From the NCBI GenBank assembly GCA_963556145.1, contig OY744463.1, forward strand, positions 5,642,001 to 5,706,000: 64,000 nt of DNA, given 5' to 3'. Shown here piece after piece: positions 1 to 64,000 of this stretch. The DNA is from Hygrocybe punicea. Lineage: Eukaryota; Basidiomycota; Agaricomycetes; Agaricales; Hygrophoraceae. The number at the start of each line of letters is the position of its first letter. The stretch's first letter is position 1. The notes beneath the pieces are model-generated. The model had not been told where the DNA came from. It was given only the letters and a program-made list of their open reading frames with translations, and did no database searches. Both the position numbers and the translations under genes were made by a program.

Positions 1-1014
1 CTCAGACCAAATCCGGCAGCCTCAAACGCCTCGGAGTTCCAATTCCAGGAGATGGATCTCTTCGGACTCAATCCCCGACTTTGGATTTACTTTATTTATG
101 CATCCCATCGTCCTTTCGGAGATATGTAGGACTTTCTAGATCTTTTCCTTGCATATTCGTTTTCCCCTCCATTTCCTGTCTTCGTTGCTTTGCAACCCCC
201 CTTTCCACATCTCCATTCCAACCTTTCTTTGTAGCTTACCATCGGCCGAAGTAGACATGTCCGAAAGTAGATTACTGTTTCCTGTACTATAAAAACGGTC
301 CCCAACGACCGTACAAAATAAGATACCATTAGTCCCCGTTTCCCTCATAGTCAGAATTGTTTTAATCCCTTCAAATGCTCGTCCACGTAGTTCCTTAGCT
401 TTTTATAGTTCACTTCGTCGACTTTATCATTGTTCCCATATATTTGTTCATCGTTTCCGACCCGACCTGACCTGACCTGCCGTACCCGACATCGTCGGGT
501 TCATTCGTTTTCAGTCCGTTCACCATCGGGTTCATCGTTATTAGTCCGTTTTCACTCCGTTCATCGCTGGATTTGTCGTTACTAGTCGAGTTTATGCGGC
601 GGCTTTACTTTTATTTCACTTTCACTTCACTTATTATCCCCGACACTGAATTATCCAGTCACTTCTACGCTGACACCCTCTGGTTAGGATCTTTATTTTT
701 ATCAATATAGTTCCGAAGCCACCAAGAACCCGCATCTACAGCACTACATACCACGTGCTGTACACCCCGCTCCGCATACCCCCGGCCCCACGGCCCCGAC
801 CTCCCCATCCTATATTTTATAATTTGCCCATACCCTGGTTTCAATTATTACAGGAGATACACTCCTACCGGGAACGGCACTGCCACTTCCCACACGTTGC
901 CTCAGGACTTCACGCACCCACTTGACATGACAAGTAGCACACATAACAGCAATCTCTACATACAATGTACTGTAAAGGAGAATAAACTAGGGAGAAAAAA
1001 AAAAAAAAAAAAAA
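1..1014. other. Intergenic, decayed repeat ending in A20
   Basis: No open frame here looks like a real protein. The first 250 bases are pyrimidine-rich. Around 455-600 short related strings recur (variants of GTCCGTT and GGGTTCATCG). A run of 20 A lies at 995-1014; it could be the tail of an old retroposed sequence read on the plus strand, but no target duplication could be paired with it. I see nothing else. Confidence 0.5.
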
Positions 1015-3863
1015 TTAATGAGCCCAGCAACCGGAATGTTGGTGGATTTCGGAACTCATAGTATGAGCCTGTGCGAACCACCCTGCCAAATACTCATCAC
1101 TTCCAGGCAGTAGATTCTGATTCACAGAATCAAAACGGAAATGTTTTTGGTCGACTCGCCAATTGACCTTCCCGCGTGTTTGTTTACAATGAATCTTTTT
1201 TGAGCCGATGACTTGTATGTTTTCACTGCCATTCAGCATAACATCCTAATTTGTCTCTACTATTGAATTAAACCTCCCAGATCATGACACAACTTACAGC
1301 TTGCTGGGCTGATATCAACCCTGGAAGACACCAGATTATTATTCATCCACACATGTCCACCACTGTTGCGGGCCTATTCACCCTGCCGAGTTGGGGATTC
1401 GCAAACTTGCGCAGTAATTGGGCGATTGAGGCCAGGGTACCCAGGCCCTTTTTGGCGTGGGTGGCGTAATCCTCGAGGTCCCACGGAATATAAACTACAA
1501 TGGAGAAACAATTAGATTGGGCCAGTGGAATCATCATGACTTACTCAGATTCAGCAGAGCTTCTGTGATGATCCGGGCAGCTCTTAGGTCATCTAATCGT
1601 TCACCTGCACCCAACTGGGCGTGGGTGACCAAAAGAAAATGTCATTGCAATCTGCATGCATTACATTCAGATTGGATGCTGAAGGATAAATTTAATAAAT
1701 ACCTTTTGCACAGACTTTGTGAACCTCGCTTGCCAATGCGCCGCCGTGATTTTTGTGAGTTGTCATGCTTTGAGCCCATAGGTTTTGAGGAGACCATCTC
1801 GTATTGCGGCAAAAAAGTCCTATACTATCCACAGAATGATACACGTCACAAAACGATACACGTCAATAGAAACAAACGATGCGATCAGCACAAGATCACA
1901 TGTGAAGAACGTGGTCACATGCAAGCAAACAAGATCACATGTTGTGGTTGATAAAAGGTAGGCATGTCATCTTTCGCGACCTGATCCTTATCAGCCATCA
2001 TCAACCATCATCACTCGGATGTTTTGACATGAATCGCGACATGCCAAAAGACCTCAGTGAATGGTTGAAATTGGTTACAATTTCATAAGCCGATAAGTCT
2101 TCCATTCTGCATATGTCTTCTGCATTACTTACTTCCGCAATTTCTAGCTGCTCGCCAACAAGCCCGCTTTTACAGCACCATCATTGGGTACTGGGGGCTT
2201 CATCCGCGTCTGCCAGCATCCTGGGTGGCAACATAGTGTGGCAGAGGTCGCAAAATTGTAAGTTATGCTTAAAACTCCTTTTCACCCTAAAGATTTAGCT
2301 TCAGATTGACTTCAATTGGCTCTTGCAATCCCTTTCCTAGCCATTTCCCTCAAATTCAATGCCCAGCAGGCTGTGCTGGTAAGCGGCTCAAATTAGGGCG
2401 TGAATTTTCAACTTATCAGTTGCTTTGATCTTGTAGAGCCCCATTGTTTCAATTTCGGCTTTTGGGTTATCGGCTAAGCAAATTTCTTCTCTTTGCCATT
2501 TAAGTGGATGCTTATCATCGCATCTTTGTTTTGTCCAGAGAGCTTGAATTTGCTGTAAAGCAGGGGCCCCTACAATGCAGTAACATTCAGACACTCTTCT
2601 AGGTCATCTAAATTAACGACGCTGAATCAAGATTGATGGCAAACAGCTATTGGTTGGTTGGGGTGGGCCCACGGTTGAGGACTTCTTTAATTTACTGTAT
2701 TTTGGAAATAATGAATGAAATTATTTTAATTTGGTATGATTACATAATTGGATAAGTCAACCTTTAGAAAAATTGCTGGATGAGGGGATTCCCAGCTCCC
2801 CAATGCTTACATAAGTGATCAATCAATCAATCTTTATACTAGTTCTAATGATTAGCATGTCCATTACAACACAAAAAAAAACTATCAATATGAACATGCG
2901 GATACATATTTGGAAGAAAAACAGATGAATGAAGCATTTAAATGTCAGATACAGGTCCTAATTTGTTATATCTAAGTAGTTCTTAGCCTCTGGAAGAGAG
3001 ACTATGGAAATATTGAGACTTACCTCAAGTATTCAAAACACCCCTCCTTGCATGGTAAACATGCAAAGTGGTGACACAATATCCTTCTCTTGTGTAGAGC
3101 TGGACTGTCATATGTAGCGGTTCAGTCCGGCGCATCCCGCCATAATGCGCCGGACCACTATGAGCAAGTTAACAAGCACGAAAAAAAGTCATCAAGTCAT
3201 GGTACATTACCGGATTTCCGCCCATTCAACCCCAGATGCGCCCCATCTCTGGCGGGCCACCGCAGCCTGCACATCGCAGATGACCCTCCGTTTAACATGG
3301 GGTTTGTTGGCATAAACTCTGGCATCGCAGAAATACACATGGGGGTGTCTGGCCATAACGATTGTTTGGGTTAGGGTTCCAATGTCACGGCCGAATAATC
3401 AGCCATGACATGGTCACATAGCTGCTTGCCTGAGTGTGAAGTCCGTGAACACATAAATACAACAGAGAAAGTAGATAATCTGACTAGAAAAAATTGTTAG
3501 AAAAGATTCCTACCACAAAAAAGGAGTGGCGCATGGGAAATAAATTAAGTTGCAGGCGAGATTCAGCAGATGAAGAACGACAATTGAAGTCCATGCCATT
3601 GGAGACCGGAGAGGGTTTAAAATGTTGCCTAAAGATGAGAGGGTTGGAGGAGACAAGGAGATTGCAGTATTAGCTGAGACAAGATGCAAAGAGGTTTGCA
3701 CATGGCAAACTGACGGATGAAGTGCGGAGTAGGTAGGTGACAATTTGTTTGCAAATCGGTCTTTCCTGCTGAAGCTTGTTTGGTAGCAATGCAGAAAATT
3801 GTATGAGCAAGGTGGTTCGCAAGTTTGTAAAGGAATTGGAGATTCAGATGGGGGCCAAGGTGC
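1015..3863. other. Intergenic region without a supportable gene
   Basis: Several open frames of 60-160 codons occur, the longest at 1457-1951 plus, but none shows a recognisable motif, and they overlap each other on both strands. The stretch 2690-3000 is AT-rich. I cannot support a gene or a mobile element here. Confidence 0.45.
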
Positions 3864-5663
3864 TTGTCTTGGTGGGTTGGAAAGATCATAAAGGAAACGC
3901 TCAAACAACAAAGTAACATTTCACCTATTACACACTATGTGAACTCACCCAACATTTTGGGTAGATTTGAATCCCACAGGAATGAAGGAGATCTATTCTC
4001 AAGGAGCAAATTATTCCAGGAGGACATGATGAATCCTTGGAATGAGTGGGTTTTTGACGAATATGGTATGTTAAAAGTACCATCAACCATGACATCTCTG
4101 AACATATATTAGATGAGCACAGTGATGGAGCAGAAACTGATGTCGACAAGGGCAATGGTCCCAGCCTGCCCAGGAAGGAAAACGATAAGAGTGTACCATT
4201 GGTCCTGCAAGTCGACGAATTTGGTGCACCTGTCCTCCCTGACACAAAGGGGATGTCACTGCTGAAGAAGAAGGATGTGTTTAGGTCATTTGTGACAATG
4301 TTCTATGGTCAAAGTGCCTTAAAGGTGACATGTCTAAACTTGTAATAGATGATCAGAGTGAAGAAGAAGAAGCCGACGTCGACAAGGGCAAGGGTCCGAG
4401 CCTGCCCAGGAAGGAAAATGACAAGAGTGTGCCATTGGTCCTGGCAGTGGACAAATTTGGTTTGCCGCTCCTGCCTGACACGAAGGACATGTCGTTGCCC
4501 AGAAAGAAAGATGTCTTTAGGTCATTCGTGACCATGTCTTATCATAAGTTGAACTTCCCAACTGAATGAAACAAGACTCACTATATGTTGCAGGCCACTT
4601 TACCAACAATCAGAATGCTACCGTACCCTGGCTAAGGATCCGAGATGCCCTTGGGGAGTTCATAGATGCAGAGTATCTCCCCCAGGGACAACAAATCATG
4701 GAGCCAACGAAGATGAAGAAGGACCAGCTCAAGCTCATCTTCGACCACTGGGAGAACCGGCAGATGTCAGGTCTAGTGCCTTTGAAATTCAAGTCTGCAA
4801 GGCCTTCAGATACGGAGACTGTGAAGAAGCAAAAAGACAAGAAAAGGAGATATGCGGACATTTCGGATGACGATGATACCTCGGACAAGGAGGCTGGACC
4901 TTCCCATAGGATTGATTCTGGGGAGAAAGACAAATTGCCAAATCAATCGTGAGTGATATTCATTATCTGCCAATTGTTGCTTTTCATTAGTTGCTCTGGT
5001 GGTTTAGTCCAGCCACAGTCGGGCCAGACAAGGAGGCCCAATTTGAATTTTTACAAACCATGAGTTCCAGGCAGGCATACATGAGTTTGGCCAACTTTTG
5101 TTATGAGCATTATGTGAGTAAAACTTTGCTACAATATTGGTCAAAATGACTAACATGGGTCAGGAATGGCGAGTCAACAATTCTGACCATCCATGGATGA
5201 CATGGAGTTACCCAGGCCAATTTCTGCCCCCTGATTTCCATGATGGACATGCGTTAGAAGAGATTGTGGAATGGATGGAGAGATTGCAATACCCAGATGA
5301 TATTGGCATCATTCTATTGGTCATTGGCCTGGCTTTGCGGGAATTTGAATCGGCTCACTTCACCAAAGGTAACTTCGACTCCACCAGGGGAATTCCTGAA
5401 TATGTGTGGGCATCTCCATACACAGCAGATGAACATTCAGAAGTTGGTGGACTGAGTTGATGGGCTGTGGACTTTCTTGGAAGCAAAAGAGGACGAGAAT
5501 GAGGACTGCGATGAGACCGGCCCACCAGTTGGGAACAAAGATAAGGGCAAGCCCGAAACGACCCTGTGATGAAGATGATGGGGACCCGTCCTCACAGAAG
5601 AAACTGAAACACAAGAAAACCAAGACTGGAAAATTGAGGTCCAGTAAGAGGTTGAGGAAGTGA
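3864..5663 (+). CDS. Unnamed basidiomycete multigene-family protein, nuclear-type basic tail
   Basis: A spliced gene whose function I do not know. Readable exons: up to 4065 (contains MNPWNEWVFDEYG), 4113-4306, 4348 to about 4540, from about 4624 (GHFTNNQNATVPWLRIRDAL) to 4950, a short exon starting near 5010, then 5164 to about 5440 and a last exon ending 5663. Introns are 40-60 bp with GT..AG ends. The central part has a conserved-looking stretch that ends in LVPLKFK. The next exons read DHPWMTWSYPGQFLPPDFH and LLVIGLALREFES, a layout I know from repeated genes of Agaricales and Boletales with no assigned role. The C-terminus is strongly basic (KKLKHKKTKTGKLRSSKR), like a nuclear-localisation region, and an acidic patch (ISDDDDTSDKE) lies near 4860. 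The start is uncertain: 3864 is simply the upstream-most ATG in frame. Confidence 0.55.
4113..4540 (+). repeat. Tandem exon duplication inside the 3864-5663 gene
   Basis: Two copies of an exon lie head to tail, 4113-4306 and 4348 to about 4540. Both read VDKG(N/K)GPSLPRKENDKSV followed by VFRSFVTM. The 41 bases between them (4307-4347) begin GT and end AG, and splicing there keeps the frame, so both copies can be used in one mRNA. Confidence 0.75.
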
Positions 5664-5994
5664 AGGTGTTTGGCGCTGTCTTGTGTTCAGGCTGTAAGCT
5701 TTGTCTTCATTATCTGCAGTGCTCTTGAGTCTCACGCAATTATCATTGTTCCCTGGTCCCATTGACCCCTCTACATGATCAGATTTGTATACATTATTAC
5801 TTTGAAATAGCACATGTTTGGATAGAGATGTGGAAAATTGAGGTCCACCAAAGAGTTGAATCAGTGAGTGGTAGAAAATGTGTTTAGGGTTTCTGATGGT
5901 TCTGGAATGAGGATAGGAGACATGTCTGTACAGCTGCAAGGCTCCAGAATCTCCCTGTTACCCTGGAAGTTGTTCATCATGTTGTATATATATA

Positions 5995-6535
5995 GAATGT
6001 CTGGAAATAAATATCCCACCCCATCTCGGCCCACCCAATGCCAGTGGGGAATTAATATCCCACCCCATCTCGGCCCATCCAATGCCATTCGGAAATAACT
6101 ATCCCAACCCATATCAGCCCATCCAATGTTAGTGGGGAATTAATATCCCACCCCTTCTCGACCCATCCAATGCCAGTGGGGACTAAATATCCCACCCCAT
6201 CTCGGCCCATCCAATGTCAGTGGGGAATTAATATTTCACCCCATCTCGGCCCATCCAATGCAATTGGGAAATAAATATCCCACACCATCTCAGCCCATCC
6301 AATGTCAGTGGGGAATTAATATCCATCCCCTTCTTGGCCCATCCAATGCCATTCGGAAATAAATATTTCACCCCATCTCGGCCCATTCAATTTTAGTGGG
6401 AAATCCTTATTTCTAAATTTATGGGCCCATTCAATGTCAAGGGAAAAGAATATCTTGGCTCATCTCGGCCCATCCAATCCAATAGGCCTCAAAATTATCT
6501 CGGCTCATCTCGGCCCATCCACTGGGATTGGAACC
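5995..6535. repeat. 44-bp minisatellite, about 12 units
   Basis: A tandem array with unit core TATCCCACCCCATCTCGG followed by CCCATCCAATGCCAGTGGG and AATTAA. The first two cores are 44 bases apart (6012 and 6056). Units vary by substitutions and the last few (from about 6400) are shortened. The array runs directly into the broken end of the LINE on its right. Confidence 0.85.
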
Positions 6536-6539
6536 TTAT

Positions 6540-7255
6540 CCTGTTGGCTCCCTCACTGTTACTGGGAAAGATCCACTGAAAGGGCTCCAGTTTTGGCCAA
6601 GCAAAAGACGTTGTCGGTCCATGTCCAGTTTTTGGTTGCCATAGATTCCAGTGTGGGCAGATTTTTGGGTAGCGCCATTACCATGTTGTGATTGATCATT
6701 GCATCTATGAGTATGCGTGCTTGTTCTAGCGCAATGTTGGTGAAGAGATGGTGGTTACGTTCTTCGTCCCATAGAGGGTGGTGTCAGTTGAAATCTCCAC
6801 ACCAGATCATATGATCGGGCATCCTGATAGAGAGTAGCTGTGTTGGCATTGGCGAAGGTCGATAGTAGTGCTATGTTGTCTGAGTGGGTACAGTCATTGT
6901 ATATGTTAAAGATGGAGAGGCTGCCGTGTGGGCTTCGGATGCGGATGGCGGTGATATTGTTGGAGTTTGGGAGTTTGATTTGTTCCCATGTGGTTGTGGC
7001 AAGTATGGAATTGACAAATATGACCGATCTGACCGTTGTATCGATGGTGAAGCGGGACGTGGGGTAGATGACTCACCAATCGTGGGTGGCCTTGGTGTTG
7101 TTATACTTGTCGAAGTAAGGTTCTTGGATTAGTAGGATGTCGCATTTGTTGTAGATGTTCAAGTTGATGAGGTCCCATTGTGCCTTAGCTGATTTGTTGA
7201 GATTGATCTGCCATATATTTAGTCGGTATGGCTGTGCATTGAGGGGATCAGGCAT
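6540..7255 (-). pseudogene. LINE ORF2, endonuclease part only, with stops
   Basis: On the minus strand, reading begins at 7255 with MPDPLNAQPYRLNIWQINLN and goes on through DILLIQEPYFDKY (the QEP motif of APE-type endonucleases) and a GDFN..HPLWD motif, both typical of the apurinic-like endonuclease that opens ORF2 in non-LTR retrotransposons. Two in-frame stops interrupt it, one just after THDW (near 7073) and one inside the GDFN motif. Recognisable coding ends near 6560 (NWTWTDNVFC, then AKTGAL), before any reverse-transcriptase motif. ORF1 of the same element lies just upstream (7641-9071). The element is dead, and it has lost its 3' half rather than its 5' half. Confidence 0.8.
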
Positions 7256-7640
7256 GAGGTAGATGGTCAGGGGAGTTGGGTGTGTCTATATTAAAAGCGG
7301 AGAGTGGAGACGGAGGACAATCGCCCCAGCCTTCTGGAGTGTGTATGCGAGTAGCGGTGGTAGGATTGGGAGTTGGGGGGGCTTGTGTGTTCGGGGCGAA
7401 GGGGAGTGTGGATTGGGTGGAGTGGCGCATGTTCTGAGGAGGCCTGGGTTGGTTTTGATTTTGATTTGGGTTAGGGTAGGAGTGGGGGTTCGAGTTCGGA
7501 TTATGAGATCTATGTGGGCACGTATGTTGTGAGGACGGGTTAGGGGCATAGTGGCGATCTTCATGGCTTAGCGGTGGGCGATGTTCATAGGTGTTGAGCG
7601 GGGAGGGATGTGTAGGTTCGGCTGGCGCGAGTGCGTGGGT

Positions 7641-9071
7641 CTAAGGTTCGTCTGTGGGGTAGTACGGCATGCGATTTTCTATATTGTTAGTGTCTATGTC
7701 TTTGCATTTTTTAATGAAAGTGGGGCACGCTCTATCCCAACTGGTGTGTCCGTCTCTGCCGCATGGTGTACATCGAGGTTTGTTGCTAACTGTGTAGTCT
7801 GCGGTGCAGTGACCATTGCCGCATGTACCGCAGATGTCGCTATGAGCCGGGCACGAGGAGGCTACATGGTTCCATAGTTGACATCGTAAGCAGCGAAGGG
7901 GCTCCCTTTTGCATTTGTTGGCTTTGATGCGTTTGTGGCATATATAGAAACCTTTGGATATTATAGAGTTAGCGGAGTCGGGGGCAGAAAGTGTGAATAT
8001 AGTGTGACTGCAGGTCTGGTTGGCTGCTCGTTTCTCTTTCGGTTTTATCCAGTTAGCTTTAACGATGGAGCCTGCTGGTAAGTCGTTGGTTTCTTCGATT
8101 TCTCTTAGGTTGCCCACATCTTCTGGGTTGAATGTGAGGGGGATGAAGTATGCTATGACTGAGAAGGTCCAAGTTTTGATGCTTGCGCCATAACCGAAGT
8201 TGGCCGTGAATTCTTCGCAATGTGTGCCAGAGAGTATCCATTTGACCAGTAGGTCCGAGTTCGCTTCTAGAAGGATACCTCCATTTTGAAGTCTGGAGGT
8301 GCCTTGGAATTTTTGGCCTTCCGGGGCTCCTATTGTGCAGATGGCATAATTGGCCTTATCGATGATGCCAGCATGGCTGATTTTTGTTAATTCTTCACTG
8401 TGGGGTGGTTTGACGTCGAGTAGAATTTGTCGGGCCTGTAATGCTTCTCTTGAGCTAGTTAGTGAGCTTTTGGGCTTGGGATGGGTGGTTCTAGGACGGT
8501 TTACTAGTGCATCTTTGTATGTTGTCATAGTGGCCTCAAGGGTATTTGACGAAGTTTGGATGTCATTAGCAAGCTGTTGTAGTTGATTCTTTGCATGTTC
8601 CAGATTGTTCTTGGAGTTTTTGGCGACCCTGTCAACAATTGTGTTAATAATGGGCTCGAAGCTTTGTAAGGTAGGGATGGGTTGGTCGACAATTAGTCTG
8701 TCGCTTAGCTGTTTGGATAACGCCACAGCTTTGAGCTCTAGGTCCAGATCGAGGAGAACGAGGGCAATGGATTTGATGGTGTTGTGAGCAGTGGTGTTGG
8801 TAGCGGGGTCATTTCCTGTAACTAAATGGAGTAACATTCCAGAAAGAATGGACGCGTCATAGTTTTTATGATCTAAAGTGGGGAACTTAACGGAAAGGTA
8901 TTCCATGGCCTCCTCTGTGGTATCTATGTCATCATATTCTGTGTCTTCTTGTCTAGGGTTCTTCTTTCTGCGCGAGCCAGATTGGGGTATGGAGGGTGTT
9001 TTGCTGGTGGTGGGGTCTTGACTTGTTGGTTTGGGACCGTTTTTACCACTGGGGAGCGTGGACTGCCGCAT
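7641..9071 (-). CDS. LINE ORF1, Gag-like protein with zinc knuckles
   Basis: A 476-residue open frame without stops. The N-terminal 45 residues are polar and basic; about residues 150-210 are rich in L, K, N and Q and look helical. The C-terminus carries cysteine knuckles: CLRCQLWNHVASSC fits CX2CX4HX4C, then CGTCGNGHC, then CTPCGRDGHTSWDRAC. This is the layout of the nucleic-acid-binding first ORF of Tad/I-like fungal LINEs, which packages the element RNA for target-primed reverse transcription. ORF2 remnants follow downstream on the same strand after about 385 bases. The intact frame next to a broken ORF2 suggests fairly recent loss. A domesticated gag is the alternative, but the adjacent endonuclease remnant makes a LINE copy more likely. 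Confidence 0.85.
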   Translation of the reverse strand: MRQSTLPSGKNGPKPTSQDPTTSKTPSIPQSGSRRKKNPRQEDTEYDDIDTTEEAMEYLSVKFPTLDHKNYDASILSGMLLHLVTGNDPATNTTAHNTIKSIALVLLDLDLELKAVALSKQLSDRLIVDQPIPTLQSFEPIINTIVDRVAKNSKNNLEHAKNQLQQLANDIQTSSNTLEATMTTYKDALVNRPRTTHPKPKSSLTSSREALQARQILLDVKPPHSEELTKISHAGIIDKANYAICTIGAPEGQKFQGTSRLQNGGILLEANSDLLVKWILSGTHCEEFTANFGYGASIKTWTFSVIAYFIPLTFNPEDVGNLREIEETNDLPAGSIVKANWIKPKEKRAANQTCSHTIFTLSAPDSANSIISKGFYICHKRIKANKCKREPLRCLRCQLWNHVASSCPAHSDICGTCGNGHCTADYTVSNKPRCTPCGRDGHTSWDRACPTFIKKCKDIDTNNIENRMPYYPTDEP

Positions 9072-10246
9072 TTTTTCGCCGGTGGTTGGTTTTGATGGGT
9101 GGGGGTCAACTAAGGCTGGTATTGTAGGGGGTATTGAGTGTGAATATATTTAATGGAGGGCCTATAGCTGCTATTGAAGAGATCCAAATTGCGGGGTCCC
9201 AGAAGGGTGCCACGTGGTCAAGGATCAAGAGACCTCCAAAACGTGGATTAATAAATACTGATAGCAATATTCACCAATTCAATATGAATTGTTTTGGTTA
9301 CAGGGCCTATTCAATCAAGAGTATCTCTGGGTATTATAATATCTAACTTAAATCTGAAGCTTCAAATGCACATTGGCTACTAGTTCAGGGATATCTTTAA
9401 TACCTTTTGAATACTCTGTTTTGTTTAGGATGAAACATTAACCTTAGAAATGTATCTAGCTGACTAAAGCTGACTAAAGCTGACTAATGAACTGATTGGA
9501 CTGAGTGAACTGAGTGAATTCTCCTTAATTGACAAGGGGAACTCAGAGAATAATAGAATGAGAGTGCACTGGACTGGATTGCAAGCACTAGCTACTACAA
9601 TGAGTACCTACTAGTACTAATAGAATGAGGGGTCACACTATGTGAACCCAGACTAAGACTGACTACTGAATTGGTGAGAGGGAAAATCCTACTAACTACT
9701 GGAATTTGGGGGCCCTATTTATACTGTTGGAGAACAATGGGGGACTGAGAACAATGGGAAAGTGAGAACAATAGGACTGAGTCATGAGAACAATGGATGG
9801 CATCAAAGAGGCTGTGAACAATGGGCTCTATCTCCATTTGGACTGTTTAGAACAAAGGACTGCTCAGAACAATAGACCTCCATTGTCTTTATGCAAGCAG
9901 ACTATCACAATCACTCTCTGATGCATCCTATCTTATCATTATCTTATCATCCTCTTGTGCCCATCTTATCTAATCATTTCCCATTATCTAGCTGAGCCGC
10001 TTTTGATCAATACAAGTAAACAAGATTTGCAATCCATTACCGCTAATATAGGTAAGAATGCTAGTTGGGCTTGTCTCCTTGCATGCGCAATACAGAGAAA
10101 TATATAATAAATACTAATGAGTGGGGGATGTGCCTCTGTGCACTATACATAAATGGCTAGGTCTGGGCATTGCTAGTGAAGCCATAATAAATGATATAAA
10201 GGTAAGCATATGTGGAAAGGCATAGAATTGGTACTAATGAGTGTAG
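9072..10246. other. Intergenic, simple repeats upstream of LINE ORF1
   Basis: The part nearest the LINE (9072-9250) may be its 5' untranslated region. Short direct repeats follow: GCTGACTAAA at about 9455-9490, GACTGAGTGAACTGAGTGAA near 9500, and GAACAATGG many times between 9720 and 9880. No frame looks coding. Confidence 0.45.
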
Positions 10247-10540
10247 GTGTGCATCCATAGTCTTGCACTTAAATATTTAAGTCCATGGTCCGATGGTAAA
10301 CCCATGACATTACATCCAAAACCATTTGGGGTCATGACAGCGGATGAAGCCGATGTTAGTGACTGGTGCTGCAAGCACAATCTTGATGCAACTGTTGAAG
10401 CCACACTTGAGCAACTAGGTTTTGTGCCGGGTGACAATCTTGAGCTTGTCACAGAGCAACAGGCAAAGGATGCTGGCTTCAAGCCATTGGCATGGAATCG
10501 GGTTTTGAAGGTTTTTTGCCATGAGAGCAAGAAGTGTTAG
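10247..10540 (+). CDS. Hypothetical 97-residue protein, SAM-like helical fold
   Basis: An open frame read through residues 30-92 as VSDWCCKHNL..LEQLGFVPGDNL..VTEQQAKDAGFKPLAWNRVLKVF. The spacing of W, L, LGF, D, L, AGF and LAWNRVL resembles sterile-alpha-motif repeats (W..L.L..Y...F......L..L...DL..LGI...G.R..IL), which mediate protein contacts. It could be a single exon of a larger lost gene: no partner exons were found, and the next feature is a transposase remnant. The match rests on pattern only. Confidence 0.35.
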   Translation: MCIHSLALKYLSPWSDGKPMTLHPKPFGVMTADEADVSDWCCKHNLDATVEATLEQLGFVPGDNLELVTEQQAKDAGFKPLAWNRVLKVFCHESKKC

Positions 10541-10714
10541 GTATATATCTAGAATCATCTGCACTCTTTCGTCATAAATTTTCATTATTCTTAGTGTAGA
10601 GCAACCGTCCAGTAATAAAAACCATTTTGTCCATATAGATATCAAAAGACACAGAGAAACTAATACAGAAACAACACAATAAAACATAGTACAGAAACAA
10701 CGCAATAAAAGTAG

Positions 10715-13020
10715 CTAGAGATTATATCCTGAATGTAAAAACCACCCCTGCACAATATTTCTCGTGATGGAGTAGGCAGCTTCAAGCAAGAGGACTTCTG
10801 GGTCCTCTTGCTGCTGCAGGCATGGCCAATGACATTGAATCCAAGTTTTGACTAGGTAGAAAACTCAGAAAGGATGACAGAAACAATAGTGCCACTCACT
10901 GAAGCTGAAACTCTCTTCAATAGGGTTGAAATCGGGGTGGGAGGAAGACAAGGAGAACACCTTGGGCCTCAAGGATCTCACAGATTGTGTGGATGCGGTG
11001 AATAGTACAGTTGTCAAGCACAATGATACTCTGATCTTGTGGATATTGGTTTATCTTGGGAAGCAAGAGAGTGTGATCAAGCTATAGAAGACACAAAGTA
11101 ATAAAAATATGCACCAGATCATTGACAATGAAGTCAAGGAACTCATTGCCATCCAGTGACCCTGGTAGTGATGGGGAAGTTCGGTTCAGTCCGGTTTTCG
11201 GCCTTTTTGCCCCAAACTGAAACCGAATGGTTCGGTTTCTACCAAAAAATCCCAAATCGAAACCGAAACTGACATAAACGGTTTACGTCGGTTTGGTTTC
11301 GGTCCAGACGCGGTCTGAACCGCGAACCGCGTGGGCTGCCTCCCATCTGACCTCGCAAGAGCGCTGCACACGTCAATCGACGTGGCTAGCCTCATTACGA
11401 GGTGGGATTGGGGGTTGGTGGGCTGCACGGCCCTGTCCTAGCGAAACACACGCGTCGAACGCGTGTGTTCCACCTCGGCTGTTGTCGATTGGGTGTGGTG
11501 GTGGTGGTGGTGATGCCCCAACGCGTCAGACGCGTTGTGCACGCGACGACGGGCGTGTTGGCCCCGCGTTGGTCCTGCATTGGTTGTTTTCGGCGAGCGC
11601 GTGGTGGTGGCGTACGGGCCTCTCCGCGTGGGTGTCCCGACGCATCATGCGTGTTGACCCCGCGTTGGCTGCATTGGTGTTGCATGGTGGTGGTGGTGTT
11701 GTGCTGCGTTCCATTATATACAAATAAAATCAATAAAAGAAAGAATAAAAATAACATACCACGAAGGAGCAGGGGTGGATGCACCACCCCCCGCCGCTCG
11801 TTCCACCTCTCTGACTCCCACTCCACCCTGTTCACGTTCGTTTGCATGCGTGCACGTCTTGGACACATTGTTGTTGGCATCTGACGTGGCGGTCCTGGTG
11901 GTTGCGGCCGTCGTGGTGGCAATTGTCATCGTCGTCGTAGTGGTGGTGGTGGTGGCCATGGTGGTAGTGGTGGTGATGGCCGTGGTGGCCGTTGACTGTA
12001 ACTTGCTACTGTTAGTGTCGAATAAAAAAAATGAAAAAATAAACAAAGCATAGGTGGGCGGCAGGGAGTACCCTGCCATGTTTCGTCCACCTCGGGTGCT
12101 CCGTCGTCCTCGTTTGGCGTACGTTGTGGGCGTTCTTGGTGGTTGCAGAAGTGTCTTGGTGACTTTGGAAGTCAGCCAAGTGGCCGACTTGCGAATATCG
12201 GTTTGCGGTTCAAACTCAGTTTGAAACCGTTTCGGCCTGCGGCCAAATCTCCAAACCGGAGACTGAACCGTTCGGTCTCAGCCGAAATTTCCCAAACCGA
12301 AACCGAAACCGGCGGTTTCAGTTCGGTCTAAACCGGGTTTGGGTCGGTCTGAGACCGAACTTCCCCAACACTAGACCCTGGTACCACCCTCACAGCTTCA
12401 TAACCCTCAAGTGACAGTGCAGCAATGAGGCTGTATCGATCTCCCTGGATGAAATTGGTGTGGATAGTGGCCCTGATTCTGGCAGGTGAACGGCCATAGT
12501 AACGGTAGATTGTCCTGTCATCTTTACTTGACTCGTCGACAAAAACAAACTGTTGGGCAGTGAAATGGGTATTCATCTCATCCATCCACTCAGCTCTTGC
12601 ATCTTCATCACGCTCTGCAGCTGCTTTCTGAAGCAACTTGTAGGTGATTCCAGCATCACGTATGTTCTCAAAGAGTGCCATCTTTGAGATCTTGACATTG
12701 TAGGCAACAGCTAGCCAGTCCTGAATTTCATTGAGAAACATGTCAGGAGCTTCTTCAAGAAGCGTTTAGAGGTCATGTGTCATGTCGTTGTTGAGAATGC
12801 AAGAGCAGCCAGTTGTAAGAGGGTGCGGAGGCAGGGGGCTGCCATAGAGTGTTATATTTCTTTCCCAATGCCTAACTGTCCATTTAGAGATACCAAAGAT
12901 CTCAAACATGTCGGGGGGTATGTAGCCATGTTCAAGGAGGCAGATAACTCGCTTGCATATGTCTTTGCTTATCAATTTATTGACCATGGCTGAGAACTGG
13001 CCAATGCCAAGCCAACCCAA
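10715..13020 (-). pseudogene. Tc1/mariner-type DDE transposase, split by a hAT MITE
   Basis: Minus-strand reading gives an N-terminal helix-turn-helix (LEHGYIPPDMFEIFGISKWT near 12900), then FVFVDESSKDDRT carrying the first catalytic Asp (about 12540), then after an interruption SIIVLDNCTIH with the second Asp (about 11015) and PDFNPIEES with the Glu (about 10935). The C-terminus reads EVLLLEAAYSITR and GWFLHSGYNL, stopping at 10715-10717. This is a cut-and-paste transposase of the IS630-Tc1-mariner superfamily. Damage: a 1.2-kb insertion (11166-12373), an in-frame stop near 12768, and a frame change just before PDFNPIEE. It may have short introns, for example 10835-10885. It is not functional as it stands. 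Confidence 0.8.
11166..12373. mobile_element. hAT-type non-autonomous element (MITE), 1208 bp
   Basis: The left end starts TAGTGATGGGGAAGTTCGG and the right end, reverse-complemented, starts TAGTGTTGGGGAAGTTCGG. The 8 bases GACCCTGG directly flank both ends (11158-11165 and 12374-12381). Eight-base target duplications with TAGNG/CAGNG termini are the signature of hAT elements. Subterminal zones are filled with variants of GGTTTCGGTTT in both orientations. The middle is GT/CA-rich simple sequence (GGTGGTGGT and relatives) with no transposase motif, so it must be moved in trans. It sits in the coding region of the mariner-type transposase. Confidence 0.92.
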
Positions 13021-13904
13021 AAAAAAATAAAAAAAGTTGGTGTGGACATTAGTTTCAAGAATCGCTGTAACTCAGATGATATACTGATATTTTTACTTAA
13101 AACATAAAATTCACAGTGATGTCACCATATACATACATTATTATCTTATATGCTAATTGTATATTTCAAGCAAAATCACTTATCGATATTCGTAATAATC
13201 ATACAAATAAAATACAATAAAAGAAAAAAGACTTTGTTCATGCCATATGTAACATTAGCTCAATTACCAAGCACAGCTGTCTTCACGTTATCATCTGTTG
13301 TGCAGCATACAAGGTCATGGAGAAGTGGGGTTGAACAAATGTAAGTCAATTGTAATCATACTGTTTAGGGGCGCAGTTGTATTTGACAGTTGACCTATTA
13401 CGAGTCCCTATAAGGGAATCGTTCTATACGGTGGATTCTCAAACTCAGGGTCAGACTCTAATTTGCCAAGCCGTGGGAACAATTTTGTGAAACTGTGGGA
13501 ACAATTTGGAAGCCCTGGGAATAACTATGAAACCGTGTGACTGGGCGGAGTTGAGTGTGAGAATTTGTTGTCCCAATCGGCAAGAACAATAAGGCAGCTG
13601 GATCACAGCAGCCAAATTTGGAAATGGGTAGTGTTATATCATGTTGGTATTGCAATTGCAATTGGTTTCTGACAATGATCACATGCATTCATAATGCAAT
13701 GCGCCGTGTATGAATGAACAATATGTCAGTGGTATCTGTCATGTAGCCACATCTACTGTGTGTAATAGAATTGTTGATAATGAAATGAGGTCAAACAGTG
13801 TCCATTGTACACTTGTCACACAGGTCCAAATGTGTGCAGTGAGTGTTTGGTAGGTGTCCCAGCTTTAATCTGGCGCAGTCGTTTGCACAAATATCTGTAC
13901 AGTG

Positions 13905-14460
13905 TTTTGGTGGACATGTTCAGTACATGTAAGTAAACCGGTGTGACCGGATATATGACACCGAACACATCGAACATGTTCAGTGTGTTCTGTGGACATG
14001 TTCGGTGCATGTCAGTAAACTAGTATGACCAGATATATGACACCGAACACATTGAACATGTTCGGTGTGTTCGGTGGACATGTTCGGTGCAGGTCAGTGA
14101 ACTGGTATGACCAGATATACTACACCGAACACATCGAACATGTTCGGTGTGTTCGGTGGACATGTTTGGTGCGTGTCAGTAAACTGGTATGACCAGATAT
14201 GTGACACCGAACACATCAAACATGTTCAGTGGACATGTTCGGTGCATGTCAGTACACAGGTATAACCAGATATACTACACTGAACACATCGAACATGTTG
14301 AACCGGTGTGTTCGGTTGACATGTTCGGTGGATGTTGGTAAGCCAATATGACTAGGTATACTACACCAAACACATTGGGTGTGTTTGTTGGACATGTTTG
14401 GTGGATGTCCATCAACCGGTATGACTACTACACCGAACACATCCACCAAACACACCGAAG
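13905..14460. repeat. 82-bp minisatellite rich in GAACATGTTCGGTG
   Basis: A tandem array with a period near 82 bases (cores at 13971, 14053 and 14135). Each unit carries short dyads such as CGAACATGTTCG and the pair CACCGAACA/TGTTCGGTG. Later units (from about 14240) are shortened and scrambled. Related single units continue at 14590-14960. It is non-coding; frames through it simply follow the repeat. Confidence 0.8.
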
Positions 14461-15039
14461 ATGCCGCAGCCTGCATGTGGGGCATTCCCCTTGCACAAAT
14501 AGTCATATGAACAATGTATTCGATGTGTCTGTAGTGTAGCTACATGTACAATGTGTACTAGAATTAATATTAATGCAAGCATTGACTACTTGTCGAACAG
14601 GTCCAAAGTGTTCGGTATGTTCGGTTGATGTCCCAGCCTTTATCTGTGGCATTTCCCTTGCACAAATAGTTGTACGAACAACGTATTCGATGTATCTGTA
14701 GTGTAGCTACCAGTACAATGTGTATTAGAATTAATATTAATGCAAGCATTGACTACTTGCAAAGTGTTTGGTATGTTCGGTAAGGTGTTCGGTTGATGTC
14801 CCAGCCTTCATCTGTGGCATTTCCCTTGCACAAATAGTTGTATGAACAACGTATTCGATGTATCTGTAGCTACATGTACAATGTGTATTAGAATTATCAT
14901 TAATGCAAACATTGACTACTCGTCGTACAGGTTGAAAGTGTTCAGTCAGTGTTCAGTAGATGTCCCAGCCTTTTTCTGATGCATTCCCCTTCCACCAACA
15001 ATTGTACACACATTATATCAGATGTGTCTGTGTTGCAGT

Positions 15040-15411
15040 CACTGGATGCAAGCCATAATATTTCTAATAAAAATATCTTGAAATTGCCTGGAAATTAATC
15101 CATATTATTTTAACATGTCATTTGCAGAGAACATTTACATATTTAGTGCATATTTTTCGTACATTTCTGAGACAGGTATCATAAAGATATGATAAACATT
15201 ATAAGCAAACCAAGATGTTTCAAGACTATGAAATTGTATTTCTTTTAAGATAGCACTCAAGATACTTTTATGATAACTTCCTTTAAAACGAACTGACATT
15301 ATTTAGAAGGTTTTAAATTTTTTCTCACAATGTTGTATTAAAGTAACATGGATTAATTTCCAGATAACTTCACGATATTTTGAGTTGAAATACTATGGCT
15401 TGCATCCAGTG
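15040..15411. mobile_element. 372-bp MITE with about 65-bp inverted ends
   Basis: Both ends start CACTGGATGCAAGCCATA (the right end reverse-complemented), and similarity runs about 65 bases inward. The three bases AGT flank both sides (15037-15039 and 15412-15414). A CACTG terminus with a 3-bp duplication points towards the CACTA/CMC group, but the duplication is too short to be decisive. The interior is AT-rich with no frame. Confidence 0.8.
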
Positions 15412-16697
15412 AGTCATATATAATATGTACATTGAAATCGTTCCCAATGCAAGCAGTGATTTCTTGTCAAAGAGGTATAATACAATGTTCCACCTTCAAC
15501 CCTCGGCAATCCCATTGTAGACATAATAGTATGACCTGTATATTGGATGGGTCTGTACAAGTGCTACATATCCTTGCAATGCACCTCATACTTAATACAT
15601 TATCAATACTGGTAAAATAGGCTGAATGGATTTCAGTAAATCATTGGGCCAGTGTCCCAGACACAGTATGCAGCATTGCAGTGCAACAGACACTGTCTGT
15701 TCCATAAATTCCATTCGTGCATGTCACACCTATCTTCATCATGTGTGCTGGAATTGGTTCAGGTGTTCAACACTGATCAAACTGTTACACAAGAACATTG
15801 TGTCACCAACTTCACAGCTTCATGAATCGGAAGCATTGCTAGTGCACAAGCTGAACCAGTCATCTTGTTGATTCTGGTATCATCAAACCCAGTGATCTTA
15901 TCAAAGTGGTTCCAATACAAGTGCAGTTGGTGTCATTGTACATGTGTTTATTTCTACCATACTCACAGGAGGTCATTCTTGACCCGACAAATAATTCAGA
16001 TACTTAGAGTTTCTGGATATACTTACTATGTATTCTGTAAAACTTTCACAGAGTAACTATGACTACTGATAGAGTAGTAAATTAGTTGTATATATGCCAG
16101 CATGAACACTGCAAACTTGATATGAAAGATGCCAATTTGGGATCTGATATTGCATTATGACAAATTGGAAGGAACAGGGTATAATCAATTATGAAAGCTA
16201 TGTCATTGTAGTATGGTATCTGAATGGTATCTGAATGGCATCAGTATGTAATAATAAAGGAAATATTAATAACTTTGCAAATATTGATTATCATAGCAGC
16301 ATCATAATACTGTATGATTTGTATCCACTTATTCTCTCATTACTAAAAAGGGACGAGTAACCTGCCATGCAAAGCAATGGCCCACACCCCACTAGTTGCT
16401 TCCTAAACATTTCTTTTATGGCTGAGAATATTACATAACGGTGTAGCCCAGAAGACATGACAGTAAGAGAGGAGGTTGATGAACACTCAAGACACTCTAT
16501 GTAGTTTTATTTTTTCTACTCTTTATGTTGCTGAGGTGAGAGGTAGGCTTATTAGAACAATTAGCAGTATACAACATATGCTACCATATGTAACATGCTT
16601 TATGCAATTTAATGTTATTGTTTACTTCGTCATGGAAGAGGAGAGAGGGAAAAAAGAACTCGTTCATGCCATGTGCAGCACTGGCCCACTAAACAAG

Positions 16698-17766
16698 TAT
16701 GTATCGGGAATAACAATGAAAATAGTTTTAATTTATATGTAATTATCTACACATTATTTATATAAAACAGAGATATCTTCTCACATCTCCTGTGTATTCA
16801 GTATCGAGCCCACATATACTATGACCCATCAGGGATTCAGCGGTGCCCTCTATTCAGCATGTCACAGCATGTCACAGTGGTGGTATTCAGATTCCGCTGC
16901 TCGGAGTTTTTATAACTGAAAAACTGTAGTAACGACTTGGAATGAATTCTTCTAAGTACATAAATTGCTGCCCTACATGAAATGAAAAAAATTATAAGGT
17001 GTTTCATTATAGAATGGACTCAGATGGGATGATGGACCATGTTCCATTGGAGCCAATTGGAGATTGGTTGAGAGGTGTAAAGAAGATGACAATGAAGATC
17101 TGCTGGTAGCTGCAAAAGTGCCTGAGTTGACAGAAAATATGATGGACCAGCATTGGACTCCAGAGGTCACATGGACTCAGAATTAGAATGACCAGTGTGG
17201 CGACATCCTAAGGTAGTGAAAATGCCTGCAAATCATGTGTTTTCAGATATCTTGGGGTGTTCTTCCAAATGAGTTTTGATTCAAGCACTGAGTTCAGGAA
17301 CCATACCCTCAGTTTCGCACACGCCGCACACATCGGAAACATTATCGCAGCTATCCAGAGCACCTCTGAGTATTTTTACTAACCTTTTGGATTGAGATTG
17401 AACCCCTCAGAATTCGTACAGCACTGTGGTAGAGTTGGTATTTGATTCCGTTCACAATACCGCTGTGCACCCTTTTAGCGATCACTGAGTGTTTGACAGG
17501 CAACCTGCATGAACAGTAGAGTATCATTGGTTTGAGTAATTGGGGAACTTACCTTATTCTTTCTGACTGCCTCTGCTATTGTAGCATATATACCTCTTGC
17601 TATGCCATTTACAGCAGCTTGAATGTGCTCATTGTATGTGCAGGGTGCTTCTTGGTGGACCATAGGCATGTCATGGTACACAGAGTTGTGTTTAAAACTC
17701 CGACATCAGTCTTTGCTGGCAGAGTGTGACAGATACCGAAAAGTACAACTCTTCCAGATTGCAATA
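16698..17766. other. Spacer between two Helitron-like copies
   Basis: About 1.07 kb separates the right end of the split copy from the right end of the next copy, which points the other way. I see no coding signal: all frames are short and without motifs. Confidence 0.4.
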
Positions 17767-18974
17767 CTTGTTTAGTGGGCCAGTGCTGCACATGGCATGA
17801 ACGAGTTCTTTTTTCCCCCTTCCCACTTCTATGATGAAGTCAACAATAACGTTAAATTGAATAAAGCATGTTACATATTGTATAAGACATATAGCATGTG
17901 TTGTACATTACCAATTACTCTGATAAGCTCACCTCTCACCTCAGCAACATAAAAAGTATAAAAAATAAAACTATGGTTTTGAGTCTTCATCAACCTCCAT
18001 GCTTACTGTCAATGTCTTTTGTACTGCATCATCATGCAATATTCTTAGCAATTAAAGACATGTTTAGGAAGCCATAGGTTAACTACCAAACACAACTGCC
18101 TCTGAACAGTATGATAACAATTGACTTACATTTGTTCAAACCTACTTCTCCATGACCTTGTATGCTGTACAACATATGACAACATGAAGACAGCTGTGCT
18201 TGGTAATTGAGCTAATGTTACATATGGCATGAACAAAGTCTTTTTTCTTTTATTGTATTTTCTTTGTATGATTATTACGAATATCAATAAGGGATTTTGC
18301 TTGAAATATACAATGAGCATATAAGATAATAATGTATGTATATGGTGATATCGCAGTGAATTTTATGTTTTAAGTAAAAATATCAGTATATCATCTAAGT
18401 TTAGCCCATTTCTGCTTATATGGCTGATATTTCCATATATAATAAAAGTGGTCACATGGGACTATGACTCCTGTGATCAGCTCAAAATTTAGCATATATA
18501 GTATAAAATTGCCTTATATGGTTAGACTGGTTACATGCAACTGTTATCATTGCAATCGGTCACATACGACTGTTACCATTGCGATCAGCACAAAATTTGG
18601 TATATAATATCAAAAATTACCTTATATAGTTAGACTGGTCACATATGACTGTCACACCTTGCCTGAAATGTTTATATTAGTCAGCAGTTCAATTTTCAGC
18701 TAATTCCAATGAGAACTGAAGGCAGTATAAGTATTTTGAACATGATTGGGAAGTAATTTGTCTTATGTGAGACATCCCATATTTGGATGCTTATGTAAGC
18801 CACTCCAAACATGGCCCAGATTTTATGTTACATTCCAGCATAAGAAGTAGAATCATATCTCTTGCCCAAAAGGTTTTTTTCTATAGGCGATACAAAAACA
18901 TTAATTAATTAATTAATTAATTAATTATGAACCTTCACTGAACCAGGTCTGATAAAGAACAAGTCTTTTAATAC
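17767..18974 (-). mobile_element. Short non-coding Helitron2-like copy (family 1)
   Basis: On the minus strand this copy runs from a damaged left end near 18974 to a complete right end at 17767 (ACAAG at the tip, hairpin, then the GAACTCGT stretch). The left end keeps the inner arm of the terminal fold and the (TTAA)n run at 18901-18926 but has lost the outer arm. Its body matches the copy at 27324-28510 throughout, including a second, degenerate right-end-like segment in the middle (about 18180-18250). Confidence 0.75.
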
Positions 18975-19121
18975 ATTATTGTGCTTTTCAAAACTAACAC
19001 AGGGTGCGCAGTAGCATATCATATCACACAGTATCTTGAAAGTACTTGACAAGTATACTAAATATCATTACCAGAACTTTCAACATGGTATTGTAACAGT
19101 ATTCAGATATAAACTACAATT

Positions 19122-19152
19122 ACGAGTTCTTTTAATTTATTAAAAGACTCGT
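19122..19152. other. Left-end fold-back of the coding Helitron
   Basis: ACGAGTTCTTTTAA (19122-19135) pairs with TTAAAAGACTCGT (19140-19152) with one bulged base and a 4-base loop. The outer arm is the sequence repeated in inverted form inside the right end. Confidence 0.8.
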
Positions 19153-20019
19153 TCTTTATCAGACCTGGTTCAGTGAGGGTTCGTAATTAATTAATTAATT
19201 AATTGATTGATTAATTAATAAAGTTGATCGCCTATAGACAGAATTTTTTTGGGCAAGAGATATGATTCTACTTCTGATACTGGAAAATAAGATGCAGTTG
19301 GGGCCATGTGTGGACAAGCTTACATAAGCATCCAAATATGGGTTGTCTCAGAAAATACAAACTACCTTCTAATTATATTCAAAATATTCATACTGACTTC
19401 ATTTCTTCTCAGACTCAGCTGAAATTTGAACTGCTGACTAAGATAACCATTTCAGGCAAGGTGTGACAGTCACATGTGACCGATCTAACCATATCAGGTA
19501 ATTTTTGATATTATATACCAAATTGTTTGCTGATCATAATGGTGACAGTCACATGTGACCAGTCTAACCATATAAGGCAATTTTACATAAAGTTTGCTAA
19601 ATTTTATATTGATCACCATAACATTCATTGCATGTAGCAAATCTAATTATATAACACACTAATACACATTTCATCATGTGTTTTGGTCTTCATGGTCCTA
19701 TTTGAGCTTTAGTAAACAAATACAAATAGATGTAAACAAAGACAAATAATATGCTCTCTTATAAATATTATCACTAGACATTTATAAGTGATGTTACAAC
19801 TTGGCCACATAACAAACAAATACAAATAAACAAACCCAATATGGTTAGATTACTTTGTATTTCAATTTTGGTTTTGGTCAAGTTTCTTACATAATCATGA
19901 TTATGTAATCATTAGTCAGATCACCATTTGAACCCAGACTTTGAACCTTATTGTGCTTTTGCTTCTTGAACCTGAACCACTACCTTCCCCATTTAGTGCG
20001 TTAAGTCCGCGTTTTTTGA

Positions 20020-20920
20020 CCTTTTTGGCTTGTTTAAGCTCAGTTTTTCATATGCAGACTCCGAAAAAATGTTTTCTGGATCAGGTGATGTGCCCGGACC
20101 ATTCAGGGTCCAATGCTGACATAAGATTTCCTTTTTTAGACATAAAAGTGCAAAATTCTTCGGATTTTTGTGCTTTTTATTTCCTATGGCTCTGTTTTCT
20201 TTCCTGGACCATTGGTAATGTCTTCAATTTGTATATCTTGTTGTTTGTTAACATAATATATCATTTTACAGCCCATCTCCCTTGCAATTTTCAAAGTATG
20301 TACAAATTTCATGTTTTTTCACCTTTTTGGCTTGTTTAAGCTCAGTTTTCTGTATTCAGACTCCGAAAAACAGCGATCTGGATCAGGTGATGTGCCCAGA
20401 CCATTCAGGGTCCAATGCTGACATAATGTTTCCTTTTATAGACATAAAAGTTGAAAATTCTTCGGATTTTCATGCTTTTTCTTTTCTCTGGCTCTGTTTT
20501 GTCTCATGGACCACCGGTAATGTCTTTTATTAGTGTAAATTATTATTGGTTGACATAATCTATCATTTGACAGCGAACCCCCCTGTCAACATTCAAAGTA
20601 TGTGGAAATTTCACATTTTTTCACCTTTTTTGATTGTATAAGCTCATTTCTCAACCTACAGGTTTACAGTGGTTCATTTCTGGCTCAGGTATGAATGTCT
20701 TACCATTTAAGATCACATGCTGACATAATATTTCCATATATAGCCTTAAAATGTGAAATTTTGTGGATTTTTTCGATTTTTACTGCGCTTTGTGCTGGAA
20801 TTTGTATTGGTATGTTGTTTATTGATCATCTCCAGATATATTTGACATATCCATATTATTATGTAGCTTTTATTTTCAAAAAAACTATAAACCTGTTCAC
20901 AAAAATGTTAAAAATGTCAT
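20020..20920 (+). repeat. Three tandem 301-bp units upstream of the Rep-helicase gene
   Basis: The string CTTTTTGGCTTGTTTAAGCT and what follows recurs at about 20020, 20322 and (more diverged) 20623, so the period is about 301-302 bases. Each unit contains a GTAATGTC...TTTTACAG stretch that looks like an intron. The third unit runs into the first codons of the large open frame. This could be a promoter/leader array or duplicated 5' exons. Confidence 0.7.
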
Positions 20921-23900
20921 CCATGTCACAATGTCTTATGATTTTTATCATTGCAATGTCTTGGGCACAATGTGCTGTCATTGGGATTGGCCTTGTGCCT
21001 CCTGCAAATGTCATGCAAAATGTCCCTATCACACCAACTGTCTCTGTCATACACAATGTCATTCTATGCCCAGTTACTTTGAATTTTTATAAAGACAATT
21101 TGCAAAAGTATGAAAATCCCCCTTATTTACCAAATTTAATCCCAATTCATCATATTGGTCTCCAGTCCACTTCTTCCTCCACATCACCAAACCCTGAAAA
21201 ATTCACAAATATCCACAACAGCACTGAATTTGTTCTTTCTAGTTGTAAATCAGCCCATCCAATTGTTCTATTTGAACTATATGCCAGAATCTTCTTGAAC
21301 ATGTTTGATTTGTTTTCTGTGTATCATTGTACAACCAGCATTGCTAATAAGTGCATGTATATTAAGTTGAAACTTCAACAGAATGTGTTCAGAAAACATG
21401 ACTTCAGAGCTTATTTAAAATATGTAAACAAACTACCTATATTAGCAAATGGAGCCATACTGCTGTTTGTCCTAGTTCTGCATCATTTTCTAGCTTTTCA
21501 AATGGCTGGTCACTATATTTGCAATAAAACTTCGAAATTATATGACATTTTCAAGTCTGAAAATATATCCTGTAATTCTAACCTTGATATTGAATGCATT
21601 GGTGGAGGCAAAGCAAATATATTCTCATTCCATGAACTAATGCCTACTTCAACCAATGACAATGCTAGTATGGATGCAGCTAAATATAAATTCCACTCTT
21701 ACATGCCAAAAAGTGAAGCACTCTCATTGGAATCATCATCTGAAAAATCACTTGTAATTGTAAATCACCCATTTGAATTGTTGATTCCAAAGTTGACCAT
21801 TGCCAACTTGAAAGTAATTGCAGCTCATCATAGCATTCTTGTCCACTCAAAAATGAATCAGGCATCAATTCAAACTGCAATACAGAATCATGTGTGCACC
21901 AACTGTCCTGAATTTGTATCAATCTTTGAATTTATTAATGAAGAAGTAATTGCAATGCACAAGAAAACCTCAAATAGCAGTGCAGTCAATAAATTTAAAG
22001 CACAACATCCTGACAAATATGCACAACGAAATCTAGCAGCCGTGCAGAAATTTCACAATGAACACCCTGATAAGCATGCCAAACAACATCTAGCAGCTGT
22101 GCAGAAATATCAGAGTGAAAATCCAGAGAAACATGACAAACAACATCTAGCAGCTGTGCATAAATTTCAGAGTGAAAATCCTGACAAACATGCAAAGCAA
22201 AATCTGGCAGCTGTACAAAATTTTCAGAGTGAAAATCCTGATAAACATGCAAAGCAAAATCTGGCAGCTGTACAAAAATTTCAGAGTGAAAATCCTGACA
22301 AATATGCAAAGCAAAATCTAGCAGCTGTACAAAATTTTCAGAGTCAAAATCCTGACAAGCATGCAAAACAAAATCTGGCAGCTGTGCAGAAATTTCATGT
22401 GGAACATCCTGAGATGCATGCAACACAAAACCTTGCAGCTGTTACAAAATTCAAAGTTGATCATCATGAGAAGCATCTGCAACACATGTTAGATGCAGTT
22501 AGAAGACATACTATGAACCACCCTGAGCAGCATGCACAAACAAATCAGATTGCTGTTCAAACATACAGAAATAATATTCAATTCCCTCCAGAACCACCTT
22601 CAGCAAAATTGCAACACTCTATAATTTCAGGATTTTGTAGTGATGCCTCTCCCAACAAATTTATCGAATCTGGTTGTGCTGTCTGTGGAATATTGACACC
22701 AATTCTGGAATTGCAAAGCTACACAGACTTGAATTTAAGTTGTTTGAAACAAGCTGGTATAACTCAAAAAGAGCGCTTCTCAATAAATGATCCAATTGAA
22801 TTTTCAGAGAGCCCTATAATAATTGAAGATCTCCATGGTATTTGCAAGAAGTGTTGCAAATCTTTGGTCAGAGGAAAATGCCCAGCTATGTCTCTGGCAA
22901 ATGGTTTATGGCTTGGACAAATTCCTAATGAATTAATTAATTTGTCTTATGCAGAACAACTGTTAATTGCTAGAGTGAGACACAATAGATGCATTGTTAG
23001 GGTTTCTTCAGGAATGCACAAGATGAGAGCAAATGCCATTACATTTGCCAATCCAACTCCAAAGATTTTTGACATTTTACCCCCACCTGTTGATGAGTTG
23101 GATGAAGTACTTGCATTCATTTATACTGGACCATGCAAACCTACCAAGTCTGATTTTGAGAGAACACCATTGCTTGTTAGAAGAAACAAAGTTGCAACTG
23201 CTTTGAATTGGTTGAAACTGAATCACTGTGACTATTTTGACTTGGAGATTTCAGAAGAAAACTTGAAACAGTATCCTGAGAATGACATACCAGTTGTGGT
23301 AGATTACAGACAATCATTCATTAACAAAAACCCAGAAGCTACTGCTGTTAATGACATGGAAGAGGAAGAAGGAACTGAGACTGGCATGTGTCCATTTGTA
23401 GTTCATGGTCTAACAGGTGAAGAGTACTCTACCAAAAGTATCAAAGCCATCAAAGCTATTGCATTAAAACATCTGATGGATAATAACAAGATTTTGGCAA
23501 TTGGACATGAGAGTGATCCACAATCCATCTATAACAATCCTCAGTTGTTTCCTCAAATGATGCCATGGTTGTTTCCCTATGGACTTGGTGGAATTGGTAA
23601 CTCACTGATTCAAGGCAAGATTTCTGAAATCAAACACAAGAGACAATTGTTAATGTACTATGACAAGAGGTTTCAAAAAGATCCACACTTTCCTTTAATT
23701 GCATTCAACCATGAGCAAATCAAAGAGTCTACAACAGCTGGCTATTTATTAGCTGAAAAGGCAAAATTTGAACACATTTCACAAAGATTGATGGATGTTG
23801 ATCTTGGAGTGTTGAATAACATTGCTAGGAAAATGGAAGATGGTGAACATGTTATTCCAGAAACAGATGAAGAGAAACTTTGTTTCCAATTAATTAAAGA

Positions 23901-26900
23901 TATTGATCATGTAGGAAGTCATGTAAAAGGATCACTGACAAGCAAGAAATATATGAGAAATGAAGTCTGGTCTCTGATGTCCTTTGTGGGTGCACCTTCC
24001 TGGTTCATTACATTTTCACCTGCAGATAACATGCACCCACTCTCCTTATATTATGCTGATACAAAAGAAACATTCACACCTGAGCTTAGAGGATATGATG
24101 AGCGCTATAGACTTATTGCAGAAAATCCAGTGGCTGGTGCTAGATTCTTTCACTTTATGGTAGAACTATTTATCAAACATGTCCTTGGAGTTGGATCAAA
24201 CCATTCTGGCTTTTATGGCAACACCAAGGCATACTATGGCACAGTGGAGCAACAAGGACGTCTCACCCTTCACATGCACATGCTACTATGGCTCAAACGA
24301 TGTTTGTCACCTCAGGAAATCAGAGATAGAATCATGGATCCAAAATCAGATTTTCAACAAGCTTTTGTTCAGTATTTGGAAAGTGTGCACATTGGTGAAT
24401 TCATGACTGGGACTATGGATGAAGTCAAAGCCAAGAAATCTGAACAAGAAGACTACAAAGATCCCACTCAGACTTTACCTGAAGCACCCCCACCTATGTG
24501 TACAATTAGGCATGATGTGAACAGTAACAACAATTGTCATGATTGCAAACAAGATAATTTATGGTGGAAGAGATTTGAAAACACTGTTGATCATTTGATC
24601 TTATGCTCCAATGTTCATAATTGTGGCAGAAATAGTTCAAACAATGAGAAAGTCCAGAGAAAAGATAGACCAAGTTGCATGAACAAACATGGTAAATGCA
24701 AAGCTAGATTTCCAAGACCTTTGTTTGAATCAACACAAGTAGACCCAAAAACAGGTGCATTGAATATGAAAAAGGGTGAAGCATGGATCAATACATTGAC
24801 ACCGCTGGTGACATTTCTACTTCGCTGCAATTCAGATGTTACAAGTCTTCTTTCTGGTACCACAATCAAAGCAATTGTAGCATATATTTCTGACTATATT
24901 ACAAAGCCTGGATTGAAAACCTATAGCATATTTGATACCATTAGAAGTGTGTTTGATAGGAACTCAGAAATGCTTGGAGGATCCATGAAAAGAAAAGACA
25001 AAGCTAGAAAACTCATCACCCAGATCATAAATGCTTTGACTGCAAAACTTGAAATTGGTGGACCAATGGCTTCAATGTATCTGCTTGGGAACCCTGACCA
25101 TTATACCAGTCACAAATTCATTCCTGTTTATTGGAGAAACTATGTGAAAGAAGTCCAGAAAGCTTGGAATTCAGATGAAAATGATGACATGCAAGTTGAC
25201 TCTGAAAAAGTTGTACTGCACAATCAAAAGGGAAAATTCATAGGATTATCTGCTGTACATGACTACATTTACAGACCAGCTCATTATGAAGACATGAATT
25301 TATATGAATGGGTGCAGGGTGCAGAAAGAGTCAAGAGAAACATTCAAAAACCTCATGATGAAATAAACAGTGATGATGAGTTAGATGTCTTGGAATCTGA
25401 GCCACAAACTGCAACTCATACAAAGACTTTGAAATCTAATGTATCTACCAGTAATGACTTGAGCATAGAATTTGATGATCTGAACATCAAAGATGATGAC
25501 ACTTTCATAGAATGTGATTCAGAGGACAATGAGTCTGATACCACTAAGTCTGTGCAAGAAGACACCAAGCATTTCCTAGAATATCACCCATTATATGAGA
25601 CACACTGCATAGAATTCAGTGAAAAGAAGCAGCATGTTGTTCCAAACTTTGTTGGTGGTTCACTGCCCAGACGTGATAGAGGAGACAGAGAATACTATTG
25701 CATCACAATGCTCACTCTGTTCAAACCATGGAGATCTGGCAATGACCTCAAAAGTAACCTAGAATCATGGGATGAAGCATTCACTGATCATGAATTCACT
25801 GACAGGCAATTAGAAATTATGGACAACTTTAATCTGAGATATGAATGCGTAGATGCTAGAGATGACTATTCTGCTCAGCTTAGACAAGGAGCAGTTTTGG
25901 ATGGTACTTGTCCTCAATTTATGACTTCAGACATGATTTCACACTTGGATGATGACAACATTCAAAATGGTGGTGACTTTGGAGATGACAATTATGAGCA
26001 GGACAAAAACAATGCAGAGTATGGCACTAACAAATATTCTGAACTTGGTCAACATGGTAGACTGATCAAAGCTCAAATGGATGCCACTGAAAACATTGTC
26101 AGAAACATTGGTTGGCTTGATCCATGTCCAGATGGTTCTATTACTGTAAATTCTGCTCCACTTGAAATTGAAATGAATCAACCTGGTAGTCAATGGAAAC
26201 AACTTGTTCAAGAACAGAGACAAGAACTACTAGATGAGCGCAATCAACATATTTCTGCAAACTCAAAGTCTACTTCACACAAAAAATATACTGATCCAAA
26301 TGAAAATGATGTGATGATTGTGGACCAATCATACTTGATGCAAATATTCAGAGCTGAAAATGCACAGAGAGAACAGCTAATTGATGCTACAGTTAGAAAA
26401 TTCAGCTTGAACACGGAGCAGAAAAGAGCCTTTAGGATTATTGCAAATCATGCTTCATCTCCCAGCACTGACCAGTTGAAAATGAATATTGCTGGAATGG
26501 CTGGCACTGGAAAATCACAAGTCATCAAAGCAGTTGTTAAGTTCTTTGACAATGTACATGAGTCTCACAGATTTGTTATTCTTGGTCCTACTGGTACTTC
26601 TGCAGCTCTACAAAATGGCTCAACTTATCACTACTTCCTGGGCATCAATCCAAACATGTCAAATAGAAATGAAGCAATGGGCATTGCTCAACTAAAAGGT
26701 AGACTAGAAGGAGTTGACTATATTTTTATTGATGAAGTCTCAATGCTGTCTTGTCATGATCTCTACAAAATCAGTGCTAGACTAGCTTAGCTAAAGCTTT
26801 GAACATTCATGACATGCCATTTGGTGGAATCAACATGATATTTGCTGGAGACTTTGCTCAGTTACCACCAGTTGGAGGTGCACCATTGTACAGTGGAACA

Positions 26901-27332
26901 GTTGGCACTCAGATCACATCAGCCTTGACAACACACTCTCAGGAAACTGCAATTGGAAAAGCACTCTGGCATCAAGTGACCACAGTGGTGATTCTCAGAG
27001 AAAACATGAGACAGAGGACACAAACAACTGAAGATGCATTGTTCAGAACTGCCCTTGTCAACATGCGCTATGGCAAATGTACCGCACATGACATTCAATT
27101 TTTGAGATCCAGAATTGCAGGCAAGCGTCCAGACCAGCCCAATGTTGCCTCCAAAATTTTTAGAAATGTTCCTATCATATGTGGCATTCACTCACAGAAG
27201 GATCAGATTAATCTTCTTGGATGTGAAAGATTTGCTTCTGACACCAACCAGAACTTGACCAACTTCTATTCCATTGACAAGTGGGGAAAAGACAAGGATT
27301 CTGTTAGACGCAAGTCCAAATCACTTGTTTAG
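20695..27332 (+). pseudogene. Helitron Rep-helicase, N-terminal and central part, one frameshift
   Basis: A 2031-codon frame encodes the replication initiator and the start of the helicase. The first 70 or so residues come from the upstream repeat and may not be used; a later Met near residue 70 is possible. Residues 435-628 are ten 19-residue repeats. A cysteine domain follows (CAVCG at 661, CKKCCKSL near 715, then NGLWLGQIPNEL), resembling DUF6570. The Helitron-like Rep region starts near 980; its HxH motif (LHMHM) has His 1193 and 1195 and its tyrosine motif (YISDYITK) has Tyr 1397 and 1401. The PIF1-type helicase has Walker A GMAGTGKS at 1934-1941 and DEVS at 2013. A stop at 26788-26790 follows, but the expected next residues (LAKALNIHDMPFGGIN, then GDFAQLPPV) continue at once in another frame to 27332, so one base has been lost. 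Role: nicking and rolling-circle transposition. Confidence 0.88.
22000..22575 (+). repeat. Ten 57-bp coding repeats in the Rep-helicase N-terminus
   Basis: Each unit encodes a 19-residue block of the form NPDKHAKQNLAAVQKFQSE. The outer units have diverged (HPDKYAQRN at the start, HPEQHAQTN at the end) and the middle ones are almost identical, as expected from unequal exchange in the centre. The blocks are charged and probably helical. They may be a spacer or a contact surface; no catalytic residue is present. Confidence 0.85.
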
Positions 27333-28510
27333 TGGGCCAGTGCTACGCATGGTATGAACGAGTTCTTTTTTCCCCCTTCCGACTTCCATGATGAAGTGAG
27401 CAATAAGATTAAGTTACATAAAGCATTTTACATATAGTATGAGACATATAGCATATATTGTATATTGCAAATTGTTCTAATGAGTCCACCTCACACCTCA
27501 GCAACATAAAAAGTAGACAAAATAAAACTGCCTAGTGAGTCTTCAGTCTTCATCAACCTCCTCACTTACTGTTATGTCTGCTGTGCTGTATCATCTTGTA
27601 ATAGTCTCAGCCATAAAAGAAATGTTCAAGGAGCAACAGGTCAACTGCCAAACATAACCATCTCCTAAATAGTATAATAACAATTGACTTATATTTTCTC
27701 AACCCTACTTCTCCATGACCTTGAATGCTGTACAACAGATGAGTCATCAATATGAAGACTACTGTACTTGTTAAGTGGGCTAATATTGCACATAGCATAA
27801 ACAAGTCTGTTTTCTTTCATTTTATTTGTACGATTGTTACTCACATTAATAAGTGATTAATATATAATTAACATATAAGATAATGTGCGATATCACATTG
27901 AATTGTATGTTTGAAGTAAAAATAATAGTGGATAATCAGAAATAAGCTCATTTCTGCTTATATGGCTGATATTTCCATATATAGTAATAGTGGTCACATG
28001 TGACTGTGACTCATGTGATCAGCTCAAAATTTAGGATATATAGTGTAAAATTGCCTTATATAGTTAGACTGGTCACATGTGACTGTCACCATTGCGATCA
28101 GTAAAAAATTTGCTATACAATATCAGAAATTGCCTTATATGGTTAGAGTGGTCACATGTGACTGTCACACCTTGCCCGAAATGGTTATCTTAGTCAGCAG
28201 TTCAAATTTCAGCTGATTCTGAGAAGAAATGAAGTCAGTATGAATATTTTGAATATAATTAGAAGGTAGTTTGTATTTTCTGAGACAACCCATATTTGGA
28301 TGCTTATGTAAGCTTGTCCACACATGGCCCCAACTGCATCTTATTTTCCAGTATTAGAAGTAGAATCATATCTCTTGCACAAAAAAATTCTGTCTATAGG
28401 TGATCAACTTTATTAATTAATCAATCAATTAATTAATTAATTAATTACGAACCCTCACTGAACCAGGTCTGATAAAGAACGAGTCTTTTAATAAATTAAA
28501 AGAACTCGTA
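27324..28510 (-). mobile_element. Short Helitron2-like copy inserted in the helicase of its coding relative
   Basis: 1187 bases with both family-1 ends: the right-end tip (ACAAG on the minus strand) at 27324 and the left-end TACGAG at 28510. Helicase coding stops two codons after 27323 and resumes at 28515 (TQREIWKVRHAATDNFPGKL). On the minus strand the site reads GCTTTT|TGATTTGG, so the insertion is between T and T. No gene inside. The centre holds a second, degenerate copy of the right-end sequence (about 27770-27830). It belongs to the same family as the copies at 17767-18974 and 13072-16697. Confidence 0.88.
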
Positions 28511-28514
28511 AAAA

Positions 28515-30308
28515 GCTATACATCAATCCAGTGACATAGACTGTGATACACAAAGAGAGATATGGAAAGTGCGACATGCTGCAACTGACAATTTTCCTGG
28601 AAAACTCTCATTGTGTCTTGGTATGCCTGTCATGCTTCGCAACAATGATGCCACTGAGCTCTGCATTACAAAAGGACAAGAGGGATTTGTTGTTGGCTGG
28701 CAGTCAATGAAAGCAAGTCATGGCAGAAGAGTACTTGACACCTTGTTTGTTGAACTAGACAAACCTCCAAAGCTGGTGCAGATTCCAGGACTTCCTGACA
28801 ATGTGGTGCCCATTGTAAAAAACACCAAGACAATTCAGTGTGTATTTCCAAATGACCTGAAGGAATCCATTGAGAGACAACGAGTCTGGGTGCTTCCTAA
28901 CTTTGCAATGACTGCTCATGCTGCTCAAGGAAAAACACGTCCATTCAATGTTGTGCATTTAAACAGTTGCTTCAACCATATGTCATATTATTCTTCATTG
29001 TCTAGAAGTGCTTCTGCTGCTGGAACTGTAATCATTCAAGGCTTTGACACTAAAGTGATCACTAGAGGTTGTTCTGGATATCTTAGACAAGAATTTAGAG
29101 AACTAGAATTGCTTGATGAGATTACCAGGCTCAGATATGAAGGTGCTTTACCTGACCACATTGATGCTGGTACACGCTCTGTTATGCTTCAAAACTTTCA
29201 GCAATGGAAGGGAATTCACTATGTTCCAGCCAAAACTGATAATGCTCTTAAATGGTCACCAACTGATCCATTGCTATTGGCTTGTACAGTCCCTGATAGC
29301 CCATGGCAATTGGTTGAAAAAGGCAAAGGAAAACAGAAAGCAGGTGTAATTGCAACTTCATTTGTCCCAGCAAAAGGCTCAGTTGCTATTGGTTCAACCC
29401 AAAAACATTCACTGGACACAAATAATGAACCAGTAGCTAAAAGGCCTCGGATCACCAAAGACCATGTCAACCAAGGATCCACAAGCAAGCAACAGGTCAT
29501 TAACTCTCCAGCTGGACTGATCTGGGATAGAAATGACTACAGCTGTGCATATGACTCATTGTTGGTCATTCTGTTCAATCTGTGGAAAGAGAATCATGCA
29601 GAGTGGTCCACAGTATTCAGAAGCATGAATGATCATTTGACCACATTGTCTCATGGTTTTCCACAGGTGTTGCACAAAAATGTGGCATTTGAACAGCTAA
29701 GAGATCACCTTAGAACTACACTGCATAACATGAATCCTACAGACTTTCCTAGAGGCATTGTGGGCATCAGTGTTGCAAATCTGGCTATGGAGTTGTTTAA
29801 AGTCAATAACATTGTAGCCTCTTCTCAACATGAATGTTCTCAATGTGACTTTGCAGAAGAACCCATTGATGACAGACTAGGCTATGTGTTACATGCTGAT
29901 GACACCATTAAACAGTCTACCATGAAGTGGATTGATACCTTGTCACAGAAAACCAATAGAAGATGTCCTGATTGCAACAGCAGAATGAAACAACTTGTAT
30001 TTTATAATGAAGCACCACACATTCTTGTTCTAGAGTATCCATTCAAAAACATTGAAACCAGTCATAGACTAGAATTTGTTTCAGAGACTGACACAAAGAC
30101 ATTAGCACTTAGAGGCATTGTATATCATGGTCAATATCATTTCACATCACGTATTATTACTCCACAGAAACAAGTATGGTATCATGATGGAATGATTACA
30201 GGCAACTCTTGTTCCAGAGAGACTGACCTTACACAACTTTCAGACCATGATATCAGACACTGTAGAAATAGAAACCTAGTACTAGCTATTTATGCTCAGA
30301 GCCTTTGA
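28515..30308 (+). pseudogene. Helitron helicase C-terminal part fused to a ubiquitin-protease-like domain
   Basis: This is the end of the same protein, separated by the inserted element and so probably not made. The first 200 residues continue the PIF1/RecD helicase (FPGKLSLCLGMPVM, CITKGQEGFVVGW, MTAHAAQGKT, LSRSASAAGTVIIQGFD). After a polar linker, residues 315-579 look like a C19-type cysteine protease. DYSCAYDSLLVIL matches the Cys box with Cys 326; two CxxC pairs (CSQCDF and CPDCNS) match the zinc finger often found inside such domains; GQYHFTSRI...WYHDGM matches the His box with His 524 and Asp 540 (numbering from 28569). The stop is at 30306-30308. A helicase joined to a deubiquitinase-like domain would allow removal of ubiquitin from replication proteins during transposition, but that is inference. 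Confidence 0.78.
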
Positions 30309-30763
30309 GCATCCTCCTTGAGGTCAAGCACGGCTTTCTTCATGTGGTAATCTGTTGTGTAGCATTCAAGGTCATGGAGAAGTAGGGTTGAGCAAATGTG
30401 AGTTAATTGTCAGCACACTGTTTGGGGGGCAGTTGTATTTGGCAGTTGACCTGTTGCTCCCTGAGCAATTGCTTCATGGCTGAGAGTGTTGCATGATGGT
30501 GCAACACAGGGGAGATGGCAGGTAGAGAGGAGGTTGATGAAGACTCAAGACACTCTTATGTAGATTTATTTATTTTATGCTACTTTATGTGTGGCAGAGG
30601 TGGGAGGTGGGCTTAGTAGATCAATATGCAATATGCAACACATGCTATGTATCTTATGCCATATGTAACATGCTTTATGCAATTTTGTTAATTCAGCAAA
30701 GAAGTGGGGAGGGGGAAAAAAGAACTCGTTCATGCCATGCACAGCATTGGCCCACTAAACAAG

Positions 30764-31180
30764 TACTTGTGCTCAAATTCAGCTGAAAGTATGAAGGAAA
30801 ATGAGACTTATACCTTTTCAATAACATCAAGCCTTTTGTTTCACTACTTTTACTGTATCTACAGCAAAGTACTGTATAGTTTGGATAGAATACTTGCAGC
30901 CTAAGATGAATCAAAGTATTAAACCAGTAAGGAAGTTGTGCCACTTTCACTACTAGGATACCTTTTTAATCCTATCAAGATACAGTACGAAATAGTATAG
31001 TACTGTTTGCCATATTGTGGATTTACGATACTGTGTCAATACTTTCAAGATACTGTTTCAGTACTTTCAAGACACTGTTTCAATACTTTAAAAGAACTTT
31101 GCAAAATAGTATAGTACTGCTTCAATACTGGTCAGATACTTTGCAAAGTGGTATTGGACAGTTATTTGATGCTAAAAAAT
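30764..31180. repeat. Degenerate GATACTGTTTCAGTACTTTCAA repeats
   Basis: Variants of TACTGT, TACTTTCAAGA and ACTGTTTCAATA recur through this stretch. The sequence left of the Helitron (18990-19120) has the same composition (AGTATCTTGAAAGTACTTG), which supports the element having been inserted into one such region. No gene. Confidence 0.6.
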
Positions 31181-31890
31181 GCTGGGAAATATAGTTCTGG
31201 GAATTAGGATTCAGAAGTTCTGGGAATTTGGAGAATTGGAATTCCAAGGCTGGGAATGATAGGAATGGGAATTCCAAAAGTGCAGGCTTTGGGATTCTGA
31301 GAATTGTAATTCCATGGGTTTGAGAAGCTCAGGAATCAGAATTCTGAAATTGTGGGAGATTACAGATTTGGAATTCAACAATTCTGAGAATTGAAATCCT
31401 GAAAGTGTGCAAATTAATGGAAATTCCAAGGACTGCAAATCCAAATTCTGGGAATTGGGAATCCAAAGACCAGTGAATGGCTCAGAAGTATTTGAGTGGA
31501 CTCCAGTGGAATTCCAGCGAATTCCAAACAAATCGAGACAATTCATTGGCCCTCAAGTGGCTCAGCAGTATTTGTGTGGACTCAAAAGACAATTTCATGC
31601 GAATTCCAACCAATTCCAAACAATTCCAAACAATTCCTCAGCCCTCAAGTGGCTCAGCAGTATTTGTGGTGAGTCTTGTGAGCTCAAGAGACAATTCTGT
31701 GCAAATTCAAATGAATTCCACAGAAATCCATGCAATTCCTTGGTGTCCAAGTGCCTCAGCAGTATTTGTGACAACTCCAGTGACCTGAAAAGACAATTCC
31801 ATCCAAATTCTTGTGAATTCCCAACAAATCCATCAAATTACTGAGTGTTCAAGTGGCTCAGAATTTGACTTGCAATTATGGGAATATGGA
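31181..31890. repeat. GGAATT-rich region with an approximately 95-bp tandem array
   Basis: From 31180 to 31470 short GGGAATT and GAATTCC strings alternate. From about 31480 to 31870 a longer unit recurs about four times (CTCAAGTGGCTCAGCAGTAT ... AAAAGACAATTC ... AATTCC). Open frames on both strands here only follow the repeat. The array runs into the assembly gap. Confidence 0.7.
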
Positions 31891-31892
31891 TT

Positions 31893-31992
31893 NNNNNNNN
31901 NNNNNNNNNNNNNNNNNNNNNNNNNNNNNNNNNNNNNNNNNNNNNNNNNNNNNNNNNNNNNNNNNNNNNNNNNNNNNNNNNNNNNNNNNNNN
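31893..31992. other. Assembly gap, 100 N
   Basis: Exactly 100 undetermined bases, the usual placeholder for a gap of unknown size. The adjoining tandem repeat on the left probably caused the break in assembly. Confidence 0.98.
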
Positions 31993-32574
31993 GCGGACAA
32001 TCAAAAGTCCATATAAGCAGACACAATCATGAATGGAAGGTGAGTGACAAGTTCATCACATTTTGGCTCCAACACATTCCCTGCCACACCAACTACCAGG
32101 CACTTGTCTGGAACACAATGTACACCTTCCTTAGTACTCCTAGAATTAATTTTGGATTTTTCAGACGTGTACTCGCAAAGTTAGGTGTTTAAGGGTCCAA
32201 TTTTGGCAGAGGCATAAAATGCATTGTGAATATCTCCCAATATAAAATGAAATAAAATACAAAAACTCCTCTCGGGGTAGGTATATCATACCTACATCTC
32301 TTCAGGGTCTTGCCTTGGCCATTGAGGTGTTGTAGTATATATAATAATAATAAGAAAATCCAGCCACTCTTCCCTATATGGCAACTCGACCCCGTTTTGG
32401 ATATCGGCAAATTCCGGTTGAAATTCTCGCGCGCGACTTCAACAACACTTCGTTTTCAACAACGACACGACAACGGGTGCGGATGCCAGAGCACCCCAGG
32501 TAAGTCTTCCATTTATCCTTTTCATTTATTCTACTAACTAATTATTAATAAACCGTTTTAGGTTTTCTTTGCCA

Positions 32575-33490
32575 CACCAAACGAACGTGAACGCAACAGC
32601 AACAACAAGTAGACGCGGTGCGGGCGACAAGGAGACGGAGGACGCAGCCGTGAACGGGAGCAACCCAGGACGACCACGACAGCAAGACGGGAATGACGAC
32701 GACGGGGTGAACGAACGAACGCGACGACGGCGCGAAAGGGGAATACGACGACGGTAACCGGGAACCACGACAACGGGAAGACGACAACAGGCAGGGGCAA
32801 CGACGACGAAGACAGCGGGCACGGGCAGCGGGCATGGGGACGGGGACGGGGACAATGGACAACGGAAACGAGGACGACGGGGACGGGGGAACGGGACCAT
32901 GAGGACCACGGAGCCCGAGACAACAAGGACGACGGCAACGGGGACGACGGCAACAGGGACGACGAGGACGACGGGGACGATGACGAGGATGACGACGAGG
33001 ACAGCGAGCACGGGGACGGGGATGGGGGCAACGGACGACGGGCGACGGAAACGACGAGGGAACGGGATGACGAGGACAACGAGACCGGGACAACGAGGAT
33101 GACGGCAACAGGGACAACGAGGACGGAAACGGCGAGGACAGGACGGCAAACGGGACAGCAACGACAACACGAACGGCACGGGGCCGACGGCCGTGGGCCA
33201 CCACACGGGAACGGGGACGACGACAACAATGACGACGACGAGGATGGGGACGACGAGGACGACGACAAGGACAGCGAGGACGGCAACGGGGACGGGGACA
33301 ACAGGCAACGGAAACGAGGACGGCCGGGATGAGGGAATGGGATGACGACAACGGAGACCGCGACAACGAGGACGACGACAATGGGGACGGCGAGGACGGA
33401 AATGGCGAGGGACGGCAAACGGGATGGCTACAGCAACACGAATGGGAACGGGGCCAGACGGGAACGACGACGACGACGGGGGCGACGCGG
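32575..33490. repeat. 0.9-kb GAC/GGG tract almost free of T
   Basis: The plus strand is built of GAC, GGG, AAC and ACG words (GACGACGGGGACGG, ACGGGGACAACG and variants) with very few T over 900 bases. From 33540 the strand changes to C/T-rich sequence (CCCTCCCCTTCC). Long open frames of 280-370 codons on the minus strand are products of this composition, with V, P, S and R runs and no domain; I do not call them genes. Confidence 0.85.
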
Positions 33491-33869
33491 AGGGGCGTGG
33501 ACATGTAGGTAACCCCGGTATGTAATTTTTTAGGTCCCCCCCGTTTCCCTCCCCTTCCCCCCATTTCCCTCTCCTCTGCCCCTTCTCCCCCTGCCTATCT
33601 CCTACCCCCTCCCATCCACCTCCTGCCCTTCTCCCCTTGCCCACCCCCTCCATTCCCCCTGGTCATTTCCCCCTCTCCTCTTCTCTCCACCACCACCACC
33701 ACCACCACCTCCCACCCTCATCCCCTGATAATATAATGTAGATATGTATATAATTAAGCAAAATAATTATGTGATTTGCAATGTCTATTTTAAGTAAGTT
33801 ACTAAATGTAAATTATTTAAAATTATGTTATAACATATGATGTAATGATTTAGTGGTATGATTACTTAG

Positions 33870-34145
33870 CAGATGCTGAGCAGGGTGAGACATCCCAGAA
33901 AAGGCTGTGGGATGTCCCACAAGCTGACAGGGATGTCCCAGATAAGCTGTGGGATGTCCCACAGGCTGGCTGGGGGCTGAGAGGGATGTCCCAGACAAGG
34001 CTGTGGGACATCCCATCCCGACTGTGGGACGTCCCACAAGCTGACAGCAATGTCCAAGAGAAGGCTGTGGGACATCCTACAAGCTCACAGGATATCCCAG
34101 AAGCTGAGAGGGATGTCCCAACCAAGCCTCTGTGAGATGTCCCCT
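33870..34145. repeat. GGGATGTCCCA dyad-rich repeat
   Basis: GGGATGTCCCA and close variants (GGGACATCCCA) occur about every 20-40 bases, separated by AAGCTG, AGGCTG and similar words. A smaller cluster lies at 34710-34830. Each motif is a near-palindrome (TGGGA...TCCCA). No gene. Confidence 0.75.
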
Positions 34146-35126
34146 TACTTTAAGCCCAAGTCCACTTTCCTCAAGAAGCACTCTAACCTTAACATAGATT
34201 GAAAATTAGATCTCTCCTCTGCATCTGCATCCCAGTCAGCCATTGTATGCACAGCCAATAATGTAATAACCACTGATATCCTGATCAAATCCTCTTCATA
34301 ATACACCTGTTCAATTTTCAGCTCAGCCTCCTCTGCATATGTAGCCCCACTTCTCTTTGTTTATTATGCATGCTCTGCTCACTCACTCCCCTACAAGCTT
34401 CGGATTGCCACATGCACAAGGGATTGGTTTACTAGAAGCACACCCTCCTCTTTCCCATCTCATTACCCAAAATCTCCAGCCCTTTTCCTCTCCTACTCCT
34501 TCTGTCTTTATATGTGGAAACAACTGAAGGAGAATCAGCTCTGTGACTCTCAAATGTACAATCTTATACTATGCTATCGCACCCATGGTACCTATAGTGG
34601 CCATGACAAGGCCTTGAAATTTACAACTAGATGCTATCATCATTCTGAGTTTTCTATTAAATACCTATGGAAGGGGCATCTCAAATTCCCCCAGACACCT
34701 CCTCTGGTAGGGATGTCCCATGGGGCCACAACACCAAATGTCATCCCATGGGCCATCCCATATACCAGACCAGGGACAATGGAATGTCCCAATGTATGGT
34801 CCCAGGGATGATGGTTTTGTCCCAGGGCTGCCCAGTACTTGTACCAACATGTAGATGGTTCAGTACTAGGAGTGAGTTGAAACTAGTTGCCCAAGCTTGG
34901 GGGTAGCCTGAAGTGCATATGAACACTGCACTAACCATCATTGGCTGACAAAAAGAACCTCTCAAGAAACTCCAAGCTCATATGATTAGCTTTGAAAAGA
35001 AGCTATCTGCTCGCACATATTCTATTTTAGTCAATTGTGGGGGATGATCTATAGCAGGAGTACAATCAGGATGGATAGTATTGGTCTGAACTTGACAGTC
35101 ATGTTTGAATGTGCAACCAGTCTGAG

Positions 35127-35795
35127 TCATAATGGTTGGCCCAGGATATATCCTGACTCAATAAGCGTAGACCATCTCAGTTGAGCCAGGATATATCCTG
35201 AGAAATTCAGCCTGAACCATGTCAGTTGGGCCAGGATATATCCTGGGAACATCAGCCTGAACCATCCCAGTTGGGCCAGGATATATCCTGAGAAAATCAG
35301 CCTAGACCATCCCAGTTGGGTCAGGATATATCCTGAGAAAATCAGCCTGAACCATGTCAGTTGGACCAGGATATATCCTGAGAACCTCAGCCTAGACCAT
35401 GTCAGTTGGGCCAGGATATATCCTGAGAAAATCAGCCTAGACCATGTCAGTTGGGTTAGGATATATCCTGATAGCATCAGCCTGAACCATGTCAGTTGGG
35501 TCAGGATATATCCTGATAGCATCAGCCTGAACCATGTCAGTTGGGCCAGGATATAATCAGCCTGAACCATGTCAGTTGGACAAGGATATATCCTGAGAAC
35601 CTCAGCCTAGACCATGTCAGTTGGGCCAGGATATATCCTGAGAAAATCAGCCTGAACCATGTTGGTTGGGTTAGGATATATCCTGAGAAAATCAGCCTGA
35701 ACCATGTCAGTTGGGCCAGGATATATCCTGAGAACCTCAGCCTAGACCATGTCAGTTGGGCCAGGATATATCTCAGCCTGATTCAGCTATCCCCA
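35127..35795. repeat. 45-bp minisatellite, about 15 units
   Basis: Unit: CAGTTGGGCCAGGATATATC, then CTGAGAAAATCAGCCTGAAC, then CATGT. AGGATATATCCT inside the unit is a perfect dyad. The period of 45 is a multiple of three, so the array is open in several frames (35127-35570 minus and 35541-35990 plus); these are not genes. Confidence 0.9.
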
Positions 35796-35897
35796 AGTCA
35801 GTTGGGTGATCTCATTTTTAGGCATCCCATCTCAGTTGGTAATATCTTGCTGAATGCCCTGCAAAGTTCGTCTACTCATACAAAATCCTTCCACTTT

Positions 35898-37667
35898 TTA
35901 GTCAGGGCCTTCCCCTCGTACTTGCCCTCGTACATCTTCAATCGTCATCTTTTTCATGCCCAAAAGTTGCCTCAGTTTGGTGTCATCTAGGTCAGCAAAC
36001 CGCGCCCAGGGGTCCTCGGGTGTCTTTTCAAAGGTTGGCATCCTTTGCAATTCCAGGCTCTTCTGAATGACGGCGGTGATCGACTTGGTGCCTTGCTCAT
36101 ACTGTCAGATCAACAAAGACAAAAGGGCAACCCAAATACCTGGACCAACGCTGGCGTCCAAAATTTTGACGTCAAGTAAAGAATCAAGAACAAAACCAAC
36201 CCATTTAGCATTACCAACCGGTCGGAGAGTGCATGGTCTGCCTTTTTATGCTTGTTGATGGCCTGCTTGGTCTGGGAAGCGGTGAGTACTGAACATGTAT
36301 GTGGCGTGCTTTGATGCTCACCGGTTTCTCCCAGATGCATATGTCGAAACAATTTTCCGATGAACCCGAGGCAATGAGATGGCGCTCAGGAGAAGAGACG
36401 GCCTAAATCCAATACTGAGACTTAGTCGACCTCTTGTTTGTTTACGTACCTCGACTGTCTGAACCAATACTTGACCTGAATATCTAAATTCAACGCCATC
36501 CCCATATTTTGGAAAGTGGACAAACTCACCTCTGTCGTGATGCAAGGTTTGGACCACTCCTTCCGAGTTTGTGTTGAAAACGTAGACACCACCGTGATCG
36601 CTTCCGCATACAACCGCACTGGCTTGCTCTGCGAAAACCCCTTTCTTGACGTATCTTCGAGTGACTGGTACGCTGAAGGATCGCACAGGAGAAGTCTGAG
36701 TAATGTTGTATAGATCAAATCCAGTTGTCAAGTTGTCGATGAGAAGGAATTTCTCCGATGGGCAGATGCTGGCATTCCCTCTACGAAAACCACCTCAGTT
36801 CCACGGACTTCTTTCCATCAAATAACTCACATGCCCGACTTCAACACCTTGGACCACTTCTTTATGGAAGTCTCCGCATCTCGACAGGAACTGGCTGCAT
36901 GGAAATTAGCAACATGCTGTGGCTGGTATGTGTTGACTCATGCGTTGACTCACATTTCTCCTGACTCCAAACTGAACACCAAAAGGCTCTGATAGCCACC
37001 CACGAAGTGGATAGCACGAGGAATGGTCATGTCTAGCAAGTGCTTATTCCATATGCTCACCAGAGTGCCTTTGTTTTCGTAAGTATTCTTTCGAAGGCAC
37101 CTCTTCAAATTCTCAACTCACCGTTCTTCTCCAGGCAATAAATATGAACCTGGCCGTAGTGACTTGATCCTGCCAGCCAGCTGCGTGTTGGATCAAACGC
37201 CAGGGCCTCAACGCTGTCGCTAACGGCAAACGTGCAAGTGGTTGATAACTCCACGAACTTGCCCTGGCCATCATCAGCGCCGCTATTGAATGAAACAAGG
37301 CGCAGACTCACCCCGAGCCTGCTTTGGCGATATACTGACACCATTCCTCTCCCAGTTCCGAAGCAAAGTGTTTCGCCCACGACTCCAGCTTCGGAGGCTA
37401 GCCACTTTACACAGGTGATTTGCCCCCACTTTCCGTTGTCATGAATCACCTGAACACACTTGTATTTCTCCAAGGTCCAAATGCGAACCGTTTCGTCATC
37501 GCCTACGTCACACGCCGTCAGCGTCGTCGTCCCAAGTCGCCAGTCTCCTTACCTCCGCTTGCAAGTTGCTCGCCATCACGTGCAAAGGCAAAGCAGTTGA
37601 TGGCTGCGGTGTGGCCAGCAAGCCGTCGAGCTAGTCGATATTGCTGTCTGGAAGTCAGGCCAGGCAT
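35898..37667 (-). CDS. WD40-repeat protein with C-terminal membrane segment
   Basis: A spliced gene of unknown function. ATG at 37665-37667; exon 1 reads LAGHTAAINCFAFARDGEQL, a WD-repeat start, and joins across a 50-bp intron (37503-37552) to DDETVRIWTLEKYKC. Further repeat blades are visible: WGQITCVKWL, VEALAFDPTRSWLAGSSHYG, VSIWNKHLLDMTI, FLLIDNLTTGFDLYN, ASAVVCGSDHGGVYVFN and HLIASGSSENCFDICIW. Near the C-terminus a hydrophobic segment (LVLFLILYLTSKF, about 36190) could anchor it in a membrane, followed by PEDPWARFADLDDTKLRQLL and a stop at 35898-35900. At least six introns of about 50 bp are needed. I know this family as a repeated gene in agaricomycetes near transposons; no role is established. 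Confidence 0.7.
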
Positions 37668-38051
37668 GAACTTGGGGGTTCAACCCGACGTACATCTTTC
37701 GGCACAAAAATATGGTCCCACATTTGTCGAATGCTTGATGGCATGGATGACATGTGAATAACACAGGAAAATTTTCACAGGTATGATGCTAAGGCTCAGT
37801 ATTATGTACTCAAATATATAATTGTGTGCACCATCCTTTTGTGAAGACTTCGTATTCCGTGTAATTGTGACGTCACGTGGGCATGCTTATGAGATGATGC
37901 GACAATAATAAGGACAAAGGACAAGGGGCACTCTATTAGAGGGACAAGAGTCGTGCATTGTATACGGAAGAGACTCGAAGGGAACAAGGACCACAAAATA
38001 AAAGGACCACGAATAATAATAAATACGGCTACATGAAAGCCATCAGAAATA

Positions 38052-38850
38052 ATGGAGACTGCTGCTTTTATTCGCCAACACCTGCCACTTATCACCGGAC
38101 GCATCATATTCACCACTCAGGAACTTCCTGACCCCCCCATGATTACCCCACAGATCAATTTTGACGAGGAAGAACGAGACATGAACTCTTGGACAAACGA
38201 CCGCGAAGAGAGTGAACGCAGTGATGAAACCATGTCGGAACTATCCGCTCTAGAAAGCGAGGAGGAAACCATTGGCAGTAGCAAAATTCCTAAGCCACCA
38301 GGTGAGGCGGGACGCCTGGGCAGCGGTGGTTACAACTTGAAGGACATACTTGGATGGCCCAAAACAGAATTTGAGAAAGTGCAGGTGACACAAACATCAG
38401 CCAATAACAAAGGGTGTGGTAATTGACCTCAAGTTATAGAAATATGTCCGTTCCTGAGCCAATGAGAAGCTTGACCGAGGCATCAGCTTTGCATGTCAAA
38501 AAGATCATGCAATATGCGCCATTTGTTGCCAAGTAAGCAAATGTGCTGCCTATGCCCGCCGAGCTGCTCACCAGTCACATAGACAGCCAAGAGACATCCA
38601 ATTGTGGACCAATACATCGACCATTGGCCAGTCAGGTCAATGTTGAAGCTCCACCTGAAATATACCTCAGAAAGCGCTTGGCGCGCAAAGGAGAAGGCCA
38701 TAACAAGGAAGGTGGAGGAAGCAGTGGGACAGGCAGTCGCCGCCAGGAAGGGAGCTCCAAGAAAGAAAGGGGCCGTGCCGGAGAAAAAAGGGCATGACGA
38801 TGAGGAGGATGAGGAAGATGAGGAGGACGAGGATGAGGATGCGGAGTAGT
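38052..38850 (+). CDS. Unnamed agaricomycete protein with acidic tail
   Basis: Exon-like blocks: 38052 to about 38380 (GSGGYNLKDILGWPKTEFEK), about 38440-38535 (MRSLTEASALHVKKIMQYAP) and about 38590-38850 (DQYIDHWPVRSMLKLHLKYT, then a basic stretch and the tail EEDEEDEEDEDEDAE, stop TAG). The GGYNL..LGW and WP....LKLHLKYTSE stretches are familiar from unnamed multicopy basidiomycete genes. The exact splice sites between blocks 1 and 2 do not give a clean frame, so it may be damaged. The acidic tail suggests a nuclear or chromatin-associated protein, but no domain is recognised. Confidence 0.5.
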
Positions 38851-38874
38851 GATAGCAAGCAAATAGAACGCATG

Positions 38875-38930
38875 AGGAATGGAGCCAACACCGTGTCTCT
38901 GGGCAACCCATAAGACGTCGATGAAGGGTG
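38875..38930. repeat. Right-terminus-like CACTA subterminal sequence
   Basis: GTGTCTCTGGGCAACCCATA followed by AGACGTCGATGAA resembles 44545-44640 (CGTCTCTGGACAACCC and GGGAACCCATAAGACGCTGA). It lies about 500 bases before the left-terminus-like repeats at 39500 and may mark the end of a preceding unit. Confidence 0.4.
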
Positions 38931-39499
38931 GTGAGGAGACGCACAGTCACCAGATGGCTGTGTACAGAGGGAGTGAAAGACCGCTGCCAGATGTGGTGAG
39001 TATGGGAAGCAAGTAATAACTCATCTTGAGTGTGCTTCCACAGACGCGCTATGCCATCTCCGTGTCCCCATCCCCCATCCTTGTCCCTCCCCAAGGAAAC
39101 ACCGTGGCCCAGCCTTGTCACTCTCATCACTCGCGCTCTGAGAGCTCCTCGGGTGACCCTGCTGGCGGGTACATTCACTGCTCTCTGCATGCACTGCACT
39201 GTGGCCAGCGTGCAGCACACGCTCGAGGCGGGTGCGCAGAAGCTGTTCATGGGGGGTAAGTGCGGGGATGAGCGACATTGAGCGTGGGGGGCTCGTTGCA
39301 TGTGCATTGTATTGCACACTGGAAAGCACTTATTTACATACATGTATAGCTGCTATTGGTTCATGAAAACAAAGACTTCAAAAACAAAGTTATTAAAAAA
39401 AGTTATTGATCACTAAGTACTCGATTGTGGATGTATGAGTGTGTTTGTCCATGTGTGGCCAAATTGTCACGTCGCGTTGTCACATTTCTCTCCCTCTCA

Positions 39500-39600
39500 C
39501 TCATGTGTGTTTTTGGGTTCCCCAGACACGCTCTCTAGTCCTCCTCTTGCTACGTGTTTTTGGGCTCCCAGACATGCTTTCTCTCCTCTTCGCTGCGTGT
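39500..39600. repeat. Left-terminus-like dyad repeats before the TET gene
   Basis: Copies of the imperfect dyad CGTGT..TTGGG(T/C)TCCC..ACACG occur near 39505 and 39556, with a third partial copy near 39590. The same motif is present four times at 46499-46730 and once inverted at 44512-44537. Clusters of such motifs next to element ends are typical of CACTA transposons. Confidence 0.6.
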
Positions 39601-39768
39601 TCTGGTTCAGCCCTCTCCTGCCTTCCTCGCGCAGCCTTCGCACTTCATTCCCAGCCACCTCGTCGCTTTCTCATCAGGTCCTCCAGTCATTTTGTCGCCG
39701 AATTTCCCATTCTCCGGCCCCGGTAAGCCTCATTTGTGACCAGTGTCTGAACACCCGCTGTGCCTCCC

Positions 39769-39806
39769 AGGAATCAACCCTGGGTCCGAGAGGACCAGTG
39801 GGCGTT
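39769..39806. promoter_or_regulatory. Conserved 38-bp element upstream of the TET gene
   Basis: AGGAATCAACCCTGGGTCCG and the next 18 bases match 46804-46841 with few differences (AGGAATCAACCCTGGGGCCG). Both copies lie 60-90 bases before an ATG and just inside a cluster of dyad repeats. Function unknown: leader, promoter or transposase-binding site. Confidence 0.55.
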
Positions 39807-39865
39807 AAAGCACACGTCCGTTCAAAGCCGAAGGCTCGTTTTCTACTCATTCCATCTGCTTTTAG

Positions 39866-41382
39866 ATGATCTGGTTCCCCAAAGCTCGACAGGTGAGCAA
39901 CCCATTTTTTTTTCGGAAGCTCACTGATGCTGTGGGCGCAGACATGCTCAGGCAAACTTTTCTCTCCCTATGGCGTCTCCCCCCTCCAATGTCCGGGATC
40001 TTTGGATTTCGGACCGCTCCTGGAAGCCGCTTTTTCAAGAGAAAATGAAGAAACAGAGGAGGAAGAGCTGACTGAGAATGAGGAGGCGCCAGATATGGCG
40101 AGGCAAACCCCCATTCCAGAAGCACCTTCAGCAAAACGCGCTCGCGGGAATGACCCTCCTACGCCAGAAAAACTCACTCGGCAACACGCAAAACACCGCC
40201 ACCAGCGAGAGGCAGCCCGGCAGCTCCACGGGCACTTGCCGCGAGCCAAAACCATCAAAGCACACATGCAGCCTGCCACTCCACTCTTCACCTCACTGGA
40301 AACAGAGGGCCTTCCCGCCACTTCCTGTGGCTACCAAGCTATTCCGCAGAAGTTTTCGGGTGCTCGCAAACCCTACACTTTGCTGGAGTTGTTGGGCATT
40401 GGGTTTCTGCTGGTGGCTTGGGATGGCTAGTGAGCCTTTCATCCCTGTGCAGGGCTGTAGGAGCTGACCACTTCTGAAAGTGAATCGAGGCCCATTTATG
40501 ACCTCCAGAAAAGAATAATTGCCTGTCTTGTTGGGCAACCCCGTGATCCAACATTTGCAGCTGCTGTGGAGGCCAGCTATCAATTCTTCACACACCTGGC
40601 AGACCAGGCTCAGCTAAAGCCCAATTTACACTCGCGTGGACTTTTCCCCGTCCTCAACGTGGGGATTACCCACAACAAGGGCACCAAGATGCCCATTAGG
40701 TTGAACAACGGTGCATACAATGCCTTGGCCAAGAGCCTGTTGGGCAACCCAGACATCCAGCGGCTTGCCGCCTTCGCCAGCGGTAAGTTTTTATCCACGC
40801 TTCTAGAAAATGGCCTCATGGCCTGGTTCTGTAGCATCTTTCGCTCTGTGGGCCCCCAAGATATACAATTATTACCGAAACCATTTGGAGTCACTCTACG
40901 CCAAGATGCCCCATCTTCGCCGAAACTTTCAACACAGCATCTTTCCCAGCGCCGCATTCAATTTTGGTCCAAACGTCTGGACTTTCAAGCACCAGGATAA
41001 CATGAACTGCCCATTTGGCTGGTGTGCCATACAGGCGCTTGGCCACTTTGACCCACGAGCTGGAGGCCACCTCATTCTTTGGGACCTCAAGTTGGTCATT
41101 GAATTCCCTCCCGGAGCCCTCATCCTGATCCCCTCTGCCACCCTCACCCATTCAAACATCCCGGTACAGAAAGGTGATACTCGTGTTTCATTCACGCAGT
41201 ATTGTGCAGGTGGCCTGCTTCGCTACGTGGACAACAGTTTCCGAACGGAAGCCAAATTGGCTGAAGAGGATCCTGCTGCATTTGCAGAGGTGCTTGAAAA
41301 GAAGAAAACCCGGTGGAAAATGGGGCTTGGGCTTTTCAGCACCCTGGAAGGTTTGCTGACCCGAGTAGAAGAGCAAAAGTAG
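39866..41382 (+). CDS. TET/JBP-family Fe(II)/2-oxoglutarate dioxygenase
   Basis: Four exons join cleanly: 39866-39892, 39942-40429, 40481-40782 and 40835-41382. Introns of 49-52 bp all have GT..AG ends, and the product is 454 residues. The N-terminal half is basic and acidic low-complexity, then LPATSCGYQAIPQKF and LLGIGFLLVAWDG, a pre-catalytic pattern of fungal TET proteins. Catalytic motifs: HQD (His 325, Asp 327; the HxD iron ligands), then GGHLILWDLKLVIEFPPGAL, then LTHSNIPV with the distal iron ligand His 378, and TRVSFTQY with Arg 389 for 2-oxoglutarate. It should oxidise 5-methylcytosine in DNA. Length and motif order equal the family norm, so it looks functional. It sits between transposon-like ends, and agaricomycete TET genes are known to spread with DNA transposons. 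Confidence 0.9.
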
Positions 41383-41615
41383 CTGGTTTTTGTAATGCAA
41401 TTTGATAACAACTTAGACACTGCCTTGTTTCCACGTGGTACTGAGAAACTATTTGAAACTTTTGACTAGAACGCAACCTTCTGGCCTGCTCCGCCATGCT
41501 ACCCATCCTGAACACCAGCTTCTTTGGGAACCGGAAGGGCGTCTTTTGCTGAACATGTTCCACAAACCTGAAGGCCTTGGTTTGATATGAGTGGGTGCGT
41601 CATAGATGGGATGAT

Positions 41616-41945
41616 TCACCTTTTTACAGCAAAATCTGCTAAGGCCACATCTCTGCCGTGCATGTTGACCACTGCCTGAGTTTTGCCAACTCGCATGACC
41701 ACAAGATCACCCTTCCATGGATAGCCAGACGCCATGTATTTGACGACGTCATTGATTGGTAGAAGTAGGTGGTTCTTACAAAATACATGGAACACATGGG
41801 AGCGGTTTGCCTCGCGAATGATGACTGGGCAGTCGTGGATGAATGGCTGGGTTCGTAAATGGGCTATTGCCCCCTCAAGCAGAGGAAATTGGTTAATGCC
41901 GCATTCATGCATCTGGATTTTGGTGAAGACAGGACGGCGTGACAT
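41616..41945 (-). CDS. Unnamed small basidiomycete protein (109 residues)
   Basis: A single-exon frame starting MSRRPVFTKIQMHECGINQF and ending GDLVVMRVGKTQAVVNM...ALADFAVKR. The GD(L/I)VVMRVG...LADFAVK ending is familiar from multicopy agaricomycete genes that lie in transposon-rich regions, with no assigned function. It has no cysteines in a zinc pattern and no membrane segment. It stands convergent to the TET gene, 233 bases from its stop. The frame is uninterrupted. Confidence 0.6.
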   Translation of the reverse strand: MSRRPVFTKIQMHECGINQFPLLEGAIAHLRTQPFIHDCPVIIREANRSHVFHVFCKNHLLLPINDVVKYMASGYPWKGDLVVMRVGKTQAVVNMHGRDVALADFAVKR

Positions 41946-42207
41946 TGAGGCATACAGACGCGTGCAGATTTGCAGGTAGTTATCCTATACTTGTTGAGCC
42001 TTTGCCAACTTAACAGCCACATGGAGACGTACTTTACTGGTAGGTGATGTGGGCATGCAGAGTGAAGGCATTTCGTGGGCAGAATGGATGGCCACCCGAT
42101 GGGCCCTATATGCTGGCGCTGACAATTGCATTATTATTATTTGGATGAGCACACTTACGTCTTGAAGAAATTTATCACAATTAGGATGCAATTGTCAACT
42201 CCTTTGC

Positions 42208-44403
42208 ATGAGTGCACGAATTCATCACAATTACTATACAGGTACAATAAAAGATTATTCTAATTTGTGTCGTCCATCAACAATAAAGTCAGCGGTAGAA
42301 AAAGAGAATGGGAGGATCTCCCTTTCTCCAAAGATGTTTGGTATGTTGAGGTTTTTGACGGCTGCACCAGCTGGGGAAACAGTCCAGGTGCGAATGAAAT
42401 CCCATAAGCTGACGGATGCCACCCGAAGTCTAATGCGTCCAATCTCACAGCAGCCACTGCCACTTAGCCATGAGGCTGCGCCAACTGATTCAGTACAAAT
42501 GGATCCCGTCAACGAGGCATGTGATGGGACCACCGTTCAAGAAGGCGGAAGATTACAATGCCCTAGCCCAGCAGCGAGGGAACCTGGTAATAGCAGCCGA
42601 CAGGGTTCAGTGCAGAAGGTTCTGCTTGTCGAACAAGAGAGTTTACAAACGAAGACTTTGTTGGTAGAGAACGCCGCAACAATTGAAAAGCTACATCTCA
42701 AGGTAAGCTGTCATGCCCTGTATCAAAAATAGTTCCTTACCAACTAAACCAGCTAGAAGAAAGTCGCAGCACCCAACACATCCTGGCATTTGTTCAGTCA
42801 CTCGAAGAGTGAGTGAGACTCGCTGAGGCAGCGGCTCAACTCGCTGAAAAGCGAGCACAGCAAGCTGAACAGCTGCTTAGGAATCTTCAGCAGACAAGGA
42901 ATGCCGGCGACGGCGAGGATGTCATGATGCAAGAGTCCACAGAAAGTGAAAGCAAGGAGCAGGAGAAGCAAGCCCAGGATGAGTCAAACGACGACAGTGG
43001 ACTGGTAAGAAAAGCGTTTTGAAACCTGCCCACACGTAATTAATTGACTACCTAGGAAACTCAGAACCCTGCAACCCAAAATGTGCCACCGCCGATGCGG
43101 TTCTCAAGACCACGGGCAGGAGCAGGACCAACCCTCAAGGCCACATTCAAGCCGAAGCCGCCCTTGCAACCTTCAGCTTCACCTGAGCCAAACGGGTCGT
43201 CATCAAAACAGGCAGGTGGCTCCAACTCTTCATGTTAATCACTGCTGATAGACAAGCCGCTAGCCGGTAACATTGGAGGACAAGGTTGACTTGTTGCTTG
43301 CCAACTTAGACGAACTGAAGTTTGGGCAGCCTCAGCCAGGCCCTCAAAGGCCTCGAACAACCCGAAGATTGCCACCCCGCCGATTTAAGCCAGCACCGAT
43401 CAGGAACCACAGCCCCTCAAGGACTGGAAAACTGGTGAGTTGAAATGTGCTACAAGCGACGAAATGCCAAACCAGGCCTTGCAGAAAGAGGTCCGAGCCG
43501 CCATGAACAAACTGTTTGGCATTGAACACGACAAGGATGCATTACGCATCCCTCCTCCTCCACAGGACGACTTCGACTGGTATGAAGACAACGGGGGGGG
43601 GACCAGGACCCTCTTTATACCCCATGTCGCCTGACTGGAGCAATCTCCATGGCGAATGGAACTACCGATTATATGAATTGTTCGTTGCTTATCTGGAAGC
43701 GCCAACCCCCGATGGCGGTGGACACACCTTGACCGATGAAACTTACGTCGAAATCCATGAGATGTTCTTTGGACGCTTGTATCGCCTCAAGCGAGAGATC
43801 CAGGCTGCTTCCCCCAAACCAGGCGAGAGAGGCCACCAAACCAGGGAATGACTTTCCCAGGCCAAGAAGGCCGCATTAGAGCGGCAACGACCAAACACAA
43901 GATGAAAGCAGGTGAGCAAACCCTAGCAGTTGGTTAGGCCTACATCCCCACCACAACCACAGCTGTTTGACACCCGGCTCGAAATCACCCTGAGCAATAG
44001 GACGGCTCCCACTGGAGAAATTGATGTAGCCTGGAATAGCCTGTTCGAGGTCGTCGATTTACTTAATGCGGAGGGCATGAGCTCGGATGAAAGTGACGAT
44101 GACGACGACGGCAGGAGGATCTACACGATCAGAAAAAAGGCATGGCGCAACAAAGACATCACAAGATTCCTGAGGTTAGTTGATCGCGATTACAACACCA
44201 CCAATTGTTATGGTAACACCCAGGCTGGGAACCCTCCTCGCCGTCGCAGCATTCGCGGGGGAAAGGAGAGCAGGCGTGAGGCGCCACCTGGCCTGCCGTT
44301 GAATTTCTACGACCGTGACTGGTACGCAGAGCTGACAAATCGAGAGAAGAAAGAACTTCGAGCGAAGAAGGAGATTGAACTCCCGGAGATTGAGGGAGCG
44401 TAG
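42208..44403 (+). pseudogene. Unnamed multi-exon gene with coiled coil, interrupted
   Basis: Blocks in order: 42208-42702 (polar; ends LLVENAATIEKLHLK), about 42753-43009 (a heptad-like stretch LAEAAAQLAEKRAQQAEQLL), a proline-rich part about 43060-43430, 43440-43850 (MPNQALQKEVRAAMNKLFGI, then WYEDNGG and SPDWSNLHGEWNYRLYELF) and 43930-44403 (TGEIDVAWNSLFEVVDLLNA, an acidic patch, then LPLNFYDRDWYAEL, stop). The last block is typical of multicopy basidiomycete genes without known function. Damage: an in-frame TGA at 42810-42812, and a frame change in a run of nine G at 43592-43600, which could be a slippage or sequencing error. It lies in the same unit as the TET gene and in the same orientation. 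Confidence 0.55.
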
Positions 44404-44511
44404 TCCATTCTAGGGCCAATAGTCGTACAGCCAATGAACCACAGCACAGCAGTGAAATTTGAGGACCTGACGAACAATGCGAAGAGGAGCATGAGAGAAG
44501 CAAGAGCAGGG

Positions 44512-44640
44512 ATGTGTATGGGAGCCCAAAAACACACGGCCGACAACGAACGTCTCTGGACAACCCAAAAGATGAGGGAAATTGAGAGTACCAGCTCAGC
44601 GTCTCAGCAGGGAACCCATAAGACGCTGATGAACTTAGAA
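44512..44640. repeat. Right-terminus-like inverted dyad repeats
   Basis: TATGGGAGCCCAAAAACACAC (shifted by one base, 44513-44537) is the dyad of the left ends read on the other strand, followed by CGTCTCTGGACAACCC and GGGAACCCATAAGACGCTGA. With 39500-39600 it would frame a 5.1-kb unit carrying the TET gene. Confidence 0.55.
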
Positions 44641-44711
44641 GTCGCGCGATGTCCGACCTTGTTCGGATATATTTGTATTTATTTATTTGTATTTATTTGT
44701 GACTTATACAC

Positions 44712-46736
44712 TTATTCGTCCCATTGTTTCCCTTGTCTTCTCCAGCGGATGTGGGAATCCACTCTGCTCTGCCGAGAGGGCTGCGAGCTGGAGGTGCTGG
44801 GCGCTTTTGGAGCGCAGGCGTCAACCTTTGGGTGGACTGTTTCAACGGAGGGTTCTGGCGAGCCAAGTGACAAGTTCTGCAACATCGTTGCCAAATCTTG
44901 GGGGTCTGGGTCAGATTTGGACCAAAGCCGTCCGCCTTGTTGAGTAAATGCCCCAGAAACTTTGTCCACCAGCGTCATTGAAGCCATGTAGTGAGCAACG
45001 TCCGCGTCGCAGGCATCTATGGCGCGCCTTGAGGCATCGCGAGCAACAGCAGTGCGGTCTTGCAGCTGGTGGGACTTGAATGTGCGGCAGTCCACTGAAA
45101 TTCCTCGTGGAGAATTTGTTGCGCTGTCGAGCCCTCCCTTCGCGGCGCACCCAAAGGAGGTGCAGAAACAGGTCTGCATGAGCTGATGAGCCCAAGGTCG
45201 TCGTCTCTGCTCAGAAGAAAGACCCCGCGGTGAATGCTCGCAGATCACCGCAACCAATGCACAGTGAACCAGTCGACCACGGGGATAGCGGTGAGTGCGT
45301 GAGAATCTGACCCCTGGCGCCCAAAAGTCTAAGAAGTTGTCGATGAGTGGGGTCAGGTAGTGGTTGATGGCCGTGAGTGGTGGTTCCTGGGGGCCAGGAA
45401 TGATCCCCGCCAAAAACATGTTCTCGGGCTTGCAGCGTAATTCAGGGGGGAGGTTGAGGCAAACCAGGGATATGAGGCCAATGGAAGCCTTCTTTCCTGC
45501 CTGTTTATTGGTGTATGGGTTGAAGAAGTCAACGCAAAGACTAAATACATAGCGGCCTTCGTCGTCGCCACAGCTGAAATGCTGCTTATCAGGGCCTTGG
45601 AATTCGCGAAGGAAAGCGCCATCAAAAATGTCCTGCATGTCATCCGTGCTGCTGGCAGCATTTGTCTTCCAGGCGGAATCCATGCGTTCCTCAAACCCAG
45701 GTCGAGCTGTCAAACTGGCTACCCAGTCCTTGAAGTCAAAGGAAACAAAGGTTTTGATGGGCACCTGGATCTCCTCACCCATGATCACCTGGGGCTTGGT
45801 CAGGCGTTCCTTACAGCATGGGCCTCCACGAAACTCCCGGTGAGTGCAATGGTTGGGGTATTGGGCAATAGGGGAGTCATCTTTGAAGGTGGGTTTGTAC
45901 GTGCGGTGACATTTCTGGTTGGGGCAGACGGCATAGATGATGCTCTTGCCATCCAGATGAAACTGGTCGGCGGCTGAGCGACGATCAACAGGGAAGTCCG
46001 ACATGAGCTTTTGTTCTCGAGGCGATAGGTGGGGGGCAGTTCTCATCAGCGCGAGCTGGACAATGTATTGCAGCATGGAAAGCATGAAATGGCGTCCGCG
46101 ACGCCCGACATTCAGCACCACCTGGCAGGCGACCACTAAAAAGAGGGAAACTTGAAGGATGGGATCAACGTGCTGAAGGAAGGGCGTGAAGTGGTGATCT
46201 GTTTTCATTTCATTGCCCAACGCAGCGCCGTGTTGGGCTAATTTCCGTTTCCACTCCCGTTTTGCCTGGTCCAGCTGACACTGGACTTCATCCAGTCGCT
46301 CGCAGATGGATCTCTTGGTTTCTACCACCACGGCTTGCCTGCCTTTGACAGTATTGAGCCGATTTCGAAGGTCAGCGCAGGCTGAATGCAGTGAATTCAA
46401 AGGAGGAGGCAAAGACTCCCCAGAGTGATGTCGCAGTTCAGCCAGTGCTTGGGAGACTTTCTGAGCCAAGTCCACCACGGCTGCCTCAATTCCCGCCAGG
46501 TGTGTTCTTGGGCTCCCAGACACGCGCTCTCTCCCTTTCTCTCGTATCTGTGACTGGCGTGTTCTTGGGTTCCCAGACATGCGGCTTTTTCCTACCCCAG
46601 CACTTCCTCCTCCGCGCTCAGTTTTACCTTTGGTCTCCCCGTCTAGGCGTGTTCTCGGGCTCCCAGACACGCGTTCTTTCGTACCTCCGGCGTCTCCTCG
46701 TCTAGGCATGTTCTTGGGTTCCCAGACACGTGTCAT
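44712..46736 (-). pseudogene. CACTA Tnp2 transposase: central part followed by its N-terminal zinc part
   Basis: An open minus-strand frame of 674 codons. Codons 1-80 run through subterminal repeats (GSPRTR, GNPRTR) and are probably not the natural start. Next come a coiled coil (about 80-190), a hydrophobic stretch LQVSLFLVVACQVVLNVG, a zinc-like CPNQKCHRTY..HC..CC, and the Transposase_21 core (DMQDIFDGAFLREF, LNLPPELRCKPENMFLAGII and RGRLVHCALVAVIC). After VIC (about 45240) the family normally continues LPAARK..GFASHS; here the frame instead enters CFCTSFGCAAKG...FKSHQLQDR...VAHYMASMTLVDKVSG, which is the N-terminal region of the same family. The true continuation is on the plus strand at 47244. 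The order is therefore wrong and the gene cannot make a normal transposase. Confidence 0.78.
46499..46730. repeat. Four dyad repeats, left-terminus-like
   Basis: Copies of CGTGT..T(T/C)GGG(T/C)TCCCAGACACG lie at about 46499, 46557, 46647 and 46707. The cluster is followed at 46804 by the conserved AGGAATCAACCCTGGG element, the same order as in front of the TET gene. Confidence 0.65.
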
Positions 46737-46740
46737 TTCC

Positions 46741-47243
46741 TACCACTAGCACCGCGTAAGTCCTCCATTCCCTGCCGGCGCCTCACCACTCGCTGGGCCA
46801 CTCAGGAATCAACCCTGGGGCCGAGTGGACCAGCGAACGATAAGACACGGGCAGATTCTTTGCTGAGGGCCAATGCCTGAGCTCATGGGCTTCACCTCTA
46901 GACGACCTGGCCTCCCTGAGCACCTGGGGTTTAATCCCAACCTCCTCTTGCCAGCACACCTGCAGGACTTTGTGCGGAAATTTGTCATAGGCGATGACTT
47001 GAAGACGCAGGCCGCCACCAGTCAATGGGCCAGATCCATTCAGCCTTTTGGGGGCTTCTTCAGCTCACGGCTGCCTGGCGACAAGGAACAGCCTTTCTTG
47101 TTTTCACCCTTTGGGATGAAGGGCAACGTCGGTGCCTGGAGACAGTGAGTCTTGTAGTTCCCTTGGAGGAAGAAAGGACCTAACTTTCTCTTAACCCTCA
47201 GCAGATCAGCCTCCCGCCTCTCAAATGACTGCTTCCCCTCCTC
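46741..47243. other. Leader-like region between dyad repeats and Tnp2 C-part
   Basis: It contains the conserved 38-bp element (46804-46841) and a plus-strand frame 46873-47148 (91 codons, MPELMGFTSRRPGLPEHL...) without recognised motifs, which could be the first exon of whatever unit starts here. Nothing else is seen. Confidence 0.4.
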
Positions 47244-49146
47244 CCTGCGGCAAGAAAAGTTGGGGGGTTTGCTGCCCACTCTCACAATCACTTCTGTTCA
47301 ATCTGCCATTGTACTCGATCATCACATGGTTATGGAAATACAGATTATAATTCTTGGATCTAATGCTCCAATGCCGACTGCCAGGCTTGTGCTGACCAGT
47401 ACAACGATGCACGCAGTGAGGGGGCGAGACAAGCGCTCTTTGACACTTCTGGGGTCCGTTGGTCAGAATTACTCTGACTACCTTACTTTGACATGGCCCG
47501 CTGCGTGGTGGTCGATGGCATGCATAACCTCTTCTTGGGCTTGATCAAAGAGCATTTCAATGGGATTCTTGGCATTCATCTGAAAAAGGCAGAGGAATTG
47601 CCAGTGGTGCCCATTGAACTTTCTTCTGCTTGGAAGGAATTCTCCCCCAAGGAGCAGACTAGCGTCAAAAAGCTACAGAAATACCTCCAAGGCCCTATGG
47701 CAGCTGAACTGGCCAAGAACTGCTTGCAGATCATCAACAAGTTTAAGAGGTGCCATGTGCGTGCCCTCAAATTCATCTGTGCTGAGTTAAAGTGTCCAAT
47801 GGCGGCTCGTTTGGACTCACGTCGAAGGGCTTCAAAAAGTGACCGGGTTGATGCCATCCTTGCCTGGGTAAGTGGTCTTTCTGATCACCTGAACCACATG
47901 CCCACCCACCTTCACCCCACAGCGTCAAGCACAACCAGAAAAGCGAACAACTGGCACTGATACATCAACTGCCCACGGCCATGTAGTGACAATGGAGGAA
48001 ATGGAGGAGATTTGGTCGGACATCAGGAACATGGTGACGCCATCCTGGGCAAGTTCTGTTCCCCAGGACTTGGGCTCTTCAAAACATGGAAAGGTGAAGG
48101 CAGACCAATGGCGCATGCTGGGAATGACCTATTTGCCCATTTCACTTGTCCGCCTTTGGGCAAAAGTTCACGAGGGGAATGAACGAACAGAGCGATGTAG
48201 CAAGATTCTTTCTGTTTCCGTATCCCTTCTGTCTGTGGTCATCATTGCTGCCTCTCAAGTGACCTCCCACCACCGTGCCAACCTGTACCTTCAGCATATG
48301 CAGTCGTACCTCAATGGGGTCTGGGATTTGTTCCCAGAGTACCGTTTTCACCCAAATCATCACATGGCATTGCATTTACAAGAGTACCTGTTACTCTTTG
48401 GCCCCCTCCATGCATGGTGGACCTTTCCTTTTGAGAGAGTTATTGGTACGCTTCAGCGGATTTCTACCAGCAGCAAAATGGGTAAGCAGTGCTGCAGCAA
48501 CTTTTGCAAACGTACTTATATACTCCTAGGGGAATTAGAGCAGACGATGTCGAGGTCATATACTCGATCTGCAAACCTATGCGGCATCTTATGCAAATCA
48601 CACTGTCCACAAGCTCTGCAACATTGTCAAGCAATGTTTGAAAAGCTTTTGAGCCCCCAGGTCCGCGACACGCTCATCACCGACATGCTCAGTGAATCCA
48701 TGGGCTGGGATGTGGCCCACAATGAAGCAGTTACTTGGAATGAAAACACGGCTCATTCTATCCCAACAGGCCTCTGTCGTGCCCTGGCTACATCCCTGGG
48801 CTTTGACCCACCGCAGAAGGCACAGCTCCTCTCTCACCTGAATGTCCATGGCATCACTTATGCTGTGTCATCTAAACACAAAGGCAACTCTTGCATTCTT
48901 GTAGGGACAAAGGGGGCAAGCAATCCAGTTCCTGCTCGCATAGAATGTGTTGTGCAACTACCCACCCCAGAAGGAACTTCCACCCACATTGCCATCCGAC
49001 GTCTTAGGCCTGTGCACAACGTCCTTGATCCATTTAAACCCTTTCCTGTACTTCAAGCTCAAATGTGGGGCGTGCAACTGGCTGATCTGGAAATCATCTC
49101 AGTCGACCAAATTCGAGCCCATTTTGCCTATTTATTCTTGAAATGA
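47244..49146 (+). pseudogene. CACTA Tnp2 transposase, C-terminal half
   Basis: Plus-strand coding starts abruptly with LPAARKVGGFAAHSHNHFC (47244), which is the family's continuation after the VIC of the minus-strand piece. An intron of about 130 bp may lie near 47340, then QALFDTSGVRWSELLYLPYF, VDGMHNLFLGLIKEHF, a 55-60-bp intron (about 47870-47923), WRMLGMTYLPISLVRLW and the DUF4218-like C-terminus (HHMALHLQEYLLLFGPLHAW, FERVIGTLQRI). The final part ends VQLADLEIISVDQIRAHFAY and a stop at 49144-49146. The frame is otherwise open, so damage is limited to the rearrangement. The protein would cut and paste CACTA elements if joined to its N-terminal half. Confidence 0.78.
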
Positions 49147-50895
49147 GAAGAGCAGGACGTCACGGTTGTTATATCAATGTCTCGGGTAAGCCAGCATCAC
49201 CTGTCTTAAGTGGTGTGCTCTAATGCAAGTTCAGGAGTATTGAACAGCATTCTAACAGTATCGAAAAGCTAGCACTAGTAGTCGTCATTGAGGCGTCATA
49301 CATACACAAATATCATCTTCATGTCGCTCAAGTGTTGAATAAATGTCACTCAAGTGTTCACTAAGTGTGTGCTAAGTGTGTGATAAGCGACACACTTGAG
49401 TGTGCGAAGCATTTTGTGGTCTGCAAAATGTTTTATTTCAGAAAGATTTTGCAAAGGTGCAATCTTATTGTGAAATATGAAATATTGTGACATGCAAAAT
49501 CTGTCTGCAAAATTCTTCATTTGGTGACATTGAATTGATCATATTTAGACGCATTGCAAAATTGATTGAATTTGATACATTTTGCAACTATTTGGAGAGT
49601 CAAACAAGGTGTGGGAATAGTTTCACTTTTGTCTACATTTTCACCTAAAACAAAGCATTCATATTTTTAAAATTTTTCCACATTATAAATCCTTGCAATT
49701 TTTTTGGTTTAGATAGTATTTGATGGGTTATTATATGTGAAAATTTAAATGGATTTTGCATGGTTTAAAATCATATGCAAAACTTTAACAAGCTACCAAA
49801 GATTTTGCAATCATTTTGCATCACACAAAATAGTGCGGTGTCAGCAGTGAGTTCATGGCACTGGGCCAATTACAGACCTCAAGGATGGAAACCGACATCA
49901 AATCAGTGCTGGGCAAAGACTTTGCGGCGATTTCTGAGCGTCACGATCCCTTATTCAAACCCCACCCAACTTCTGAGCTCGAATTCAAACATCAACTTCC
50001 TTCTCAACCACAACCTCACGAAACCGCTTCGTCAACCACAACCTCCCTGTCCCCTCCACCATGTCTACACCTAGAGCAACAGACTCAGGGTCACCTCTTC
50101 TGCATTCCCACCCCTTCTGCTATTCACTGACCCTCCCTCTTCTAAGTGTGGCAAGATGACGCAGTCCGCCTTGTTTTGTTGCAGGGTGGCAATGGGTAGT
50201 GACTGCAGCAGGCAAGGAGAAGCTTTTTTCTATCTTAGAATGCTAGTAGTTTGTGGTGTGGTGTAGTGCCAGTCTGCTCATGAGCAGAATTGTGATATAT
50301 TTTGTGATTTTGCTACCATGAAATATTGACAAGAATATTTATTTATCTATTTATTTCCACCTGGCGCACCGTCTGCCCATGCGAAATCTGTGTTGGGTTG
50401 ATGCGAAATCTGTGTGGCTGATGCCCGTTGTCGGACAGAGGCTGCCCTTTTTTTGTTGAGGCATGGCAGAACCTGGCCCAATCCAGCCACTTGGGTTCCA
50501 TGGCTGAATCGGGATGACTGAGCAAGCAGCGGTGTAGGTCCCCAAACTTAACAAATTTGTTTTTTGAAATGTCATTAGTTTTGAAAAGCACCATAAAGAA
50601 CTCATAAAATTCACAGAAATTGTATTAGAAAATCATTTTAGAGGTCATAAATGTATAAATACAAAGTATCTAAGTGTTCTGTGCAGCAGGGACTGGGTTA
50701 CAGCAGGGGTGCCGAATAGAGGGGAGCGCGGAATCCCTGAGTATTTGCCCCAAATCAATTCTGCCCACAACACAACTATAGCACAGCCTCGGCAAATGTT
50801 TTTCGCACTCCGCTCGGGTTCCCCCGTGGTTCGAGCTCGACTTCGACTTACAGAAAAGCTCCAGAGACTGTGGGCTGGTCAGCAACACCCAGGAA
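49147..50895. other. Intergenic, TTTTGCAA-rich, with a shared repeat end
   Basis: From 49340 to 49850 the sequence is AT-rich with many TTTTGCAA words and a short array of CACTCAAGTGT/CACTTGAGTGT. Bases 49773-49849 match 60809-60892 in inverted orientation. The rest (49850-50890) has only short unsupported frames. The last 150 bases (pyrimidine-rich with short CT tracts) should hold the promoter and leader of the kinase gene. Confidence 0.5.
49773..49849 (-). repeat. Copy of a 77-84-bp repeat end (see 60809)
   Basis: Read on the minus strand it starts CACTGCTGACACCGCAC and continues to CATATG, matching 60809-60892 on the plus strand except for small indels. The matching sequence points away from the enclosed genes on both sides. 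Confidence 0.7.
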
Positions 50896-52883
50896 ATGTC
50901 TGATTCGCCACCCACTCAGCAGGGGTATAACCCTCTTTCCCGCGATGTTCATATGGATACGGCCAAAGGCCTGACGATGGCACTTCATGTTCCCGACGTT
51001 AGGATGGCCACTGCAAAGGGTTACATCGCTAATGATATAATAATGGAAACCGCGAAAGGTGGAACGACAATGAAACAAGGCGGATTAAAACTGCGGCAAA
51101 GGGGGCTGCTGGAGAATTCAGAAGTCAAGCGAAAGGCAACTGTCGCTCAGCTTTGTAAGTGAGTCCGTCAACCTTAACCCACTTCGCTACCGATCTCCCA
51201 ATACCTCCTCGCATCACTCCGCATTGGGATAATCTTCGATTTCTTGTCGATTTCCTTCCAAACTAATGCCTTCTTGGAAAAACCAACTTCAGATTTTCTC
51301 GATTATTATTTTCAGAGTTTAGGGTATCTCGCCTCACGGAAACAACGCCGTGCCAAATTTGATCAGGACACCTCTGCCCGTGACCTCAATGCATCTTCAT
51401 ATGCAGAAGAATTCAAATCCTACTGTGGCCGCGAAAGAGTTCTCCTTAGAAGACGTCGAACGAAGTTGCGAGTAGATCAATTCCACATCATTGCACAAGT
51501 CGGTCAAGGGGGTTATGGTGAAGTCTTCTTGGCAAGAAAGCAAGAAACGGGTGAGGTTTGCGCTTTAAAGCGGATGCAAAAACGAACACTATTCAAGATG
51601 GACGAGGTATCTATGTTTCTTATTTCCCTTATCCTTCAGTTTATTTTGCTGTCCGCAGGTTCGCCATGTTCTCGTCGAACGAGATATTCTCACTGCCACC
51701 AAGACACCCTGGCTCGTACGACTTCTTTACGCATTCCAAGATCCTCAGTATGTCTATCTCGCAATGGAATATGTTCCTGGGGGCGACTTTCGGACCTTGC
51801 TGAATAACTCAGGCGTCCTTAAGGAAGAGCATGCCCGATTTTACATTAGCGAAATGTTCGCTGCCGTCAACGAGCTTCATAAACTTGGTTACATCCATCG
51901 CGACCTCAAACCTGAGGTTGGAGTGAGATTATTATTTTACTAATCATTATCCTCACTTTCTTCGTTAGAACTTCTTGATTGACAGTATTGGTCACGTCAA
52001 ACTTACGGATTTTGGCTTGGCAACAGGAGCGCTCAATCCCAGGCGAATCGAATCTCTCAAATCCAAGGTTAGCCCTGACCTTGAGTTCCATGAGATAACA
52101 ACAACGAAATGACTCTTGTATCCCAGCTTGACAAAGTCAAAGATATTCAAATCATACATCGTTCAACCCTTGAACGTCGCTCGATTTATCGCTCGGTCCG
52201 TAACGAAGATCCCCGCTACGCAGACACAATTGTTGGTTCCCCAGATTATATGGCACCAGAGGTTCTGCGAGCAAAGCCCTACACATATTCCGTCGATTAC
52301 TGGTCCTTGGGCTGTATCCTTTTTGAATTTATAGCAGGCTTTCCTCCATTTAGTGGCGGTACGCCCGAAGAAACATGGACAAATCTAAAAAACTGGACGA
52401 AAGTTCTTCGACGACCAAAATACGATAAGCCTGAGGATCTCATATTCAATCTCACGGATGTTGCCTGGGATGCAGTCACTAAGTATGTGAAACATCATTT
52501 TTTCATCAATTACATATCAGTCTGACTCGATCAGGCTTATTGCACATGCAAGCATCCGCTTCTCCACCCTCACTCAGGTCACCAACCATCCCTTCTTCGA
52601 CCGCGTGGAATGGGACAATCTACGTGCAGTCTCGGCGCCTTTCGTCCCAGCATTAGATTCAGAAATCGACACAGGATATTATGACGATTTCACGTCTCTC
52701 GAGGACATGGCTAAATACGCCGAAGTGAAAGAGAAGCAGAGGAACGTTGACAGGGTAAAGGAAAAGGACGAGCCCTTCGGACGGGGTGTTTGGGTTGGAT
52801 TTACGTTTGGGAAAAATGGTCCAGGTACAAAGCCGAATCTGGCAAGTTATGAGGACAGTGGCACGATGACGACAATCTTTTGA
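50896..52883 (+). CDS. dbf2: NDR-class AGC protein kinase, Dbf2/Sid2 type
   Basis: Six exons join in frame: 50896-51154, 51293-51606, 51659-51916, 51969-52067, 52127-52482 and 52535-52883 (544 residues). KRKATVAQL joined to YFLDYYF is the Mob1-binding N-terminal region of Dbf2-like kinases. Kinase motifs: GQGGYGEVFLA (P-loop), CALKRM (Lys), HRDLKPENFLID (catalytic loop), LTDFGL, then the long NDR-type insert before DTIVGSPDYMAPEVL. The C-terminal WVGFTF is the hydrophobic motif with its phosphorylatable Thr. Such kinases act at the spindle pole and septum in the mitotic exit/septation network, activated by Mob1. The N-terminus carries three MxTAKG repeats. It looks intact and single-copy-like, unlike its neighbours. 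Confidence 0.93.
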
Positions 52884-53162
52884 CACGCAAATCTTTATCG
52901 CATTACCGATAAGTATACCGTCGATTCTGTTATCAGTAATAATAACATTAGAATGTTCAACCATTCCCTGATCAATTTGATGTGACCCCGATTTGTTCAT
53001 CGAAGTTTTTCATATTCACATGTTCGGTTCGGTAGAATCTCGAAATTCAATGGCCTTGTATCTTCTCCACAGATTGGATATGTCCAGAATCATTCATCTG
53101 GGCGCTGAAGAAAAATAAACACACCACGCCTCAGGACTTGAATTAGGAGAAAAAGTCACAAT

Positions 53163-55022
53163 TTACGTTGTTTCGCTTGCAAGGTCAGTGTGGTCCTTCA
53201 CACGCATGTGGATCATTGGGAGCAAGAATACAAGCCCTGCAATGAGAAGTACCCATGTAGAAACAAAGATGTTCATATAACTATTCGAAATGATTTGTAA
53301 GCGGTGGCTGAAGCCAGATGATAATACAACTTACGGGATCGAGAGTGCATCCAAGCGCCAAACAATCGCGCCACCTGCTGATTGGATTGATTTGTCTTGT
53401 GGAGATGAAATGGTTCCAATTAAGACACAATACGAAAAGAAGAGACTTACAGAATCCGGTGAAATAAGCTAATTTCGCGGGATCGTTAGACATCGCTCCC
53501 ATCATCCAATACGCTGTTGTCTGCCACATGGCGTCAAGTAGGCTGCAGAAAATGAAGAGCCAGATGTGCGATAGATAGGCCTTGTCATGAATGTCCATTT
53601 TGGACGCATCTGATGGCAGAATCGCTCTCGTATACGCCCTAAATTGCATCAAGTCAGCTGTCGACATTGACGAGCGATGAACCTGACCTTTGGTAGAAAT
53701 ATCCCCAGATATGCACGATGAACACCATCACAAGTAAAACTATCCATCCAGAAAAGGCGCGCACACGACGGCTAACGTTCTTCTTGTCCAGAAGTAATCC
53801 TATTGCGACCGAACCAAGAATTTGAGCCATCCAGTAGACAAGATTGTTCAGAGATCGAGCGCGGATATTGAAGAGTGCGCCGTTGTAATCATTGAATTCT
53901 ACGAAGTCGTGTCAGTATGGACGGGCAGATTGACACAATCACCAACGCCAAGTATAGAACCAGTTACTGGCAAAAAACATGGGGAAGAGGAGAATGATGG
54001 AAGGATCAGTTTTCAGGGCAATCCAGAGGCCATATAATTCAGTCTTCCAAGAGGGATGACGGGTGGTCGTGACTTTAGTTCCATCAGTCCGGATCATCTT
54101 GTTGGAATCCGCCATAACAAGAGGTATAAGGACACCAATGCACGTGAGGATGAGGAAACCTATCTGTTGTGGAGAATCAAAATGGTATCCATTGTGGTCA
54201 ACCGGAGCACGAACATAGGTACCGTTGCCCACTACATTGAAATGGGGATCGTTCTTAGATGCGATTGAGAGAGCAAAACGGACGTCTTACCGGAGTTACT
54301 CTTCACCGAACGTGTTAGCTAAACTTATCGAAGGGGAATGAGACCTACCGTGGAGTGAAAATTTTGTCCCAATGAGACCGCAGCACCAACAACACCTCCT
54401 AAATTGAAGATTGCCCAAAATACACCTATGTATTTTCCCTTTTGGCCCTCAGTTGGATACGCTAACATGAGTGATCCCTGGGCTGTCCATAGTAGACCGG
54501 CACATATTCCGAGGACGGTACCAGCAACGATCACGAAAGGGCCTGACTTGGCATGGATGTTCACAGCACTAGAAGAAGTTGGATGTGCTTAAACGGAGGC
54601 GAGTCTGAATAGCTCACAGGTAAGAGCCAATATACAAGGCGTAGCCCGTAGTGCCAAGTAAGAGTGTCAATGGAGAACCCAAGGTGTTGTTGATTGACCT
54701 GTTGAAAGCCGCCCGTGAGTCAAGGTACCAACGATGTACATGACGGTTCACACCCAGCAAAAAATGCAGCAAATGCAAAGGTTGCATAGAGCGCTGCGTT
54801 GGCATTTGCACTCGTTTTGGAATCAACCTGGCCGCCAGCACCGAGACCGTTCAAGGCATTGAACAACCCGGGACACATGAAGCAGACAAAGCCCAACATG
54901 CAAACTTGGGTGAGAGGATGATAATAGAGACCTTTGAGTCCAGTTGGACGCTCGAAGAGAGCTGATCGCCGCTGGGAATTTTGGTCGCAGCCCTTCTCGT
55001 TGTCAGTTGGAGTGCCAGACAT
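53163..55022 (-). CDS. MFS transporter, UNC93/DUF895 family
   Basis: Minus-strand spliced gene; the likely start is ATG at 55020-55022 (MSGTPTDNEKGCDQNSQRR), with a possible longer 5' exon from 55317. Readable parts: VCMLGFVCFMCPGLFNALNG, SINNTLGSPLTLLLGTTGYA, GICAGLLWTAQGSLMLAYPT, KYIGVFWAIFNLGGVVGA, IGFLILTCIGVLIPL, DPSIILLFPMFFASNWFYTW, VYWMAQILGSVAIGLLLD, AMWQTTAYWMMGAMSNDPAK and LLIAGLVFLLPMIHMRVKDH, stop at 53163-53165. This gives about 11-12 membrane helices, the fungal UNC93-like family; the substrate is not known. Several introns of 50-60 bp are needed. It is divergent from the next gene, with a 470-bp shared upstream region. Confidence 0.88.
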
Positions 55023-55490
55023 GTGGAATCGACTACCAGGGAGGGGCGGCAGCGGATGAATACCAGAGGACCTCAACTCAGAGTCTAAGTACCTTCGGAA
55101 TCCAATAATCGGGTCACGAGCGAAGAGTGCCAACCATCAGAGGTTCCCCATCATATTTGTCCGTTTGGTCGGCTGACATTGCTTCCTTTGTATCAAGGCG
55201 GGGAGCATTAGCTGCCAGTGGGACCATATGCATATGGCATACGTACACCGACAGATCGTGCGGAACTTCTGTCCCAAATCGGGACTCATGCTTTCTGTAT
55301 TGATCAACGGCAGTCATACTACGCCTGGACAGCCGAAGCGATATAACTGAGTTTGAAATATAACTGGGTTTGAATTGTGAGAGTAGCGATAACTTCGAGC
55401 CTCGAAAAACGAGGACAAACGCTCAGCGCTCAACATTGTATATCTCCGAGAGTCCCCAACCTGCTGCTTCTTTTTTTACCAATCCAAATT
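55023..55490. promoter_or_regulatory. Shared upstream region of two divergent genes
   Basis: The intergenic space between the transporter and the large gene on the right. TTGTATATC near 55435 and a CT tract (TGCTGCTTCTTTTTTT, 55461-55477) lie just before the ATG at 55491, as is usual for fungal promoters. A possible 5' exon of the transporter (ATG at 55317) lies inside it. Confidence 0.4.
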
Positions 55491-58400
55491 ATGGAATCTA
55501 CGTCGGGTCCCAATGTGCCAATAAAACGACCTCGCGGCCGTCCAAGAGGCTCAAAAAATGGATCAAACGCTGGTCCAGTAGGCAGACCTCGTAAGGGTCC
55601 CCCGCAACCAAACCATGCGGGGGCAGGTGCAGGTATGTTCCGTTTCTATTATAATTTTGATTCTTCTTTTCATGTGAATGACTTAATTACTGATACAGTT
55701 GAAAATCGTTCTATCACATGGCGCACAAGTTCAAGTACGAGGATCGCTTCTTCGCGTAAGTTTCTGTTGCATTGGCCTACTGCCGCTAATCAACGAGTCA
55801 ATCCAGTGCAACCGACTTTCAGCATAGGAAACCCTCCACAAGCACAAGTTACGGCCACCTTTGATGGAGTAGAGGGAACCGTGGAAGGATTCGACAAGTG
55901 TGACAGTGTTGATTTTCGGGGGACTGGTTCTGGTTTCTATGCAGAAGATGTCGATCGCGATGATGCCACCTTCAGCTTTCCGAATGGTAGGATCTCTTTT
56001 TTCGGACCAAATAATTTGTCTCATGTTCATTTCTAGATTCTCAAAATGAGCCGTTGGATCGTAGCACTAGTATGTAACCCCATGAAATCTCTTTGTGCCT
56101 ACCCATTTAAAAATGTCCAATCAAAGCCAAAGCGCACCGACATTTCTGGTCACCACCAAAGGGCGCTGGTTTGGGCTCACACGAATGCACCAATGGACGT
56201 CCAGGTATGTTATATCTACTTGACACAATAATATACGTGATGATTAGTAAGGATTTAGGGTATGAGTGCTCTTCCGAAGGATGGGAAGATGATGACGAGG
56301 TGGATTATTTGTTCGATTTGGAGGGCTGTACAAATGAGGAACCTGCTGGCAGTGCTAGGACAGCACAATCGAGGCCAGCCGATTTTGACCTGTCAGATCC
56401 CGAACAAGATGAAAACTTAGTGGAGGAGCGATCGTCAACACCACGTTGGCTTAATGAGTATTACAGTGATGTTCGCGAAAAATTGGCGGATGAAATGAGA
56501 AGAAACCCTTCCAAAAAGCCTTCATGCTACGACCGAGGAACCTTTACAGATGGTTCCCCCTTCACGTTCTTCGCTGTTAATAATAAATTTCAGCCGTCAC
56601 CAAAAGACTTCTACCAACCAGCATTCTTCGTATGGATCCCACACGTTCTTGTTGGCAAAATACCTTGTCCACATTGCCTTCAAGCTGGTCGCAAGGCAGA
56701 CAATGGTGAGGTGATCTACCTCCGTGCAAAAGGCTGGCCAGACTATGCGCGACGAGTTGTAGACTTGGAGGAGTGTGTCTATATCATTGGATATCGCTAT
56801 TCCTGTGGCCACAAAGATTGTATGAAGACGGTTTTCAGCTGGAGCAAGGATGTCATTTCTGTTCTCCCCCGATCCCTCGCACTTCATTTCACCTTCGAGT
56901 TTTCCTGGCGCAGTGGCCTTGCAGATCGTGTTGTGGCACTTTTACGAGCCTCATTTCTCCGTGGGATTGGACCTGGTCCATTTGCAGAGATCATCCGGAA
57001 ACTTCATGTTCGACGCTATCAAAGGCTACACTTACAATACCTTGAAACAATCCAACTTAGGCTTCGCTCAATGGGCTCGCTCCTTGGAAAATTTGAGCCA
57101 TTTGGCATGTTCAATGACCGTGATGGTTATGCTGGCTTCTCGCCATCTCCTAATTACTTTCGCCAGTTCTACGTGAAGCTTCTAACATCACATGCGGTGG
57201 AGATCAATCAATACACAGCAATGTTGTTGGCAAAAATCATTGAGATTGACCACAGCTACAAGGTGCGTGATCAACCATTTTATCTGTGCCGAAAATAACT
57301 TTTTACTCAAGGTCATGAAGAAACTTGCCAAGCAAAATGGGGTTGGCGTATACCATGGCCTCCATACTTGTATCAATGAATATGGGGAAATACGGTCAAT
57401 GGTGCTTGCTCCAACGAAATCTCATAGTGCCTTCATGCCCGCACTTGCCGCCGTGGCGAAATCCCTCGACACATATGGCCATTCACCAATTGAACTCGTA
57501 TTCACGGATAATGTCCGAGGTGATAAAGCCGAATTAGAGAGCGTTCTCCCATCACTTCGATGCAGCGTTGTTCCAGTGCCTGACATCTCTTCACTCCCGA
57601 CATTGATTATTCCAGACAATGAATGGAACATCACTATTCTAAAGTCAACTTTTCAAGTCAACACATGGCTTAACAGTATTCTGGACAACTTGGATGGCGA
57701 TAAAGACTCGTATATTGCTATTGGCATGAAATGGTCTGTTGACATGTGCAATGGCATTCAGGGCAAAGTTGCTCTCATATCATTGGCTTTTGGTCAAGAC
57801 ATTTATTTGTTGCCAGTTGGTGTTTTCTTTGTACAATTAAAATCCTTGACTGACACGAAATTTCAGTTGCTTTCTCATTGGCATTCAGGCAATTTACCCA
57901 ATGCTCTCCTCGCTCTTTTGAGATCACCACGGGTTCGGAAGATTAGTATCAATGCTTCCGCGGTGTTGTCACATTTATTTCGAGACTGTGGATTTTCGAA
58001 AGAGACAGACCAGCCTTTCGCAGGTGCAGTCAACTTGGGATCTTTTGCCAAAGCGCACAATGCCACGATGAAAGCAACAGTTGGGCTTGGAGATCTGTCT
58101 GCAAACATCCTTCGTCACTATCTTCCCTGTGATTCTGCCCTTGCAATCAGTATGGCATGGGACAATCCCGAGCTTAGTCCAGCACAGATAAAGCATGCAT
58201 CCCTAGATGTTTTTGCAACTTGGAAGATATATAAAGCTCTGGCATCCATGGCAATTGGCATTCCCATCTCAGAAAACACAGCTGGAGGTGTGCCGGTCTC
58301 ACTATACTCCTCAGATCGTTGTCTTGTCGTTGCACATGGGCACATTACACCAGATCGTCCTAAAAAACATCTTGGTGTTAATGTGACCAAGACTCGAGTA

Positions 58401-60467
58401 CTCGTCACCATTACCCATGTACTGGTACCTGGTCATTTGGTCACTGGTGATCTTCTCTCAACCGCCAAAGACACACCACTCTCTGATTTCCCCAAGCCAC
58501 CATTTATTCTTCTCTGCAGAGCAAAACATGTTCGGACATGAGTGAACACATCAGCACATCTCTCTCTCCCTGACCTCGACTCCTTGCCCTGTAATGCACC
58601 TGTGACCAATCTGCCATCAGACAACAATACAAACTCCGTTGCAGTCGAGGACCATGCTGAATGCCCCTGTTACACTCCAGGGTCTTCACTCTGGCATGCT
58701 GAGACGGATACTCCGGATGGATCTGAAGACAATGTGGAAAATTGTATTCCTGATCCCTCTGGTGTTTCTCGTTTCAGCATTTTACTTGAGGAACTGAGAG
58801 AAATGCCCCCTAATCATGGTATTATACGTTCCCGAGTTCTTGGAGATATATGGCATCTTATGGACCAATTCCCAATTTCTATGCACCATGGCCTTCGAAA
58901 AGTATTTGCTCGTGCATTGCGAGATGCCTTTTTCCTTCCAGATGCCGAGGACAAGTCAATTCTTGAAGCTTTCTTAAATTCTAAAGGTGTTACTTGGGAC
59001 CGTATGCTTTCTTACCATCCTCGGTGGATCTTCAAACGAGTCAAGCGCTATGTCCCTCCTCCAGAGCAGTTACTCCCTCGAGTTGCCAAAGTTATTGAAG
59101 TCTACGGCCCACTCAAGGATTCTAAAACAGGACAACCACTTTTCAATGACCGTGCCTGGGAAATTGCAAAGAGTGCTCTTGAAAACATTCGCCGTGGCTA
59201 TTACTCGGATCCTCCCAATATCAGATTGTACTACAGCCAAGGTGAAGACAAGTTTGGCCTTCTGACATACAGATGTTGTCGAGGGACAAATGGTATTGAA
59301 GGAGGGGTGCATCAAAATGTCATACGCTGGTTTGGCTCATTTAATGCTGGTCCTGATTTTGCGGTTGAGCTTCTTCGTGATTACGCATTGTGCCACAACT
59401 TGAAAGTGAGTGATTCTATTACTGCATTCACAGTATTACTGACTAAAATACAGGTTGGAATTCTTAACCGCACTGGTACACCGTACACCGGCTCATATGA
59501 CATATGGACAGAAAATCGGATCTCATCTCTTCTCGATTCCATGTCTGCACACTTTGCTACCCTTCCAATGACATTTGGTCCTGGTGGATGGGTCAATGGG
59601 GACAATTACGTGCAGTCCAGTGAAATCTTCGGCATTCTACCATTGTCTGAAACTCACCGCAATAATCTTGGGATGATGCCATATGACCCCAAATTTGCAG
59701 TTGATGCCAAAATTCGACACCGCTATCTTGCAATTCATCAAAACACACTCAAGGCTGTTCTACCTGTGCACACAAAAGCTGAGCGCGCATTGTTTAAACT
59801 GCTGGTTGCTGAGCCAAATGGTTTGTTCTCTGGTCCAAATGAGCCTAATTGGCAGTGGGTCACCACACGGTGGAGCGCACTGAGTGACGGCATAAAAATT
59901 TTCTACAAGGTGCAACAAATAATATTGTTATGAATTTGACCTTACGATTCCTCACAGTTCCCAGAGCACTTGAAATCATACTGGAAGTCCTGGGGTGACA
60001 ACGCAAATGAGAGGAATACAATTAGTATAAATCAAGAAGCCTACAACGAGATTGAAAATGCACTTACTCGATCCACCCACGCAATACCTCCCATCTCCAT
60101 TGTTGCTGCACAGTCAACACCAGTCAGGTTACAAATCAACCGAGGTGGTCGCGAGGTGGATGCTACAGCCGGCCCCAGTGACTGGCAAGTGGTCCAGTTA
60201 CTTGGCCGCCAGCAATTAGCACAGTCGACACTGGAGTTCATGTATGCCGGTCACCACTTGTCCAATGCCAGCGCACCAGTGAATCAACAAAAAAAGCGCC
60301 GCTTACCGAGTGAGTCCAATGCTGCCATAGAATCTGCACCAAAACGAAGGAAACCACGGACATGCGTACGATGTCGCCAATCCGATTGCCCCGGAGCATT
60401 CAAAGGCAGGCCGTGTTTGTTGAATGGCGTAAGTTTCCAATCTACTGGATATTCGAGGTGCTGTTGA
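55491..60467 (+). CDS. Giant AT-hook / DUF6729 / DDE-like / pseudo-exonuclease / zinc protein
   Basis: A large spliced gene. Exon 1 (55491-55632) holds two AT-hooks (RPRGRPRGSK and VGRPRKG), then small exons; introns 55633-55698 and 55756-55806 keep frame. About 56230-57262 is a DUF6729-like domain with CPHC and CGHKDC and the stretch FEFSWRSGLADRVVALL. An intron 57263-57311 follows. Then EIDHSYK (Asp at 57248), INEYGEIRSM and FTDNVRGD (Asp at 57507), which resembles a DDE transposase core. From about 57640 to 58240 comes a WRN-type 3'-5' exonuclease fold with most catalytic acids replaced (IAIGMKW; ASLDVFATWKIY keeps one Asp at 58206). An in-frame TGA stands at 58539-58541. A second module follows (CCRGTNGIEGGVHQNVIRWF), then intron 59406-59453 and a C-terminal CVRCRQSDCPGAFKGRPC zinc cluster. 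Family members exist in many agaricomycetes; function unassigned. The role is inferred to be DNA-binding and transposase-like. Confidence 0.68.
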
Positions 60468-61675
60468 CATCCCATCAGCAAAGTGACGGTGGAAATGGTG
60501 GTCATCCAAAAGCTCCGTTGAACCCATTTTTCGCAAGGGCTGTGAACTAAGATACAATGCTGTTTCATGTAATTAGCATATTAACATTGCTGAATGATTC
60601 TTACCTGTGGAAAGTGTCGTCAATTTCAATCATTGACACCGACAATTCTGACGCGTCACTTTTAACATTAAGATCTTTATTTATTTATTTATCTCCTTCC
60701 TTTTTCGATTTAATTTATTTAATTTCTCCTCTCGATGTCCAGATATAATATAAATGCCTGATCAACGGCCGCATGTCAGATAAGAGCAAGAACCCCGTGG
60801 ACTGCCAGCACTGCTGACACCGCACTATTTTGCAGGAATCATTTTTGCAGGATCATTTTGCGATTGGGAGCTTGTTAAAGTTTTGCATATGATGTTATTG
60901 CTATTTTCAGCAGTAAAACCACATCAGTAAATGGGGTTCGGTCTTATCCGGACTTAGTCAGCGCTTGACTGTGGGAAGTAGAACCAATATAATATGAGGG
61001 ATTCCACTGGACAAAATTAAGGTAGAGAATCTCCAAGCACCTTCATGCACCCCTTTGCACAGCGATGCACCGTGTTGCACTGAGCCGCACACAATTTCAT
61101 AATGCTTCACAGTGCCGCACAGTGCAGCATCGTTAATCATTCTGTTGCATCTGTGATAACGCGTTAAAATAGATTTTCATATCAATTATAATATGTTCTT
61201 GTGTATGTGCTGCACTGTGCCGCACTGTGCTTCACGATGCTTCTTGATGCATAACCCTTCTCAATATGCGTCAGAGTGCATCCTCATGCAAGTTGTGCCC
61301 GGTTGTGCTTTTCGGTGCCTGTAATATTTCCCACGCACTGAGCTGCACTGTGCCGCACTTTGCACCCAAGAGATCAAGAATGCCTTGGTCTCGCTGGCAG
61401 GCATTCCCCTGCATGACTGTGCACTCTTGCGCATCTTCCCGGTCAGTTTTTTTCTTTGCATTTAGGTCACAAATTGTGTGACCTAGCCAGCCCCTTGAAC
61501 AGTGTCATCTTTTTTCACGTACCGTCCTCCACATTCCTTGCTACCCAGTTCCTCTGTCTACCAACATCTCCATCGCCTAATTCTACCAATAGTCCCCCCC
61601 TACAATCCCTCTTTTTCAGTGTCATTCCTTTTTCGATATTTGTCGTGCTTCTCATCGGCGGCATCATCCTTCACA
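60468..61675. other. Intergenic with GC-CACTGTGCCGCAC repeats
   Basis: Contains the inverted repeat end (60809-60892) and a zone of short repeats. Between 61030 and 61370, CACTGTGCCGCAC, GTGCAGCA and related words occur about ten times. A palindrome GGTCACAAATTGTGTGACC lies at 61463-61481. No frame is supported. Confidence 0.5.
60809..60892 (+). repeat. Repeat end, inverted partner of 49773-49849
   Basis: It starts CACTGCTGACACCGCAC and ends near CATATG; about 75 of its bases align with the reverse complement of 49773-49849, including AAAGTTTTGCATATG. The two copies enclose the kinase, transporter and giant gene, and each points outward. Confidence 0.7.
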
Positions 61676-63854
61676 TGTCCAACGCTTTACTACCTGAACG
61701 GGGAGAGTGCAGCTTTTGTCAGGAATGCACTGACTATTGTTTCATCGACACAGGAGACAACAGCATCTCTACGGTATGCCCCTCTAAACGCGACTGGATA
61801 TTATCTAATGGTTGTACCCAGCGGCCCCTATTATCACAAATATCCTGCCTATGTGGACACCCCTACCTGAATCACAAGTATGCTATGAAGGAACAAGACC
61901 CAAATTATGATATGCGTCATGGAGCCTCCATCCGCTCGCATTGTCAGGGTTTTTTTGCGGTGTGGTGTTTCCTTACCTTACTTGTGCACCATCTGACGGT
62001 AATAAGTTCAGGTGGAATTAACCTGGACGTATCTTAGTATCTGCCTCTGTGGATCTGGATGGATGGCTCACAACCGAATGTAAGTAGGTTCAAAGTCTCC
62101 GATATCACTTCGTGACACAATTGCCAGAACTTCAACCGATAGAACCACTTCCACCAATACAGCTAGTTCAGCCAATTCACCTACCCGCAATGCACATGCA
62201 TCGTCTACTTCAGCAGCATCAAACTCTCAGCCCCCAATCTGTGCCTTCCTACAACCCACCCCCGACGTTTGCAGCATGCAAAGCCAGCGAATGGCTAGCG
62301 CTCATAGAAACCTTCCCCAGCATCAAACGCAAACGCAAACAGTTCAGAACTCACGAGGGTCCAGCTCTCAGGGAAGAGGTAGGGGAAGAAGCAGCACACA
62401 AGCTACGTCAACTAGCTCATCAACCGTAGTGGAGAATGGAGACGTGGAATACAAGATCCTGTTCCTCCCATTTACGGTGTGTGTCCCATCACATATATCT
62501 TTTTACCGTCTAAAAATTCTGAACAGGATGAAGCCGACTTCGAACTTGCCGCTTATCCATCGGGGCAATACCGGTGGAAAAATGTTGAAATACCAACTCT
62601 TATTGCTGCATTAGTTAAGGCAGGGCTTGTTTTCCGTGTTGTATTCCCGACATCCGGTCAGGTTTGGCAGCATCTTGATACCGAGATTCACCGACATCTG
62701 TCTTCCATGAACATCCAGGTCCCCCCGGCCTACCCTACTGGCGAAGACTTCCATCACCTTGCTTGGCATCTGGTGTACCCGAGAAGCCACCAGCCTGCGA
62801 CATCCCATCAATTTAAACCCTCAGCTCTTGTTGCCTGGGAGTTCGATCACCCGTCGCTATTGCAGATCAGTCAAAAGGTGAGGAACCCAGCTGATCCCGC
62901 AATTCTGATGCTCTTCGTTGGTATGTATTTCAAGTGTCGTCTGGCCTGGATCTTGACTAAACCAGCCCATAGCGCCCAGCTATGGTAATCTGCAGGGACT
63001 GCTCACTGCGTTTGACCTCTCTGCCAATAATACGGTCTTACATGCATGTTTCCCCTGGCGTGCACTTCAAGGCCTTACACCACAAACTCAAGAGCCGGCG
63101 CACTGCCTTACCATGTGCCCGAGAAACCCTGCCGCCGTGAGTTATCTGAATAGGTCCTATCCCATTCACGGCTTGCACTCAACTCAACATTGAAAGAGCC
63201 TGGCTCGTGGACTGAATGAATTAGCGGACTTTTCCAGCTCTCAGGTGTCACGCGAACATTCACCCCATATCCTGGTGGTAAGCAATCCAACATAGCACCA
63301 CCACTGATGATCTGTATAATGCCCCTCCTGTAGATTGAAGACGAGCAACGTGACCATCAGGGCCTGCCAACCACCAGTGTTCTTGGAGGGTCGCGTGCAC
63401 GGTCAACATCGGTCATTGTAAGTATTCGCCAAATCTATTTATCTAGCTGACAACTTGCCTGCTAGGATGGAGAGCCTCCGACCAACCAGCAGCGCTTTGA
63501 GGCAGTGTATAACAGTCTGCCAAGCACTGCAAATGCTGCACTTGGAGATTCTGGTGCACCTTCTAATCCTACGAGTCCCTGGCCCCAGCCCCACCCTGGC
63601 CCCTGCTCCCACCTTAACCCACCTTCTACTCCTACTCCATTGATAGCTGCTACCCATCTTTCCCCACAAACAGTGTCTTCTGTATTGATTCCCTATGTCT
63701 ATGTTCCAAAAGCAACCAACCATGATATTGAGGAATGGCAGACATCGATCAGAATGATGTACTCACTACGACCAGAGACACTTGTTGTTTGCTTCTCAGG
63801 ACCAAATACCACAGCAATAGCCAAGACGGTAATCGATCTTTTTAGATTTAGATA
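61676..63854 (+). pseudogene. Unnamed agaricomycete cysteine-rich protein gene, cut by a Helitron end
   Basis: Starts MSNALLPERGECSFCQECTD; joined across an intron of about 50 bp (61774-61822) to ISCLCGHPYLNH. A second module of the same kind follows (SHCQGFF, then WTYLSICLCGSGWMAHN near 62015-62070), so two C-rich modules with a CxCG core are present. A Ser/Thr/Gln-rich linker (62110-62440) leads to FELAAYPSGQYRWKNVEIPT (62530), HHLAWHLVYPRSH and LFV joined to APSYGNLQGLLTAF. After further introns the part from 63465 reads PPTNQQRFEAVYNSLP, a proline-rich stretch, and EEWQTSIRMMYSLRPETLVV up to IDLFR. At 63855 an inserted element ends the coding sequence. I know this layout from multicopy agaricomycete genes; the lost C-terminus might name the function. 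Confidence 0.55.
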
Positions 63855-64000
63855 CTTGTTTAGTGGGCCAGTGCTGCGCATGGCATGAACGAGTTCTTTT
63901 TTCCCCTTCCTCACTTCTTTGCTGAATTAAGAAAATTGCATGGAGCATGTTACATATGGCATAAGATACATAGCATGTGTTGCATATTGCATATGATCTA
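63855..64000 (-). mobile_element. Helitron2-like right end (family 1), continues past the window
   Basis: CTTGTTTAGTGGGCCAGTGC at 63855 is the right-end tip on the minus strand, with its hairpin (GCCAGTGCTGCGCATGGC) and the GAACGAGTTCTTTT stretch. The rest matches the family body. The left end lies outside the window. The insertion site is inside the preceding gene (GATA|CTTG). Confidence 0.85.

Follow-up and report, generated by a model that had tools for sequence, protein, structure and literature searches.

The window analysed here is a stretch of 64,000 nucleotides of the Hygrocybe punicea genome (C3:5642001-5706000 in an assembly of 92 Mb and 42 contigs, designated by C numbers). It contains a truncated CACTA/EnSpm transposon copy that encloses a gene for a TET/JBP-like dioxygenase. 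The features of this copy are as follows.

35862-49849, + strand: CACTA/EnSpm remnant; about 4 kb on the left, including the left terminal inverted repeat (TIR), is missing
36240-38800, - strand: WD40-repeat-like gene; beta-propeller matches under the curated cut-offs; present in TET-bearing and TET-less copies
39485-39813, + strand: dyad module upstream of TET, composed of repeats; three modules per complete copy (two copies read)
39866-41382, + strand: TET/JBP-like dioxygenase gene; exons 39866-39892, 39942-40429, 40481-40782 and 40835-41382
41508-42073, - strand: small gene in the TET block with conservation in the C8 element; its longest open stretch spans 41616-41984; no Pfam match
42600-44410, + strand: second neighbour gene of the TET block; longer open stretches without Pfam match
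44483-44747, + strand: dyad module, part 1; in other copies this module lies before Tnp2
44748-46501, - strand: 5' half of Tnp2 (PF02992), rearranged; segments 44748-45237 and 45238-46501 swapped and turned
46502-47239, + strand: part 2 of the dyad module, upstream of Tnp2
47240-49146, + strand: 3' half of Tnp2
49348-49849, - strand: right TIR of 502 bp, ending in CAGTG; tip at 49826-49849

The remnant is colinear at about 95-97% with the copy at C35:3850787-3873125, save for the rearranged Tnp2 and for insertions in the C35 copy. Within the window nothing matches the leftmost 4 kb of the C35 copy, and the nearest forward TIR tip in the leftward direction (up to 3 mismatches) lies 4 Mb away. 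The window copy cannot move on its own. Its Tnp2 matches PF02992 with an E value of 9.1e-11, in agreement with the initial annotation, which had placed a transposase of the CACTA group next to the inverted dyad copies. The 5' half of Tnp2 (44748-47239) is rearranged relative to the other copies that have these segments, which two overlapping inversions would explain, the alternative being a misassembly. One break of this rearrangement adjoins a dyad. The truncated left edge of the element adjoins a tandem repeat (35127-35780, unit about 60 bp by eye), and a second TIR of the same family begins in forward orientation at 60809-60897 and runs out of the window.

Alignment of the window with the 96% copy on C35 and with the less similar copies (about 70-80%) on C8 and C36 resulted in a common right edge at 49849-49853, which holds CACTGCTGACACCGCACTATTTTG in reverse. 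The genome has 57 occurrences of this sequence at 3 mismatches or fewer, compared with 0 for the reversed pattern. The element ends are inverted repeats of 502 bp that start with CACTGCTGACACC, giving termini of the CAC..GTG type (CACTG..CAGTG) in the C35 and C8 copies, where the TIRs are 98.2% and 96.6% alike. The complete C35 copy measures 22.3 kb, including a 3.5-kb insertion among others, and is flanked by ATT/ATT; the complete copy at C8:4972133-4990761 measures 18.6 kb with its TET block and is flanked by CAT/CAT; a complete copy on C36 that has no TET block measures 12.5 kb. TIR pairs were chosen from the 57 tips as a + tip followed by a - tip at most 80 kb apart, which left 33 tips unpaired, including the two in the window. 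Target duplications of 3 bp match in 8 of the 12 examined pairs, five of which surround TET. Among the ten pairs beyond C35 and C8, six match over 3 bp (AAT, GTA, GTT, GCT, AGT, and AAA), and the remaining four (two pairs on C41, C40:2669192-2717743, and C2:4272028-4337948) were rejected on mismatching duplications. The outer flanks of the C2:4272028/C2:4337948 pair are exact reverse complements across 12 bases. Certain TET-bearing pairs (C36 and C7) are 70-80 kb apart because of further insertions. A 0.8-kb element at C1:5534600-5535413 shares the TIR tips of the family, is flanked by an AGT target duplication, and is probably a non-autonomous derivative. The transposase of the C8 copy, read from an open frame of 826 amino acids, is of the Tnp2 type (PF02992, E 5.8e-13; Plavaka model, 0.023). 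The carrier is a CACTA/EnSpm DNA transposon with TIRs, 3-bp target duplications, and Tnp2, and the earlier proposal that TET is cargo of a CACTA-type element holds with these true ends.

The dyads that had been noted near 39500-39600, and as inverted copies in 44512-44640, are present at 39511 and 39558 (+ strand) and, inverted, at 44520, 44559, and 44610, with more at 46.5-46.75 kb. Allowing 1 mismatch at most, the 92-Mb genome has 119 occurrences of the dyad sequence TTGGGNTCCCAGACACG against none of the reversed pattern, so the dyads are not a product of chance. As candidate TIRs they were rejected: the insertion junctions lie at TIRs kilobases outside and the dyads are internal, contrary to the initial annotation, which took them as the bounds of the element. 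Under the refuting condition set in that annotation, by which the ends have to fall on insertion junctions, the dyads fail as ends, and the cargo reading stands with the TIRs as ends. The related idea that they package the TET gene survives in part, as dyad modules frame the TET block, which is flipped or absent in some copies, and fails as a description of the element ends.

The TET exons, spliced at GT..AG introns, encode 454 residues followed by a stop, with His325, Asp327, His378, and Arg389 located in the protein; the gene model first proposed, with four exons and these residues, is exact in all details. The exon breaks near residues 171-173 and 273 are also found in relatives, at a synonymous distance of about 1.4. 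A family alignment of 36 rows has His325 and Asp327 in 36/36, His378 in 34 (2 gaps), and Arg389 in 34/36, which is the HxD .. H .. R 2OG-Fe(II) active site of TET/JBP dioxygenases. The Pfam Tet_JBP model scores the window protein at E 0.15 (11.7 bits, cut-off 34.9) and at E values up to 1 matches 11 of the 36 family members, the best at 4.8e-6. It was rejected as a sole test, missing the window gene yet giving 122 matches elsewhere in the genome. A search of PDB sequences with the family profile gave chance hits only, and a comparison of folds was therefore required. The model used represents a 49%-identical relative in place of the spliced window protein, and its nearest structures are CcTet, NgTET1, and TET2, with CcTet the closest solved fold. 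CMD1 is also among the fold matches, and overall the modelled fold is nearer TET enzymes than other 2OG oxygenases. Judged on this relative, the window gene is assigned by predicted fold to the TET/JBP group. The database relatives with the best scores come from Agaricales, among them Tricholomella, Mycena, and Hypsizygus. In the putative substrate pocket, Asn330 and Cys336 are present in 36/36 rows, their equivalence to known positions being taken from an ungapped profile alignment over that stretch to seven CcTet-like proteins of the same genome. By this alignment Asn330 would be a TET2-like residue. The place of Cys336 is occupied by Asp, Thr, or Ser in the characterised enzymes, according to PMC11040006. 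Oxidation of 5mC is the predicted activity of the window protein.

Comparison of exon 4 of the window gene with the copies on C8, C41, C36, and C1 resulted in dN/dS values of 0.073, 0.072, 0.078, and 0.097, respectively, at dS 1.36-1.54. Exon 4 has thus been under purifying selection between the subfamilies (dN/dS 0.07-0.10), indicating that the enzyme remained functional during the divergence of the element lineages. A Tnp2 segment has a dN/dS of 0.153, and between subfamilies dN is 0.11 for TET and 0.10 for the transposase segment. Recent pairs of TET copies show dN/dS values of 0.37-1.1, and of the 16 close TET copies all but that of the window have a stop or a frameshift in exons 2-4.

Many elements carry a TET block, made up of the TET/JBP dioxygenase gene and two neighbour genes. 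The gene order in the two complete copies is the left gene (minus strand), the WD40-like gene, TET, the two further genes of the TET block, and Tnp2. The WD40-like gene is a backbone gene of the element. Four TET-less elements (C36:4520074-4532564, C2:2300743-2314742, C36 at 5.97 Mb, and C40 at 5.08 Mb) contain both Tnp2 and the WD40 gene, and neither TET nor its downstream gene was found in them among the matches listed. Of these four, the first two alone yielded both TIRs, each with target duplications. Compared with the TET-bearing C8 copy in the region of Tnp2, three pieces of these siblings are 93-98% alike; a fourth, from C36 at 5.97 Mb, stays colinear with C8 across one dyad repeat and on into Tnp2 (97.8%). 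Of 12 tabulated elements, seven have the TET block oriented as in C8 (C8, C35, C39, C2, C36, C41, and C6) and five have it turned (C3, C41 at 2.48 Mb, C7, C1, and C34). Orientation was scored by TET or its downstream gene, with strands from the listed matches; the table leaves out the window copy, the ambiguous C40 at 4.7 Mb, and loci lacking the left gene or Tnp2. Turned blocks occur in both subfamilies, and the WD40 gene is turned too in three of the five TET-turned elements and in 2/4 TET-less elements. The presence of TET is probably ancestral, as both subfamilies carry it.

TET loci were counted from 52 match rows, leaving out six second pieces and lesser fragments. The second neighbour gene lies downstream of TET at 13/16 close TET loci, and once (C1 at 5.03 Mb) it occurs with no TET match. 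A Tnp2 of the element's own lineage lies within 15 kb of 9 of the 16 close loci compared with 0.6% of random places, among the Tnp2 matches listed; three close loci (C1 at 2.55 Mb, C34 at 3.36 Mb, and C40 at 5.6 Mb) have neither the downstream gene nor Tnp2 nearby. Thirty further TET relatives, about 50% identical and mostly with open frames, are located on C36, C6, C8, C40, and other contigs. As 28 of these 30 are more than 15 kb from any Tnp2 among the matches listed, this group probably has another carrier.

In the two complete copies dyad modules stand before the left gene, TET, and Tnp2, and the same dyads are present in TET-less elements too. The C8 copy has its TET and Tnp2 modules within direct repeats of 866/876 bp that are 95.5% identical and 5.97 kb apart; in the C35 copy short direct repeats alone were found around the TET block, and no long ones. 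Relative to the TET and Tnp2 modules the left one is inverted, over 399 bp (96%) in C8 and over 653 bp (94.9%) in C35. The shared position before these three genes suggests co-regulation by one dimeric binder. The repetition of the modules may also allow recombination that flips or drops cassettes, and such recombination would be the simplest account of the flips and losses of the TET block.

Across 6286 columns of the alignment between the window and C35, 159 of 227 differences are CpG transitions. This corresponds to 159 of 491 CpG sites (32%), compared with 0.4-2% of other C sites (6/950 CpA, 16/771 CpC, and 3/772 CpT). The rates of CpG change are alike in ACG, CCG, GCG, and TCG (0.27-0.37), so that RIP-like hypermutation of TCG is unsupported across the four NCG contexts. 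In a Tnp2 segment of ten copies, 8-38% of CpG sites are changed versus 0.1-0.4% of other sites, and of 33 stops found in the TET exons of other copies, 16 are at CGA positions of the window. On a plain reading of these sequences, the CpG decay would reflect CpG methylation followed by deamination, and the element would be a target of the very mark its enzyme is predicted to oxidise. The decay suggests that 5mC substrate is present and says nothing for its removal. The ranges of CpG decay overlap between five TET-bearing copies (0.10-0.20) and four TET-less ones (0.09-0.38), nine of the ten copies being assigned to either group. Elsewhere in the window, a Helitron (Helitron_like_N, PIF1) at 20695-30308 has a CpG observed/expected ratio of 0.11, compared with 1.06 in a kinase gene at 51178-52883.

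Plant CACTA/EnSpm elements have, as here, a Tnp2-type transposase, CACT-type ends, and 3-bp target duplications. We know of no dioxygenase in them, and the present element differs from them in its long 502-bp TIRs and internal dyad modules. EnSpm elements bearing a TET gene are known from Agaricus bisporus, where the enzyme is of the PE type (HxE), and from Puccinia, where it is of the PU type, as stated in the main text of Kojima 2025 (PMC12730594), where EnSpm is described with CAC..GTG ends and 3-bp target duplications and escape from methylation (anti-silencing) is proposed. On the strength of that text, the view in the initial annotation that TET in a CACTA element is a different association is superseded. 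The Agaricus bisporus element is, like ours, an agaricomycete EnSpm with a TET gene inside, but its HxE motif as described there contrasts with HxD in 36/36 rows here, and the main text is silent on dyad modules, flips, or a removable cassette in it. The Puccinia elements, too, are EnSpm with TET inside and have 3-bp target duplications (PMC12730594); their hosts are rust fungi, and their enzyme is described as PU type. AG-type TET, given in the same main text from Kyakuja and Zisupton only, and CcTet share with our enzyme the character of a transposon-encoded HxD TET of mushrooms (PMC12730594 and PMC11040006). Unlike CcTet (Gly331, Asp337), the family described here has Asn330 and Cys336 in 36/36 rows and thus lacks the AG-type/CcTet residues. 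In the open-licence literature, PMC12730594 was the sole treatment of TET in EnSpm found, and no prior print of such an HxD EnSpm cassette was found there, supplements aside. As far as searched, an HxD enzyme that is not of the CcTet type, with a TET2-like Asn330, in a flippable and removable EnSpm cassette is new.

We consider it probable that the window holds a decayed CACTA/EnSpm copy whose TET cargo counters silencing of the element by CpG methylation. The host would methylate CpG in the element and thereby silence it; the dioxygenase, made in trans, would oxidise 5mC on element copies, and this would favour their expression and movement. The observed basis of this reading comprises the termini, the target duplications, the gene content, the TET-type fold of a relative, purifying selection, CpG decay, the flips and losses, and the dyad repeats bordering the TET block. 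A point against it is that TET-less siblings spread too, two having both TIRs as well as target duplications, so that an element does not strictly require the enzyme in cis. Further findings count against it: the sole TET copy with clean exons 2-4 is the immobile window remnant, CpG decay of TET-bearing copies is not clearly below that of TET-less ones, Cys336 stands in place of the Asp/Thr/Ser of characterised enzymes, and long direct repeats surround the TET block in C8, not in C35.

More tentatively, and possible rather than probable, the element may be a shufflon-like CACTA engaged in an arms race of helpers and cheaters. Dyad modules would flip or drop cassettes, among them one with a TET2-like 5mC oxidase and two helper genes; lineages under CpG methylation would retain this anti-silencing cassette, and TET-less siblings would use the enzyme in trans from a dwindling set of intact copies, whose genes CpG deamination destroys.

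It seems unlikely that the TET block is a passenger, captured once and riding along, its conservation reflecting an older function and the block now decaying and being lost. Most TET copies are broken, TET-less siblings also spread, and recent copies have dN/dS values of 0.37-1.1, all in its favour, but the dN/dS of 0.07-0.10 between two TET-carrying subfamilies, with protein change at about the slow pace of the transposase segment, argues that the enzyme was long useful. We give similarly little weight to a dioxygenase acting on 6mA, thymine, or a 5mC hypermodification that marks the element's own DNA, in place of silencing 5mC. The pocket is unlike that of CcTet (Asn330/Cys336 for Gly331/Asp337) and CMD1 is among the fold matches; however, in characterised enzymes 6mA is blocked and 5mC stabilised by a side chain (Asn or Asp) at this pocket place, according to PMC11040006, and the pattern of CpG decay argues for 5mC in the element. 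That a small dyad-bounded unit (about 39.5-44.6 kb) carries TET and is moved by Tnp2, as initially annotated, is very improbable, for although dyads lie on either side of the gene and the TET block of C8 has dyad-bearing repeats at both borders, these run in direct and not in inverted orientation, the TIRs and target duplications are far outside, and the same dyads occur in TET-less elements.

For the anti-silencing reading, the genome offers sibling copies with and without the TET block, in either orientation, whose methylation footprint can be read from CpG decay, making protection of the carriers by a transposon-borne TET directly testable through methylation, expression, and movement. The family adds a group of mushroom TET enzymes whose pocket would resemble animal TET at one key position, and not CcTet. 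Should the shufflon-like reading be true, an arms race of helper and cheater elements would be taking place within one genome.
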